Shown: positions 1 through 49,644 of the stretch, one piece after another
How the letters are laid out: every line of letters begins with the position of its first letter
Numbering within the stretch: the first letter of the stretch is position 1
Assembly (NCBI GenBank): GCA_030378015.1
Contig: JAUCGG010000001.1
Location: forward strand, 1-49,644
Reading direction: 5' to 3'
Source of the DNA: Desulfococcaceae bacterium HSG8
Lineage (GTDB): Bacteria; Desulfobacterota; Desulfobacteria; Desulfobacterales; 4be13
DNA: 49,644 nucleotides
Made by a program: the position numbers and the translations under genes
Notes under the pieces: model-generated
What the model saw: only the letters and a program-made list of their open reading frames with translations
Told to the model about the DNA's origin: nothing
Database searches by the model: none

Positions 1-470
1 TAAAGGATATCCCAAAGTAGAACACTACTACAGCAACTTGTAAATTCCTCCCCCCTTTTTTAAAGGGGGGGGATTTCTGCCGCAACCTCCTTTTTTGTAA
101 CATAAAATCCCCCCGGCCCCCTTTAAAAGAGGGGGACGAACTTAAAAAGTGGTGTACAGCAACTTGTAAATTTCTCCCCCCTTTTTTAAAGGGGGGCCGG
201 AGGGGATTTCTGCCGCAACCTCCTTTTTTGTAACATAAAAGCAACCTCCTTTTTTGTAACATAAAATCCCCCGGCCCTTTAAAAAAGGGGGGGACGAACT
301 TAAAAAGTGGTGTACAGCAACTTGTAAATTTCTCCCCCCTTTTTTAAAGGGGGGCCGGGGGGGATTTCTGCCGCAACCTCCTTTTTTGTAACATAAAATC
401 CCCCCGGCCCCCTTTAAAAAAGGGGGGGATGAACTTAAAAAGTGGTGTACTACCATCTCAGGCGAGTTTT
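1..470. repeat. Three tandem copies of a C/G-run palindromic element
   Basis: Three successive copies, about 130-160 bp each, of an element whose ends read roughly CAGCAACTTGTAAATTTC and GACGAACTTAAAAAGTGG. Each holds two hairpins of the form CCCCCCTTTTTTAAAGGGGGG separated by a core (GATTTCTGCCGCAACC, then TTTTTTGTAACATAAAATC). The second copy has an internal duplication of the core at about 215-260. The open frames across it are by-products of the repeat and have no ribosome binding site. Related copies lie at 16946-17090, 20648-20685 (short form) and 31190-31300, the last inside a gene. No transposase is nearby, so this looks like a non-autonomous, MITE-like family. Confidence 0.85.
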
Positions 471-479
471 CGCATTTTA

Positions 480-1970
480 TTAACGGACAGCCTTCTCCGT
501 GTCAGACGAACGGATATAGATCGTGGGATAAATTCCCTTTTCCGCTCCTTCCCTATAGGGCTGCATGATATTGAAGGATATCTCCTGTCCTTTCTGAGCA
601 TGCCCCAGTGTTGAATCGGTGCCGTCATAAAGCGCGCCGTTGTCTTTCAGGATATGCTCAATCCGTGACTGAAAGGCATTGACAAACAGTTTCCCGGAAC
701 CCTTGAACTCCATGGCGCCCATCTTAATGCCCTCATCATCGGTTTCTATTTCCGCCAGTTCTTCGAGGGACATGCTGTGTTCTTCGAGGTCCCTGGCGTT
801 CCGGATATACCCCCACACAAGATGCCTGGGAGGAACGGTGACTGATTCTTCCAGATCAATGATAGTATGCGGTGCTATAATGCATTGTTCCCCGACCAGC
901 AGTGGCTGGGTCGGTTTTCCCAACAGATATGAATTGAATCCCACAAAGGTCCTCTCGCCCAGTTCTGAGTAGGAAATGGATGCCCCGTGCGCGGTTACAT
1001 TATATCCTTTGAGATTTGAAAAACCGATATAGCAGTTTTCCTGAGCATTTGCGCCCTTTCCGAGCGTGGCGTTTTCGATAAATGCCCGCTGGGAAATCAG
1101 GACGTTTTCCCCGATTTGATTTCCTCTCCCGATCAGCATCGCGTACCGGTTCACATGGGTAGTTTCCGGAACCGGGACCTGGTGTTTTCGGTCAACGACT
1201 TCATACAACTCCTGCAGATCCACTTTTCGGCTGTCCACGAGTTCCATGAATTTTCCACTGACCCCCCTGCCCGGTTCAAAACTTACATATTGTTCCAGGT
1301 TATTTATATCATGCTGATAATTGAATTCAAAATAACCACCGGGATTATCATCAGGAACCCTGATCCAAACCCTGCCTGACTCCACCCTGCAGTGGGACAG
1401 GTCTCCCACCTGGACATATGCGTACCGTCCTATAATGCAGTCGTGAACATGCGTCAGATCCACGGTGCTGAATGCCCCGAGAAAGCATCCGTCTGTAGGG
1501 GAGCCGTGAATGTTGGCATATGGCGCGGAAATCGTGTTTTTGATCAGGTAAAGATAAAATTCCTCGGGCCAGTGGGAATAATTGTGGACAAGGGTTTTAA
1601 CAAGAAAACAATTCCGGATGCGAATGATTTCCGGCCGCTTAATGATCACTTCTTCATCTCCGTGCTTGAAAACAGCCCCTTTTTCCTTTAGTTCATCTCC
1701 CCGCACGTCGCAATTATACAGCACGGAGTGATCCACTTCACACCTGCCGAGAAAATAAGTTCCCCCGAGATTTGAGTCGTTGAAATAAAATTGGAGCGGA
1801 TGGTGGGACCATATGCCGTAATAGGCATAATATTTAAGCAGGTCATCTATCCGGGTCATATTTTCCAGATACAAACTAGCCTCGAAGTGGGGTTCCTTAT
1901 TTTTGAATTCCCTGAGACTGAGGTTCACACGTTTGATAATGTGTTCAATGAGCTTTTCCAGTTGTTCCAT
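480..1970 (-). CDS. Hexapeptide-repeat (left-handed beta-helix) transferase-like protein
   Basis: A protein of 496 aa. The start is supported by AAGGAGG nine bases upstream of the ATG at 1970. An N-terminal helical part (about 1-60) precedes long stretches of imperfect hexapeptides, such as GRGNQIGENVLISQRAFIE and ATLGKGANAQENCYIGFSNL around residues 280-330, typical of left-handed beta-helix acyltransferases and nucleotidyltransferase C-domains such as GlmU. No nucleotide-binding N-domain is visible, so the enzyme activity is unknown. An acyl- or sugar-transferase-related scaffold is the likeliest reading. It stands alone between two repeat blocks, and the stop codon lies about 30 bp from the preceding repeat array. 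Confidence 0.6.
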   Translation of the reverse strand: MEQLEKLIEHIIKRVNLSLREFKNKEPHFEASLYLENMTRIDDLLKYYAYYGIWSHHPLQFYFNDSNLGGTYFLGRCEVDHSVLYNCDVRGDELKEKGAVFKHGDEEVIIKRPEIIRIRNCFLVKTLVHNYSHWPEEFYLYLIKNTISAPYANIHGSPTDGCFLGAFSTVDLTHVHDCIIGRYAYVQVGDLSHCRVESGRVWIRVPDDNPGGYFEFNYQHDINNLEQYVSFEPGRGVSGKFMELVDSRKVDLQELYEVVDRKHQVPVPETTHVNRYAMLIGRGNQIGENVLISQRAFIENATLGKGANAQENCYIGFSNLKGYNVTAHGASISYSELGERTFVGFNSYLLGKPTQPLLVGEQCIIAPHTIIDLEESVTVPPRHLVWGYIRNARDLEEHSMSLEELAEIETDDEGIKMGAMEFKGSGKLFVNAFQSRIEHILKDNGALYDGTDSTLGHAQKGQEISFNIMQPYREGAEKGIYPTIYIRSSDTEKAVR

Positions 1971-2724
1971 CCTTTTTTCCTCCTTGAATGCGCTTTTGTT
2001 TCAGGTTTTAGGTTAAGGTAACTATCATAATTCAGGGGAGATTTTGCCGTGTTTAAGGAATTGTACCAATCCCTTACATTCTTAACATATCATAACAATA
2101 CTGATAATTCCAGAAAAATTTTCAAGATATCTTCGTAAATGTTTCCGAGTATGGAAATATCGGAACCCGACGAAGGTGATAAGGTGATTTCCAGAAAAGA
2201 ATATACCACAGAACACACGAAAAAAAGAGAGCGTCCTTGGGCGTATTTACAAGTCAGGGGGAGTAATTTTCAGTCCCGGAGGGACGATTGAAAACAGCCC
2301 GGCAATTCATTGCCGGTGAGATTCCGGATCATCACGTCCCGGAGGGACGACTGAAAAGCTTTCAGTCGTCCCTCCCCAAGTTGTAAATGCGCCCAGCGTT
2401 CCTGGGCGTATTTACAAAGTTAGGGGAGGACTTCTGAAAACAGCCCGGCAATTCATTGCCGGTGAGATTCCGGATCATCACGTCCCGGAGGGACGACTGA
2501 AAAGCTTTTCAGTCGTCCCTCCGGGACTGAAAAAACGGGGACATCCGCCCGGCAATAAATTGCCGGGCTATTTTCGGTCGTCCCTCCGGGACTCCCCCAA
2601 GTTGTAAATGCGCCCGTTCGGAACGATTTGAAAAATCGTTCTACAGGAAAGTGTAAACTGGCAAATGAAGGATGCCGCTATTTTTCAGCTTTTATGAAAG
2701 ATGCCGTTTTCACTGAAAATATTT
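1971..2724. repeat. Intergenic block with two tandem MITE-like elements
   Basis: No gene is visible. Two elements share terminal inverted repeats GGGCGTATTTACAA / TTGTAAATGCGCCC: 2239-2394 and 2404-2615. Both contain the module GGCAATTCATTGCCGG followed by GTCCCGGAGGGACGACTGAA and its reverse complement, so each folds into nested hairpins. At 2179-2206 there is a solo end (AAGGTGATTTCCAGAAAAG) of the family seen complete at 25950-26075. At about 2618-2643 lies the hairpin AACGATTTGAAAAATCGTT, also found repeatedly at 12050-12350. Confidence 0.75.
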
Positions 2725-3693
2725 TCATAATCTGGCTTTTTCATGAGCGTTATGCCGTAAAAAATGCCAGAGTATGAAACCGGAAGTCGCTAACAGGCAA
2801 TCCGAAACCGTCTGAATAAGGCGCATTATTATAGCTATAATACTGGCAGTTTCAGCACCGAAAGCAGGAGTCAGCATCACCAATAAAATCCCCTCACGTA
2901 CACCAATGCCGGCGGGAGCAAAGATGATCAGAAAACCAGCCACATATGCCATGCAGGATACTCCGATGAGAGTGGGAAGGAAAGAAACAGGCAGTTTTAC
3001 AGCACTCAGAACCACTACAGATATGCCGGAAATATACAACCCGTTTTGAACTGACAACCCGGTAAACAACTTGCTCATTGTTCGCAGGTTCAGATTAATC
3101 CTGACCGGAGGCTGCTTCAGAAGACCTAACATAAAGTTCATTATTCTCTGGTAGATACCGGGGTAAATCAAGATAAATATGAATATCAGCAGTATGACAG
3201 CTACACCAGATTGGAGCGTGTTGTTCAAATATACGGGTGCCCGGAACAACAGTAACAAAAGACCAATCATAGAAATACTAGCAATACCTGTACCCATAAT
3301 TAATAAATTCAAGGAGCTGCTGACTGTAACCTCTATGCCGAAAGACTTGGCTATGGCAGCATAACCTGCAACAGATAACACTTTGCCCGGCAAATACTTG
3401 CCTATAGGAGGTAAAGTAAGTAAAATAAAAGTCTGGATCCGTGACAGATAAAAGCCTGACTGGCTGTAAAGATTTCGCTGGATAAATATTCCAAGCAGAG
3501 TTGCGGAAATTACGATCAGGGTACCACATATGAAATATCCGGGTCGGATCGTCAGGGAAGACCAGTTGACTTGAAGAACGGAGTTATACAATGAAATACT
3601 TACAAACCACAGTACAATAAATAATACGGATATCTTAACCCCTGAAATGATATATCTTTGAAGTCGTTGTTTATCAGTACTGTCCTGAATCAT
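2725..3693 (-). CDS. Lysylphosphatidylglycerol-synthase-TM-like membrane protein (UPF0104, flippase-like)
   Basis: An integral membrane protein of about 322 aa with roughly eight hydrophobic segments. Near the C-terminus is the motif PAGIGVREG, the best conserved signature of the lysylphosphatidylglycerol synthase TM / UPF0104 family, whose members include lipid flippases in surface-polymer clusters. The chosen start is the ATG at 3693, with GGAAGA six bases upstream. The frame stays open to an ATG at 3795, but those extra 34 residues are encoded by an inverted-repeat element (3688-3855) and have no clear ribosome binding site. It is the last gene of the surface-glycan series, separated from the preceding methyltransferase by that element. 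A role in moving a lipid-linked product across the inner membrane is inferred from family and context. Confidence 0.72.
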   Translation of the reverse strand: MIQDSTDKQRLQRYIISGVKISVLFIVLWFVSISLYNSVLQVNWSSLTIRPGYFICGTLIVISATLLGIFIQRNLYSQSGFYLSRIQTFILLTLPPIGKYLPGKVLSVAGYAAIAKSFGIEVTVSSSLNLLIMGTGIASISMIGLLLLLFRAPVYLNNTLQSGVAVILLIFIFILIYPGIYQRIMNFMLGLLKQPPVRINLNLRTMSKLFTGLSVQNGLYISGISVVVLSAVKLPVSFLPTLIGVSCMAYVAGFLIIFAPAGIGVREGILLVMLTPAFGAETASIIAIIMRLIQTVSDCLLATSGFILWHFLRHNAHEKARL

Positions 3694-3855
3694 TGGTGCT
3701 CTTCCGCTAATGCTTTGATTATCTTTCAGGCTGATTATAAAAGTTGAAAAATCAGCATGTTGTTCCCTTTCGGAATAAAATTCGGTATATTTCAACTCTT
3801 TGTAATTATTGGATTATTTATTATCAAAGTATTAGCGGAAGAGCACCGAATCATT
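3688..3855. repeat. Inverted-repeat element over the flippase gene start
   Basis: The sequence GGTGCTCTTCCGCTAAT at about 3695-3711 recurs inverted as ATTAGCGGAAGAGCACC at about 3831-3847, inside arms of roughly 30 bp that differ at a few positions. The arms are separated by about 100 bp. The proximal arm supplies the GGAAGA ribosome-binding sequence used by the ATG at 3693. The structure resembles a small non-autonomous element that landed between two genes of the operon. Confidence 0.7.
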
Positions 3856-3883
3856 TATATCATTGTAAAACGGGTCAGCCTGT

Positions 3884-4591
3884 TTATAATTTTCTGCCAC
3901 GCAATGACTTTCCAGAGGTTTTCTTAGTCGCGGTAATTATAAACCACGGAGCAATAAAGGGATGAAGCCATTTTAGACGCGGAGTTGAAATGTTGATTAT
4001 TTTGTAGTTAAACACGGCTGAAAAACCCGATCCTTTACCTTGAAAAGCGATGTACTTGATCTTTTGGAAATCCGCTTCTCCTGCCAACATTCTTTTAAAG
4101 CGTATTGGCGAAATGGCATGGTCTCCGTTTTTATAGAAAATATGTCGAAGCGGGTCAGTCATCATGATAAGTCTCTGGGGGTGAAATTTATTCGGTTCGC
4201 AGGCCAAAAAAATGCCTCCTGGTTTCAGGCAGCGTAAGCATTCTTCAATTCCCGCTTTAATATTGGAAAAATGATGAAAAGCCGCGACAGCGATTACACA
4301 ATCAAAAGAGTTATCTTTGAAAGGAAGGCAACAGGCATCGGAGTGACACTTGCAGAAATTTGCCCATTTGAGAAGCGGAAGGCAGATATCAGTTCCGATG
4401 ACATTAAGTTCAGGAAACCGAGACAGGATATGCTCCCCCATAATTCCAGAACCACATGCCAAGTCAAGCAGACTGCCATTATGGGGGAGATGCCCCAAGC
4501 ACCTTGTTATGACGCGGAAATCTTCTTCGGAATAATAATCATATTTCTCTTCGTGTTTGTCAAAAAAATCTTTACTGTAAAAAAAGGACAC
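3884..4591 (-). CDS. Class I SAM-dependent methyltransferase
   Basis: A protein of 235 aa. Motif I of the Rossmann fold is LDLACGSGIMGEHIL, followed by the acidic strand-2 end (VIGTDI) and the motif LPFKDNSFDCVIAVAAFHH, typical of Methyltransf_11-type enzymes. The start is a GTG at 4591 because AGGAG lies five bases upstream and overlaps the stop of the preceding radical SAM gene. A longer frame to 4669 would overlap that gene by 70 bp. The eight-base gap indicates translational coupling. The substrate is unknown; the neighbourhood suggests a sugar or lipid intermediate of the surface-glycan pathway. Confidence 0.78.
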   Translation of the reverse strand: MSFFYSKDFFDKHEEKYDYYSEEDFRVITRCLGHLPHNGSLLDLACGSGIMGEHILSRFPELNVIGTDICLPLLKWANFCKCHSDACCLPFKDNSFDCVIAVAAFHHFSNIKAGIEECLRCLKPGGIFLACEPNKFHPQRLIMMTDPLRHIFYKNGDHAISPIRFKRMLAGEADFQKIKYIAFQGKGSGFSAVFNYKIINISTPRLKWLHPFIAPWFIITATKKTSGKSLRGRKL

Positions 4592-4599
4592 TTTTTCTC

Positions 4600-6084
4600 C
4601 TAAAGATACCCGAATGCTCTGCGCGCGATAAAAGCAAAAATTCTCCATTCCCATGCAATGCCAAACCATCGTTTCTTCATTCTGATTTTCACCAGAGCAA
4701 ATAAAGGCCAGGCAGCTATTTTCAAGAGGGTGGCGATAAAACTATCTTTGTATCTGTCTTCGTATCTTATAACGTAATAAATGAAGCGGACCATGTAAAA
4801 AGCAATTTCCATCCATTGTTTCATAACAGGATCAATCCATGGACTGTCCGGCTCATATTGAAATGTCCACTGCCCCCATTCTTCAAGAGAAATTGGTGTC
4901 TTCAGCCCGGCATCAATTGCTTTTTGATAAAGCTCAGTACCCGGATAAGCGTTAAAGGGAAATATTCCGTTAACCGTTACCAGGGGATGAACATCCCAAA
5001 CTTTCAGAATTATCTCAATGGTGTACTCAAAGTCATCCAGGGTTTCACCAGGAAATCCGCTCATAAAACTCAGAATCGGCCTGATTCCTGCTTCAGCAAT
5101 TATTCCGGAACTTTTGACAATATCTTCTGTTTTGATATCCTTATGGATTGCTTTAAGAATTCTCGGGGAACCTGATTCAGCCCCGAAAAACATCTGAGTT
5201 ACCCCTGTTTGCTTCATTTTCTCCAGTAAAGCAGGAGAGAAGCCGTGAACAACATCAAGCCTGCACGAAGCAATAATGCCGAACTTTGGGCCTTCAACCC
5301 GTATTCCGTCAAAAATTGCTTCAATCCTTTTCGTATCTAAAAAAAATTCGTCATCCACAAAACCGAAATTAACAACACCATAAATTTTATGCAGATATAT
5401 AAGTTCGTTAACAACTTTTGCCGAAGATTTCTTTCTATATCGACGACCAGAAAATGCCAGATTATAACAGAATGCACATCGGAAAGGACACCCTCTTGAA
5501 GACTGATAGTCGAATTGATATTCAATCCCCCTGTAATTTTTTATGTCGATTAAGTCATAAGCAGGGAGTGGCATTTCGTCTAAACTAAGAAAAGGCCTTT
5601 TATGACCGATAATGACTTCATTATTATTTTGAATACATGTTCCTGGAATTCCTATTAAATCATCTCCGTTAAAGACAGCATCCGCAATTTCCAGAAAAGT
5701 CTGCTCTCCTTCTCCGATAACAACAACATCAACAAGCGGGTGTTTTGTCGTCTGTTCAGGTAAAAGAGACGGATGAATTCCTCCCCAGACAATTACCGCG
5801 TCGGGATTGGACGATCTGATCAGACTGGCGGTTTCCAGACCATATTTTATCTGGCTGCCCGTCATAACCGATATCCCCACAACAGCGGCATCGGCAAAGT
5901 TTTCGGGGGCCGGCTTGTGAATCTGTGTGTCAAGTATCCTGATTCTTCCAGCATAATCCCCTTTGCTTCGGAGCCATGAAGCAAGAGAAAGAATTGCCAG
6001 AGGGAGATGCACAATCGCGCCTACCTGTAGCCTCCGATGACCGGGAGCGATTAAAATGATTTTGTCCTTATCAATTCTGTTCAA
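4600..6084 (-). CDS. B12-binding-domain radical SAM protein
   Basis: A protein of about 494 aa. The N-terminal part (about 1-150) is a Rossmann-like cobalamin-binding domain with VVGISVMTGSQIKYGLE and VVVIGEGEQTFLEI, as in BchE/HpnP-like enzymes. The radical SAM core follows with the cluster motif CPFRCAFC (C-x3-C-x2-C) after SSRGC. Later motifs include FGAESGSPRILKAI and SFMSGFPGETLDD. Family members perform methylations, ring closures or other radical steps on lipids and natural products. The likely start is a TTG at 6084 with GGA eight bases upstream, overlapping the preceding methyltransferase by 14 bases. A longer frame to an ATG at 6153 would overlap it by 83. The substrate is unknown; it sits between two ordinary methyltransferases. 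Confidence 0.82.
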   Translation of the reverse strand: MNRIDKDKIILIAPGHRRLQVGAIVHLPLAILSLASWLRSKGDYAGRIRILDTQIHKPAPENFADAAVVGISVMTGSQIKYGLETASLIRSSNPDAVIVWGGIHPSLLPEQTTKHPLVDVVVIGEGEQTFLEIADAVFNGDDLIGIPGTCIQNNNEVIIGHKRPFLSLDEMPLPAYDLIDIKNYRGIEYQFDYQSSRGCPFRCAFCYNLAFSGRRYRKKSSAKVVNELIYLHKIYGVVNFGFVDDEFFLDTKRIEAIFDGIRVEGPKFGIIASCRLDVVHGFSPALLEKMKQTGVTQMFFGAESGSPRILKAIHKDIKTEDIVKSSGIIAEAGIRPILSFMSGFPGETLDDFEYTIEIILKVWDVHPLVTVNGIFPFNAYPGTELYQKAIDAGLKTPISLEEWGQWTFQYEPDSPWIDPVMKQWMEIAFYMVRFIYYVIRYEDRYKDSFIATLLKIAAWPLFALVKIRMKKRWFGIAWEWRIFAFIARRAFGYL

Positions 6085-6889
6085 CGGACTGGTCCTTATC
6101 TGCAACCACGAATATAGCTGCGCCAAGAGCATTCGGCCGACTCCGGATTCCAAGCAGAGAAATCAGGTTCAAGAACGGGAAAGCAAAAGAATAAAGAATC
6201 TTATTCTGCATTCTGGCGCGAGTAATCATATAGCTCAGATTGTTCGCTAATGTCTCAAAAAATCCATAGGTGAATCCGCTTTCACGAATAGAAAAACCAA
6301 CCTGCCGAACCTTCTCCTGTATTTCCCCCGGTTCATATCCCGTTCTGACATGGGTTTCGACATCAAAATTCAGACTTTTTTTCCATATCGGATAACGCCG
6401 GTACAGTGATGGGACGTGCAAAACCAGTATCCCACCTGATTCAAGTGTACCATATAGAGATTTCAAGGCAGCCAGATCATCTTCTATGTGTTCCAAGATA
6501 TCGACACATAGAATAAGATCAAAAGCATTCTGTTCCGGCAGTTGTTCAACAGATATCTGGCGAAATGAAACATTGGCAGCCCTGATTTTGTCTGCAATAT
6601 GGGTACATGAGTTAACCGCTTTTTTTAACGGGTCGATACCCAATACGTCTGCCTCTGGAAAACGACGCCCCAGTTCAAAAGAAAAGACACCGCTCCCTGA
6701 TCCTGCATCCAATATGCGTTTATATTTTCTTCCGCCCGGGATAAGAGAAAACACATTGCGGGCCCGGATACGAAGTCCGATAATCGGCATACCGAATAAG
6801 GCGATATATGCCTTTTCGATTATCGAATAACCGGGGTTATAAATCTGTTCATGTCCCAAACGTGATACCTGATGCGTGATATCACGCAT
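6071..6889 (-). CDS. Class I SAM-dependent methyltransferase
   Basis: A protein of 272 aa with a clear Rossmann motif I (ILDAGSGSGVFSFELG), a strand-2 acid (VLGIDP) and the loop FDLILCVDILEHIEDD, typical of Methyltransf_23/25-like enzymes. The hydrophobic C-terminal region (about 225-262) may contact membrane or lipid substrate. The start ATG at 6889 overlaps the stop of the upstream gene by eight bases (ATGCGTGA), a coupling arrangement; a longer frame to 6922 overlaps by 41. The substrate is inferred to be a glycan or lipid intermediate. Confidence 0.78.
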   Translation of the reverse strand: MRDITHQVSRLGHEQIYNPGYSIIEKAYIALFGMPIIGLRIRARNVFSLIPGGRKYKRILDAGSGSGVFSFELGRRFPEADVLGIDPLKKAVNSCTHIADKIRAANVSFRQISVEQLPEQNAFDLILCVDILEHIEDDLAALKSLYGTLESGGILVLHVPSLYRRYPIWKKSLNFDVETHVRTGYEPGEIQEKVRQVGFSIRESGFTYGFFETLANNLSYMITRARMQNKILYSFAFPFLNLISLLGIRSRPNALGAAIFVVADKDQSVEQN

Positions 6890-8042
6890 CAGGTTCCGCC
6901 AAAGCTCTTGCCATCCAGGCATTGCACCATCTCATCAGTGAATAGTTCCATTTCAGCCAGCGCCCCTGACGGTAAACAAAATCATGCTTTTCCTTTCGAT
7001 AGAGATTCCTGATCGTCCAGTCTGCGATGGTCTCCGCCTGAAGCATAAACTTTGAATCATGCCTTCCCGCTTTTTTGAAAGATATGATTCCCTGAGCTGC
7101 GCCATGTATATCAAAAGGATATGTTTTATCGTTCATCCACTTGGGCGCGCCATCTGGTTCAAACAGATTTTTCCGGTAATAGTCTGAGCCTTTCCAATAA
7201 ATCTCCATATATTGGTCATCGCCTGTTTCTTCATAATACTCAAGGAGTCCGTCCAGTATTCCTCCTGTGTGGTAATTATCATGATGTATCGGGGATTTTT
7301 CCTTTGGGAAAGTGTAATACCAGGCATTATAAGCGGTTCTCCTGTTAACGGTGTAGTTTATATGATGCCTGGCAGTTTCTTTTAAGCGGGGTTTCCCTGT
7401 GTGTTTCCAGACTTTTACGAGGAACGCTCCTGTAAGTACCTGAATATTTAAGACGACTGCTCCGGCCTTTCTTAAAACATAGGCGATGGCCCGTTCATTT
7501 TCAGACGCATATAATACAGGTAAATCTTTCATAATGAAGTCGGATATTGAACACAAGGCATTCAGATATTCCTCTTTTTGGGTGATCCTGTAAGCATGAA
7601 TAAGGGCTTCGCCGACAAATACGGAAACAACAGCGTTGGGTTCGAATTTGCCCTGCAAAAAGATGGTATTCTGCCAGATAAAATTATACCCCCAGCAAAG
7701 GTGAGGCTGGTCGGGGCTCGGATTATCCAGTAACCATCGGATCAGGAATTCTCCTTTTTTTAAATAGTTCGTGTCACCCGTTTGCTGATAAAGAAAAAAA
7801 TATGCCCTTGCAAACAGTGCAATGCCTTTCGGATTTCTTGATTTTTCCACCTTCAGAATGGGGCGAATATTAAATGGCAGTTGTTTCACAATCTGCGTAT
7901 AGATGAGTTTCAGCCACTTATTATTAAAAGAAAGCAGGTATAGTAAGGGGCTGTTCAGGGCATCAAATTTACTGTGCCCTTTATAGTCTTTCAGTTCGGC
8001 TGCTTTTAAAACACCTGTCAATATTTTCCGTTTATTTTCCAT
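6882..8042 (-). CDS. (alpha/alpha)-toroid glycan-active-like protein of a polysaccharide cluster
   Basis: A protein of about 386 aa. Repeated helix pairs with aromatic motifs (GIALFARAYFFLYQQTGD, DNYHTGGILDGLLEYYEETG, WNYSLMRWCNAWM) suggest a six-hairpin toroid such as glycoside hydrolases, lyases or C5-epimerases of uronates use. No catalytic assignment is possible by eye. The start is uncertain: ATG 8042 has GGAAG eleven bases upstream, whereas the in-frame TTG at 8060, four bases after the AsnB stop, has no Shine-Dalgarno sequence. Its position inside the series argues for modification of the same surface molecule. Confidence 0.55.
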   Translation of the reverse strand: MENKRKILTGVLKAAELKDYKGHSKFDALNSPLLYLLSFNNKWLKLIYTQIVKQLPFNIRPILKVEKSRNPKGIALFARAYFFLYQQTGDTNYLKKGEFLIRWLLDNPSPDQPHLCWGYNFIWQNTIFLQGKFEPNAVVSVFVGEALIHAYRITQKEEYLNALCSISDFIMKDLPVLYASENERAIAYVLRKAGAVVLNIQVLTGAFLVKVWKHTGKPRLKETARHHINYTVNRRTAYNAWYYTFPKEKSPIHHDNYHTGGILDGLLEYYEETGDDQYMEIYWKGSDYYRKNLFEPDGAPKWMNDKTYPFDIHGAAQGIISFKKAGRHDSKFMLQAETIADWTIRNLYRKEKHDFVYRQGRWLKWNYSLMRWCNAWMARALAEPDA

Positions 8043-8063
8043 AAGGTATCGGACTTCCAAAAT

Positions 8064-9884
8064 TCATGGCATAAAAATATTTTTCCAAACACATAACTGA
8101 TTTACTTTCCATCGATCAACGCCTTTTTTCGGCAGGCAGACATTCTTTTTAAATATTTCTGGGAAGGTTTCTGTCAGATCCGCATAATTTTCTGCTGTCA
8201 ACTGTTGCCAGTTTTTCGTAAGCATCCATTCGGTTCCCGGCGTTCCGAAGCCGATCTTATCCCTTCGTTCCAAAATTTCAGGTACAGTATATTTCCCCAG
8301 TGACATTTTTTGCAAGTACTTTGTCTCCCCATTGCAAATTTTCAAATCTTCCCGAACCCCTAAAATATATTCCACCAGCCGATAATCAAGATAAGGGACA
8401 CGGGCTTCTATGGAAAACGCCATTGAGTTCCTGTCTTCCATTCTCAGGAGATGTTCCAGTTTATATTGAAAATGTCGGACAAGGCTGTGATTTAACCCTT
8501 CTGCATCAAAAAATTCATTGTATATACGGCTATGCCGAATGTATTCATAAAAAAAATCAGGATGCAGGTAAGGGATAGTTTTCAAAAGAATCTTCTTTTT
8601 TACCGAATCCGGTAAGATTTGGAAAACCAGGGTCTGATAAGCTGAGTTATCTTGTTTTCTGAGAATATTTTTCAACAGTTCCGAGCTGAATTGAAGCAGT
8701 TTTTTCTTTCTGAGCAGGCCATAAAGATTGAATCCGTGGAAATACTGATAGCCTGCGAAATTCTCGTCACCGCCCTGGCCATCCGACAGAACCGTAACGC
8801 CATATTCCCCTGCAAGTTTCATGACTTCATACTGAGAATAAAATGAAGGACTTGTCGTAGGTTCGTCGTTTGTATAGACAAAATTACTCAGTTCATTGTA
8901 AGCGTTATCTGCGTCAGGGAAGGTGCGGATGTTTTTAAAAGGGTATTTCCGATTTAACCAGTCAATATACCGTGTTTCATCAAGTGAATGCCCTGGAAAT
9001 GAAGCTGTAAAAGTCGGATATCCTTTATTAATTTCGTTATGATCAAAAAGAATTCCGATCAAAATCGAAGAATCCGTCCCCCCGCTCAGACAGGAACCTG
9101 TGGGAACATCGCTGCGCATTCTCAACTGTACCGAAGAAATGAGAAGTTCGTGTATTTTCATCAATACGTCTTTATCAGGACAATCGTTGGTGTTGATATA
9201 ATCTTCAGGCTTCCACCATTGCGTTGTTCGGAATCCATTTATATCAAAGGTTGCGTAACAGCCTTTGGGAATACGTCTGATTTCAGAAATAAATGTTTCA
9301 TCCCAGATATCGGTTCTGTTAAAGACGAGGAAATCAAATAAACTCTGGTAATTTATCGAAGGTCTCAGCATCGGGACGGCGCAAATCGCCTTGATTTCCG
9401 ATGCGAAATACAATACAGAATCAAGAATTGCATAGTACAACGGCTTGATTCCCATCCGATCCCGGGCCAGAAATAAATCCCGGCGTTCTGAGTCATAAAT
9501 GACAAAGGCAAACATGCCGTTGAACTTTGACAAACATGCTGTTCCATATTGCTGATATGCTTTTAACAACACTTCGGTATCGGTCTTTGTTTTAAACTGC
9601 CATCCGAGCCCTTTCAGTTCATTCCTAAGTTCAATATAGTTATATATCTCACCATTATATACAAGCCGGAATCTCCCGTCATCTGAAATAAAGGGCTGAT
9701 GGCCGTCCTTTGACAAATCTATGACAGCAAGGCGTCGGTGTCCCAAAACGCAGCAGGATGCATCGGCATACACCCCTTCATCATCCGGCCCTCTGTGTTT
9801 CTGGATAATATTCATCCGTCTGACCACATCAATGTCAGACTCGGTCAATCCCTTCTGACAAAAAATTCCTGCTATCCCACACAA
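8064..9884 (-). CDS. asnB: Asparagine synthase (glutamine-hydrolysing)-type amidotransferase
   Basis: A protein of 606 aa, the usual family length. It begins MCGIAGIF, giving the N-terminal Cys2 nucleophile of class II glutamine amidotransferases, and carries HRGPDDEG and RLVYNGEIYN of the Ntn domain. The C-terminal synthetase domain has the pyrophosphate loop SGGTDSS and EARVPYLDYRLVEYI. The enzyme transfers ammonia from glutamine to an adenylated carboxylate. In exopolysaccharide clusters such proteins are thought to amidate uronic acids rather than make free asparagine, and that is the inferred role here. It overlaps the upstream DUF354 gene by 13 bases. Confidence 0.88.
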   Translation of the reverse strand: MCGIAGIFCQKGLTESDIDVVRRMNIIQKHRGPDDEGVYADASCCVLGHRRLAVIDLSKDGHQPFISDDGRFRLVYNGEIYNYIELRNELKGLGWQFKTKTDTEVLLKAYQQYGTACLSKFNGMFAFVIYDSERRDLFLARDRMGIKPLYYAILDSVLYFASEIKAICAVPMLRPSINYQSLFDFLVFNRTDIWDETFISEIRRIPKGCYATFDINGFRTTQWWKPEDYINTNDCPDKDVLMKIHELLISSVQLRMRSDVPTGSCLSGGTDSSILIGILFDHNEINKGYPTFTASFPGHSLDETRYIDWLNRKYPFKNIRTFPDADNAYNELSNFVYTNDEPTTSPSFYSQYEVMKLAGEYGVTVLSDGQGGDENFAGYQYFHGFNLYGLLRKKKLLQFSSELLKNILRKQDNSAYQTLVFQILPDSVKKKILLKTIPYLHPDFFYEYIRHSRIYNEFFDAEGLNHSLVRHFQYKLEHLLRMEDRNSMAFSIEARVPYLDYRLVEYILGVREDLKICNGETKYLQKMSLGKYTVPEILERRDKIGFGTPGTEWMLTKNWQQLTAENYADLTETFPEIFKKNVCLPKKGVDRWKVNQLCVWKNIFMP

Positions 9885-10939
9885 TTTATGAGATACCTTT
9901 TAAAATTTCCTGTTTGGGCGTCTGCAATGCTTTCAGGATAGCCTTCAATAAGATCGACCAACCAAGCTGTAATGTCTATTTTATCCTTTAACATATCCCA
10001 CCTTTTCTTTTGCCAGGCATCTCCCAAATCCTCAACTGCCCACTTTTTCAACTGACGGGTAATATCTTCCCACTGGTTCAGTCGGTAGTGCCTGATAAGG
10101 TTGTATTTCCTGTCCTGTTCTGTTGTATATCCCCGAGCTGTATTTGAAATAAAAATCGCGGGGATTCCCAGACAGGCTGCTTCCGAGGTCATAGTTGCTG
10201 ATTCTCCGACAACCATTTTACATGTCATCATAAAATCATGGATTTCAGAAGGGTGGAAGGAACATGAATATTTTAAAATTTCATCCGGTAACTGGCTCTC
10301 GGAAGAAATATGGACCGTACCGAATTTTTTAAGAATATTGATAATCGCCACTTTCTGACTGTCTGACAGGCCATTTTCTCCGATATCATGTCCGGCACCC
10401 CACCCCACGAATCTTACCATAAATTTGTTTTCAGGTCTGATTTTTCCAGGGACATATCGGGGGGACAGATATGCCAGTTCATGATATCCGGGATAACGGA
10501 TCTGATTTTTCCATGAACCGCCGATACGATGATTAAAGCAGGCCGGAAAAACAACATGCCTGCTCAATGGAAAAGACAGCATATTTCCCCACCTGTCGTT
10601 TTCCGTATCTGAAAAGGCAATGGTGGGAATCCTGTGATATCTTCCCACAGGCGCATTGAATACGCCGCTGATCTGAAGCATGATATCTGCCGGGTGCTTT
10701 CTGAGTATATTTGCTATCTTCAACTGTTGTTCAAAAAGTTCTTTTATCAGACCGGCCAGTCCCTTTCCTTTGTTTGTTAAAACAACATGTCTGATATCAC
10801 AGGCTCTTAGCAGTTCTAACGTGAATTCCTTATTTCTTGCCCCGACAATGATATGGTGACCTCTTCGGGAGAGTATTGATATCGTGTTTTTAAAAAAGTG
10901 AACATGCGCGGGATGGCTGATGTTTATAAATATATTCAA
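9872..10939 (-). CDS. DUF354 family GT-B-like glycosyltransferase
   Basis: A protein of 355 aa starting MNIFINISHPAHVHFFKN, the characteristic DUF354 opening with its HPAHVHFF motif. The second half contains MVVGESATMTSEAACLGIPA, which resembles the donor-binding region of GT-B glycosyltransferases of the MurG/WecB type. DUF354 proteins occur in exopolysaccharide and archaeal surface-glycan loci, with no fixed substrate. The ATG overlaps the stop of the GT2 gene by four bases (ATGA). Confidence 0.75.
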   Translation of the reverse strand: MNIFINISHPAHVHFFKNTISILSRRGHHIIVGARNKEFTLELLRACDIRHVVLTNKGKGLAGLIKELFEQQLKIANILRKHPADIMLQISGVFNAPVGRYHRIPTIAFSDTENDRWGNMLSFPLSRHVVFPACFNHRIGGSWKNQIRYPGYHELAYLSPRYVPGKIRPENKFMVRFVGWGAGHDIGENGLSDSQKVAIINILKKFGTVHISSESQLPDEILKYSCSFHPSEIHDFMMTCKMVVGESATMTSEAACLGIPAIFISNTARGYTTEQDRKYNLIRHYRLNQWEDITRQLKKWAVEDLGDAWQKKRWDMLKDKIDITAWLVDLIEGYPESIADAQTGNFKRYLINCVG

Positions 10940-11886
10940 ACTTTTAAATCCTTATTCGCTTCCATATCAAACCACATGGCAAAAAGTGTGAACAGGCTGG
11001 CACTTGTAAAAGAAAAAAATGCAGCAAGCGCGTTTATCTGTGGAATATGTCCTATGAAAATCCAGAAATAAAAAACCCTTGCAAACAGCAAGATCGTTGT
11101 CATGCAAAAAAATCCGCCAAATCCATAAAAGAAGACCAGCGGGTGAAAATCACGGATAACATATTTTTCCTTCATTCTCCAGCAAAACATTTTCATGAGC
11201 AGCCAACTGATGGTGAATATCACCCTGCTTATTTTTATCCCGGATTTTTCACCGATATTATAGACCGGTCTCACAGGCACATCCGCCACCCGGAAGCTGC
11301 AGACATTCAGACGCACCAAAAGATCATTGGGCTGCCCGTACTGTTTATACATTTTGCTCCAGTCAATGGTATGAAGTGCTTTTTTGTTAATTGCAGTATA
11401 TCCGGACTGGGAATCGGCAATATGCCAGTAACCAGATGCAATTTTGGTGAACAGGGAAAGAAACGCGTTGCCAAAATATCTTACTTTCGGAATCCTTCGG
11501 TATGCTTCCCCGGTAATCAGCCTGTTACCTTTTGAATAATCCGCTCGTCCTTCAATAATCGGTTCAAGCAGTGCCGGCAGGTCATCAGGATCCATCTGGC
11601 CATCCCCGGCCATGACAACTGCGATATCATAATTCCTGTCTTTTGCGTATTTATATCCGCTTGCAATTGCGGCCCCCACCCCCTGGTTCACTTCATGCTC
11701 TATCAGGGTGATCCTGATATCGTCTTGTTGGTATTGCTTTACGATTTCAGCAGTTTTATCAGTGCTAACGTCGTCTGTCACAACTATATGGTCAATATAA
11801 TCCGGCATAGTTTCAATGACTTTGCCAATCTGGGTTGCTTCATTGTATGCCGGTACTGCCACACATACTGATTTACCTTTATACAC
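10936..11886 (-). CDS. Family 2 glycosyltransferase with C-terminal membrane anchor
   Basis: A protein of 316 aa. The GT-A motifs are VAVPAYNEATQIGKVIE, VTDDVSTDKT and VVMAGDGQMDPDD (DxD-like), with DSQSGYTAI further on, as in polyprenyl-phosphate sugar transferases (DPM/GtrB-like). Two hydrophobic segments at about 245-310 anchor the C-terminus. The start is a GTG at 11886 preceded by a perfect AGGAGG with a six-base spacer. The in-frame ATG at 11955 lies within a dispersed repeat and has no ribosome binding site. It is the first gene of the series, so the promoter should lie in the repeat-rich region upstream. Its product is probably a lipid-linked sugar. Confidence 0.85.
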   Translation of the reverse strand: MYKGKSVCVAVPAYNEATQIGKVIETMPDYIDHIVVTDDVSTDKTAEIVKQYQQDDIRITLIEHEVNQGVGAAIASGYKYAKDRNYDIAVVMAGDGQMDPDDLPALLEPIIEGRADYSKGNRLITGEAYRRIPKVRYFGNAFLSLFTKIASGYWHIADSQSGYTAINKKALHTIDWSKMYKQYGQPNDLLVRLNVCSFRVADVPVRPVYNIGEKSGIKISRVIFTISWLLMKMFCWRMKEKYVIRDFHPLVFFYGFGGFFCMTTILLFARVFYFWIFIGHIPQINALAAFFSFTSASLFTLFAMWFDMEANKDLKV

Positions 11887-11929
11887 GCTGTGCCTCCTGA
11901 CCTGATAAAATTCTAAAGGATAAAAAAAA

Positions 11930-12540
11930 TGGGCTTTGGTCTTCGTTTCTGCCATTTATCTGAACTCGGATTTTCAGATTAAGGGACAGACAGGATTTAC
12001 AGAACGCTATTCTGACAATCCTTTAATCCTGACCATCCGGGTTCAGATAAATGGCAGAAACGATTTGAAAAATCGTTCTACATCCGCGGTTTTTTCGGAC
12101 ACGGATTGACACGGATGAACACGGATTTTTTGTAAGAAAATCCGTGTTTATCCGTGTTTATCCGTGTCCCTTAAATGCTGACCATCCGAGTTCAGACAAA
12201 TGGCAGAAACGATTTAAAAAATCGTTCTACATCCGCGGGTTTTTTCGGACACAGAATTTACAGAACGCTATCCTGACAATCCTTTAATCCTGACCATCCG
12301 AGTTCAGACAAATGGCAGAAACGATTTGAAAAATGGTTCTACATCCGCGGTTTTTTCGGACACGGATTGACACGGATTGACACGGATTTTTTTTGTAAGA
12401 AAATCCGTGTTCATCCGTGTTTATCCGTGTCCCTTAAATGAATTCGGATTTTCAGGATTAAAGGACAGACAGGATTTACAGAACGCTATCCTGAAAATTC
12501 TTTAATCCTGACCATCCGAGTTCAGACAATAAAAATATTG
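11930..12540. repeat. Tandem block of dispersed palindromic repeats
   Basis: No gene is visible. About three imperfect units recur, each combining four modules. They are TTAATCCTGACCATCCGAGT followed by TCAGA, AAATGGCAGAAACGATTT with the hairpin ending AAATCGTTCTAC, ACACGGATTGACACGG with its complement ATCCGTGTTTATCCGTGT, and GACAGGATTTACAGAACGCT. The segment 11943-12062 is itself an inverted repeat, with TTCTGCCATTTATCTGAAC opposed to GTTCAGATAAATGGCAGAA. One arm supplies the ATG that opens the longer reading frame of the glycosyltransferase. A solo copy of the TTTAATCCTGACTATCC module is at 42140-42170. Confidence 0.75.
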
Positions 12541-12770
12541 CCAATTCAAAATACTCTCTTTAGCCTATTGACTTTACCACCTGTTTTATGAAATGAAAGG
12601 GGCAATAGTTCATAGCCTGAAACTGTCCCGCTACACGGATTTAGCGAAACAAAGATTAATTACCGTGAAAATACATTTTTCAAACCACCCTGATCATGAA
12701 TGTTTAATCGGGTCATCCTGTAACAAGTTAAGACGTTTTTCTTACAATTTTTGTAGATTTTTATTCGGAC

Positions 12771-12799
12771 TTGACAAATCCGATAAAAGAAACTAAACT
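12771..12799 (+). promoter_or_regulatory. Sigma-70-type promoter upstream of the pilin gene
   Basis: TTGACA at 12771-12776 and TAAACT at 12794-12799 are separated by exactly 17 bases. The -35 box is a perfect consensus and the -10 box matches four of six. The implied transcript would have a 5' leader of about 150 bases before the pilin ATG at 12959. Confidence 0.5.
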
Positions 12800-12875
12800 G
12801 GGTGCTAATTTTAAGAAGCCGAGTTTATTATATAAAAATAAAAAGTATCCTGACAACTTGAAAATTGGGCTGTCG

Positions 12876-12892
12876 TTGGCACAATTTGTGCA
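12876..12892 (+). promoter_or_regulatory. Sigma-54 promoter of the pilin gene
   Basis: TTGGCACAATTTGTGCA matches the RpoN consensus (TTGGCACRNNNNTTGCW) with a single mismatch and the required ten bases between the -24 GG and the -12 GC. It lies 67 bases upstream of the pilin start, a normal distance. RpoN control of pilA through PilR-type activators is well established in Desulfobacterota and other bacteria. The regulator gene is not in the window. Confidence 0.75.
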
Positions 12893-12958
12893 TGTCTAAA
12901 ACTCAGAATGCCTGATTTCGGGCTGAAAAATATTATTTAGGAAAGGAGACATATTAAA

Positions 12959-13339
12959 ATGAAGAATACAAAAAAAACTCTGAAAAGCCAAGAAGGTTTC
13001 ACGCTCATTGAGATCATTGCGGTATTGGTCATTTTGGGGATATTAGCAGCAGTGGCCGTGCCGAAGTTTATGACTTTGACCCGGCAGTCCAAACAAAAGG
13101 CGGTTGATGGCGCACTGTCTGCGGGTTTGTCAACTGTTTCCATGCAGTATGCCAGACTGTCACTGGCAAATGATGGGGAACCTACTATGTCTGATCTTGC
13201 TGCTGCCTGTGGAAGTATTGCAGGCGACTTCAGTTTCACTTTTACCTCTGGATCTGGCATTATTACCGTAAAAGCGCAGAGTAAGGGTGCTGCAGACAGC
13301 GAGTTCAGTAGTGAGAAAATTTGGGAAAAGCCTCAATAA
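12959..13339 (+). CDS. Type IV pilin / pseudopilin-like prepilin
   Basis: A protein of 126 aa, the only clear plus-strand gene. A basic leader (MKNTKKTLKSQEG) ends at a prepilin peptidase site, EG/FTLIEIIAVLVILGILA, with Phe at +1 and Glu at +5 of the mature protein, followed by the hydrophobic alpha-1 segment. The mature globular part is short (about 85 residues). It contains a single Cys, in AAACGS, so the usual C-terminal disulfide loop is missing. AAGGAG lies ten bases upstream of the ATG. It could be a major pilin or a minor pseudopilin; the strong dedicated promoters favour an abundant product. No pilus assembly genes are in the window. Confidence 0.85.
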   Translation: MKNTKKTLKSQEGFTLIEIIAVLVILGILAAVAVPKFMTLTRQSKQKAVDGALSAGLSTVSMQYARLSLANDGEPTMSDLAAACGSIAGDFSFTFTSGSGIITVKAQSKGAADSEFSSEKIWEKPQ

Positions 13340-13369
13340 ATTAAGATTCGCTTTTAAGCGGCAGAGAAA

Positions 13370-13394
13370 AATGTTTTAATTATGGTAAAACATT
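13370..13394. terminator. Convergent stem-loop between pilin and TPR gene
   Basis: AATGTTTTA and TAAAACATT form a perfect nine-base-pair stem with a short loop between the converging pilin and TPR genes. It includes the stop codon of the minus-strand gene. No strong T-run follows on either side, so function as a bidirectional terminator is only plausible. Confidence 0.4.
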
Positions 13395-15482
13395 AGCAAG
13401 TTCCTTACTCTGATCAGAAAGGCTTTTCCTGATGACAGGCAGCAATACTTCCGGCTCAGGTATATAGGTAACAATTTCATCTCCCCGGGGTTGCTCGCAC
13501 ATAACCTCAAGGTAAGTTTTTTCTCCTTTCAGGTACATCACCCGGCCGATGATCCTGTTCAGCTTCATGTTTTCTCCTGTGATAGAAAACAACTCGACCA
13601 GCGCAAGATGACCTTTGATATATGTCGGATACTTTTGCAAAAATTTTTCCCAATATTGAACAGCCGCACTGTATTTTCCCTTTCTTTTGAAAGCTTCTGC
13701 AAGTATCATTAACGGCTTATCGTAGCCCGGATCAAGTTCCAATGACTTTCGGGCTACTTCTATTGAAGCATCCGTGTCGCCTGATTCAAGCAGAATCAGG
13801 CTCAGAATCATATGATAGTTTGCGCTGAAAGGACTCTTCGATAAAGCCTCTTGGATAAATTTTTGCGCCTCTGCAAGATTTCCCAGTTTATAATGTGTTA
13901 TGGCAAGCCCGTATAATGTTCGGGGATGAGGATTTCCTGAGTAAATGTCTTTACTTATCAGGAAATGTTCCATAGCTTGGTCATACACTCTCTTTCTCAG
14001 ATGATACATTCCGATATTATAATGATAAAGAGCGGGACTTTTTACCCTTGAAAAGTTATTCAGGCGAAGTGATTCCTCAAATTCCTCAAGTGCTTCAGCT
14101 TCAAGTCCTATGTCTGCATAATATTTGCCCAGGTTATTATGGGGGCGGCTCAGATTCGGTGATTTTTCAGTATTATCCAGCCAGATTGTAAATTCGTTTT
14201 TAAAAATGTTATTGCGAAAATAGGTGGAATGTGCTTGGGATGACAAGATAAAGGTAAACACAAAGACCATCATAAACCGAATCGTTTTTTTATATGAAAA
14301 ATAGCTGATAACCTTGATCATGAATATGGCAACAGGAATGAAAAACATCATTGACGGAAGATAGTTGCGATGCTCATATATCAGCTCCAAAGGTATGACC
14401 GAGCCTTCAATAAGATGATTTATGAAAAAGAAAAGGATGCAATAAGCAATAAGAGGAAATTTCTGACAAATCCTCAGAGCGATCCCGATGAGAATAATAA
14501 TGATCAGAATAGCCGGAAGAGTGGCCCAAGGGGTAAAGACGGACTTGGAGAGTTCAATGTCATAGAGAAGTGTCAGACGGGAATCAGCCGGATAGAGCAG
14601 CAGGGAGATATAAAAAAGAATTACCCTCGGTTGTGTAAGCAATCTTTCTGTAAGAGTGAAGAGACGAAGATCATATCCATCTAATGTCACCTTAATATCC
14701 GTATATAACGTACCCAGAAAAAGGATTATCGTTATGGGAAGGATAAACAGTTTCAAGTTATATTTCAGACTTTTTCTTGTAACACCCTGAATAAGAAATA
14801 AATCATATAAAAACAGGCTTAACGGAAGCATAGCTGCATTTTGTTTGCTGGCAAACGAAAGTACCGCAGAAATCCCGCAGAGTATTATGAACCCGATTTT
14901 CTTTTTCCTGCTATCAGAAATTCGCCCTTTCAGATAAAAATACATTGCCATAATATAAAACATGCCTGCCATACTGGTCATTCTCTGAACGATATATGTT
15001 ACAGCAGTGACCTGTAAGGGGTGAGTTGCCCATAAAAATACGGACAACAGTCCAACGGAATAAGCAAGCCTGTCATATTTCTCCCTTAGAATCGGGAGTT
15101 TCAGGGTATTGTAAATAAACAGGAAAAGAAATACAGATGCCACATAATGTATAGTGAAATTAACCAGATGATACCCGAACACATTGGCATCGTGGATATA
15201 ATAGTTGAGAGCAAAACTCAGGTAGGACAGGGGCCGGCTTATTTTATTCCGGCCATATTCATAAAAAGTCTTCTTTATATTTTCCCAAGATAACGATTTC
15301 AGATGAACATTCGTGTTATCAACGATATTGGGGAAATCATCAAAATGAAACTCGCAATCGAAGCTGTTTCCGTAAATAATGGCGAGTGTGATAAAGAGGA
15401 TGATAAAAGTGAACGAATATTGTCTTGCCTCGGGGAAATGCCATTTCAGATGCAGATCAAAGCCGTCTTCTTTGCTGATCAT
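13380..15482 (-). CDS. Multi-spanning membrane protein with C-terminal TPRs (PMT/TMTC-like)
   Basis: A protein of 700 aa. The N-terminal 420 residues hold about ten hydrophobic segments. The first periplasmic loop has the acidic motif FHFDDFPNIVDN and then SRPLSYLSFALNYYIH, the hallmark of C-type PMT-like (TMTC-type) glycosyltransferases. Five or so TPRs follow (about 430-640), for example LAEAQKFIQEALSKSPFS and AIEVARKSLELDPGY-like helices. The start is the ATG at 15482, with GAGAGG five bases upstream; the GTG at 15488 is too close to that sequence. It converges on the pilin gene. TPR membrane glycosyltransferases beside pilin genes can be pilin O-glycosyltransferases, so that role is suggested by context but not shown. 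Confidence 0.65.
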   Translation of the reverse strand: MISKEDGFDLHLKWHFPEARQYSFTFIILFITLAIIYGNSFDCEFHFDDFPNIVDNTNVHLKSLSWENIKKTFYEYGRNKISRPLSYLSFALNYYIHDANVFGYHLVNFTIHYVASVFLFLFIYNTLKLPILREKYDRLAYSVGLLSVFLWATHPLQVTAVTYIVQRMTSMAGMFYIMAMYFYLKGRISDSRKKKIGFIILCGISAVLSFASKQNAAMLPLSLFLYDLFLIQGVTRKSLKYNLKLFILPITIILFLGTLYTDIKVTLDGYDLRLFTLTERLLTQPRVILFYISLLLYPADSRLTLLYDIELSKSVFTPWATLPAILIIIILIGIALRICQKFPLIAYCILFFFINHLIEGSVIPLELIYEHRNYLPSMMFFIPVAIFMIKVISYFSYKKTIRFMMVFVFTFILSSQAHSTYFRNNIFKNEFTIWLDNTEKSPNLSRPHNNLGKYYADIGLEAEALEEFEESLRLNNFSRVKSPALYHYNIGMYHLRKRVYDQAMEHFLISKDIYSGNPHPRTLYGLAITHYKLGNLAEAQKFIQEALSKSPFSANYHMILSLILLESGDTDASIEVARKSLELDPGYDKPLMILAEAFKRKGKYSAAVQYWEKFLQKYPTYIKGHLALVELFSITGENMKLNRIIGRVMYLKGEKTYLEVMCEQPRGDEIVTYIPEPEVLLPVIRKSLSDQSKELANVLP

Positions 15483-15850
15483 TTTCACCTCTCAGTTTTT
15501 CCTGCAAATTTTGTCGTTTTTAAAAGGGGGAAAACTTACAAAACTTGCAGGAAATTATCGAATACCATGGGATATACAAGTTGCAAAATTTATGCCAGCC
15601 TGCCGAGGATCAATCCAGATATCTTCAGCAAAGACCTCCGAGGTTTCTGGAAACTCAGCAGGCCGGTGATCATCAAAACCTCGGAGGTCTGGGATCACCC
15701 CGTATATTCTTCAGCAAAGACTCCGAGGTTTCCAGCAGGCTGCTTTGGCTTTCAGCCTGGGGATTGATTCCCAGGCTGAAATTACGAAATAAAATTTCGT
15801 CCGTTTATTCAGGAGAGCAAAGAGGAGAAGATTACATCTCAAAATTTATA
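15483..15850. repeat. Intergenic repeats with ACCTCCGAGGTTT palindromes
   Basis: No gene is visible. The module CAGCAAAGACCTCCGAGGTT occurs at about 15625 and, slightly shortened, at 15712, with the inverse AAACCTCGGAGGTC at about 15678, so the segment folds into overlapping hairpins. A separate hairpin, TTTCAGCCTGGG / CCCAGGCTGAAA, lies at 15751-15781, and AAATTTTATTTCGTAATT-like arms follow. Confidence 0.6.
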
Positions 15851-16306
15851 CTACAGATCAAAATGGGCTTTGACCTTGAACACTTTTATCGCCGGGAGAT
15901 TGAAAATCTCCGATATCCCTGTTTCCTGAGAAATTTTTTCAAGGTTTGATTCGATTTCTTCCATGGACGGGGCAATAAAAGTAAACCAGATATTAAATTC
16001 ATGATCTCTCTGGTAATTATGGGTCACCCCGGGATAAAGGTTGACCGTTTCTGCAAAAAAATCAATTTTATCTTCAGGAACTTTTGCAGCGCAAAGTGTG
16101 CTGACAAATCCCAGTTTATAAGGAAAAAAATTGCCGCCGATCCGTCGGATAATTCCGTTTTCCTTCAATCGGGCAACCCGTCTCAGGACATCTGTATGAG
16201 AAAGACCGAGATCATCAGCAATGGAAGCATACGGGCTTGATGTTATGGGGAAATCGGACTGAATCCGGTTCAGAATTGCTTTGTCAGTGTCATCCAGCAG
16301 CGGCAT
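15851..16306 (-). CDS. Siroheme decarboxylase subunit-like protein (AhbA/AhbB, Lrp/AsnC fold)
   Basis: A protein of 151 aa, the family length. An N-terminal winged-helix (ILNRIQSDFP through VARLKENGIIRRIGG) is followed by an AsnC-type ligand domain with GVTHNYQRDHEFNIWFTFIA. The HNYxRxxxxNIWFT motif marks the AhbA/AhbB siroheme decarboxylases rather than ordinary Lrp regulators. In sulfate reducers these convert siroheme to 12,18-didecarboxysiroheme on the alternative heme pathway. The start is the ATG at 16306, with AAGGAG five bases upstream; a longer frame to 16390 runs into repeats. Only one of the usual two subunits is present. A plain Lrp-type regulator is the alternative. Confidence 0.7.
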   Translation of the reverse strand: MPLLDDTDKAILNRIQSDFPITSSPYASIADDLGLSHTDVLRRVARLKENGIIRRIGGNFFPYKLGFVSTLCAAKVPEDKIDFFAETVNLYPGVTHNYQRDHEFNIWFTFIAPSMEEIESNLEKISQETGISEIFNLPAIKVFKVKAHFDL

Positions 16307-16359
16307 GGAGGCTCCTTTTCGTTTATAGTCAGCAGATCGAAAGTAACCTTGATCTTCGT

Positions 16360-16485
16360 TCGGGCCAAACGGCTCGGCTCGGATTGACAAATCCGAGCCA
16401 TGTCACCGGATTTGTCAATCTTACGGAGCAACGGGTGACTTGGCCGCTTGGGATTTGCCAATCCCAAGCGACCATTTTCGGAGTT
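16360..16485. repeat. Two hairpins of the GGATTGACAAATCC family
   Basis: GGCTCGGATTGACAAATCCG at 16373-16392 and GCTTGGGATTTGCCAATCCC at 16445-16464 are perfect short palindromes, separated by GGAGCAACGGGTGACT. They belong to the same family as the array at 27690-28460 and the copy at 24800-24860. They fill the gap between the siroheme-decarboxylase-like gene and yjbQ. Confidence 0.7.
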
Positions 16486-16512
16486 CTTTCGATCTGCTCA
16501 CAACGATTATTC

Positions 16513-16908
16513 CTATTTGTTCATGAATGTTACATGCAGTTTCCTGCTCCTGGGGCCGTCAAATTCACAAAAAAATATTCCCTGCCAGGTTCCCAGAACC
16601 AACCTGCCGTTTTCAATTGCAACCAGTTCCGATGCACCCACAAGCGTTGATTTGATATGGGCAGGTGAGGAGTTCCCTTCCATATGCCGATAATCGGCTT
16701 CCCAGGGAACCATCTGATTTAAAACCATGAGAATATCGGATTTCACACTCGGATCAGCGCTTTCATTAATTGTAACTGCCGCGGTGGTATGCGGCACGTA
16801 CAGCATACATATCCCCTCATCTATACCAGCAAAACGAACAGCTTCCTGCACCTTTGAGGTTATGTCAGCCAACTCTGTCCTGGCTCCGGTTTTAATGTTC
16901 AGGATCAT
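16513..16908 (-). CDS. yjbQ: YjbQ family protein (UPF0047, secondary thiamine-phosphate synthase type)
   Basis: A protein of 131 aa matching the family in length and motifs: LYVPHTTAAVTINESADPSV, then NSSPAHIKSTLVGASE and LGTWQGIFFCEFDGPRSR. The histidines and acids in these motifs form the conserved metal- or phosphate-binding pocket. Escherichia coli YjbQ has weak thiamine-phosphate synthase activity, but the physiological role is not settled. GGAGG lies five bases upstream of the ATG at 16908. It forms no obvious operon with its neighbours. Confidence 0.88.
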   Translation of the reverse strand: MILNIKTGARTELADITSKVQEAVRFAGIDEGICMLYVPHTTAAVTINESADPSVKSDILMVLNQMVPWEADYRHMEGNSSPAHIKSTLVGASELVAIENGRLVLGTWQGIFFCEFDGPRSRKLHVTFMNK

Positions 16909-16945
16909 TCGGGCCTCCGAAAAAGCTTTTTAAACTATGCAAAAG

Positions 16946-17090
16946 GGCGTAGTACACCACTTTGGAAGTTCGTCCCCCCCTTTTTAAAGGGGGCCGGGGG
17001 GATTTTACGTTGCTAAAAAAAGGTGTTACGGCAGAAATCCCCCCCGGCCCCCCTTTAAAAAAGGGGGGAGGAATTTACGAATCGGTGTAG
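16946..17090. repeat. Solo copy of the C/G-run palindromic element
   Basis: One copy, inverted relative to the array at 1-470, with two CCCCCCTTTTTAAAGGGGG-type hairpins and the core GGCAGAAATCCCCCCC. GTAGTA flanks both sides (16950-16955 and 17081-17086), which could be a short target duplication. It marks the left edge of the AT-rich restriction-modification segment. Confidence 0.7.
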
Positions 17091-17151
17091 TAGCGATATC
17101 TGCCGGAACCCTTTTGTTTAAAAGTTCATTGCCGGGTTAGCTTACATTTAT

Positions 17152-18279
17152 TTAAAATAACTTTAAAAAATTAACGGCTGATACTTTATCTTGAAAACTT
17201 GCATCTACTTTATCGCCATTATTGTATCTGACGAATATTTCAAATTTAACAAATTTCACGGAGTTTTTTGTTGATTTGTATTTCTCAATATATTTAATAG
17301 CATCTTGAATCTTGTTTGCTTGATACTCTTTGCCATGAAGTGCAACAATGATTATTTTTTCTATACTTCTCAATATAGTTCGTTCAAGCGAGCCAATAAA
17401 CTTATTAATTTCATCTTGTTTGATTTCACGAATTCGACTTTCTATTTTTTCAATTTCAACATCACTAAGCGAATTATAAAGATCAATTCTCTTTCGGACT
17501 GATTTGTCAGAGGTATCTTCATCAAAGAACGCATCAATACCGCAAGCTGAAAATGCCTCAATTATAGTGTCATAATCAAAATATAAAATTTCAAAACCAA
17601 GTGATCTGAGTTGAGTCAAAGCCCCTTCAGTGGGCGTATCCGCTACCCGGGGGAGCATATTGACTCGGACAAATCCGCATCGGTTATAAAACCGTTGAAA
17701 CGGTTACAGCTATGCGGGGTTTGCTCCGATATCCCTCTGATAAATCAGAGGGTTAATGAAAATGTACCCTGAAATTTCATTAACACCCCGTTTTAACGGG
17801 GTGACAGCCATGCACAGAACCTTTTTAACCGTTTTAACGGTTTTCCTCAGCCGGAAAATGAGTAATCCCCCGAGTGCCGGATACGCCCCCCTTCAGTAAA
17901 AGTTCCTCCGAGAATAACACCCCTGAAAGGGCAATATTTTTCAAATGTTTCAAATAAAGGAGTTATTGCACCTTGAATTTCATGAGCTTTATTCCGTGAA
18001 TGCTTTGTATATCTTCGCCAAGCGCTTTCAATGAATGCAGCAGGTTTACCAATCGTATTTTCAGAGCCATCCCATTCAATGACAAAATCAAGATCATGCG
18101 AATTACCATATTTGTCTGTCCACGATACTTTTTTTCTACTTTTTCTCTTTTCTTGAGCCTTTTGTGTCGAGGTATAATCGTGGATATTTACTTATAAATT
18201 CTCTTAAAACAATCTCAATCGAATGTTCAAGCAAGTCGCCAATTATTTGTCCGAATTTATGTGCAGGAGAATCGGCCAT
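17152..18279 (-). pseudogene. Restriction-endonuclease-like gene, broken by a MITE and a frameshift
   Basis: The gene starts at the ATG at 18279, directly after the stop of the DNA methyltransferase (TAAATG), and begins MADSPAHKFGQIIGDLLEH. A shift by one base in an A-rich run near 18135 produces a TAG after 48 codons. The adjacent frame continues with VSWTDKYGNSHDLDFVIEW and KPAAFIESAWRRYTKHSR, a spacing of D, E and K that could be a PD-(D/E)XK-type nuclease core. At 17888 the frame is interrupted by a 257-bp element. Removing it with one copy of its target duplication restores TFTEGALTQLRSLGFEIL in frame, and the gene then runs to 17152. The intact protein would be about 285 aa. The nuclease assignment is inferred from its linkage to a methyltransferase and this weak motif. 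Confidence 0.75.
17632..17888. mobile_element. 257-bp MITE with terminal inverted repeats and 9-bp target duplication
   Basis: The ends read GGGCGTATCCG and CGGATACGCCC, and similarity continues for about 21 bp with a few mismatches. The flanks are direct repeats CCCTTCAGT at 17623-17631 and 17889-17897. One extra C makes a 10-bp duplication an equal alternative. Inside are several perfect palindromes, such as CCCTCTGATAAATCAGAGGG and CACCCCGTTTTAACGGGGTG, but no transposase frame. Excision restores the host reading frame, so both the direction of events and the duplication are well supported. Confidence 0.88.
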
Positions 18280-19575
18280 TTAAGTATCAATCCACAGACG
18301 GCCTTCATGCAGAGGGACTCTGTGTTTTCTATTTTTCCATTTAATATTACGATCTCTTAACTTCTCAAAATAGTATGATTTAAAACCAGCGGCAATAGCT
18401 AATTTGCCCAACCATTTTTCGACAGGTACATAGACACCATAAGGAGCAGAATCTCCTATAACAAAACATAATTTTGCATCGTTTTTACAAATTCTTTTTA
18501 TTTCGTACCAAATTTTAGCCATATCATAAAAATAAGCTGCAATCATTGTATGATAATGCTTTTTTCCTCCATGCAGTAGTCTTTCTTTTGCTAATTCATG
18601 ACAAACTTCTGAAATTTCATTGTAAATAGGTTTTAAAATATTTTTTTGCAATATTTCTTCCAAAATAAGCTTTTCTTTTGAGGCATGTTGAGATGATGAT
18701 CGAATTAAATACTGTCTTACCGCCTGATGTAAATCGCCCCAATTTTGAATTTCTCCCCAAAATGACATTTCAAAGCGAGTAGCATCTGCATAGTCGTAAT
18801 TATTGGCATATGGAGGTGACGTTATTACTAAATCAGCACAATTATCCGGTACATCAGGACATTTTCTTGCGTCACCCTGAAATAATCTGCCTAAATTTTT
18901 TTTAGAAAATTTTTGGAACAACCTCATATCTGCTATCATTAATCCAATTTGATTACGAAAAGCTTCAAAGGGTTCAGATGTGACTTTTTTCTTTTTATTT
19001 GGAAGAATGTATTGCCACTGTGCTGTCCCCGCAGATGAAGTTGAGCGCAAAACAGCAGTCAGAGCAAGCCATGAAAGCGATGATGAGGGGCTTTCATCAT
19101 TATTTTTTATCCATGCTCGTTTAAGTCTATCTAATTTTGTAAGAGTATCCTTATTAAAACATTTATGTATAAGATCTGGATAATTAAGCGATTCAGGTGT
19201 CATTTCATTTGCATCATTTAAAATTACATCTCTTTTAGTAGAAAAATTTTGCAGAGATTCAGACCATGACAGTTTGGCATGTGTAATTTTAGATACAAAA
19301 GGATGTGCTTCGATTCCGATACTTTTAACATCAACATAGTCAGCGGCTAATAATGTTGTGCCAGAACCAGCAAAAGGATCAAATACTAATAAATCTGATT
19401 TATCCTCTTTTATTTCAATAATTAATGCGTTAACCCATTCAGCAGAAAAACCGGCAGAATATCTGAACCAACGATGAACAGGTAGTTTCATGTTATCTAC
19501 AAAGGTTCCGGAACGATGTTTTTTAGCAGTGTCAGTTTTTTGATCTGGGAAAAGTTGTTTTTGGACCGCATACAT
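18280..19575 (-). CDS. DNA methyltransferase (TSPPY-type) of a restriction-modification pair
   Basis: A protein of 431 aa. The SAM-binding motif LVFDPFAGSGTTLLAADY (about 80-97) comes first and the catalytic motif DLVITSPPYANNYDYADATR (about 245-265) after it. The TSPPY form is commonest in N4-cytosine methyltransferases but also occurs in N6-adenine enzymes. The ATG at 19575 lies in very AT-rich sequence without a clear Shine-Dalgarno. The following nuclease-like gene is broken, so this enzyme may survive as an orphan methyltransferase. The segment is much more AT-rich than its neighbours and edged by repeats, which suggests horizontal acquisition. Confidence 0.88.
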   Translation of the reverse strand: MYAVQKQLFPDQKTDTAKKHRSGTFVDNMKLPVHRWFRYSAGFSAEWVNALIIEIKEDKSDLLVFDPFAGSGTTLLAADYVDVKSIGIEAHPFVSKITHAKLSWSESLQNFSTKRDVILNDANEMTPESLNYPDLIHKCFNKDTLTKLDRLKRAWIKNNDESPSSSLSWLALTAVLRSTSSAGTAQWQYILPNKKKKVTSEPFEAFRNQIGLMIADMRLFQKFSKKNLGRLFQGDARKCPDVPDNCADLVITSPPYANNYDYADATRFEMSFWGEIQNWGDLHQAVRQYLIRSSSQHASKEKLILEEILQKNILKPIYNEISEVCHELAKERLLHGGKKHYHTMIAAYFYDMAKIWYEIKRICKNDAKLCFVIGDSAPYGVYVPVEKWLGKLAIAAGFKSYYFEKLRDRNIKWKNRKHRVPLHEGRLWIDT

Positions 19576-19696
19576 TTCAAAATTTATAATTTTATTTTAT
19601 TATTAATAGGTTAAACCAGCTAACCATCCAAGGATTCGGAAGCTTTCTTATGAATCCCGTTTCTTATATAAAATCTCTGCATCAAAAAAGCAAATA

Positions 19697-19729
19697 AAAA
19701 AGCCCCGCTGTTTACAACGCAGGGCTTTA
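19697..19729 (-). terminator. Rho-independent terminator downstream of dsrC
   Basis: On the minus strand AAAGCCCTGC pairs with GCGGGGCTTT (ten pairs, one G-T) around a ten-base loop and is followed directly by a T-run (TTTTTT). It sits about 40 bases after the dsrC stop and fits a monocistronic dsrC transcript. Confidence 0.85.
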
Positions 19730-19767
19730 CGGATCAAGTCGTCGAAAAAATTAAGAGGGATGGTGAA

Positions 19768-20085
19768 CTATACACATCCGGTCGGTTTGGGAAGGCCAGC
19801 CATCTTACATGCTCCCTTACCCGGTCCTGACGGAAACAATTCATAAATATGTTTCAGTTTGAAACCTGTGACTTTTGAAAGAACACGGACCATAGGTGCA
19901 ATACCATTTTTCTCATAGTACTCCTGAAGGACCTGGATCACCTTCCTGTGTTCGTCGTTGAGTTCCTCAATACCTTCCTGTTCCTTTACCCACTGTACCC
20001 ACTCTTCGCTCCAGTTTCCATAGTCATCAATGAAACCATCTTCATCTATCGTAAAACTCTTTCCTTTGAAATCAACTGTTGGCAT
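19768..20085 (-). CDS. dsrC: DsrC sulfur-carrier protein
   Basis: A protein of 105 aa with the full DsrC signature. It ends KGACKMAGLPKPTGCV, with the penultimate cysteine and a second cysteine eleven residues earlier. These two form the trisulfide with sulfite-derived sulfur during dissimilatory sulfite reduction by DsrAB, which the membrane complex DsrMKJOP then reduces. Both cysteines and the conserved VLSKVTGFKLKHIYELFPSG region are intact, so this is a true DsrC rather than a TusE-like relative. AAAGGAGG precedes the ATG at 20085. It has its own promoter and terminator; separation from dsrAB is usual. Confidence 0.95.
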   Translation of the reverse strand: MPTVDFKGKSFTIDEDGFIDDYGNWSEEWVQWVKEQEGIEELNDEHRKVIQVLQEYYEKNGIAPMVRVLSKVTGFKLKHIYELFPSGPGKGACKMAGLPKPTGCV

Positions 20086-20227
20086 TAATTAACCTCCTTT
20101 AAATATTATTAATCATCTATGTCTAATGGCCGCAGCCTGTTAAACTTCTTTAACCAGTCACCTTCGTTTTCAGACCCCGCGAAGTTCGCAAAGCAATATT
20201 ATTTACCCCCATAATCTGAAAAGAGAC

Positions 20228-20256
20228 TTCATATCTGATTTATATTTCAATGTCAA
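20228..20256 (-). promoter_or_regulatory. Sigma-70-type promoter of dsrC
   Basis: On the minus strand TTGACA (20256-20251) is followed after exactly 17 bases by TATGAA (20233-20228). The -35 is perfect and the -10 matches four of six. A transcript from here would carry a leader of about 135 bases before the dsrC ATG. Confidence 0.55.
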
Positions 20257-20685
20257 TATGAAAAATGATAAACATCTCTTTAAAAAAAATCGGAATTCAT
20301 GAGTGCAATCTTTTCAAGTATTTTTGATGCTGTCTTTTATACAGGCAAAAATCGTATTTTTTTAACCGAAAGAAAACACAGACAGATAATGCCACAAAGA
20401 CACGAAGAAACAAAGAAACACAAAGAGCCTTCGCGCCTTCGTGGCATTATAAGTTGCACAAAAATACCTAATACATCAACTTGTATTCCCCCAAATTAAT
20501 ATACCCGGTATCTTGCTCTTGTGCTCTTACTCTTGTGCTCTCGCTCCTGCTTGATAAAGAGCACAAGAGCAAGAGCAGGAGCAAGATTAAAATTAAGGTC
20601 AGACGGGCAGCGTGGGCAGATTATTTATTGGGAAATCCCTAAATTCGTCCCCCCTTTTTTAAAGGGGGGACGAACTTAAAAAGTA
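20257..20685. repeat. Intergenic region with three kinds of hairpin repeats
   Basis: No gene is visible. At 20386-20450 lies an element with ends ATAATGCCACAAAG and CTTCGTGGCATTAT, also present at 26374-26436. At 20512-20582 the run CTTGCTCTTGTGCTCTT is matched by its exact complement AAGAGCACAAGAGCAAG, with a second nested GCTCCTGCT / AGCAGGAGC pair, forming a long imperfect hairpin. At 20648-20685 is a short palindrome of the C/G-run family, GTCCCCCCTTTTTT / AAAGGGGGGAC, whose end overlaps the stop region of the flavoprotein gene. Confidence 0.7.
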
Positions 20686-21525
20686 CTAATATTCCTTTGG
20701 CGTAGTATTCAGTTCGCCCAGCGTGAACACAGGGCCGTCTTTACACACGAATTCTTTCCCGATATTACACCGACCGCAAATCCCGATACCGCACTTCATT
20801 CGGTTCTCAAGGGACATGATGATATGATCATTATCATATCCCAGCTTATCCAGAACCGGCTGGGTGAACTTTATCATGATCGGGGGGCCGCATATAATCG
20901 CGTATGTCTCCCCGTCAGAGGGCGGGGCTTTCTGTTCCGTAATCGTGGGAACAAATCCGACATTGTACTTCCAGTCAGGATCATCAGTCGCATCCACAGT
21001 GATGTGCATATTGATGTCGTCCCGCTTTTCCCATTCAGCCAGCTCATCCCGGTAAAGCAGCATCCCCGGACTCCTGGCGCCGTATATCACATGGATATCT
21101 TTAAATTTTGAGCGATTGGCCAGCATATAGATAATGGACGAACGGAGGGTGGTAAATGCAAAACCGCCTCCGATAATGATCACATTTTTTCCCTCCATCT
21201 TCTCCCAGGGATACCAGTTTCCCAAGGGGCCTCGGATTCCCATAATATCCCCGGGCCTCATGGCATGGAGAAAGGATGAAACCAGTCCCACTTTGTTGAC
21301 TGTGAACATCACAAAGCCTTTTTCCGTGGGAGATGAAGCGATTCCGATGGGAATTTCCCCTTTTCCCGTTATCGAAAGTTCGGCAAACTGACCCGCTTTA
21401 TAAGCAAATTTTTCCTCATCTTCAGGATTCAGAAAAATAAATTTAAATGTTTTCAGATTCTTATCTTCAGTTTCTGTAATGACGTTATCAATACGAACCG
21501 GATAAGGCCAATATGGATTTTGCAT
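20686..21525 (-). CDS. flxA: FAD/NAD(P)-binding oxidoreductase subunit (FlxA-like)
   Basis: A protein of 279 aa. The N-terminal FAD-binding barrel ends in GQFAELSI and the flavin-binding PGDIMGIRGPLGNWYP. The NAD-binding Rossmann part has IIIGGGFAFTTLRS. A C-terminal cysteine cluster (MKCGIGICGRC then FVCKDGPVF) should bind a [2Fe-2S] cluster, as in dihydroorotate dehydrogenase electron-transfer subunits. As the last gene of this four-gene operon it corresponds to FlxA of Flx-Hdr complexes, which couple NADH oxidation to ferredoxin and disulfide reduction in sulfate reducers. GGGAG precedes the ATG at 21525. The gap to the upstream gene carries GTCAGTTGTCAGTTGTC-type repeats. Confidence 0.8.
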   Translation of the reverse strand: MQNPYWPYPVRIDNVITETEDKNLKTFKFIFLNPEDEEKFAYKAGQFAELSITGKGEIPIGIASSPTEKGFVMFTVNKVGLVSSFLHAMRPGDIMGIRGPLGNWYPWEKMEGKNVIIIGGGFAFTTLRSSIIYMLANRSKFKDIHVIYGARSPGMLLYRDELAEWEKRDDINMHITVDATDDPDWKYNVGFVPTITEQKAPPSDGETYAIICGPPIMIKFTQPVLDKLGYDNDHIIMSLENRMKCGIGICGRCNIGKEFVCKDGPVFTLGELNTTPKEY

Positions 21526-21627
21526 GGTTGACTCCCTTTTTGTCAGTTGTCAGTTGTCAGTTGTCCGTTGCAACAAACCCCGTTCGACTGAAGTCTCACG
21601 CCGAAGCCACTGACCACTGACCCTGAT
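21526..21627. repeat. Short TCAGTTG tandem repeats between operon genes
   Basis: GTCAGTTGTCAGTTGTCAGT is a threefold seven-base repeat just upstream of the flxA-like gene. Related inverted copies (GCAACTGACAACGGGCAACT) occur at about 22743-22767, in the next intergenic gap of the same operon, so these gaps appear to be hosts for one repeat family. Confidence 0.6.
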
Positions 21628-22686
21628 TTACGCGGCCTTGCAGGTCGTAGCGGCCGGATCATAGCTGTTCATGAATTCGCAAACCTCCCGGATATCAATA
21701 TTGACCGGACAAAGACGAACACAGCGGCCGCATCCGACACATTGTATCCCGGCACCATACTTGTCCACGTAATACTTTAATTTGTGCATGAAACGCTGCC
21801 GGACCCGTTGTGTTTTGGTTCCCCTGGGATTGTGTCCCGATCCGTGAATAGTAAACAGCGGGTACATGCAACTGTCCCAGTTCCGCATCCGGATGCCGGC
21901 CTTTCCGTAATTTTCATCCTGGATATCAAAGCACCAGCAGGTTGGACAGACATAAGTGCAGGTTCCGCAGTTGAGACAGGCAAAAGCAGTATCTTCCCAG
22001 AAAGATGCATCATAAAGTTCAGTAGTTACCTTGTCTTTCAGGCTGTCAGTACTGACAGTGCTGCTGATCTTTGCTTCTGCCGCTTTCTTCATGGTTTCGA
22101 TCTGTCCGCCATCTGCCTCTGCACCCCATCCCGCGGCCTGTAGCAGGGCTTCACCTTTTTCCGTAATGGCTTTTGCCAGGAAATGATCCCCCGCGTCCGC
22201 AATGAGCACATCCAGCCCGTCTTCATGAAAAGGGCCGCATCCGGCCGTGGTGCAGAAACAGGTCTTACCCGGATCATTACATGCAAGCCCCACAAATGTG
22301 CTGGCCTCATACGCACGAATCCAGTAAGGGTCTTTATACTCCGGCGTATCAAAATTTCTTTTTACCAGCAGAAACGCGGCCGCGTCGCAGGGTCGGATAC
22401 CGATGACCGCCCGGGGGGAATAATCCTTTTCAGGCTCCTTCATGATATGATGATCTTCCTGGCTTTCATCCAGAGAATATTCGAACATCACTTCGTTCTG
22501 GGGAAACACCGCTGATTTTGCTGAAAGATTCGTATTCAGAAAATCGAAATCCGGCAGTTCTCCTGCAGCAAGTTCTTTGAAATCACTGACATCTTTATCT
22601 TTTACAGGGCCGAACAGGCGATAGGCATCGCTTAACTTACCCAGTCCCCCGGCCCAGTCTTTCTTATCAATCTTAATTACCTTCAT
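21628..22686 (-). CDS. 4Fe-4S dicluster subunit of the Flx-like complex
   Basis: A protein of 352 aa, related to the beta-type subunits of sulfhydrogenase and anaerobic sulfite reductase. IGIRPCDAAAFLL and CFCTTAGCGP lie in the N-terminal half. Two cysteine groups follow: CLNCGTCTYVCPTCWCF (about 235-252) and CVGCGRCVRLCPVNI (about 318-332). These can hold [4Fe-4S] clusters. The start is the ATG at 22686, with GGAGG eight bases upstream; the frame stays open to 22755 but through repeat DNA. It probably carries electrons between the flavoprotein and the MvhD-like subunit. Which of FlxB or FlxC it equals was not decided. Confidence 0.78.
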   Translation of the reverse strand: MKVIKIDKKDWAGGLGKLSDAYRLFGPVKDKDVSDFKELAAGELPDFDFLNTNLSAKSAVFPQNEVMFEYSLDESQEDHHIMKEPEKDYSPRAVIGIRPCDAAAFLLVKRNFDTPEYKDPYWIRAYEASTFVGLACNDPGKTCFCTTAGCGPFHEDGLDVLIADAGDHFLAKAITEKGEALLQAAGWGAEADGGQIETMKKAAEAKISSTVSTDSLKDKVTTELYDASFWEDTAFACLNCGTCTYVCPTCWCFDIQDENYGKAGIRMRNWDSCMYPLFTIHGSGHNPRGTKTQRVRQRFMHKLKYYVDKYGAGIQCVGCGRCVRLCPVNIDIREVCEFMNSYDPAATTCKAA

Positions 22687-22774
22687 CACTTTAACCTCCG
22701 TGGTCAGCAGTCCGCAGCCAGAGGTTGCCGCAAACGATAAAGTGGCAACTGACAACGGGCAACTGACGACCTGG

Positions 22775-23722
22775 CTATTTTATAAAATCTTCCGGATCAT
22801 TTAATTTGTAGGTGTCCAGGGGCGGGCGATCTTCTGTTGTCAGCCCCGCTTCCCATCCGTAAGATTCAAAACAATCCTTTTCCAGCTTCTTTGTCAGCAC
22901 CCTTATATTGATGCCTGCCGGACATGCCCGCTCACACGACCCGCAATCAGTACAGCGGCCCGCGCAATGATAGGCCCTCAGGAAATGAAAGGTTCTTGTG
23001 TCCATGGGATCAGTGCTTTTGCCCACCCACTGGGGCCGGGATTCATCCACAAAGCATGTGGGGCAATAGCAGAGGGGGCAGGCGTTTCTGCAGGCATAGC
23101 AGCGAATGCAGGGGGCCAGCAGGTCATCAAAGTATTTCCACTTTTCTTCAGCAGACATGGCCTCGATCTCACGGACATCCGCATATCTGTCCGCATCCTT
23201 TTGCTCTTCCACAAGGTCAGCTACCAGTTCATCATATATGACCGGGTTCCGATGGGTGCATACAGCGCAGTTTTTCTGCAATACCTCTGCCTTTTTCAAG
23301 GTTTTTTCAGAATCTTCTGCCTTTACGATGATCTCATCTCCCGCGTCTGTTACCGACAGGATTTCTGTTTCAGACATGGAAGCGATTTTGTGCCGGTCAA
23401 TCATCCCCTTGCACGGAACGCCGATAATAACAAGCTGGTCTCTCCTGATCTTGTTCTCAACGATGTGGGTGGCAATGTTTCGTGAATCACATCCCTTGGC
23501 AATAATCCCGATCTTTTCCTTTCTGTCGGTCAGGTAATTTGCCAGGTTAATACCGCAATTGCTATCCCATACCAGCTTTCCGGCATCTTCTGCTTTTTTT
23601 ATCACGCATGGCTCATTCATCATGGGCATGGTTCCTTTTTTAAAACCGATGACCATGTCAACCTTGCCTTCTTTTAAGAGCCGTTCCGATATTTCTTTTA
23701 TTTTATCCGTATATCCTAACAT
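22775..23722 (-). CDS. Iron-sulfur subunit of the Flx-like complex (4Fe-4S ferredoxin type)
   Basis: A protein of 315 aa. The N-terminal 170 residues resemble coenzyme F420 hydrogenase/dehydrogenase beta-like regions (IGIIAKGCDSRNIATHIVE, VIIGVPCKGMID). Two cysteine clusters follow: CIRCYACRNACPLCYCPTC (about 206-224) and CTDCGSCERACPAGINI (about 258-274). The ATG at 23722 comes one base after the MvhD-like stop, so the genes are coupled. It is probably the second iron-sulfur relay of the complex. Confidence 0.78.
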   Translation of the reverse strand: MLGYTDKIKEISERLLKEGKVDMVIGFKKGTMPMMNEPCVIKKAEDAGKLVWDSNCGINLANYLTDRKEKIGIIAKGCDSRNIATHIVENKIRRDQLVIIGVPCKGMIDRHKIASMSETEILSVTDAGDEIIVKAEDSEKTLKKAEVLQKNCAVCTHRNPVIYDELVADLVEEQKDADRYADVREIEAMSAEEKWKYFDDLLAPCIRCYACRNACPLCYCPTCFVDESRPQWVGKSTDPMDTRTFHFLRAYHCAGRCTDCGSCERACPAGINIRVLTKKLEKDCFESYGWEAGLTTEDRPPLDTYKLNDPEDFIK

Positions 23723-23723
23723 G

Positions 23724-24158
23724 TTATGCTACCTTGGCTTTGTGCTTGACAAAACGTGTATTTGGTCCCAGTTTCCTGACAGACTCAATCACTTCTTTTG
23801 CGACATCAACATATTTTGTCGCTTCCGCGGATGATATCCATGAAAAATGAACCCGCTCCGGTTCCACCCCCATATATTCCAGCAGGTTTTTGAAAAGTGC
23901 GAATTTCCGTCGGGCGTAGTAATTTCCTTCGATGTAATGGCAATCCCCGGGATGACATCCGGACACCCAGACGCCGTCCGCGCCCTCGCGCAAGGCGGCC
24001 AGGATGAACTTGGGACTGACTCTCCCTGAACAGGGAAGCCTGATAACCCGTGTGTTCGCTGGATGCTCAAAACGGCTGACACCGGCCAGGTCAGCCGCGC
24101 CGTAAGTACACCAGTTGCAAAAAAAGCTGACGATCTTCGGTTCCCAATCCTCTGACAT
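23724..24158 (-). CDS. mvhD: MvhD/FlxD-type hydrogenase iron-sulfur subunit
   Basis: A protein of 144 aa, typical for MvhD. The family cysteines are visible: SFFCNWCTYGAADLAG, then LPCSGRVSPKFIL and GCHPGDCHY, which bind a [2Fe-2S] cluster. In methanogens MvhD joins hydrogenase to HdrA; in sulfate reducers the equivalent FlxD joins FlxABC to HdrABC. It is the first gene of the operon, with AAGGAGAG upstream of the ATG at 24158. No hdr gene follows or precedes it here, so its HdrA partner must be encoded elsewhere or the complex works without one. Confidence 0.88.
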   Translation of the reverse strand: MSEDWEPKIVSFFCNWCTYGAADLAGVSRFEHPANTRVIRLPCSGRVSPKFILAALREGADGVWVSGCHPGDCHYIEGNYYARRKFALFKNLLEYMGVEPERVHFSWISSAEATKYVDVAKEVIESVRKLGPNTRFVKHKAKVA

Positions 24159-24242
24159 TTTTATTTCTCTCCTTAAATAGAGTTTTATGGCAGGATCGGC
24201 GCAATCTGAAAGATTACGCTACTGAGGTTCTATCCTGCTCTT

Positions 24243-24689
24243 TTATTCAGGATAAAATTCATCATCCAGAATCTGTTCTGTTAATAAATAAGGACAGGTT
24301 TGCGGAAAGATATGTATTTCAAAACCTGTCTCATTCGATGCCTGTTTCACTGCCGTCTGGTAAGCGTAGCTCATTTTTTCTTTAAACAAATGATGAAGAC
24401 TCGGGCTGTCTTCCAGTAACTGAAGGATTCGCCTGCGCTGTTCAATAATTGTGCTTTTCCAGCTCTTTGAGCGGCGCTCGGATTGGAATTCCCATTTAAG
24501 CAGATGAATGAGTAAAACAATCAGACGGTTTATCAACTGGCGTTTATCCAGTTTTCCCATACTTTCCAGTTCTTCTGCTATATTTTCAGCATCAATTTCC
24601 GACAGTCTTCCCTGTCTTAGTAAATCAGTATTCCATCTGATCCAGGTATAAAAATCCCGGTTATAAGAAGCATTTGCTTGTCTGTCCAT
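24243..24689 (-). CDS. DUF29 family protein
   Basis: A protein of about 148 aa. The start of the mature sequence, YNRDFYTWIRWNTDLLRQG, and ENIAEELESMGKLDKRQLIN are the standard DUF29 signature: a small all-helical protein often found in mobile or repeat-rich parts of genomes. Function is unknown; some family members sit beside toxin-antitoxin-like genes, but no partner is visible here. The start is uncertain: ATGs at 24689, 24707 and 24728 are all in frame with weak ribosome-binding sequences. Confidence 0.75.
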   Translation of the reverse strand: MDRQANASYNRDFYTWIRWNTDLLRQGRLSEIDAENIAEELESMGKLDKRQLINRLIVLLIHLLKWEFQSERRSKSWKSTIIEQRRRILQLLEDSPSLHHLFKEKMSYAYQTAVKQASNETGFEIHIFPQTCPYLLTEQILDDEFYPE

Positions 24690-24789
24690 ATTCTTCAGGA
24701 TTATCATTATGTTAAGGCGAATCTGCAATTTGCCTTTCGTTCCCAGCGATTCCGGTTCCGGGTATCAAGTAAATAATATACCGCGGTTC

Positions 24790-24860
24790 TGCCCCGTTGC
24801 TGTTCGGTTCGGATTGACAAATCCGGATTTGTCAATCCCTCGCGAGCAGCAACGGGTATT
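24790..24860. repeat. Single copy of the GGATTGACAAATCC repeat
   Basis: GGTTCGGATTGACAAATCCG followed by GGATTTGTCAATCCCTCGCG and AGCAACGGG is one unit of the family amplified at 27690-28460. It is followed by TTTTCTGGAAATCACCTAA, an end of the family complete at 25950-26075. The stop of the next gene lies less than 20 bases away. Confidence 0.7.
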
Positions 24861-24878
24861 TTATTTTCTGGAAATCAC

Positions 24879-25472
24879 CTAACCAAAATGAATGTTCCGC
24901 ATGTACATCGGATCTATATCTTTATATCTGTCTGTTTTGATGGATTCTTTTATCTTATCAAAGATTTTTTCCTTCACAGAAATCTGATGGGCCAAGTCTT
25001 CCATTTCAGAGGTTGTGATAGTATTAGCGTCATGAAAGCCGTACCCTTCTTCCTTTTCAAGTTTTCCTTCTTTTATAAGGGATTCTATGGCCTGATACTG
25101 AATGTCTTCTTTCTCCGCTTCTAATTTAAACTGGTCATGTTTTACTTCCAGTTCGATGATTTCATCCCAAAGTTCCTGCATCACCTTTAATGCCAGGTAA
25201 TCCCTGCTTTCTTCATCATTCTGGGGAGAAAGATAATGATACTGCCCTTCTTCCGCGGCACAATCCAGCCATAGGACCTCTTGGGAACGCGCTGTTTCCC
25301 TGAACTTCATTAATAAGCCCTGGGCCCTCTCTGTCGGAAGATGAGCAAGTGTCATACAGATATCTTCCAATTCGGCAACTGATGCAGAAGGAGAAAAGAG
25401 CTTTTCCTCAAATTCCTGGTAATCCTTTTCCGTATAATCATCCGGATTCTGAATATCCTTATGTCCTGTCAT
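24879..25472 (-). CDS. Hypothetical helical protein
   Basis: A protein of about 197 aa that I do not recognise. It is strongly charged and helical, without cysteines that suggest a cofactor site, signal peptide or membrane segment. Its middle part (about 70-110) contains HLPTERAQGLLMKFRETAR and WLDCAAEEGQYHY, and the C-terminal half is a likely coiled coil (KHDQFKLEAEKEDIQYQA). The coding potential is good. The start is uncertain: ATG 25472 and ATG 25496 are both in frame, and the frame is open to 25568. It may pair with the DUF29 gene downstream on the same strand, 150 bp away. Confidence 0.55.
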   Translation of the reverse strand: MTGHKDIQNPDDYTEKDYQEFEEKLFSPSASVAELEDICMTLAHLPTERAQGLLMKFRETARSQEVLWLDCAAEEGQYHYLSPQNDEESRDYLALKVMQELWDEIIELEVKHDQFKLEAEKEDIQYQAIESLIKEGKLEKEEGYGFHDANTITTSEMEDLAHQISVKEKIFDKIKESIKTDRYKDIDPMYMRNIHFG

Positions 25473-25689
25473 GGTTTCTTTGTTTCTTCCTTTCATCTGC
25501 TTCAAAGATTGGCAGTTTACATTTTTCAAAAATGATATTTTTTTGTAAGACCTTGTTTGTATTCCCAAATATGATTTTTGAGAAAACGGAAAGTCTCAGC
25601 TATTTTTATGCTGTTATGAAAGATATCCAAAAACTCTGAATATAATACCTGTTTTCGGTATCCGCAACCTTCTCAGCGTTCTTTAATAA

Positions 25690-25880
25690 TGATAAATTCG
25701 GTTTCACTTGGGCGCATTCCCAAAAAGTAGGAAATTCTCGTTCCCGGGCTTCCGCCTGGGAATGCGTTTGCAGAGGCTCTGCCTCGCATTTCACTTTGAA
25801 ACCGGTGAGTTAAACGGAATGCCTTGCAAGGCAGAGCCTTGCAGAATGCATTCCCGGGCAGAGCCTGGGAACGAGTAACA
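25690..25880. repeat. Palindromic element with CGTTCCCGGGC ends
   Basis: CTCGTTCCCGGGCT at about 25737 and its counterpart AGCCTGGGAACGAG at about 25864-25877 bound a structure with inner arms GAATGCGTTTGCAGAGGCTC and CAAGGCAGAGCCTTGCAGAA. No coding sequence is convincing here; the short open frame through it is translated repeat. Confidence 0.65.
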
Positions 25881-25949
25881 TATTGAATTTTATGATCTGT
25901 ACATTTAACCTATTTTTTGGGAATGCTCCCGTTTCACTTTTATTTGGCA

Positions 25950-26075
25950 TAAGGTGATTTCCAATAAAAAACATACCGGATCAAAGTTTGCAGTTCCGCC
26001 TTCAGGCGGCATAACACCGCCTGAAGGCGGAACTACAAACCGCACTTGGTATATTCTTTTCCGGAAATCACCTAA
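25950..26075. mobile_element. MITE-like element with AGGTGATTTCC ends and a perfect central hairpin
   Basis: The outer arms AAGGTGATTTCC... and ...GGAAATCACCTA are inverted over about 28 bp. In the centre GTTCCGCCTTCAGGCGG and CCGCCTGAAGGCGGAAC form a perfect 17-bp stem with a seven-base loop. Single ends of the same family occur at 2179-2206 and 24864-24882. No open frame is large enough for a transposase. Confidence 0.75.
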
Positions 26076-26269
26076 GTACCCGGGCAAAAGTTTTCCGGGA
26101 TTTTTTTCTCGCAAAGGCGCAGAGGCGCAAAGCTGGGTACAGAAAAATTTATTGAATCAGACCCATAACGATTTTTTATTTTTATATTTTTAACATCTTG
26201 AAATTTTAAAGAAATGCACTATACTGCCATCTTCTGATAATGTCAACCGCTTTTATTTTACTGTAAAAA

Positions 26270-26440
26270 TATGGTGTTTGGTAAAGAAACACAAAGAACC
26301 TTCGTGAGACCTTCGCGCCTTTGTGCCTTCGTGGCATTAAGCAACGAAACAGGAAATAAGATACTTATTATTAACGCCACAAAGACACGAAGCCACAAAG
26401 AAACACAAAGAACCTTCGCGCCTTCGTGGCATTATAATTA
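26270..26440. repeat. Two copies of the GCCACAAAG / CTTCGTGGC element
   Basis: The copy at 26374-26436 has ends CGCCACAAAGACACGAAG and CTTCGCGCCTTCGTGGC and matches 20386-20450. A diverged half copy (AAAGAAACACAAAGAACCTT then CGTGGCATTAA) precedes it at about 26283-26341. The wider region 25473-26495 contains no gene that I can support. Confidence 0.7.
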
Positions 26441-26495
26441 TAAGCTGCACATCGCGTTAAACAGCAGATACTTTCATATAAAATCAGATACTACC

Positions 26496-27685
26496 TCAGT
26501 TCTGTCCGATAAACGCTCCCGCCGTTGGTCCCACATACAGATAATCACCCGAAGCATCAAGCTGGATATTGACCGTATCCTTATTATCCAGACCAGTATT
26601 GACCGGCGTCCATGTATCAGCCCCGTCTGCTGACATATATATACCCTTGTTGAAAATCGAAAGGAACAGATTATCCGTGATGATCGGATCAATAACAAAG
26701 GTATAATATCCGCCCTTATCTACAATGGCCTCATTCGTTTGCAGGCTGGGGATGGCAAAATTCTTTTCACACCATGTTTTTCCCCTGTCCGTTGACTTGA
26801 ACATGCCCCCGGCACAGCACTTGCATAAAGGACATCGGAATCTTCGGGGTCAACCCTGACTTCCAGACTCAGCACTTTGACATAAGGCCCGCTGGTCCAG
26901 GCCGTGCTGCTGATATCCTTCTGATACACCCCTCCGCCATGTGTGCCCACATAGATTTTGTTTCCCGATACTTCTATCGTTGCGGTTTCTTTGAACGGCA
27001 CATTCATCGCTTCCCAGGTGGTTTCATCTGACGACACATAAGCGTCGTTATTTGTTGCAATATAGATTGTCCCGTCTTTGAATGCCGCCTGTTTGACAGG
27101 GGTTGATTTCAGTTCCTCGGGCAACAGATTGTTCCATGTATCCCCGCCGTCAGATGATTTGTAAAGCCCGCATTCTCCTTCGATCTGGGACAGATCCCCG
27201 AGCAGGTATTCCGGCATCTCCGTGCAGTCTGTTGCAGCATACAGCGCGCCGTTATTGAATTCAAGGTCAAATACCCCGACCCTGGGAAATAACGAAACCT
27301 CCTGCCATGAATCCCCGTTATCCGTTGATTTGTAAACCCCGTAAATGTGGGTGGCAGCATAGATGGTTCCTGAATCCGAAGGATCAACAGCCACATCCAG
27401 AACGGCCTGGGGAGTTCGTTAGTAATTGTTTCCCATATACCTTCATTATGCCGGAACAAATCCCCCAGTACCTGTACGCCTGATCCGGCTTTCCACGCGG
27501 AAACATAATATATTTCAGGGTTATCCGGGTCAAATGTCAGCGAATTCAGCCTGAAATAAGCCTGTAATTCAGGCGAGGGTTCCCAGTGCATCCGCTAGCT
27601 GAGGCCGCCGTCATCGGATCGGATAAGCCTCTGATTCGCCCTGCTGATAGCCATAAGAGTATCCGGGTTCGAGGGATGAACTGCT
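26496..27685 (-). pseudogene. Decayed BNR/Asp-box (sialidase-like propeller) protein
   Basis: Reading the minus strand, Asp-box repeats run through the segment: RSDDGGLS, YKSTDNGDSWQEV, YKSSDGGDTWNN, FKSTDRGKTW and MSADGADTW. Such repeats form beta-propellers in secreted glycosidases and photosystem-assembly-like proteins. Three lesions are visible: a TAG at about 27593 replaces the Trp expected after SDDGGLS, a base is missing in a C-run at about 27410, and another in a G-run near 26808. The 5' end is cut off by the repeat array at 27686. The last 102 codons remain open to 26496. Sequencing error in the two homopolymer runs is an alternative for the frameshifts but not for the stop or truncation. 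Confidence 0.75.
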
Positions 27686-28462
27686 ATGGCAGGGCCTTTT
27701 CTGGCCAACAGGGCCCTTTCCGCTCGGTTCGGATTGACAAATCCGAACCCACACATGCGGGGGATTTGCCAATCCCCCGCGAGCAACGGGGAAGCAACGG
27801 GGCATCTCTGCCCGGCCAGCAGGGCCTTTTCTGGCCAACAGGGCCCTTTCCGCTCGGTTCGGATTGACAAATCCGAACCCCGCACATGCGGGGATTTGTC
27901 AATCCCCCGCGAGCAACGGGGCATCTCTCCCCAGCAGGGCCCCTCTCTGCTCGGTTCGGATTGGCAATCCGAACCCGCACAGGCGGGGGATTTGCCAATC
28001 CCCCGCGAGCAACGGGGGAGCAACGGGGCATCTCTGCCCCGGTCAGGACCCTTTCCGGCCAACAGGGCCCTTTCCGCTCGGTTCGGATTGACAAATCCGA
28101 ACCCCGAACAGGCGGGGATTTGGCAATCCCCCGCGAGCAACGGGGAAGCAACGGGGCATCTCTGCCCGGCCAGCAGGGCCTTTTCTGGCCAACAGGGCCC
28201 TTTCCGCTCGGTTCGGATTGACAAATCCGAACCCCGCGCATGCGGGGATTTGTCAATCCCCCGCGAGCAACGGGGCATCTCTCCCCAGCAGGGCCCCTCT
28301 CTGCTCGGTTCGGATTGGCAATCCGAACCCGCACAGGCGGGGGATTTGCCAATCCCCCGCGAGCAACGGGGCATCTCTGTTCCGGCCAGCAGGCCCTTTC
28401 CGCTCGGTTCGGATTGGCAAATCCGAACCCGCACATGCGGGGGGATTTGCCAATCCCCCGTG
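27686..28462. repeat. Higher-order array of seven GGTTCGGATTG hairpin units
   Basis: Seven units contain CTCGGTTCGGATTG, at about 27722, 27852, 27949, 28076, 28206, 28302 and 28402. Each unit combines a palindrome GGATTGACAAATCC or GGATTGGCAATCC, a variable CCGCACATGCGG-like hairpin, GGGATTTGTCAATCCCCCGC and GAGCAACGGGGCATCTCT. The spacings (130, 98, 127, 130, 96 and 100) show a three-unit block of about 354 bp present twice in tandem plus a seventh unit. The long open frames across it on both strands arise from this periodicity and are not genes. It joins the remnants of two broken genes. Confidence 0.85.
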
Positions 28463-29280
28463 CTCACGGATCAGTTCTTTTGCCTTACCGGTCAGACCGT
28501 TATGCGCGAATATCCAGAGGCGGAGGGTTTTCAGATCGTCTCCCTTTCTTTCTCTCAGGATTTCCGCCTGCCGGAGCAGATGTCTCACCGCATCCGGGCC
28601 CACCGGACGGTTCCGCCATTTGCTCTCTGCCATCCAAACCTCTCTTCCCGCGGCTCCGTAAATGTCTGTTTCCATTTTCCTGCCTGCCCCCGGTCTGTGG
28701 CGCTGGTCAATATAGGAAAAACGGTCAGGCATGACAATGTCCCTGTCACTGTGAAAATATTTGCCCGGAAGTGTTTTTCCCTGGCTGTTCCAAAGGATCC
28801 GGATCATATAAACTTCCGCAAGATATCCCTTGTATTCGTGAAATTTTCTCTGTACCCTTTCAAATCTGATGCGGACTTCGTCTCTGACCTCCTGATGATC
28901 CTGCCTTTCGATTTCGATTTTCCCCCACACTTTCAGAAACTCGTTGAGAATCGGATCATTTACTTTGCCGAACCAGTTTCCGAAGGATTTGTATTCGAGA
29001 AGATCGCCCCGGGCAAGTTTTATCAGAACTTCTCTGACCTCACAAGCGCGGCCGGGTCCCTGTGATCCTGCTCGAAAAAAAGGCGGTTCACCACCCGTTT
29101 GAATATCTCTGTCTTGCCCATCCGACGCTGCCCGAGCAGCGCGGTGGAAAAGGTTCTCCGCCGTATGGCATTCAGAGCCGCATTATAAAAATAGTCAATG
29201 AATTCTTCCCTGTCCGTATAAACTTCTTCGGGGACAAAGGGTTCGATTGGTTCGATTGCCCAGCTTCTTGTCTGTTCCAT
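28463..29280 (-). pseudogene. Internally deleted AAA-type ATPase with nuclease-like C-terminal domain
   Basis: The 5' part (29280 to about 29040) encodes MEQTRSWAIEPIEPFV and the Walker A segment ALLGQRRMGKTEIF. It loses frame after FFEQDHRDP. Another frame takes up the C-terminal part of the same kind of protein: ARGDLLEYKSFGNWFGKVN, then FERVQRKFHEYKGYLAEVYM, with METDIYG and VWMAESKWRNRPVG as a PD-(D/E)XK-like core. The Walker B and sensor regions are missing, so about 200 residues are gone. The 3' end runs into the repeat array after LIREHG. The arrangement matches archaeal-type DEXX-box ATPases with a C-terminal nuclease fold. GAGGTAAAAATC precedes the ATG. A second remnant of its 5' end is at 41821-41900. 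Confidence 0.75.
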
Positions 29281-29310
29281 GATTTTTACCTCGTTTCAAG
29301 TTTCCGGTTT

Positions 29311-32300
29311 CTATTTCATAACCACCTGCATGCCCGGTTTGAGGCTTTCAGACGTATCCAGAATTTGGGCATAGGAGACTCTGGGTCTGATTTTTTCTAT
29401 GCGCGCCGTACCGAATTCCTCCGCATCCGATCCCAGTTCTTCTCCTGTATCGGGATCACGCAACGGCTCTCCTTGTTCAAACAGGATCATATGCATCCCT
29501 CTCCTGATCCCGTCCTTTTTCCCTATATTCACGATAATCTGCTTTTCCTTTACCTTTACAATCTTCCCCTCGGCAAACGGAACCGCATCGCAGAGCTTTA
29601 TCGCCAGCCCGTGACACAACTGCCGGATAAGCTCCGCATCCTCGCCTTCTCCGTAAACATCCTCCTCTGTCAGCACCGTCAGGGTATCTGTCTCCAGCAT
29701 ACGGGCATATATCTGCAAAGAATTCTTTTTTTCAATAACCTTCCCGGTAATCACAAAATCTGCGTCCAGCTTCCGGGCTATCTGTATTGCTCTGTTTTTA
29801 GCCGTATCATCGGAGTTATCTTTCTGATCATCAGCCATCAGTCCTCCGAGGTCTTTCATATCGAACCTGCCCTTGTCGATGAGATGTCCGAGAAGAATGT
29901 CCTCTGTTTCCGTGTGCTCCTTCCCTTTCAGTTCAAAGGGGCACAGGATAACCGACATCCTGGAGCCGAGTTCATATACTTTCGGAATTTTTCTGAAAAT
30001 CAGGACTTCTTTTTCGATACGATTTCCCACCTGATCAGAGCATTCGAATATGAAACGATTTTCTCCCTCCCGAAGCCTTGACAGATGGTTGAAATAGACA
30101 TTTTTCCCGGGACACTTCAGGATTTTCTGTCCATTGACGGTGAGCCTCTGAATACCGCTGTCGTCCCGGGCACTGCCTTCCAGCCAGATACTGTCCAAAA
30201 ATACTGTCCGACCTTTTTCCCAACGTCTTAATTCGAGGACCGGAGGTGTGCTGTCCGGGAGGATATCGTTCGCAGAAGGAAGACCTGCACGCCTGACCCC
30301 GGAATCACCGGATGACTTTGAAGAAACGGTTTTCTTTTTCGCATCCCCGGATTTGCCAGATTTCAGGATCAGTATGAACTGTCCATCCTCATCCATAGGA
30401 GTTTTCAGGCGTCCTGTATTGGGGCGTTGTCCTCCTTTTTCAGATACAGGCTTCCAGACTTTTGTGAGAAGCAGATTTTCAAGGTCAATTATATCGCAGG
30501 TGTTTTCCTTCAGTGCTCTCAGGAAGTAATATGCAAAAAGACTGTGATTGTCCCTTCCGCTGTCAGCAACCGGTTCCATACCGCCGGAAGTGAAAATCTG
30601 CCTGGATTTTTTTCGTGCCAGTTCCAGCAGTCTTTCCTGGTAATTCCGATCTGAAAAGGACAGAGAGGAGGAGCCCCCGCGCAGGAGATTCGCGCTGTAG
30701 CAGGAATCAGCGACCACCGCAATATTCTTCCCCCTGACTTTTTCAGAGGTGAGGATACTTTTTATCACGGAATTTGTAATCCAGGTTGTGGGATCTCCGA
30801 GCTTTCCTTCCACAGGAATCCAGTATCCGTCACTGGTGAGGTCATCTAATCGTCCATGCCCTGCAAAATAAATCAGCAGGTTGTCATTCTGAGTCAGACC
30901 AGCAGCCAACCTCCTGATATCTCTTATCAGGTTCACTCTTGTTGCGTCTTTATCTGTTCTGAGGATAACATTTTTTTCCGGAAATTCATAGCGTTTTGTT
31001 AATACATTCTTCAATTCCGCGGCATCATTTACAGCGGTATTCAGAACAGGCCATTCGGTATAGGCATTAATCCCCGCAATCAGGGCGTAGTTTTTTCCTG
31101 ATCTTCTGTAATGTTTTATCCTTGCCTTTAATGGCAGAAGTGAAGCTTTCATTGCATAGTAATCTGATCGGAGATAAGAGACATTTCGTAAATTCCTCCC
31201 CCCTTTCGCAAAGGGGGGCCGGGGGGGATTTCTGCCGCAACTATTTTTTTTAGCATCAAAAATCCCCCCGGCCCCCTTTACGAAAGGGGGGGAAGAATGG
31301 AGAAATGAATCAAGAGATGCAAGAAGCATTTTTCCGGACTCGGAAAAACCGGTTTTTTGTACGGAAGGAGATATTTCGGCCCTGGTCTGATTTCCTGCCT
31401 GATCTTCAGCAATTACTACCACCTTTTTCTGCCCGGCTGGAAAGATAACGGTATGATTCAGCGATATCTGCGGCACAGGGGATTCTAATATTCCCAAGCC
31501 ATTCACGCGAACTTCTTTTATGCCCGAATCGTCATAGGCATATCCCCTGAGAATGTAATGATCTTCCGAATCATTCGCCGGTGTGAAACTATCTATATTT
31601 AGGATTGGCCCGGCGCGGTCACACAGGACTTTTCTCACGGTTTCGCTTGTCTTACCTGTCAGATCAGCAGCTTCCACAACAATGGTATTCTCTCCTGTTG
31701 TAAGCGGTACTTCCGTTTCAAACGGGATTTGCGGAGTTGCAAGATCAATTCGGATGGGATTTCCGTTGACACGTATTTCCTTTACGAATGTATCGTCTTT
31801 TACCACACCCCTGACTTTAATGGAAAAATGACCGGAAAGAGTTTTATCTCCCGGCGATTCAATTGAAATCTCAGGCAGGCCCTTATCCGAGTTTTCCTGT
31901 TCGATCCGGGCCTTGCGGGTTTTGTCCAGGTAGTATTCCGCTTTGGCAGATTTTTCCTTTGAAAGCGATATCTCCAGTTCCCGGATTGCTTCTGTATAAC
32001 GGTTTTGATGAAAAAGCGTTACACCCAGTTCCCGATGGGGAAAGTAATCCATAAAGTGCATTCCGTAAGTCCGCTCCCGTCGGCGGTCTCCATCCCACTG
32101 GGAAAGAGCTTCCCTGAAGTCCGCTTCAGCTTCACGCCAGAATCTGCCCCCTGAGAAAGATGTCCCCCGCTCATAATAATTCCACCATCGGTGTCGGAAG
32201 GCTCCTTTGGTGACGCCGTATATTTTGCCGTCTTTTTCTATAGCGACGCGGTGTTCCGAGCCGGTCTGGCATCCGGAAAAACAGGATGTCAGTGCAATAA

Positions 32301-32340
32301 AAAAGATAATGATAACAAAATAGTTGGATTTATAAGGCAT
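29311..32340 (-). CDS. Caspase-family (peptidase C14) outer lipoprotein
   Basis: A protein of 1009 aa. A hydrophobic signal with lipobox LTSC (residues 17-20) marks a lipoprotein. A TPR-like segment (about 60-140), two Ig-like/bacterial surface repeats, the caspase domain (about 405-600) and a C-terminal FlgT/CsgG-like part with ADFVITGKVIEKKN follow. The caspase domain has YALIAGINAYTEWP, the catalytic His in LLIYFAGHGRLDD (about 495) and the catalytic Cys in VVADSCYSANLLRG (about 545), so it is probably active. Around residues 345-390 the coding sequence includes a palindromic repeat element translated in frame. AAGGA lies upstream of the ATG at 32340. It follows the FadL-like gene by 155 bp on the same strand. 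Confidence 0.85.
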   Translation of the reverse strand: MPYKSNYFVIIIFFIALTSCFSGCQTGSEHRVAIEKDGKIYGVTKGAFRHRWWNYYERGTSFSGGRFWREAEADFREALSQWDGDRRRERTYGMHFMDYFPHRELGVTLFHQNRYTEAIRELEISLSKEKSAKAEYYLDKTRKARIEQENSDKGLPEISIESPGDKTLSGHFSIKVRGVVKDDTFVKEIRVNGNPIRIDLATPQIPFETEVPLTTGENTIVVEAADLTGKTSETVRKVLCDRAGPILNIDSFTPANDSEDHYILRGYAYDDSGIKEVRVNGLGILESPVPQISLNHTVIFPAGQKKVVVIAEDQAGNQTRAEISPSVQKTGFSESGKMLLASLDSFLHSSPPFVKGAGGIFDAKKNSCGRNPPRPPFAKGGRNLRNVSYLRSDYYAMKASLLPLKARIKHYRRSGKNYALIAGINAYTEWPVLNTAVNDAAELKNVLTKRYEFPEKNVILRTDKDATRVNLIRDIRRLAAGLTQNDNLLIYFAGHGRLDDLTSDGYWIPVEGKLGDPTTWITNSVIKSILTSEKVRGKNIAVVADSCYSANLLRGGSSSLSFSDRNYQERLLELARKKSRQIFTSGGMEPVADSGRDNHSLFAYYFLRALKENTCDIIDLENLLLTKVWKPVSEKGGQRPNTGRLKTPMDEDGQFILILKSGKSGDAKKKTVSSKSSGDSGVRRAGLPSANDILPDSTPPVLELRRWEKGRTVFLDSIWLEGSARDDSGIQRLTVNGQKILKCPGKNVYFNHLSRLREGENRFIFECSDQVGNRIEKEVLIFRKIPKVYELGSRMSVILCPFELKGKEHTETEDILLGHLIDKGRFDMKDLGGLMADDQKDNSDDTAKNRAIQIARKLDADFVITGKVIEKKNSLQIYARMLETDTLTVLTEEDVYGEGEDAELIRQLCHGLAIKLCDAVPFAEGKIVKVKEKQIIVNIGKKDGIRRGMHMILFEQGEPLRDPDTGEELGSDAEEFGTARIEKIRPRVSYAQILDTSESLKPGMQVVMK
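31190..31300. repeat. C/G-run palindromic element inside the caspase gene
   Basis: A copy of the element seen at 1-470 and 16946-17090 lies within the lipoprotein gene, with hairpins CCCCCCTTTCGCAAAGGGGGG and CCCCCCTTTACGAAAGGGGGG. It adds about 40 codons without breaking the frame. The encoded peptide (SSPPFVKGAGGIF...CGRNPPRPPFAKGG) is almost the same as the translation of the intergenic copies, so this is insertion rather than chance similarity. Confidence 0.85.
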
Positions 32341-32480
32341 TTCGGATTCCTTTTTGCTGTTATATCTGATTATAACGGGGGGCTCCGATCCTCCGGCTCA
32401 GTCATCGAAAGCCCCCCGAGGCTGCCGTGAGCCGGGTTTACCCGGGTTTGAAAAATTCAGCCCGGAGATTCATCTCCGGG
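32341..32480 (-). promoter_or_regulatory. Structured leader between porin and caspase lipoprotein
   Basis: On the minus strand a stem CCGGCTCA / TGAGCCGG (32435-32428 with 32400-32393) encloses an inner AGCC / GGCT helix. Upstream of it a perfect hairpin CCCGGAGAT / ATCTCCGGG lies at 32461-32480, and close to the ATG a weaker GTTATA / TATAAC hairpin. The hairpin at 32461 follows the porin stop by 15 bases and may be a weak terminator or processing site; it lacks a good T-run. The 43-base structure resembles a regulatory leader but fits no riboswitch class I can name. Confidence 0.4.
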
Positions 32481-32495
32481 GTTTTCGTAGCCCCT

Positions 32496-33815
32496 TCAGA
32501 AATGAACGATAACAGATGAATAGAACATGTGTTCTTCCATGTCCTGGGAAAACTCCCAAGACTTGAGGATGTAAGCTCCGACATTTTTTCCGAACCGGCA
32601 CTGGTAAGCGATGTCGAAAATAACCTGTTTATAGCCGATACCGGAACCGATACTGAACCCGAAATAATCATCCGGGCTTCCTTCTGCCGGGGCAGGGTCG
32701 TAAAAGATTCCGCCGCGCAGCGGAATCACGTATTTTGAAGTGATGAAGAGATATTCCGCGCCGATCCGTACCTGATGCGTCGGGTCAATGTCACCCGGAG
32801 AACCTCCGGTAACGGGCGATGTTTTATCTCCCTCGGAATTCCTGAGAACAAAGTCGTCCCATTCGGTTCTGCAGATATCAGCGGACGCCGTGAATTCACG
32901 GGAAAACCTGTAAGCCATTCCGATGCCGTAAGACATGGGCATGTCCATTGCCGCGTTTTCATGAAGCGAACGCGATTCCGGGGAATCGGAGCCGGGCTGA
33001 ATATCGTAGGATGCCTGGTCGTGATCTATATCTGCCTCAAAAGGGGTTTTAAGAACCGCACCGATGCTGAATTTTTCAGTGATTCCCCATAAAAATCCGA
33101 AATTCATGTTGAAGCCGCTGAATGAATATCGGTCGGTGCTGCGGGCTTCAAAGGAGGACAGATTGCCGCCTGCATAGGCCCCCGTTCCTTCGAGGGAGAG
33201 TTTTTGTTCCCATTCGTTTTCAGTCAGCCCGTTATCCCACAGATTCAGTGTGACGCCGAAAGAGAAGCGAGGCATAACCTGGATGCACCAGGCAATTCCG
33301 AGTGCTGAGAGACCGCCTTCCTGCCGGTAATGAATGGTCTGATTTTTGGACAGTCCCTGTGAATTTACTGCGATACGAAAATCCCATTCCCGATTGAAAT
33401 CATAGAGGTGCTGGTAATTCAATGATACGATCATATTGCGCCCCCAAAGTTCAAAAGGGCAGGCTGCGCTGAAGTAGTTGAGGCGGATTTCGGATACAGT
33501 CTGATCACCGCCCGCTCCCGGGCTGATGCCGAAAGTATTGTCTTCGATGCGGTGAAAAAAATTCCCTGCGTATGAAATTTCCGGCAGTTCCAGTTGAATA
33601 AGGCCGCCCGGATTCCAGGAAGCTGCGGTGGCGTCATCTGCAACTGCAATGAATGCTCCGCCCATTCCGAGTGCCCTGGCTCCGGAGCCGACAGGATTCG
33701 GGGATGAAGGAATTTCGATCCTTCGGATTTCAGGAAAAACTGGGTCTGCAATGATGAGAATGGCGATAAAGGCATACAGGATAAATCGCATTTGCTTGGA
33801 GAGTCCTCGAAACAT
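32496..33815 (-). CDS. OmpP1/FadL-type outer-membrane porin
   Basis: A protein of 439 aa with an N-terminal signal (about 1-28), the FadL-family opening NPVGSGARALGMGGAFIAVADDATAASWNPGGL, about fourteen alternating beta-strands and a terminal phenylalanine (VIVHF) as needed for Bam recognition. FadL proteins let hydrophobic molecules through the outer membrane by lateral diffusion. The start is the ATG at 33815, with GGGAG eight bases upstream, only 12 bases after the stop of the giant protein gene, so the two are cotranscribed. The proximity to caspase-type surface proteins suggests a shared envelope function. Confidence 0.82.
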   Translation of the reverse strand: MFRGLSKQMRFILYAFIAILIIADPVFPEIRRIEIPSSPNPVGSGARALGMGGAFIAVADDATAASWNPGGLIQLELPEISYAGNFFHRIEDNTFGISPGAGGDQTVSEIRLNYFSAACPFELWGRNMIVSLNYQHLYDFNREWDFRIAVNSQGLSKNQTIHYRQEGGLSALGIAWCIQVMPRFSFGVTLNLWDNGLTENEWEQKLSLEGTGAYAGGNLSSFEARSTDRYSFSGFNMNFGFLWGITEKFSIGAVLKTPFEADIDHDQASYDIQPGSDSPESRSLHENAAMDMPMSYGIGMAYRFSREFTASADICRTEWDDFVLRNSEGDKTSPVTGGSPGDIDPTHQVRIGAEYLFITSKYVIPLRGGIFYDPAPAEGSPDDYFGFSIGSGIGYKQVIFDIAYQCRFGKNVGAYILKSWEFSQDMEEHMFYSSVIVHF

Positions 33816-33827
33816 TTTAAGTTCTCC

Positions 33828-36800
33828 CTATGGTTTTAAAATCTGTTTAAAAGGCTGAACCCCGTCGCAAAACCCGAACAGGGTAATTTCCCCGTTTTCA
33901 TCCTGCGGAACTTCCAGATCATATCGTCCGTCCCCTTCGCAGGAAAAGGTATGCTGACCGTTCGCCAGCACCATCGCGCACAGGGGCGTTCCGTCTTCGT
34001 CTGTAACGGTTCCGCTGATTCTCACCTGCCCGGATTCCGCGGGTTCCGTATCAGCAGTCAGGGTCATATACCTGCTGTCCGGAGCCGCGGGCTGCATGAT
34101 GATATCAATATCCGCTGCTTCTTCCGGCCCAAGAATCTCTCTGAACGGCGCAAGTCCGTCGCAGAACGCGAACAGGGTGATTTCCCCGTCTTCGTCCTGC
34201 GGAACTTCCAGATCATATCTGCCGTCTCCATCGCATGAGAATGTGTGCTGACCGTTCGCCAGCACCATCGCGCACAGGGGAGTGCCTTCGTCATTCAGAA
34301 CTGTTCCGCTGACTCTCACCCATTCCGAAGCCTCGTAAGGTTCCAGTTCAAAGTCCTCGGTGACTGCCTCATCCTCTTCCATGATCACGGGACGGGCCAT
34401 CGGCCCGTAGCCCGGGGCCTGAACCGTCATTGTGAAGCTCCCGGGTCTCCTTATGATACGGTATGTGCCGTTCGGGTAAGTGAGGTTGGAGAATCCGTCG
34501 TCCGTGATGATCACGGCCTCTCCGAGCGGTTCCCCGGATTCCGCATCTGTCACCGTGCCGGTCAGTTCTCCCCGGAAATCGCCCACGGGCTGATACAGTT
34601 CGAGAGCATACCCGGTATTTTCCCCGAAAAAGCCGGGGTTCATATTCCCCAGTTTCACGAAGAAAAGTCCGGTGTACGGGCATTCCCAGTCCAGGACTGC
34701 TTCGTCGCCCGCGGTTTCCGTTTTCGCCAGCATTGTGCGGTCGCTATCGTAAATTTCCGCGGCCGCATCGCAGGTGTCGCTAAGGTTGCTGACACGGATC
34801 TGATAGGTCTGCCCCTCGATACCGTAAAATTTTGTCCAATCCTCGTCACCGGCATCGTGGAAGGTGTGATACTGAGGAGTCGCTCCGTTGATCATGATGA
34901 TGCCTGCCTGAAGGAAGGTGTCATCACCTTCGTATTCGTCAGCGTATTCCGATGTCCCTGTCCGGGTGACAGAGGTCCGGGCGGGCAGGGAGACAGAGCC
35001 TCCGGCATCCTCCGCATAAACGGTGATGAGATATGTGCCGTCCCGGGTAAAGCCGTTGTAAAGGGCTTTGTAAGTTCCGTCATTGTCAGGATCATGAAGT
35101 TCCGCTGTAAAAATAGTCGGGGACGCGGGGTCGGAATCGGGCGGGATAATTTCGGCCCATACCCGTGCGATCCCGCTTTCGCTGTTTACATGAGCCTCTA
35201 TGGTCGCGAAGGTATCTTCCTTCAGAAACTGATCTTCGGATACCCCGGTGATGTAATCCCTTTCCTTTTCCGTTGTAATGGTTCTGAACGTGGAATATAC
35301 GCCCTTGCTGCTCACCGCGCAGAAGGTGATGCTGTAAGTCCCTCTTGCCGTGAAGTTGTCGTAAATCCCTTCGTAAAATCCGTCGCTGTCAGGATCACTC
35401 AGTTCGACTTCTGGAAGGTCTGTCACAGGTGTATCCGGCGATCCTGGGTCGAATCCGGGCGGTTCGATGATGGCCCATACCCGGCGGATTTCGGCCTTGT
35501 CTTCGGAATAGCTCACCGCGGCCCGGAGTGTGGCCGCGGTTTCCCCGCTGTAAAGTGTCTCCGGTTCGGATGATGTGTCATAAATGTAGGGAACATCCAG
35601 GGGCGGGCGATATCCCCTGCGAATCCTCTTCATTTCGTCTTTCAGGATTTCATCCGCTGGCTGCTCGTTTCCGATGCCGTTTCCGTTGACATCCATAAGC
35701 GCGGTCTGGTAGGATGCCATCTGATCTCTGGCCCGGAAAAAGGCTTCGTCAGCATTCCTGCCTTTGTAAACCGCATCCCAGAACTGGTAGGAAAAGGAGA
35801 GGGTTCCGCGGCCGATGAAATAGGCAGATTCTCCTGCTGACGCGCTGGCTATGGTGATACGTTCCGCATCGGAAGGCGGACGCAGGTGAGGAAGGAAGGT
35901 GCCGGATTCGCACGCATCATAGACAAAAAGCACGGGGACGGGAGAGGCTGTCTGAAGATTATCCAGCCAGTTGTCAAGTTCTTCCGCGCTGAGAACTTCT
36001 TCAGCATTGATTTTGAAGCGTCCGTCTGTGCCGTGATCTACAAGATAAAGGAGAAGCTGGGTGGCATAAGGTTCCTCTTTTATCCAATCGTTTATCGCGT
36101 ATGACAGGTTGTCGTGAGTGGCGGGCGCGTCAACTCTTTCCGAATCTGCTTCGGGGCTGAGGTAGTAAATGCTTTCCGCTGTGTAGCCTTGGTAAAGCAG
36201 GGCTTCGTATGCGTGTTCGGCAGCCATGCGGGTTTCTTTCCAGATTTTGTTGTCGGGGGCGGAACTGCCTCCGGCGAGGATGATGGCTTTGGTGTCTAAA
36301 AGATAGGATTCTTCAGGAGTGACGAAGGTGATCGCTCCGGGGAGTTCATGGCTTTCCTCTTCATTTAAAACCCTCAGTGTGTAATGGCCTGGGATTTCGG
36401 GACCGGGAATGGTGAGGGAAATGCTTGTCTGAGTTACTTTGTCAGGTATGACCTCAATCACCGAAGGCACAGTCAGAATCTGTAAGCCGCCATCCAGAGC
36501 TGCCACAAAAGCAGTTGTGCCAGACACCGTCACTCCCCAGGCTAAACCCGGCATTCCAATCGACCCGATAAGAGAAGGATTTCGAGGATCACTCACGTCT
36601 ATAATCTGTAGCTTACCATCTGCTACAAAAGCAGTTGTGCCGGACACCGCCACTCCGAGGGCTTGACCCGGTGTATTTGCGGCCCCGATAATGACAGGGT
36701 TCCTGGGGTCGCTCACATCTGCTATCTGCAAGCCGCCATCCATAGCCGCTACATAAGCAATCGTGCCGGATATCGCTACTCCTGTGGCTTCACCCGGCAT

Positions 36801-39800
36801 ATCTGCAGATCCGATAATGACAGGGTTCGCGAGGTCGTTCACATCTGCTATCTGCAAACCGCCATCCATAGCCGCTACATAAGCAATCGTGCCGGACACC
36901 GCCAATCCCCAAGACTGACCCGGCGTATTTAGAGATCCGATAATGACAGGATTCCTGGGGTCGCTCACGTCTGCTATCTGCAGGCCATATCCATCCGCCA
37001 CATAAGCAGTTGTACCGGACACCGTCACTTCCATGGCATAAGCCAGCCTATCAGCTACCCCGACAATAACAGGGTTTGCGGGGTCGCTCACATCTGCTAT
37101 CAGTAAGCCGCCATCCCCGTCAGCCACATAAGCGGTCGTGCCGGATACTGCCACTCCCCAGGCATCACCCGGTGTATGTGCAAACCCGATAATGGCAGGG
37201 TTTGCGGGGTCGCTCACATCTGCTATGTGCAAGCCATACCCATCCGTCACAAAAGCATTCGTGCCGGATACTGTCACTTTGGCGGCTTCACCTCGTGTAT
37301 CTGCGGACCCGGTAATGAGTGGGTTCCTGGGGTCGCTCACGTCTGCTATCTGTAAGCCGTCTTCCCAAGCCGCCACATAAGCGGTCGTGCCGGACACTGC
37401 CACTCCCCGGGCACCATCCGGTGTAACTGCGGATCCGATAATGACAGGGTTCCGGGGATCGCTTACGTCTGCTATCTGCAAACTGCCATTTGTTGCGTCC
37501 GTCACATAGGCAGTCGTGCCAGACACTGCCACTCCCGAGGCATAAGCCGGTGTATCAGCGACCCCGATAATGACAGGGTTCGCGGGGTCGCTCACATCTG
37601 CTATCTGCAAGCCGCCCTCTCTGTCCGCCACATAAGCGGTTATACCGGACACTGCCACTCCGGCTGCATGATCCGGGGTATCAACGGCCCCGATAATGAC
37701 AGGGTTCGCGGGGTCGCTCACGTCTGCTATCTGCAATCCGCCTTCTCTGTCCGCCACATAAACGGTGGTGCCGGACACTGCCACTCCCCAGGCATAATCC
37801 GGGGTATCAACTGCCCCGATAATGACAGGGTTCGCGGGGTCGCTCACATCTGCTATCTGCAATCCGCCATCCCAATCCGCCACATAAGCGGTCGTACCGG
37901 ACACCGCCACTCCCCAGGCTTGACCCGGTGTACCTGCGGTCCCGATAATGACGGGGTTCCGGGGGTCGCTCACATCTGCTATCTGTAAGCCGCCATCGCC
38001 GTCAGCTACATAAGCGGTCGTACCGGACACTGCCACTCCCGCTGCATCACCCGGGGTGTCAGCGGCCCCGATAATGACAGGGTTTGCGGGGTCGCTCACA
38101 TCTGCTATCTGCAAGCCGCCATCCCAATCCGCCACATAAGCTGTCGTGCCGGACACCGCCACTCCCCAGGCATAACCCGGAGTATCTGCTGACCCGATAA
38201 TATTTCTTTTACTCCAGCTATCTGAAATCATAAAAATTCTTGTATTATCATCAAATTTGTCACCGGTCAGCGTCACGTCTTTCAGAGCCTTTCCTGCCTC
38301 ACCGAGATTGGGATAAACGGATTCCGCTTTCAAAGGCATACCGATATGTTTCTCAGCAGTTGCAGCAGCTTTGAAAATTACAGCATCTTTCACATTATAA
38401 AGCTGACAATCGTTGCTGTCCCATATTTTAAACGTGATTTTTTCTCCGTCATTCTCCGACGTAACGGTGAAATGATATGTCCAGTCTCCGCCTGATTCGG
38501 TAATATCCGATATCCCCCGGCAGTCTGAATCTCCTCCCGGCCCGAAAGCAGCGACAGTATAACCTTCTGTTTCTATCTCTATATCATTTATATAAGCTTC
38601 TCCGTGAAGCTGCATTGCAAAATGTTCCGGCCTGTCGCAGTTCCAGTCCGGAGCAAAGGACACAGCTTCGGCTAACCGACTACTTTCCGTGTCATTAAAA
38701 ACCTTCAGCGTATAGCGACCGGCTGCCGCAGGAGCGGGAATGGTGAGGGATATGTCTGTTTCTCCCTTCACAGCGACGGGAACAATTTCCACCGGTACCG
38801 GCACGGTCATCATCTTCAGAGCAGCCACATAAGCGATGGTGCCGGAGACCGTCACTCCGAGGGCTTCAGCTTGCGTATCCATTGATCCGATAATGACAGG
38901 GTTCCGGGGATCGCTCACATCTGCTATCTGCAAGCCGCCAGATCCGCCCGCCACATAAGCGGTCGTGCCGGATACCGCTACTCCGAAGGCAGAACCGGGC
39001 ATATCTGCAAACCCGATAATGACAGGGTTTCGGGGGTCGCTCACATCTGCTATCTGCAGGCCGCCAGTTCCGTCCGCCACATAAGCGGTCGTGCCGGACA
39101 TCTCCACCCCCATGGAATAACCTGGGGTATCAGCGGCCCCGATAATGACAGGGTTTCGGGGGTCGCTCACATCTGCTATCTGCAAGCCGCCAGATTCGTC
39201 TGCCACATAAGCGGTTGTGCCGGATATCGCCACTCCCCTGGCATCCCCCGGGGTATCAACGGCTCCGATAACGACAGGGTTTCGGGGGTCGCTCACATCT
39301 GCTATCTGCAAACCGCCTTCCCAATCCGCCACATAAGCGGTCGTGCCGGACACCTCCACTCCGTAAGCAGCGGCCGGCATATTCACTGCCCCGATGATGA
39401 CAGGATTCCGGGGGTCGCTCACGTCTGCTATCTGCAAGCCGCCATCCCAAGCCGCTACATAAGCAATCGTGCCGGATATCGCTACTCCTGTGGCTTCACC
39501 CGGCATATCTGCAGATCCGATAATGACAGGGTTGCGGGGGTCGCTCACGTCTGCTATCTGCAAGCCAGCCCAATCCGTCACATAAGCAATGGTGCCAGAC
39601 ACCTCCACTCCCGATGCAACACCCGGATACGGCATATCTGCGGACCCGAGAGGTCTTTCCATATACATTGAAACCCTGGTATTCTCGTCAAATCCGCTTC
39701 CGGTCAGAGTGACCTGCAAATCCTTTCCTGCAACGCCGTGGTCCGGGGAAACGGATTCCAGTTCCAATGGTGCGTATTTTCCCCAGTTTAAAATGATGTT

Positions 39801-41216
39801 GCCGGAATCTCCGTCATACCCGTCCACAACGATATAATATTGCGTACCTGGCTGAGTCTGAAGGATAATATTGCTGTTTTTGGCAGTCAACCCCTCATCA
39901 TCGTTACTTACCACTTCTGTCAGACTGCCAAGGGCTGAACCGGTGTAAACTGCAAGAAATGTATTGAAGTTGCTCCCGCGTGTATCAAAATAAAATTGTT
40001 CGGTTTTCGGCGCTGTCCATCTCCACCATACCGATTTTCCTCCGATCCGATTCGCGTGATCCGGTTCGTCCGCCTCCCGGGTGGCAAAAAAATTTGATCC
40101 GCTTGTACGCCCGGACAGCCCAGTGAGCATAACCGCGTCAGAAAAGTTATCATTTTCCGGTCGTGTTAAGACAGTCTTATACTTTTGATATTCATTATTA
40201 TTTTCGTCGGATTCTGCTACATCATTACCCGCATCACAGATTAATCTTAATGTATATGTTCCCGCCTGAGAAAAGGTATATTTAAAATCTTCTACAGAAG
40301 CATAATGGTCTTGTTGTAATCCTTCTGTATAAAACACTTTTATCCGAGTCTCATTGATATAAAACTCCGTATAAAATGTTTCATTAATATCCGCGCTGCC
40401 ATTATTTTCAATAGCAAGGTCAATGTATGCCGTTTCCCCGGCCAGCACAGGTGTATCACTGTATGTATGGGGTTCAGCGGATACCACAATCTTGTCATCC
40501 CAGGTATTATTATATGGTCTCCAGGGTGCTATGTCAGGTTCACCACCGACATTCGGAATATTCTTGCTGCGCTCATATTCGTTATCACTCTCATCTGATT
40601 CTGCCACATCATTATCCGGATCACATACCAGTTTCAATGTGTAGGTTCCTGGCTGAGAGAAAGTGTGTTCCACATCTTCCACAAAAATATAATAATCTTG
40701 TTCTAATCCGTCAGTGTAACCCCGGTATATCTGACTCCCGTTGATATACATCTCATCATAGAACCCCTCGTTAATGTCCGCGCTGCCATCATTTACATAG
40801 GCAAAATCAATATATACGGTTTCCCCGGCATACACCGTTTTTTCAGTATTGGTATCAGGTTTATCTGACACAACAATTTTATCATCCCATTCATCCGGCT
40901 TGAAGGGCGTCAGGTTGGGATATCTTTCTGATTTACTCCTGCCATACCCTTCTCCTGCCTTGCCATACCTCTTTTTACCGTTAACATCCGATGCTTTTGC
41001 ATAAGGATAACTTTTCACAGACCGCGAAATCGGAGGGCTGAAGCCATCCTTGTCCCGGTCTTTTTTATCTCGTCCATGTACAATAATTCGTTTTTCAAAG
41101 ATAACCCGTTCCTGTGATTTTTCTGTTCCATCTGATGCCTCGGACATCAGGGAACATGTAAAGAAAATACAAAGCACTGCCAGTATGATCCGGCTGATTT
41201 CATATCTGTTCTGCAT
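33828..41216 (-). CDS. Giant secreted LVIVD-propeller protein with clan-CD protease domain (giant 1)
   Basis: A protein of 2462 aa. Signal peptide (about 1-27), two CARDB-like domains (about 105-345) and a PPC-like domain (about 360-475) come first. Then come an IPT/TIG half-domain, seven LVIVD repeats (about 520-805) and the other IPT half. A surface module containing YTVAAFGPGGDSDCRG (about 860-960) follows, then a second split IPT around 14 LVIVD repeats (about 1000-1585). The protease domain has LLLYLVDHGTDG (His near 1729) and LFVYDACESGTF (Cys near 1768), as in legumain/caspase-clan peptidases. Ig-like, PPC-like and carboxypeptidase-regulatory-like repeats end in FCDGVQPFKQILKP. The start is the ATG at 41216, with AAGGAGG upstream; the frame extends to 41309 through a palindrome. 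Confidence 0.85.
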   Translation of the reverse strand: MQNRYEISRIILAVLCIFFTCSLMSEASDGTEKSQERVIFEKRIIVHGRDKKDRDKDGFSPPISRSVKSYPYAKASDVNGKKRYGKAGEGYGRSKSERYPNLTPFKPDEWDDKIVVSDKPDTNTEKTVYAGETVYIDFAYVNDGSADINEGFYDEMYINGSQIYRGYTDGLEQDYYIFVEDVEHTFSQPGTYTLKLVCDPDNDVAESDESDNEYERSKNIPNVGGEPDIAPWRPYNNTWDDKIVVSAEPHTYSDTPVLAGETAYIDLAIENNGSADINETFYTEFYINETRIKVFYTEGLQQDHYASVEDFKYTFSQAGTYTLRLICDAGNDVAESDENNNEYQKYKTVLTRPENDNFSDAVMLTGLSGRTSGSNFFATREADEPDHANRIGGKSVWWRWTAPKTEQFYFDTRGSNFNTFLAVYTGSALGSLTEVVSNDDEGLTAKNSNIILQTQPGTQYYIVVDGYDGDSGNIILNWGKYAPLELESVSPDHGVAGKDLQVTLTGSGFDENTRVSMYMERPLGSADMPYPGVASGVEVSGTIAYVTDWAGLQIADVSDPRNPVIIGSADMPGEATGVAISGTIAYVAAWDGGLQIADVSDPRNPVIIGAVNMPAAAYGVEVSGTTAYVADWEGGLQIADVSDPRNPVVIGAVDTPGDARGVAISGTTAYVADESGGLQIADVSDPRNPVIIGAADTPGYSMGVEMSGTTAYVADGTGGLQIADVSDPRNPVIIGFADMPGSAFGVAVSGTTAYVAGGSGGLQIADVSDPRNPVIIGSMDTQAEALGVTVSGTIAYVAALKMMTVPVPVEIVPVAVKGETDISLTIPAPAAAGRYTLKVFNDTESSRLAEAVSFAPDWNCDRPEHFAMQLHGEAYINDIEIETEGYTVAAFGPGGDSDCRGISDITESGGDWTYHFTVTSENDGEKITFKIWDSNDCQLYNVKDAVIFKAAATAEKHIGMPLKAESVYPNLGEAGKALKDVTLTGDKFDDNTRIFMISDSWSKRNIIGSADTPGYAWGVAVSGTTAYVADWDGGLQIADVSDPANPVIIGAADTPGDAAGVAVSGTTAYVADGDGGLQIADVSDPRNPVIIGTAGTPGQAWGVAVSGTTAYVADWDGGLQIADVSDPANPVIIGAVDTPDYAWGVAVSGTTVYVADREGGLQIADVSDPANPVIIGAVDTPDHAAGVAVSGITAYVADREGGLQIADVSDPANPVIIGVADTPAYASGVAVSGTTAYVTDATNGSLQIADVSDPRNPVIIGSAVTPDGARGVAVSGTTAYVAAWEDGLQIADVSDPRNPLITGSADTRGEAAKVTVSGTNAFVTDGYGLHIADVSDPANPAIIGFAHTPGDAWGVAVSGTTAYVADGDGGLLIADVSDPANPVIVGVADRLAYAMEVTVSGTTAYVADGYGLQIADVSDPRNPVIIGSLNTPGQSWGLAVSGTIAYVAAMDGGLQIADVNDLANPVIIGSADMPGEATGVAISGTIAYVAAMDGGLQIADVSDPRNPVIIGAANTPGQALGVAVSGTTAFVADGKLQIIDVSDPRNPSLIGSIGMPGLAWGVTVSGTTAFVAALDGGLQILTVPSVIEVIPDKVTQTSISLTIPGPEIPGHYTLRVLNEEESHELPGAITFVTPEESYLLDTKAIILAGGSSAPDNKIWKETRMAAEHAYEALLYQGYTAESIYYLSPEADSERVDAPATHDNLSYAINDWIKEEPYATQLLLYLVDHGTDGRFKINAEEVLSAEELDNWLDNLQTASPVPVLFVYDACESGTFLPHLRPPSDAERITIASASAGESAYFIGRGTLSFSYQFWDAVYKGRNADEAFFRARDQMASYQTALMDVNGNGIGNEQPADEILKDEMKRIRRGYRPPLDVPYIYDTSSEPETLYSGETAATLRAAVSYSEDKAEIRRVWAIIEPPGFDPGSPDTPVTDLPEVELSDPDSDGFYEGIYDNFTARGTYSITFCAVSSKGVYSTFRTITTEKERDYITGVSEDQFLKEDTFATIEAHVNSESGIARVWAEIIPPDSDPASPTIFTAELHDPDNDGTYKALYNGFTRDGTYLITVYAEDAGGSVSLPARTSVTRTGTSEYADEYEGDDTFLQAGIIMINGATPQYHTFHDAGDEDWTKFYGIEGQTYQIRVSNLSDTCDAAAEIYDSDRTMLAKTETAGDEAVLDWECPYTGLFFVKLGNMNPGFFGENTGYALELYQPVGDFRGELTGTVTDAESGEPLGEAVIITDDGFSNLTYPNGTYRIIRRPGSFTMTVQAPGYGPMARPVIMEEDEAVTEDFELEPYEASEWVRVSGTVLNDEGTPLCAMVLANGQHTFSCDGDGRYDLEVPQDEDGEITLFAFCDGLAPFREILGPEEAADIDIIMQPAAPDSRYMTLTADTEPAESGQVRISGTVTDEDGTPLCAMVLANGQHTFSCEGDGRYDLEVPQDENGEITLFGFCDGVQPFKQILKP

Positions 41217-41593
41217 GATAACTGACCTCCTTGTCTTATTAATTATAGTTATACAGCGGAGTTCAAAGCTTGCTTTGTAAGTGATCTTTAATAAACACTC
41301 ACAAAGCAAGCTTTGATCTTCGTTGCCAGCAAATTATAACCTATTGATATTATAATATTTCTTGGAAAGCAAATCTGCCCGGTTCCATGATTTTATCTCA
41401 TATCATCAAGGAATAGCACATTTAATTCGTTTCCATTCTATGACAATCTCCTTTCTTCGGGCCGGTTCTCAGAACCCCGGATATGATTATCATGACAGAT
41501 ACTGTATGTACCTGTAAGCCTGTCTGCCAACGGCTTTATATAGCTTAAATAAGATTATACACAATCAACCGTTATAAAGCAACTGTTTTTTTA
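41217..41593. promoter_or_regulatory. Upstream region of giant 1 with a perfect hairpin
   Basis: TCAAAGCTTGCTTTGT at about 41262-41277 is matched exactly by ACAAAGCAAGCTTTGA at about 41300-41315, making a 16-bp stem with a 22-base loop about 45 bases upstream of the giant gene ATG at 41216. It could form in the mRNA leader. The rest of the segment is AT-rich without a gene; I did not find a promoter that meets a good consensus. Confidence 0.55.
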
Positions 41594-41817
41594 CTGATTC
41601 TGACGGATTTTGTTGATATTTTTATCTTCCCGGAACTACAGGGAAAAAGTATAAGAAAAGGAAAACGCCCGCTGCTGCTGTCATCAGACAGACTGTCCGG
41701 GACGGCAGATGCAGGGATATGCAGGACCGCTGGGCATTGTGCCTGCCTTCCTTTTCTTATCCCTTTTCCATGTAGTTTCAGTGAGATAAAAACATCAACA
41801 AAATCCGTCAGAATCAG
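41594..41817. mobile_element. 224-bp MITE-like element with about 70-bp inverted ends
   Basis: The left end CTGATTCTGACGGATTTTGT continues into TGATATTTTTATCT and is matched by the right end with one mismatch over 34 bp. Weaker matching extends inward for about 35 bp more (CGGAACTACAGGG... and ...CCATGTAGTTTCAG). The 75-bp centre is GC-rich and non-coding. No target duplication is obvious. Its right edge joins the broken ATPase remnant. Confidence 0.75.
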
Positions 41818-41820
41818 AAA

Positions 41821-41900
41821 TAATCAATGAATTCTTCCCTGTCCGTATAAACTTCTTCCGGGACAAAGGGTTATATTGCCCAGTTTCTTGTCTGTTCCAT
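41821..41900 (-). pseudogene. Second remnant of the AAA ATPase 5' end
   Basis: From the ATG at 41900 the minus strand reads MEQTRNWAI, stop, PFVPEEVYTDREEFID, nearly identical to the start of the ATPase gene at 29280 but with a nine-base loss that creates the stop. The upstream sequence GGAGGTAAAAATC is conserved too. The copy ends after about 27 codons where the adjacent MITE begins. It shows that this ATPase gene once stood next to both surface-protein loci. Confidence 0.8.
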
Positions 41901-42219
41901 GATTTTTACCTCCGGGAAGGGATTCAGAAGATAAGCATACCGCAGGTTGTAGTAGCAGGGTGGGGTTCTACCCAGTTAATATAGGTTATTTCAAATAGTT
42001 AAATATTGGTGGGTAGAACCCGGGGCTTGCCCCGCCATCATCGCTGTATCGCCATTTCGGTTACATCCGAGTATAAACACCGGAACATCGGTGGGGCAAG
42101 CCCCACCCTACAGGATAACATATTGTAAATCCTGTAAATCTTTTAATCCTGACTATCCGAGTTCAGACAATCCCGACTCTGTTTCGCCCGTTTGCCCGAA
42201 CCCGTAGAACCCCACCCTA
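41901..42219. repeat. Intergenic repeats downstream of giant 2
   Basis: GGGTGGGGTTCTACCCAG at about 41961 and GGGTAGAACCCGGGGCTTGC near 42011 form opposed arms, and GGGGCTTGCCCCGCC is matched by GGTGGGGCAAGCCCCACC at 42091. The module CCTGTAAATCTTTTAATCCT at 42130-42150 is shared with the block at 11930-12540. GTAGAACCCCACCCTAC abuts the stop of giant 2. No gene is visible. Confidence 0.6.
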
Positions 42220-45200
42220 CTATGGTTTTAAAATCTGTTTAAAAGGCTGAACCCCGTCGCAGAACCCGAACAGGGTAATTTCTCCGTTTTCATCCTGCGG
42301 AACTTCCAGATCATATCGTCCGTCCCCTTCGCAGGAAAAGGTATGCTGGCCGTTTGCCAGCACCATCGCGCACAGGGGAGTTCCGTCTTCGTCTGTAACG
42401 GTTCCGCTGATTCTCACCAGCCCGGATTCCGCGGGTTCCGTATCCGCGGTCAGGGTCATATATCTGCTGTTCGGAGCCGCGGGCTGCATAGTGATATCGA
42501 TATCCGCTGCTTCTTCCGGCGCAAGAATCTCTCCGAACGGCGCAAGCCCGTCACAGAACGCGTACATGGTGATTTCCCCGTTTTCATCACGCGGGGCTTC
42601 CAGGTCATATCTGCCGTCTCCGTCGCATGAAAAGGTGTGCTGACCGTTCGCCAGAACTATCGCGCACAGGGGGATGCCTTCATCATCCAGGACGGTTCCG
42701 CTGAGTCTCACCCATTCGGGAGCCTCGTAAGGTTCCAGTTCAAAGTCCTCGGTGACTGCCTCGTCCTCTTCCATGATCACGGGACGGGCCATTGGCACGT
42801 AGCCCGGGGCCTGAACCGTCATTGTAAAGCTCCCGGGTCTCCTGATGATCCGGTATGTGCCATCAGGATAGGTGAGATCGGAGAATCCGTCGTCCGTGAT
42901 GACCACTGCTTCTCCGAGCGGTTCCCCGGATTCCGCATCTGTCACCGTGCCGGTCAGTTCTCCCCGGAAATCGCCCACGGGCTGATACAGCTCGAGAGCA
43001 TACCCGGTATTTTCCCCGAAAAAGCCGGGATTCAGATTCCCCAGTTTCACGAAGAAAGGTCCGGTGTGCTGGCATTCCCAGTCCAGGACTGCTTCAGTGC
43101 CAGCGGTGCCAGTGTTTTCCGTTTTTGCCAGTATTATACCGTCTGTATCATAAATTTCCGCGACCGCATCGCAGGTGTCGCTAAGGTTGCTGACCCGGAT
43201 CTGATAGGTCTGCCCCGATATGGCGTAGAATTTTGTCCAGTCCTCGTCGCCGCCATCGTGGAAGGTGTGATACTGGGGAGCCGCTCCGTTGATCCTGATG
43301 ATGCCTGCCTGAAGGAAGGTGTCATCACCTTCGTATTCGTCAGCGTGTTCCGATGTCCCTGTCCGGGTGACAGAGGTCTGGGCGGGCAGGGAGACAGAGC
43401 CTCCGGCATCCTCCGCATAAACGGTGATGAGATATGTGCCGTCCTGAGTAAAGCCGTTATAAAGGGCTTCGTAAGTCCCGTCATTGTCAGGATCATGAAG
43501 TTTTTCGGTAAGAATCGTCGGGGAGTCGGGATCGGAATCCGGCGGGATGATCTCTGCCCATACCCGTGTGATGCCGGTTTCGCTGTTTACGTGCGCCTGT
43601 ATGGTTGCGAAGGTCTCTTCGTCCAGAGACTGATCTTCGGATACCCCGGTGATGTAATCCCTTTCCTTTTCCGTTGTAATGGTTCTGAACGTGGAATATA
43701 CGCCCTTTTTGCTCACCGCGCAGAAGGTTATGCTGTATGTGCCTCTTGCTGTGAAGCTGTCGTAAATTCCTTCGTAAAATCCGTCCCTGTCCGGGTCGGT
43801 CAGTTCCACTTCGGGGAGGTCTGTCACAGGGGTATCCGGTGATCCGGGGTCGAATCCGGGCGGTTCGATGACTGCCCATACCCGGCGGATTTCGGACTTG
43901 TCTTCGGAATAGCTCACCGCAGCCCGGAGTGTGGCCGTGGTTTCCCCGCTGTAAAGGAATTCCGGTTCGGATGATATGTCGTAGATATAGGGGACATCCA
44001 GGGGCGGGCGGTATCCCCTGCGGATTCTCCTTGCTTCATTTGTCAGGTTCTGATCCTCAGGCTCGTTTCCTACGCCGTTGCCGTTCGTATCTATGAGCGC
44101 TGTCTGGTAGGGCGACATCTGATTTTTTGCCTGTAAGAAGGCTTCGTCAGCATTCTTACCATTGTAAACCGCATCCCAGAACTGGTAGGAAAAGGAGAGG
44201 GTTCCGCGGCCGATGAAATAGGCGGATTCTCCTGCCGACGCGCTGGCTATGGTGATACGTTCCGCATCGGAAGGCGGGCGCAGGTAGGGAAGGAAGGTGC
44301 CGGATTCGCACGCATCATAGACAAAAAGCACGGGGACGGGAGAGACTGTCTGAAGATTATCCAGCCAGTTGTCAAGTTCTTCCGCGCTGAGAACTTCTTC
44401 AGCATTGATTTTGAAGCGTCCGTCTGTGCCGTGATCTACAAGATAGAGGAGAAGCTGGGTGGCATAAGGTTCCTCTTTTATCCAATCGTTTATAGCATAT
44501 GACAGATTGTCGTGAGTGGGGGGAGCGTCAACCCTTTCCGAGTCTGTTTCGGGGCTGAGGTAGTAAATGCTCTCCGCTGTGTAGCCCTGGTAAAGCAGGG
44601 CTTCGTAGGCATGTTCGGCAGCCATGCGGGTTTCTTCCCATATTTTGTTACCGGGGTCGGAACCGCCTCCAGCGAGGATGATGGCTTTGGTGTCTAAAAG
44701 ATAGGAGTCTTCGGGGGTGGCGAAGGTGACTGCGCCGTGGAGTTCGTGGCTTTCATTTTCATTGAAAACTTTCAGTGTATAATGGCCGGGTATCCGAGGA
44801 CCCGGAAGGGTCAGAGAGATATCTGTTTCATTGTTTACAGTGACAGAACTGATCTCAACCGGCATGGAAACCACAGAGATTCGTCCATCTTCGTTCAGGC
44901 GACAAACTATTCCGTCTTCTGATACATCATCTTCAGCGGAATCCGGGGCATCGGCCGAACCGATGATGACGGGATTTTCGGGGTTGGCGATGTCTATCAT
45001 ATGAAAGCGGCCATTCCCATCTGGCACATAAGCCTTTCCGGCTGACACGATGACATTACTGGCATAACCAGGTGTCTCGACCGAGCCGATAATGACGGGG
45101 TTTTCAGGATTTCCGATGTCAATCACCTGAAGAAGGCTGCTCCACTCTTCATTAAGGCTGCAGACCACATAAGCCTTTCCGTCTGAAACCGTGACATCAT

Positions 45201-48200
45201 AAATCTCCGGAATCTCGATTGATCCGGTGATGATAGGATTTTCAGGATTGCCGATGTCGATCACCTGAAGGCCGCTCCACTCTCCATTCTCTCCATTATT
45301 CCACAAGTCTGTATCATAAGGTCTGCAAACCACATAAGCTTTTCCGTCTGAGACCGTGACATCATAAATCTCCGGAATCTCGATTGATCCGGTGATGACA
45401 GGATTTTCAGGATTGCCGATGTCGATCACCTGAAGGCCGCTCCACTCTCCATAACTCCAAAATTCTGTATCATAAGGTCTGCAAACCACATAAGCTTTTC
45501 CGTCTGAGACCGTGACGCCGCGAGCCCAACTCGAGGTCCAAACCAAGCCAATGATAACGGGATTTTGGGGATTGCTGATGTCTATCACCTGAAGAGCACA
45601 TCTGTCGCACTCGGGCATATATTCAATAATATAATCGTCACAAGAAATCACATAAGCCTTTCCGTCTGAGACCATGACATCATTTGAGATGATGTCACCC
45701 CATCCATCGGCAAACCGGGGCCAGATGGTGGCATAGTTTTTTTCAGGATTGCCGATGCCGATCACCTGAAGGCCGCTCCGGCCATGAGTATGATAAACTA
45801 CATAGGTTTTTCCGTCTGAAACGGTGACACCGAAAACATCACCCGGAGTTTCAATCGAGCCGATGATGACAGGATTTTCAGGATTGTCTATATCAATCAC
45901 CTGAAGGCCGTCAGATGCCACATAAGCTTTTCCATCTGAGACGGCGACGCTACTGACGCTACTAGTCCCAAAGGCCCCAACTGAGCCGATGATGACGGGA
46001 TTTTTAGGATTACTGACATCAATCACATGAAAGCCGTAATATGCGTCCGCCACATAAACCTTTTCGCCTGAAACGGTGACATCGTTAGCGTCACCATAAT
46101 TAAAAGCATAACGCGGGAACTCGACCGCGCCGATGATGACAGGATTTTCAGGATTGCCGATGTCTATCACCTGAAGGCTGTCAGACACCACATAAGCTTT
46201 TCCATCCGAGACGGCGACGCCGCTAGCCATCCCCGGAGTCACGACCGATCCGATGATGATAAGATTTTCAGGATTGCTAATGTCTATGATCTGGAGAGCG
46301 CCATCCACTACATAAGCCTTTTCGTCCGAGACGGTGACATCAACAGCAATGCCCGGTGTATCGGCTGATCCGATGATAACGAGATTTTCAGGGTTGCCAA
46401 TATCTATGACCTGAAGCCCCTCTTCACCATCCGCTACATAAGCTTTTTCGTCTGAAACAGCTACGCTGTAAGCCCGTCCCGGAGTCTCGACCGAGCCGAT
46501 GATGACGGGATTTTCAGGATTACTGGCATCAATCACATGAAGGCCGTAATGTCCGTCCGCCACATAAGCCTTTCCGTCTGAAACGGTGACATCGCTCCTA
46601 ATAACAGAATCAAAATCATAATCCGGGAATTCAACCGAGCCGATGATCATTCTTTTGTTTCCTGTATCCAGGTACATAGAAACTCTCGTGTTTTCATCAA
46701 AGCCGGTTCCTGTAAGGACCACGTCCGCGTCGATATCCCGCGTCGCCACACCGAGATTGGGATAAACCGATTTCAGCTTCAAGGAGATATCAAGATTCTT
46801 ATTAACATATGAATCAGCTTTGAAAACAATTGCGTCTCCGATACTGCGAATCTGACCGGTATTGCTGTCCCATATTTTGAACGCGATTTTTTCACCGTTA
46901 TCATCAGCGGTAACGGTGAGACGATAGCTCCACTCCTCTTCGGAATTGAAAATATCTGCCTTACCCCGGCAGTCGGAATCCCCGCCGGGCCCGAATGCCG
47001 CGACCGTATAACCGTCCCCTTCCGCTCTGACACCATCAATCCATATACCTCCGTTAAGCTCCATTGTGAACTTTCCCGATTCAGGGTTCCAATCGGGAGC
47101 GAAAGCGATTGCACCGGGTAGTTCATCGCTTTCATTTTCATTGGAAACTCTCAGGGTGTAGCGGCCAGGTACCAGGGAGTCGGGAAGGGTAAGAGAAATG
47201 TCTGTCTCACTGTTTACGGTAAAGGGTCCGGTTTCGACTGACAAGGTAACAACAGATAGTCCGTAATTTCCCGTCACATAAGCTTTTCCGTCTGAGATGG
47301 TGACAAGCCAAGCCTCCCCCGGAATCTCGACCGAGCCGATGATCACAGGGTTTCCAGGATCACCGATGTCGATCACCTGAAGGCCATCACCATCCGTCAC
47401 ATAAGCCTTTCCGTCTGAGGTGCTGACAAGCCAAGCCTCCCCCGGAATCTCGACCGAACCGATAATAACGGGATTTTCAGGATTGCCGATGTCGATCACC
47501 TGAAGGTCGCTCCACTCTTCATAATATTCGGCGCAAGCCACATAAGCCTTTCCGTCTGATACGCTGACACCCCGAGCAGAACCCGGAGTCTCGACCGAAC
47601 CGATAATAACGGGATTCTCAGGATTACCGATGTCGATCACCTGAAGGCCACCATCCCAATCCGCCACATAAGCCTTTCCATCTGAGACTGTGACACCGAG
47701 AGCCTCCCCCGGAGTCTCGACCGAGCCGATGATGACGGGATTTTCAGGATTGCCGATGTCTATCACATGAAGGTCATCACCATCCGTCACATAAGCCTTT
47801 CCGTCTGAGGTGCTGACAAACAAAGCCCCCGGAATCTCGACCGAACCGATAATAACGGGATTTTCAGGATTTCCGATGTCTATCACATGAAGTCGTCCCC
47901 CATCGTACCAATAATTGTTTAGGCGACTAGTCAGATAAACCCTTCCGTTTGAGACGGCGACATCATAAGCCGCAGTCGGAGTCTCGACCGAGCCGATGAT
48001 GACGGGATTTCCAGGATTGCTAATGTCTATCACACTAAGGCCGCTCCACTGTTTTTCATCTCCATATCCGCTGCAAGCCAGATAAGCCTTTCCGTCTGAG
48101 ACTGTGACACCCCAAGCATCCTCCGGAGTCTCGACCGAGCCGATATCCGGGTAGATGATGACTTCGGTATTCTCATCAAACCGGGCTCCTGTCAGCGTCA

Positions 48201-49644
48201 CTTCAAGAACCTGCCCCGCTATCCCCTGATCAGGAGAAACCGATTCCAGTGTCAGGGGGATGTCAAGATTCTTATTGACATACGAGTCTGCTTCAAAAAT
48301 GATTGTGTCTCCGATGCTGTGAATCTGGCCGGTATTGTTGTCCCATATTTTAAACGTGATTTTTTCACCGTTACCATCCGCGGTAATGCTGAGGCGATAG
48401 TTCCACTCCCCTTCGGAATCTGTAATATCCGCTTTACCCCGGCAGTCGGAATCCCCGCCCGGCCCGAATGCCGCGACCGTATAACCCTCCCCTTCTGCTC
48501 TGGCACCATCAATCCATATTCCTCCGTGAAGTTCCATAGAGAGCTTTCCTGATTCCGGGTTCCAGTCTGGCGCGAAGGCGATTGCGTCGGGGAGTTCATA
48601 GCTTTCATTTTCATTGAAAACTCCCAGGGTATAGCGGCCGGGTATCCGGGGGCCGGGAAGGGTAAGAGAGATATCTGTCTCACTGTTTACGGTAACTGAC
48701 CAGATCTCGACCGGCAGGGGAAGGACAGACAGCCCGTAACTTTCGTCCGCAACATAAGCCTTTCCGTCTGAGACGGTGACACCCTGAACAGAACCCGGTG
48801 TCTCGACTGACACGATGATGACGGGATTTTCAGGATTGGCGATGTCGATCACCTGAAGGCCGCCATCATCATCCGCCACATAAGCCTTTCCGTCTGAGAT
48901 GGTGATATCCTTAGCATAACCCGGTGTCTCGACGGAGCCGATGATGACGGGATTTTCAGGATTGGCGATGTCGATCACCTGAAGGCCGCCATCCCTATCC
49001 GCCACATAAGCCTTTCCGTCTGAGATGGCGACATCATAAGTATCCCCCGGTGTCTCTACGGAGCCGATGATAACGGGATTTTCAGGATCGCCGATGTCGA
49101 TCACCTGAAGGCCGCCATTTCCATCCGCCACATAAGCCTTTCCGTCTGAAACGGTGACACCCCGAGCAGAACCCGGAGTCTCGACCGAGCCGATGATGAC
49201 GGGATTTTCAGGATCGCCGATGTCGATCACCTGAAGGCCGTCCCACTGTTCATATCCGCCGCAAGCCACATAAGCCTTTCCGTCTGAGACGGTGACACCC
49301 AGAGCATAACCCGGAGTCTGGACCGAGCCGATGATGACGGGATTTTCAGGATCGCCGATGTCGATCACCTGAAGGCCGCCATCATCCGCCACATAAGCCT
49401 TTCCGTCTGACACGGTGACACCGTAAGCAGAACCCGGAGTCTCGACGGAGCCGATGATGACGGGATTTTCAGGATTGCCTATGTCGATTATCTGAAGGCC
49501 GCCATCCCTATCCGCCACATAAGCCTTTCCGTCTGACACGATGACACCCCGAGCATAACCCGGGGTATCGACTGACCCGATAATCCTTGCAAGATATATG
49601 GAAACACCTGTGTTTTCATCAAAACCGGTTCCTGTAAGACTCAT
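42220..49644 (-). CDS. Giant LVIVD-propeller protein with clan-CD protease domain (giant 2, N-terminus outside window)
   Basis: A paralogue of giant 1, open from the window edge for 2474 codons; the ATG-like codon at 49644 is internal (SLTGTGFDENTGVSIY is the IPT half before a propeller). Visible in order are an LVIVD array of seven repeats, module, array of seven, module and array of 13, each array between two halves of an IPT/TIG domain. Then come the protease domain with YLVDHGTDG (near 44430) and VYDACESGTF (near 44310), Ig-like and PPC-like domains and the same C-terminal repeats, ending FCDGVQPFKQILKP. Repeats read DGKAYVADGDGGLQVIDIGN and NPVIIGSVETPG. The last 2.5 kb is nearly identical to giant 1, while the propeller repeats differ in consensus. 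It may begin another operon upstream. Confidence 0.85.
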   Translation of the reverse strand: MSLTGTGFDENTGVSIYLARIIGSVDTPGYARGVIVSDGKAYVADRDGGLQIIDIGNPENPVIIGSVETPGSAYGVTVSDGKAYVADDGGLQVIDIGDPENPVIIGSVQTPGYALGVTVSDGKAYVACGGYEQWDGLQVIDIGDPENPVIIGSVETPGSARGVTVSDGKAYVADGNGGLQVIDIGDPENPVIIGSVETPGDTYDVAISDGKAYVADRDGGLQVIDIANPENPVIIGSVETPGYAKDITISDGKAYVADDDGGLQVIDIANPENPVIIVSVETPGSVQGVTVSDGKAYVADESYGLSVLPLPVEIWSVTVNSETDISLTLPGPRIPGRYTLGVFNENESYELPDAIAFAPDWNPESGKLSMELHGGIWIDGARAEGEGYTVAAFGPGGDSDCRGKADITDSEGEWNYRLSITADGNGEKITFKIWDNNTGQIHSIGDTIIFEADSYVNKNLDIPLTLESVSPDQGIAGQVLEVTLTGARFDENTEVIIYPDIGSVETPEDAWGVTVSDGKAYLACSGYGDEKQWSGLSVIDISNPGNPVIIGSVETPTAAYDVAVSNGRVYLTSRLNNYWYDGGRLHVIDIGNPENPVIIGSVEIPGALFVSTSDGKAYVTDGDDLHVIDIGNPENPVIIGSVETPGEALGVTVSDGKAYVADWDGGLQVIDIGNPENPVIIGSVETPGSARGVSVSDGKAYVACAEYYEEWSDLQVIDIGNPENPVIIGSVEIPGEAWLVSTSDGKAYVTDGDGLQVIDIGDPGNPVIIGSVEIPGEAWLVTISDGKAYVTGNYGLSVVTLSVETGPFTVNSETDISLTLPDSLVPGRYTLRVSNENESDELPGAIAFAPDWNPESGKFTMELNGGIWIDGVRAEGDGYTVAAFGPGGDSDCRGKADIFNSEEEWSYRLTVTADDNGEKIAFKIWDSNTGQIRSIGDAIVFKADSYVNKNLDISLKLKSVYPNLGVATRDIDADVVLTGTGFDENTRVSMYLDTGNKRMIIGSVEFPDYDFDSVIRSDVTVSDGKAYVADGHYGLHVIDASNPENPVIIGSVETPGRAYSVAVSDEKAYVADGEEGLQVIDIGNPENLVIIGSADTPGIAVDVTVSDEKAYVVDGALQIIDISNPENLIIIGSVVTPGMASGVAVSDGKAYVVSDSLQVIDIGNPENPVIIGAVEFPRYAFNYGDANDVTVSGEKVYVADAYYGFHVIDVSNPKNPVIIGSVGAFGTSSVSSVAVSDGKAYVASDGLQVIDIDNPENPVIIGSIETPGDVFGVTVSDGKTYVVYHTHGRSGLQVIGIGNPEKNYATIWPRFADGWGDIISNDVMVSDGKAYVISCDDYIIEYMPECDRCALQVIDISNPQNPVIIGLVWTSSWARGVTVSDGKAYVVCRPYDTEFWSYGEWSGLQVIDIGNPENPVITGSIEIPEIYDVTVSDGKAYVVCRPYDTDLWNNGENGEWSGLQVIDIGNPENPIITGSIEIPEIYDVTVSDGKAYVVCSLNEEWSSLLQVIDIGNPENPVIIGSVETPGYASNVIVSAGKAYVPDGNGRFHMIDIANPENPVIIGSADAPDSAEDDVSEDGIVCRLNEDGRISVVSMPVEISSVTVNNETDISLTLPGPRIPGHYTLKVFNENESHELHGAVTFATPEDSYLLDTKAIILAGGGSDPGNKIWEETRMAAEHAYEALLYQGYTAESIYYLSPETDSERVDAPPTHDNLSYAINDWIKEEPYATQLLLYLVDHGTDGRFKINAEEVLSAEELDNWLDNLQTVSPVPVLFVYDACESGTFLPYLRPPSDAERITIASASAGESAYFIGRGTLSFSYQFWDAVYNGKNADEAFLQAKNQMSPYQTALIDTNGNGVGNEPEDQNLTNEARRIRRGYRPPLDVPYIYDISSEPEFLYSGETTATLRAAVSYSEDKSEIRRVWAVIEPPGFDPGSPDTPVTDLPEVELTDPDRDGFYEGIYDSFTARGTYSITFCAVSKKGVYSTFRTITTEKERDYITGVSEDQSLDEETFATIQAHVNSETGITRVWAEIIPPDSDPDSPTILTEKLHDPDNDGTYEALYNGFTQDGTYLITVYAEDAGGSVSLPAQTSVTRTGTSEHADEYEGDDTFLQAGIIRINGAAPQYHTFHDGGDEDWTKFYAISGQTYQIRVSNLSDTCDAVAEIYDTDGIILAKTENTGTAGTEAVLDWECQHTGPFFVKLGNLNPGFFGENTGYALELYQPVGDFRGELTGTVTDAESGEPLGEAVVITDDGFSDLTYPDGTYRIIRRPGSFTMTVQAPGYVPMARPVIMEEDEAVTEDFELEPYEAPEWVRLSGTVLDDEGIPLCAIVLANGQHTFSCDGDGRYDLEAPRDENGEITMYAFCDGLAPFGEILAPEEAADIDITMQPAAPNSRYMTLTADTEPAESGLVRISGTVTDEDGTPLCAMVLANGQHTFSCEGDGRYDLEVPQDENGEITLFGFCDGVQPFKQILKP

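Follow-up and report, generated by a model that had tools for sequence, protein, structure and literature searches.

Prolyl oligopeptidase carries a single seven-bladed propeller as an insertion in a different domain, there an alpha/beta hydrolase. The IPT/TIG domain and the LVIVD propeller are each already known; for the LVIVD repeat, a 2004 description gives a length of 42 residues and an occurrence in cell surface proteins (PMC2447325). We found no description in the open-access literature of a propeller nested in a TIG or Ig-like domain. Here we analysed a 49,644-nucleotide stretch of contig JAUCGG010000001.1 from Desulfococcaceae bacterium HSG8 (the window), in which two giant proteins hold five LVIVD arrays, each flanked by the halves of a single IPT/TIG domain (Table 1). 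Sequence comparison, empty-site homologues and models together demonstrate a nested architecture. We put at about 0.92 the probability that each array forms at least one complete seven-bladed propeller in the C-C' loop of a single IPT/TIG (Ig-like) domain.

A sequence-only reading had pointed to characteristic motifs on either side of the arrays, and these are indeed present there. It had also described the same layout at all five arrays of the two giants, which holds throughout, with the first N half (G2a) cut by the window edge. Cassettes 2 and 3 of giant 2 are complete; cassette 1 starts only at MSLTGTGFDENTGVSIY, its N half being incomplete because the right edge of the window is a 99-N scaffold gap (C122:49645-49743). 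The MSLTGTGFDENTGVSIYL motif of this cassette was also found in L009, preceding the gap.

Table 1. Positions of the giant proteins and their domains in the window (G1a and G1b, cassettes 1 and 2 of giant 1; G2a, G2b and G2c, cassettes 1-3 of giant 2)
Feature	Position	Strand	Basis
Giant 1 (P0001)	33828..41309	-	
G1a N half of IPT/TIG (strands A, A', B, C), aa 515-551	39657..39767	-	Pfam TIG and AF2 strands
G1a 7 LVIVD blades, one closed seven-bladed propeller	38799..39650	-	Blade HMM and AF2
G1a C half of IPT/TIG (strands C', E, F, G), aa 838-885	38655..38798	-	Own TIG profile and AF2 strands
G1b N half of IPT/TIG, aa 993-1034	38208..38333	-	
G1b 14 LVIVD blades, two tandem seven-bladed propellers	36465..38207	-	Blade count, AF2 and VIA-align
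G1b C half of IPT/TIG, aa 1616-1662, straight into caspase-like domain	36324..36464	-	
Giant 1 predicted caspase-like/Peptidase C13-like domain (approximate boundaries)	35565..36308	-	Pfam PF01650
Giant 2 (P0002)	42220..49644	-	
G2a truncated N half of IPT (MSLTGTGFDENTGVSIYL) at scaffold gap	49591..49644	-	99-N gap; motif also in L009
G2a 7 LVIVD blades	48724..49590	-	Blade count
G2a C half of IPT	48574..48720	-	
G2b N half of IPT, aa 464-500	48145..48255	-	
G2b 7 LVIVD blades	47245..48144	-	Blade count
G2b C half of IPT, aa 801-848	47101..47244	-	
G2c N half of IPT, aa 955-997	46654..46782	-	
G2c 13 LVIVD blades, sole exception to count in sevens	44866..46653	-	Blade count
G2c C half of IPT, aa 1594-1641, leads into caspase-like domain	44722..44865	-	
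Giant 2 predicted caspase-like/Peptidase C13-like domain (approximate boundaries)	43960..44706	-	Pfam PF01650

The 42-residue LVIVD repeats (PF08309) exceed the curated cut-off in both giants (E 1.1e-172 in P0001, 1.1e-142 in P0002). Against Pfam TIG (PF01833; curated cut-off 20.9 bits), the N half of G1a alone scored 20.0 bits (profile 3-36), rising to 24.1 bits when joined with its C half. Joined halves passed the cut-off in seven other cassettes, namely C178a (23.3), L024 (24.9), L025 (31.1), L058 (30.9), L090 (40.5), L091 (30.5) and L019 (47.6), and in the cassettes over the cut-off the profile breaks at the insertion near positions 35-43. The L019 match covers profile positions 1-83 of 84 when joined, while its halves taken apart scored 26.1 (1-35) and 16.6 bits (43-83). 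Joined halves fell below the cut-off or gave no match to Pfam TIG in G1b, C188, Ua, L020, L057b, L092 and L094. The joined-half profile (A1) had no significant match among solved structures, a weak plexin-C1 IPT match (E 1.3) covering the junction, and phmmer with the joined L019 halves returned nothing at E <= 0.1.

An independent TIG profile, for which 19 uninterrupted TIG domains from related genomes served as input, was run on 1376 windows of 50 residues from eight giant proteins; the 45 highest-scoring windows all lay on an N or a C half, and blades accounted for none of them. The joined halves outscored the N half with a shuffled C half in each of the 12 cassettes of the home genome (p 0.003 to 0.023) and in most cassettes overall, and outscored the reversed order in every cassette compared. 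Profile, shuffle and order controls thus all favour the two halves, in keeping with the earlier view that the arrangement is not due to chance. One could instead take the flanks as two separate small domains adjoining the propeller, with a truncated IPT preceding it and an Ig-like strand bundle, unrelated to that IPT, following, as whole-protein Pfam searches detect the N half only, under the cut-off, and C halves alone seldom match TIG. Against this, the G1a C half scored 7.3 bits on our own TIG profile, exceeding all 300 shuffles, and C halves beat their shuffles at p <= 0.013 in 14 of 17 cassettes; C178a and L094 reached 0.03 to 0.04, and L092 was not above chance. In L019, the C half alone fits the second half of the TIG profile.

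The strongest evidence for nesting is an empty site in Desulfonema magnum, a member of the same family. Three of its proteins carry a homologous, uninterrupted IPT domain, in each case followed at once by the caspase-like (C13-like) domain seen here. The gap between the IPT halves is about 10 residues there, compared with 300 to 600 here, and two of these intact domains match Pfam TIG at 27.6 and 34.4 bits, the third reaching 15.5 bits, under the cut-off. In BLASTP alignments, residues 3-40 and 48-403 of one of these proteins, Dm1, align to residues 49-85 and 674-1006 of C188, and residues 1-40 and 54-394 to residues 144-182 and 792-1133 of L058. Intact homologues that hold both halves so close together, followed by the same peptidase domain, leave the view of two separate flanking domains very improbable. 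In L056, the loop of the homologous host IPT is filled by about 80 other residues.

AF2 models were generated for cassettes 1 and 2 of giant 1. In the G1a model (pLDDT 90.7, pTM 0.86), residues 48..335 are predicted to form a closed ring of four-stranded blades matching seven-bladed propellers (Z 37.3, rmsd 1.5 to 7big). DSSP assigned eight strands to the flanks in IPT order, A, A', B and C (E12-17, E20-22, E27-34, E41-46) followed by C', E, F and G (E336-338, E348-353, E360-367, E372-382), with only 4 and 2 residues separating IPT from propeller strands. In the weaker G1b model (pLDDT 83, pTM 0.66; IPT part about 50 to 80), VIA-align matched 52..341 and 346..630 separately to seven-bladed propellers, with a low-confidence hinge at 344-346. 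For both models, the VIA-align match lists were filled by propellers and barely sampled the IPT part; homology and the DSSP strand order suggest that the halves pack into one sandwich, an indirect answer to the structural check proposed by the sequence-only reading. The N flank does meet the outer strand of the last blade after a few residues, as might be expected if the flanks were part of the propeller, whether as a partial eighth blade, as a cap that closes it or in some similar role. However, the seven blades of the model close on themselves, and the stand-alone LVIVD proteins L021, L026 and L098 have 14 repeats and no detectable IPT halves, making this reading even less credible than that of separate domains.

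Eight further nested arrays are encoded in the same genome outside the window; in another paralogue, C191, the array and C half are present and the N end coincides with a contig end. A search for the same nesting in other Desulfobacterota, proposed by the sequence-only reading, found it in at least five families, recurrences in other families including L090-L096. Together with the empty-site homologues, joined-half TIG matches and AF2 models, this recurrence backs the earlier proposal that the propellers sit inside IPT/TIG domains. In the multi-array giants, an N half follows about 100 residues after a C half, so the C half of one array could conceivably pair with the next N half, with the propellers as linkers between ordinary IPTs. 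Yet C188, C230, L025 and L019 have a single N half and a single C half with the array between them, leaving only one possible pairing, and a domain paired across cassettes would be circularly permuted relative to IPT; we give this alternative as little credence as the eighth-blade or cap reading. The L019 layout comes from one MAG labelled archaeal. This label is doubtful and the contig may be misbinned, as it carries a long ORF that we take to resemble a Tn3-type transposase. In other phyla, 16 genomes were reached via the loci, and among the matches listed only G399 (the L019 record) extended well into the N half.

The blade HMM counted 7 and 14 blades in the arrays of giant 1 and 7, 7 and 13 in those of giant 2. 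Overall, blade numbers run in sevens (7, 14, 21) with G2c as the one exception, so the single propeller per loop of the earlier reading becomes one to three complete seven-bladed propellers, while the nesting itself stands. The home-genome arrays that were counted open on an outer strand standing alone, at blade-model positions about 30-41 (G1a by eye), and end on a partial blade (1 to about 20); the exceptions are Ub, C191, which lies at a contig end, and G2c, which departs only at its end. A lone outer strand first and a final blade lacking its own place entry and exit next to each other, which suits insertion in a hairpin loop. In the proposed velcro closure, residues just past IPT strand C would provide the outer strand of the last blade, whose third strand would continue directly into IPT strand C'. 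With entry and exit side by side, a propeller could replace the hairpin turn and leave the host fold unbroken. Closure must differ in Ub, whose first blade has no separate preceding outer strand, and in G2c, with its 13 blades.

Extra propellers would be added in sevens, 14 blades making two and 21 making three. Among arrays of 14 and 21 blades, similarity between blades at lag 7 showed no increase; thus, simple duplication of whole propellers is not visible. Of the earlier suggestion of a designed or duplicated cassette, duplication is retained, and the cassette is better described as an old insertion that was later duplicated. It is about as likely as not that the C-C' loop is an insertion site accepting whole folded domains, at which complete propellers are gained or lost as 7-blade units (7, 14, 21), even though their blades keep no memory of seven-blade duplication, so that related giants would differ in the number of side-arm binding platforms on the peptidase-bearing stalk while the stalk stays constant.

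Giants 1 and 2 carry a predicted caspase-like/Peptidase C13-like domain after the last IPT, with PF01650 matches at aa 1751-1830 (E 1.5e-06) and 1730-1809 (E 9.5e-06), respectively. By sequence, a His-Cys dyad (HG and ACESG motifs) is present in both, within LVDHG and DACESG in giant 1. The catalytic residues of this domain are lost in C188, and C230 is without a peptidase domain altogether. We infer that the propellers would stand out as rigid side arms from a stalk made of Ig-like modules, and that they may act as binding platforms bringing partners or substrates to the neighbouring secreted peptidase. In giant secreted bacterial proteins, each propeller would then be a side arm on a stalk beside a caspase-like protease.

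Because profile searches of such proteins pick up no more than a repeat array and an IPT fragment below threshold, standard annotation does not see the architecture, and proteins of nested layout could be mistaken for chains of separate domains. The architecture offers an unusually clear natural domain insertion, with the host loop empty, filled by other residues as in L056, or holding one, two or three propellers; these graded contents make the order of events traceable and testable. How blade number persists in sevens while single, homogenised blades recombine is likewise a testable question. For protein design, a velcro-closed propeller can sit in an Ig hairpin.

Compared with known systems, the joined halves reproduce the IPT/TIG profile and strand order and relatives have uninterrupted homologues, but here about 280 to 900 propeller residues occupy the C-C' loop. 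The arrays share the 42-residue repeat of LVIVD proteins, over the curated cut-off throughout, and differ from the stand-alone proteins examined in being nested. Among solved structures, the closest sequence relative of the propeller (E about 1e-10), which also tops the Foldseek matches, is the haloalkylphosphorus hydrolase/phosphotriesterase of Sphingobium sp. TCM1 (PDB 5hrm, 5ioj), with a match over the propeller positions only. The 14-blade insert is matched over model residues 40..629 by the tandem double propeller 2ymu, which has no host domain known to us, but with a high whole-length rmsd of 13.5, indicating a different mutual orientation of the propellers. Finally, the domain past the last IPT resembles legumain-type Peptidase C13 (PF01650) in its HG and ACESG motifs, although the match is weak and spans only profile positions 110-188 of 258.

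The sequence-only reading, made at window 36310-39755 and extended to all five LVIVD arrays in the two giant proteins G1 and G2, had placed the first half of an IPT/TIG domain before, and the second half after, each array. These halves are real. Against Pfam TIG (cut-off 20.9 bits), the N half of the first G1 cassette, G1a, scored 20.0 bits and its C half gave no match, while the two halves joined reached 24.1 bits. For the cassette of the MAG locus L019, joined halves scored 47.6 bits over TIG positions 1-83/84, and the halves apart 26.1 (N half, positions 1-35) and 16.6 bits (C half, positions 43-83). Joined halves from L090, L091, L058, L025 and L024 likewise exceeded the Pfam cut-off; those of G1b, C188, Ua, L020, L057b, L092 and L094 did not reach it. 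Using our own profile, built from 19 uninterrupted TIG domains of Desulfonema magnum and genome G002, N halves outscored their own shuffles in every one of the 17 cassettes (p between 0.003 and 0.007). Joined halves outscored the reversed order in all 17 and the N half plus a shuffled C half in 16 (exception, L092). Among 1376 windows of 50 residues from eight giants, the top 45 all fell on N or C halves.

Searching five genomes in the family with a profile of the joined halves returned continuous matches in D. magnum (G001), where three neighbouring proteins carry an intact IPT domain (for example, LTQVYPNLGVINQELSATLRGTGFDKSSTKVYIFKDKDDSNKTEITQISSVSSTEIALTIPAQTEKGQYTLKVSDDEKNENDVLEGAISI) followed by the same caspase-like domain as in the giants. 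In BLASTP, the stretch containing LTQVYPNLGVINQELSATLRGTGFDKSSTKVYIFKDKDDSNKTEITQISSVSSTEIALTIPAQTEKGQYTLKVSDDEKNENDVLEGAISI aligned as two collinear pieces both with the C188 paralogue (49-85 and 674-1006) and with L058 (144-182 and 792-1133). This empty loop could predate the insertion or result from a subsequent loss of the insert; an originally empty loop is the more parsimonious view, since IPT domains are widely found intact. In G002, a protein (L056:2-5695 on C238, aa 1202-1352) holds ~80 residues without LVIVD blades between the halves of the same IPT domain, suggesting that the loop accepts various insertions. D. magnum also has a nested cassette (L022:7839-8948) comprising an N half and ~7 blades, which breaks off within the last blade, is continued by an unrelated frame and is apparently disrupted.

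The AlphaFold2 model of cassette 1 (18 sequences; pLDDT 90.7, pTM 0.86) contains a propeller at residues 48-335 (Z 37.3, rmsd 1.5 against seven-bladed structures). Predicted strands at 12-17, 20-22, 27-34 and 41-46 correspond to IPT A, A', B and C, and those at 336-338, 348-353, 360-367 and 372-382 to C', E, F and G, with only 4 residues between strand C and the outer propeller strand and 2 between the last blade and C'. In Ig-like sandwiches, strand C neighbours only F and C', both of which belong to the other half. The prediction of C as a strand therefore fits a packing of the two halves together. The cassette 2 model (pLDDT 83.1, pTM 0.66) was resolved by VIA-align into two separate seven-bladed rings (52-341 and 346-630), and its low-confidence hinge (344-346) coincides with the start of the second velcro strand predicted from strand order. 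Together, the joined profile matches, the D. magnum empty site and the models bear out the proposal that the propellers are nested in IPT domains.

A blade HMM found a lone outer strand at the start and a partial blade at the end of most arrays, indicating velcro closure, in which the stretch after IPT strand C supplies the outer strand of the last blade. In the home genome, arrays have 7 (G1a, G2a, G2b, Ua, Ub, Uc, C178a, C230), 14 (G1b, C188, C48, C178b) or 13 blades (G2c); the C191 array is interrupted by a contig end. Elsewhere, eight have 14 (L019, L020, L023, L024, L025, L058, L090, L091), L057 has arrays of 7 and 21, and L092-L095 have degenerate blades numbering ~21 as estimated by length. 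Stand-alone LVIVD proteins without detectable IPT halves, from widely separated phyla (L021, L026, L027, L098), also have 14 repeats. Sevens are thus a trait of the LVIVD family and not of nesting, and tandem double propellers are suggested to be its usual form. Blades seven apart were no more similar than other pairs; blade number is therefore maintained despite homogenisation of single blades.

The sought-after nesting in other Desulfobacterota was found. A profile of the N half plus first blade (E ≤ 1e-10) matched 18 of 395 genomes, many on blades only. The N half was covered in the home genome, G305, G256, G347, G329, G311, G271 and G086, and at a contig end in G130. Since C halves follow the arrays in the seven of these that were read (L090-L096; by eye in L093 and L096), the nested layout is present in at least five Desulfobacterota families. 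It also occurs in L019, where the contig neighbours cast doubt on the archaeal label.

Giant proteins and associated features in the window
Feature	Position	Strand	Remark
G1 (P0001)	33828-41309	minus	2493 aa counted from TTG
G2 (P0002)	42220-49644	minus	incomplete at window right edge
Conserved domain, P0001 aa 888-990	~38340-38650		no Pfam match
Two genes downstream of G1	29311-33815	minus	same strand as G1

The likelier G1 start is an ATG 31 codons downstream, preceding a signal-peptide-like stretch. G2 is incomplete because the window stops at a 99-N scaffold gap (C122:49645-49743; L009:646-744), which falls within a repeat of near-identical cassettes. Across it, a 1686-residue ORF in L009 carries three further cassettes and terminates in the IPT motif that is also present at the cut edge of G2; the two probably form a single protein of >4000 residues. 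Paralogues lie on contigs C188, C48, C191, C230 and C178 of the home genome, in which 12 cassettes could be delimited with both halves. Pfam matched only LVIVD, CARDB, Peptidase_C13 and CarboxypepD_reg on G1, plus a few weak matches, including a sub-threshold TIG fragment (aa 517-547). The ~100-residue conserved domain (VAAFGPGGDSDCRGKADI ... KITFKIWD) follows internal IPT cassettes and recurs in P0002, L009, L020, L023 and L058. Dockerin-like repeats (GDxNGDGxVxLxDAV...) form the C terminus of many of the paralogues and relatives (the L010, L011, L012, L013, L014, L020 and L054 proteins); G1 and G2 instead carry a cysteine-bearing LCAMVLANGQHTFSC module twice at this end. Of the downstream genes, one encodes an outer membrane protein resembling OmpP1/FadL (Toluene_X) and the other a protein of 1009 aa that combines a C14 caspase domain with a glucodextranase-B-like domain. 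A stray cassette fragment (L059:1840-2226, G000:C75) has an IPT N half in frame behind a nucleotidyltransferase-like N terminus, then a stop.

Domain insertion, velcro closure and tandem rings are demonstrated or strongly supported. Functionally, the propellers may project sideways from a secreted stalk (signal-peptide-like start, CARDB, IPT) as side arms that would bind partners or substrates for the adjoining putative C13-like peptidase, a tentative reading (probability about 0.35). The C13-like domains of both G1 and G2 retain HG and ACESG motifs. In the C188 protein (L010:2287-5643), both catalytic motifs of the caspase-like domain are lost (LLYMTGSSSD, IYDASQPQG) and Pfam C13 does not match it, so this domain is probably a pseudo-peptidase; C230 lacks the peptidase domain. 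These two proteins suggest that some family members act by binding only.

The empty site, blade counts in sevens and tandem rings go beyond the sequence-only reading. IPT/TIG and LVIVD domains are both already known; the nesting of one within the other seems to be undescribed in the searchable literature.

Follow-up and report, generated by a model that had tools for sequence, protein, structure and literature searches.

The LVIVD repeats of this locus raise the question of what sets their number. In the window (the whole stretch of DNA that was analysed, 49,644 nucleotides from Desulfococcaceae bacterium HSG8) two giant proteins carry arrays of these repeats. An earlier note had counted them by eye, 7 and 14 in giant 1 and 7, 7 and 13 in giant 2, and had proposed one or two seven-bladed propellers per cassette. 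The repeat is said, in its Pfam note, to form a likely propeller and to occur in 2–14 copies.

The two giant proteins

All features described here lie on the reverse strand. Giant 1 (33828..41309, from a TTG start that is the choice of the ORF finder) is a multidomain protein with two CARDB domains, a TIG domain with a 7-array, a TIG domain with a 14-array, a peptidase C13-like region and a CarboxypepD_reg domain. Giant 2 (42220..49644) has no demonstrated start inside the window and probably represents a longer protein of which only the C-terminal portion is present: an assembly gap between giants 2 and 3, a run of 99 N, lies just past the window end, and the open frames on either side of it, which carry the same TIG motif, are likely to belong to one protein. 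These frames are out of register across the gap, and 99 may be a placeholder length. Both giants are probably very large secreted bacterial proteins, their secretion being presumed.

The two proteins score 559.6 and 463.5 bits against the Pfam LVIVD family PF08309 (cut-off 20.2 bits), in 19 and 18 stretches respectively, and none of the 10 and 11 Pfam families that they match at E 0.01 is a WD40 family. They also exceed the cut-off of 22.8 bits of peptidase C13 (PF01650), with 28.4 bits for giant 1 (35820..36059) and 25.8 bits for giant 2, while the C178 protein stays below it (20.9 bits). The motifs VDHG and YDACESG, read by eye in both giants, would provide a putative His/Cys pair.

Repeat counts

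With a profile of the LVIVD unit, giant 1 gives 7 units at residues 565–830 (array 1, 38799..39659) and 14 at residues 1047–1612 (array 2), in agreement with the counts made by eye in the same interval. In giant 2 the profile finds 7 units (48724..49584), 7 units (47245..48153) and 12 units (44863..46659), so that the two sevens of the earlier note stand, but its 13 remains an eye count: a degenerate 13th unit can be read by eye at residues about 1570–1594 (44863..44937), which the unit profiles do not detect. Nine further arrays were found in the genome by the unit profile; eight of them have 7 or 14 units, and one (C191) has 11, lacks a TIG N-terminal half and lies near a contig end. Altogether, 12 of the 14 own arrays have 7 or 14 units.

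The half repeats noticed earlier at the array ends are real in most own arrays. An isolated last strand (about profile positions 32–42) stands ahead of the first unit, and the last unit ends near profile position 15–28, a pair of half repeats from which closure by pairing of the first and last strands is predicted. Array 2 of giant 3 (L001) has no first half strand and its final unit is complete, which still gives seven of each strand.

The idea also required that the numbers in related proteins group around seven, and they do. A scan of genome contigs with the alignment of a 7-array gave only 7 loci, so the census, which covers 94 untruncated arrays from Desulfobacterota and Spirochaetota, draws on 86 stretches chosen by strength among the genome-search matches listed. 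Of 102 arrays, eight that were truncated at the end of a contig or locus were excluded, and three L001 arrays that repeat giant 2, as well as arrays that had no more than two strong units, were left out of the counts. Short sets of 3 and 4 units include broken frames (L091) and sets from genome G067 (L116, L121). Periods of at least 75 residues were scored as missed units (the raw number of multiples of seven is 61/94), and two counts were set by hand: array 3 of giant 2 from 12 to 13, and L088 from 16 (15 raw) to 14, the value given by two other profile runs. The result is 66 multiples of seven in 94 arrays (33 of 7, 32 of 14 and one of 21, in L074), where 13.4 would be expected at 1/7; there is no excess at divisors 4–6 and 8–12 in the same 94 arrays. 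The proposed one or two propellers per cassette therefore has to be extended to three.

The remaining 28 arrays are what would favour a looser rule, in which rings of six, seven or eight blades form and seven is just the commonest number, as in other amplified propellers. Ten of them have 13 units, a recurrent off-by-one that, apart from giant 2, is seen by eye in L083 and L087, and arrays of 6, 8 and 9 units occur 3, 2 and 3 times; moreover, 15 WD40 blades folded as 7 plus 8 are described in the available text of PMC9218822. We consider this reading unlikely, since the counts 7, 14 and 21 are hit exactly by 33, 32 and 1 arrays, and 15 does not occur among the 94 once L088 is set to 14.

The arrays are related, and the sevens might instead have been inherited from a few ancestral arrays that were copied with the cassette, the number having no structural meaning. 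When arrays are clustered by unit identity, multiples of seven make up 49/73 clusters at 70% and 31/47 at 60%, but only 6/12 at 50% and 2/3 at 45%, and gene conversion is able to homogenise blades at an unchanged count. On the contrary, neighbouring cassettes within one protein step by sevens (7 and 14; 7 and 21), counts of 7 and 14 are common to Desulfobacterota and Spirochaetota, and the predicted structure breaks after the seventh blade, which makes inheritance alone quite improbable.

As to how arrays of 14 arise, in six of the 29 arrays with exactly 14 units, 11–13 of the 13 usable units have their nearest neighbour within the same array. Duplication of a whole propeller was rejected as the sole route to 14, since units seven apart are little, if at all, more alike than units at other offsets (identity 0.80 against 0.67–0.80 in L073, 0.75 against 0.69–0.80 in array 2 of giant 1).

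Predicted structure of the arrays

Structures were predicted for the 14-array of giant 1 and for the 13-array of giant 2, while the ring of a 7-array is read from its count. The AlphaFold2 (AF2) model of the 14-array, obtained with an alignment of six rows, consists of four-stranded blades (pLDDT 86.8, pTM 0.64); three of the five models scored 72.6, 58.8 and 56.4. At residues 340–343 the pLDDT falls below 50. These residues separate strands 3 and 4 of unit 7, the expected end of a first ring with velcro closure.

In VIA comparisons, units 1–7 match the designed seven-bladed protein 7big (Z 38.0, 1.4 Å, 265 residues aligned, model residues 47..336), and in the model they are a seven-bladed β-propeller of seven four-stranded blades. 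This first ring (model residues 47–340) corresponds to 37323..38204. Eleven of the 50 rows listed span residues 32–36 to 624–631, with 272–279 residues aligned at 1.9–2.3 Å; these are single-ring chains such as Gβ and β-TrCP, both seven-bladed, and they fit the second ring, blades 8–14 (36465..37322), which we assign from their end point. The matches form separate groups, ending at 333–340 and at 624–631, and the 14-array as modelled is two rings of seven.

The model of the 13-array has one clear ring of seven; a match of its own for the second ring was not found in the 50 VIA rows listed, and this ring probably has six blades. The earlier note had suggested for this array one degenerate or lost blade: the last blade is indeed degenerate, but the array is better read as a ring of 7 followed by a probable ring of 6.

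Among sequences in the PDB, the top match is the designed protein SAKe6BC, whose name suggests six blades and which speaks against seven, and the best natural match (E 3.6e-10) is the haloalkylphosphorus hydrolase 5HRM, which has a similar blade motif and which we take to be seven-bladed. Unlike the arrays described here, it is an enzyme whose loops are long and whose blades have diverged. That the arrays are open β-solenoids or one 14-bladed ring, with sevens of some other origin, is hardly credible: very long propeller arrays can be hard to model (47 blades in the available text of PMC9218822), but single-ring chains fit at 1.4–2.3 Å across 265–279 residues, confidence dips after the seventh blade, and this hydrolase is the natural protein of solved structure that comes closest in sequence. 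The models thus favour closed seven-bladed rings over solenoids, the alternative that the earlier note had proposed to check by structure prediction.

A probable TIG domain split around the rings

The earlier note did not anticipate what the flanking sequences indicate, namely that the rings would sit inside a split IPT/TIG domain. In giant 1, the N-terminal half of TIG domain 1 (residues 513–550, 39660..39773) covers positions 3–36 of the Pfam TIG profile alone and 3–73 when joined to the C-terminal half (residues 838–885, 38655..38798). Of three pairs of halves that were joined, two exceed the Pfam TIG cut-off of 20.9 bits, at 25.0 and 31.2 bits, and cover positions 3–73 and 1–79 of 84. The halves that flank array 2 of giant 1 (residues 993–1030, 38220..38333, and residues 1616–1662, 36324..36464) reach 16.7 bits when joined, below the cut-off, and the C-terminal half alone has no match to Pfam TIG; unjoined, TIG in giant 1 scores 17.9 bits against the same cut-off. 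In the AF2 model, strands are predicted in both halves with pLDDT about 55–78. The VIA match lists contain propellers only, so that a missing Ig match is uninformative for the TIG halves.

Using profiles of the two halves, both score at least 25 bits beside 13 of the 14 own arrays, which were also the arrays that trained these profiles, and beside 15 of the 67 arrays in other Desulfobacterota genomes; scores on the wrong side are at most 8 bits. The test of the N-terminal half failed in L088 owing to the false first unit that also affected its count; the half is readable in L037. The split domain encloses 28 arrays of Desulfobacterota and none of the 21 of Spirochaetota. The latter keep 7 and 14 without TIG flanks: the nesting is dispensable for the sevens. 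A literature search by title, with subscription papers mostly outside its reach, found no paper on a propeller inside a TIG domain.

Proposed explanation

We hold it very probable that the unit is a blade, that seven units close a ring and that rings are nested in TIG domains. Each 42-residue LVIVD unit would be one four-stranded blade and seven units would form one closed ring; this apparent closure at seven would explain why most counts are 7, 14 or, in L074, 21. A single propeller would be formed by 7 units, two rings without a linker by 14, and probably three rings by 21. Closure would occur by the usual overlap: the last unit lacks its outer strand, and the lone strand in front of the first unit would supply it.

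The rings would enter the Ig-like TIG domain after its third predicted strand and exit at the next one. The two ends of a closed ring lie next to each other, so that the TIG domain can still fold, while an open arc would part the halves. From this we infer a closure constraint: since TIG folding would need a closed ring, there would be a selective reason to keep whole rings during blade amplification and homogenisation. The stronger proposal, that the split domain acts as a check of ring closure, whole rings being gained or lost (7, 14, 21) and odd blade numbers mostly purged, is tentative and in our opinion rather doubtful. The eleven VIA rows ending with the second ring all start at residues 32–36, at the last strand of the TIG N-terminal half, which hints that this strand may complete the last blade of the double ring and thereby lock both domains.

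The rings probably serve as binding heads of secreted proteins of very large size, and a C13-like cysteine peptidase is present in several of these proteins. We infer this role, and the binding face, from the observation that blade-to-blade variation peaks in the loop between strands b and c and where strand a begins. Among 984 units, the b–c loop takes up 150 of 174 internal insertion events.

Comparison with known propellers

The LVIVD repeat, its modelling as a propeller, and the folding of 14 blades as two sevens (2YMU) are already known. The repeat (PF08309, 42 residues) is described in PMC2447325, and an LVIVD protein was modelled with the template 4jsn_B, contact and homology models agreeing with TM 0.78 (PMC8078820). 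The repeat is the same here, but counts in sevens and nesting in TIG are absent from the available text of both papers. Giant 2 matches the choice-of-anchor B family TIGR04312 (147.4 bits against a cut-off of 100, six stretches), a subfamily model that is 364 positions long and extends over the repeats; no match to it is found in giant 1 at E 0.01, and a literature search on choice-of-anchor B found no paper.

WRAP, the C-terminal propellers of Npun_R6612 (PDB 2YMU), consists of 14 recently amplified blades in two seven-bladed rings (PMC6805158), which is similar to the 14-array, where one array is predicted to give two rings. 2ymu is the third VIA match of this array (Z 36.4 over both rings, 12.1 Å), the high deviation meaning that the rings are oriented differently. 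The blades of WRAP are near-identical WD40 blades, while those described here are LVIVD, and the available text of PMC6805158 does not mention a split TIG. The highly repetitive propellers of PMC9218822 share amplification at blade level, a blade number preferred by lineage and tandem rings within an array; the word LVIVD was not found in its available text. As for IPT/TIG (PF01833), the joined flanks of an array match it nearly end to end, but here one to three whole propellers would break into the domain near profile position 36.

Significance

Blade amplification without a counting system is described in the available text of PMC9218822. Some arrays hold exactly the blades of two rings although these blades have been homogenised among themselves, and some of these arrays lie inside TIG halves that must meet; they make the counting question testable. 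An uncharacterised surface repeat would thus gain a defined structural unit, together with a natural record of growth ring by ring (7, 14, 21).

Unit counts in the HSG8 genome

The family was named LVIVD in 2004 (PMC2447325), and a 2021 article models one member on a homology template (PMC8078820); giant 2 scores above the cut-off of the choice-of-anchor B model. The earlier note had counted, by eye, 7 and 14 repeats in giant 1 (33828-41309, minus strand) and 7, 7 and 13 in giant 2 (42220-49644, minus strand). A profile of the 42-residue unit, built from the repeats of the genome itself (a 6.0 Mb draft in which the window belongs to contig C122), confirms that the counts in both proteins lie near multiples of seven: by the profile, giant 1 has arrays of 7 and 14 units and giant 2 arrays of 7, 7 and 12. 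The last of these ends in a further, degenerate unit that was recognised by eye and brings it to 13.

Nine further arrays of the genome hold 7, 7 and 7 units (giant 3, beyond the window end), 14 (C48), 7 and 14 (C178), 14 (C188), 7 (C230) and 11 (C191). The count of 11 is doubtful, since this array lacks the N-half of the flanking TIG domain and its frame opens close to the contig end, past several stops. The second array of giant 3 (L001 8745-13650, residues 672-990) has no leading half strand, and its last unit is complete: the strand that would close the ring is shifted to the opposite end, and the number is still seven.

The apparent start of giant 2 is the window end (49644), just past which lies a run of 99 N (L001 8646-8744). 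The frame of giant 3 is open right up to this gap, and giant 2 picks up beyond it in the same TIG motif; the frames are out of register across the run at its given length of 99, possibly a placeholder. Giants 2 and 3 are likely to be a single protein, over 4,100 residues long.

Predicted rings

AF2 folding covered a 14-array and the 13-array. The 14-array of giant 1, with both TIG halves and an alignment of six rows, gave a model (pLDDT 86.8, pTM 0.64) with four strands in each unit; its confidence falls under 50 at residues 340-343, between strands three and four of unit 7. Foldseek matches to it include the tandem WD40 chains Utp21 (4nsx) and AIP1 (9qfq). VIA places units 1-7 on the seven-bladed 7big (Z 38.0, 1.4 A, 265 residues, model 47..336); 11 of the 50 rows listed run from 32-36 to 624-631 with 272-279 aligned residues (1.9-2.3 A), and we read those eleven, whose ranges give end points alone, as a predicted second ring. 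PMC6805158 describes the 14 blades of 2YMU as two rings of seven; our model aligns with it across both rings (Z 36.4, 12.1 A). In the 13-array model (pLDDT 74.9), single-ring chains match at about 49..356, and a low-confidence stretch (352-372) is followed by six more units by sequence; the second ring has no separate match among the 50 rows listed.

The proposal that the arrays form seven-bladed propellers holds in the models, where units 1-7 of the 14-array match 7big and the drop in confidence lies within unit 7. There is good support for seven units to a ring and, in most arrays, for a whole number of rings.

A probable split TIG domain around the arrays

Two parts of what is probably one IPT/TIG domain directly flank the arrays, one before (N-half) and one after (C-half). 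Both flanks score at least 25 bits in 13 of 14 arrays of the genome, which trained the profiles, in 15/67 arrays from other genomes of the phylum and in 0/21 arrays of the spirochaete set, while the wrong-half control never exceeds 8 bits. When the halves are joined, the match spans nearly the whole Pfam TIG profile, with 25.0 bits for giant 1 array 1 and 31.2 for L105 (cut-off 20.9), and 16.7, below the cut-off, for giant 1 array 2. The match of the N-half alone ends at profile position 35-36, and two C-halves alone gave no match to Pfam TIG.

Of the 28 TIG-flanked arrays, 25 hold a multiple of seven units. The other three hold 13, a number read by eye in one of them and by eye together with gap correction in two. 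The latter two, L083 and L087, lie inside split TIG domains like that of giant 2. A search of mostly open-access literature listed no paper on a propeller in a split TIG domain, and this nesting looks new.

Counts in related genomes

PF08309 matches occur in 17/40 relatives, in 49/297 genomes of the phylum of HSG8 and in 29/198 genomes of the phylum to which the Spirochaetales record L043 belongs. Among the matches listed, 60 related and 20 spirochaete stretches were selected and combined with 6 from HSG8; 94 of the 102 arrays sampled are not truncated where a contig or locus ends. Before any adjustment, 61/94 hold a multiple of seven units; correction for gaps, with two counts set by hand, brings this to 66/94 (33 of 7 units, 32 of 14 and one of 21), against 13.4 expected by 1/7 chance; 13 units come next (10/94). 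The dependence among these arrays is large: clustered by unit identity, multiples of seven number 49/73 (70% linkage), 31/47 (60%), 6/12 (50%) and 2/3 (45%).

The sample also holds a protein with a 7-array and a 21-array, the only triple among the 102 (L074, G003:C74), and an array spread over two overlapping frames, 4 + 6 units, which looks like a broken copy (L091, G002:C1:4700000-4707000). Two neighbouring genes have seven units each, mostly spaced at exactly 48 residues (L129, G236:C27), and LVIVD-matching frames are open over 13848 and 13836 residues (L055, G228:C42; L056, G208:C22).

Exactly 14 units are present in 29 arrays. In six of them (giant 1 array 2, C48, L073, L078, L084 and, from the spirochaete set, L147), 11-13 of the 13 units that could be used are closest to another unit of the same array; blades have therefore been copied or converted within arrays. 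The number is nonetheless 14. Gene conversion may have homogenised the blades and left their number unchanged. Exactly-two-ring counts in arrays homogenised blade by blade look new.

Other features of the window

Giant 1 adjoins an outer-membrane protein gene of the FadL/TodX family (32496-33815). The gene at 29311-32340, in the same neighbourhood, encodes a caspase (Peptidase C14) domain and contains an in-frame stretch resembling a translated short palindromic repeat, to which a duplicated 158-base element with C and G runs in palindromic arrangement (82-398) is perhaps related. Positions 27690-28460, where both strands are open, carry tandem repeats about 96, 130 and 354 bases long.

A proposed ring-closure constraint and a putative binding face

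Where the TIG halves have to meet, ring closure would be enforced. Closure alone must suffice in the spirochaete arrays, since 7 or 14 is preferred there too (13/20 untruncated arrays), in the absence of TIG flanks.

Giants 1 and 2 carry a C13-like domain after the last array, and its His and Cys motifs look intact on inspection. In the C188 paralogue, which has a 14-array (L004 2284-5613), the C13-like region lacks these motifs by eye and has no Pfam C13 match; it is perhaps an inactive peptidase.

The counts noted earlier are correct and their interpretation is upheld; the ring arithmetic is in line with known propeller biology. Scored for insertions within units, 984 units show 174 events, of which 150 fall in the loop joining strands b and c; entropy peaks in this loop and where strand a begins. 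In WD40 propellers, loops d-a and b-c share one face. Taken with this geometry, the position of the variable sites suggests that the variable face of these propellers is a putative binding face.
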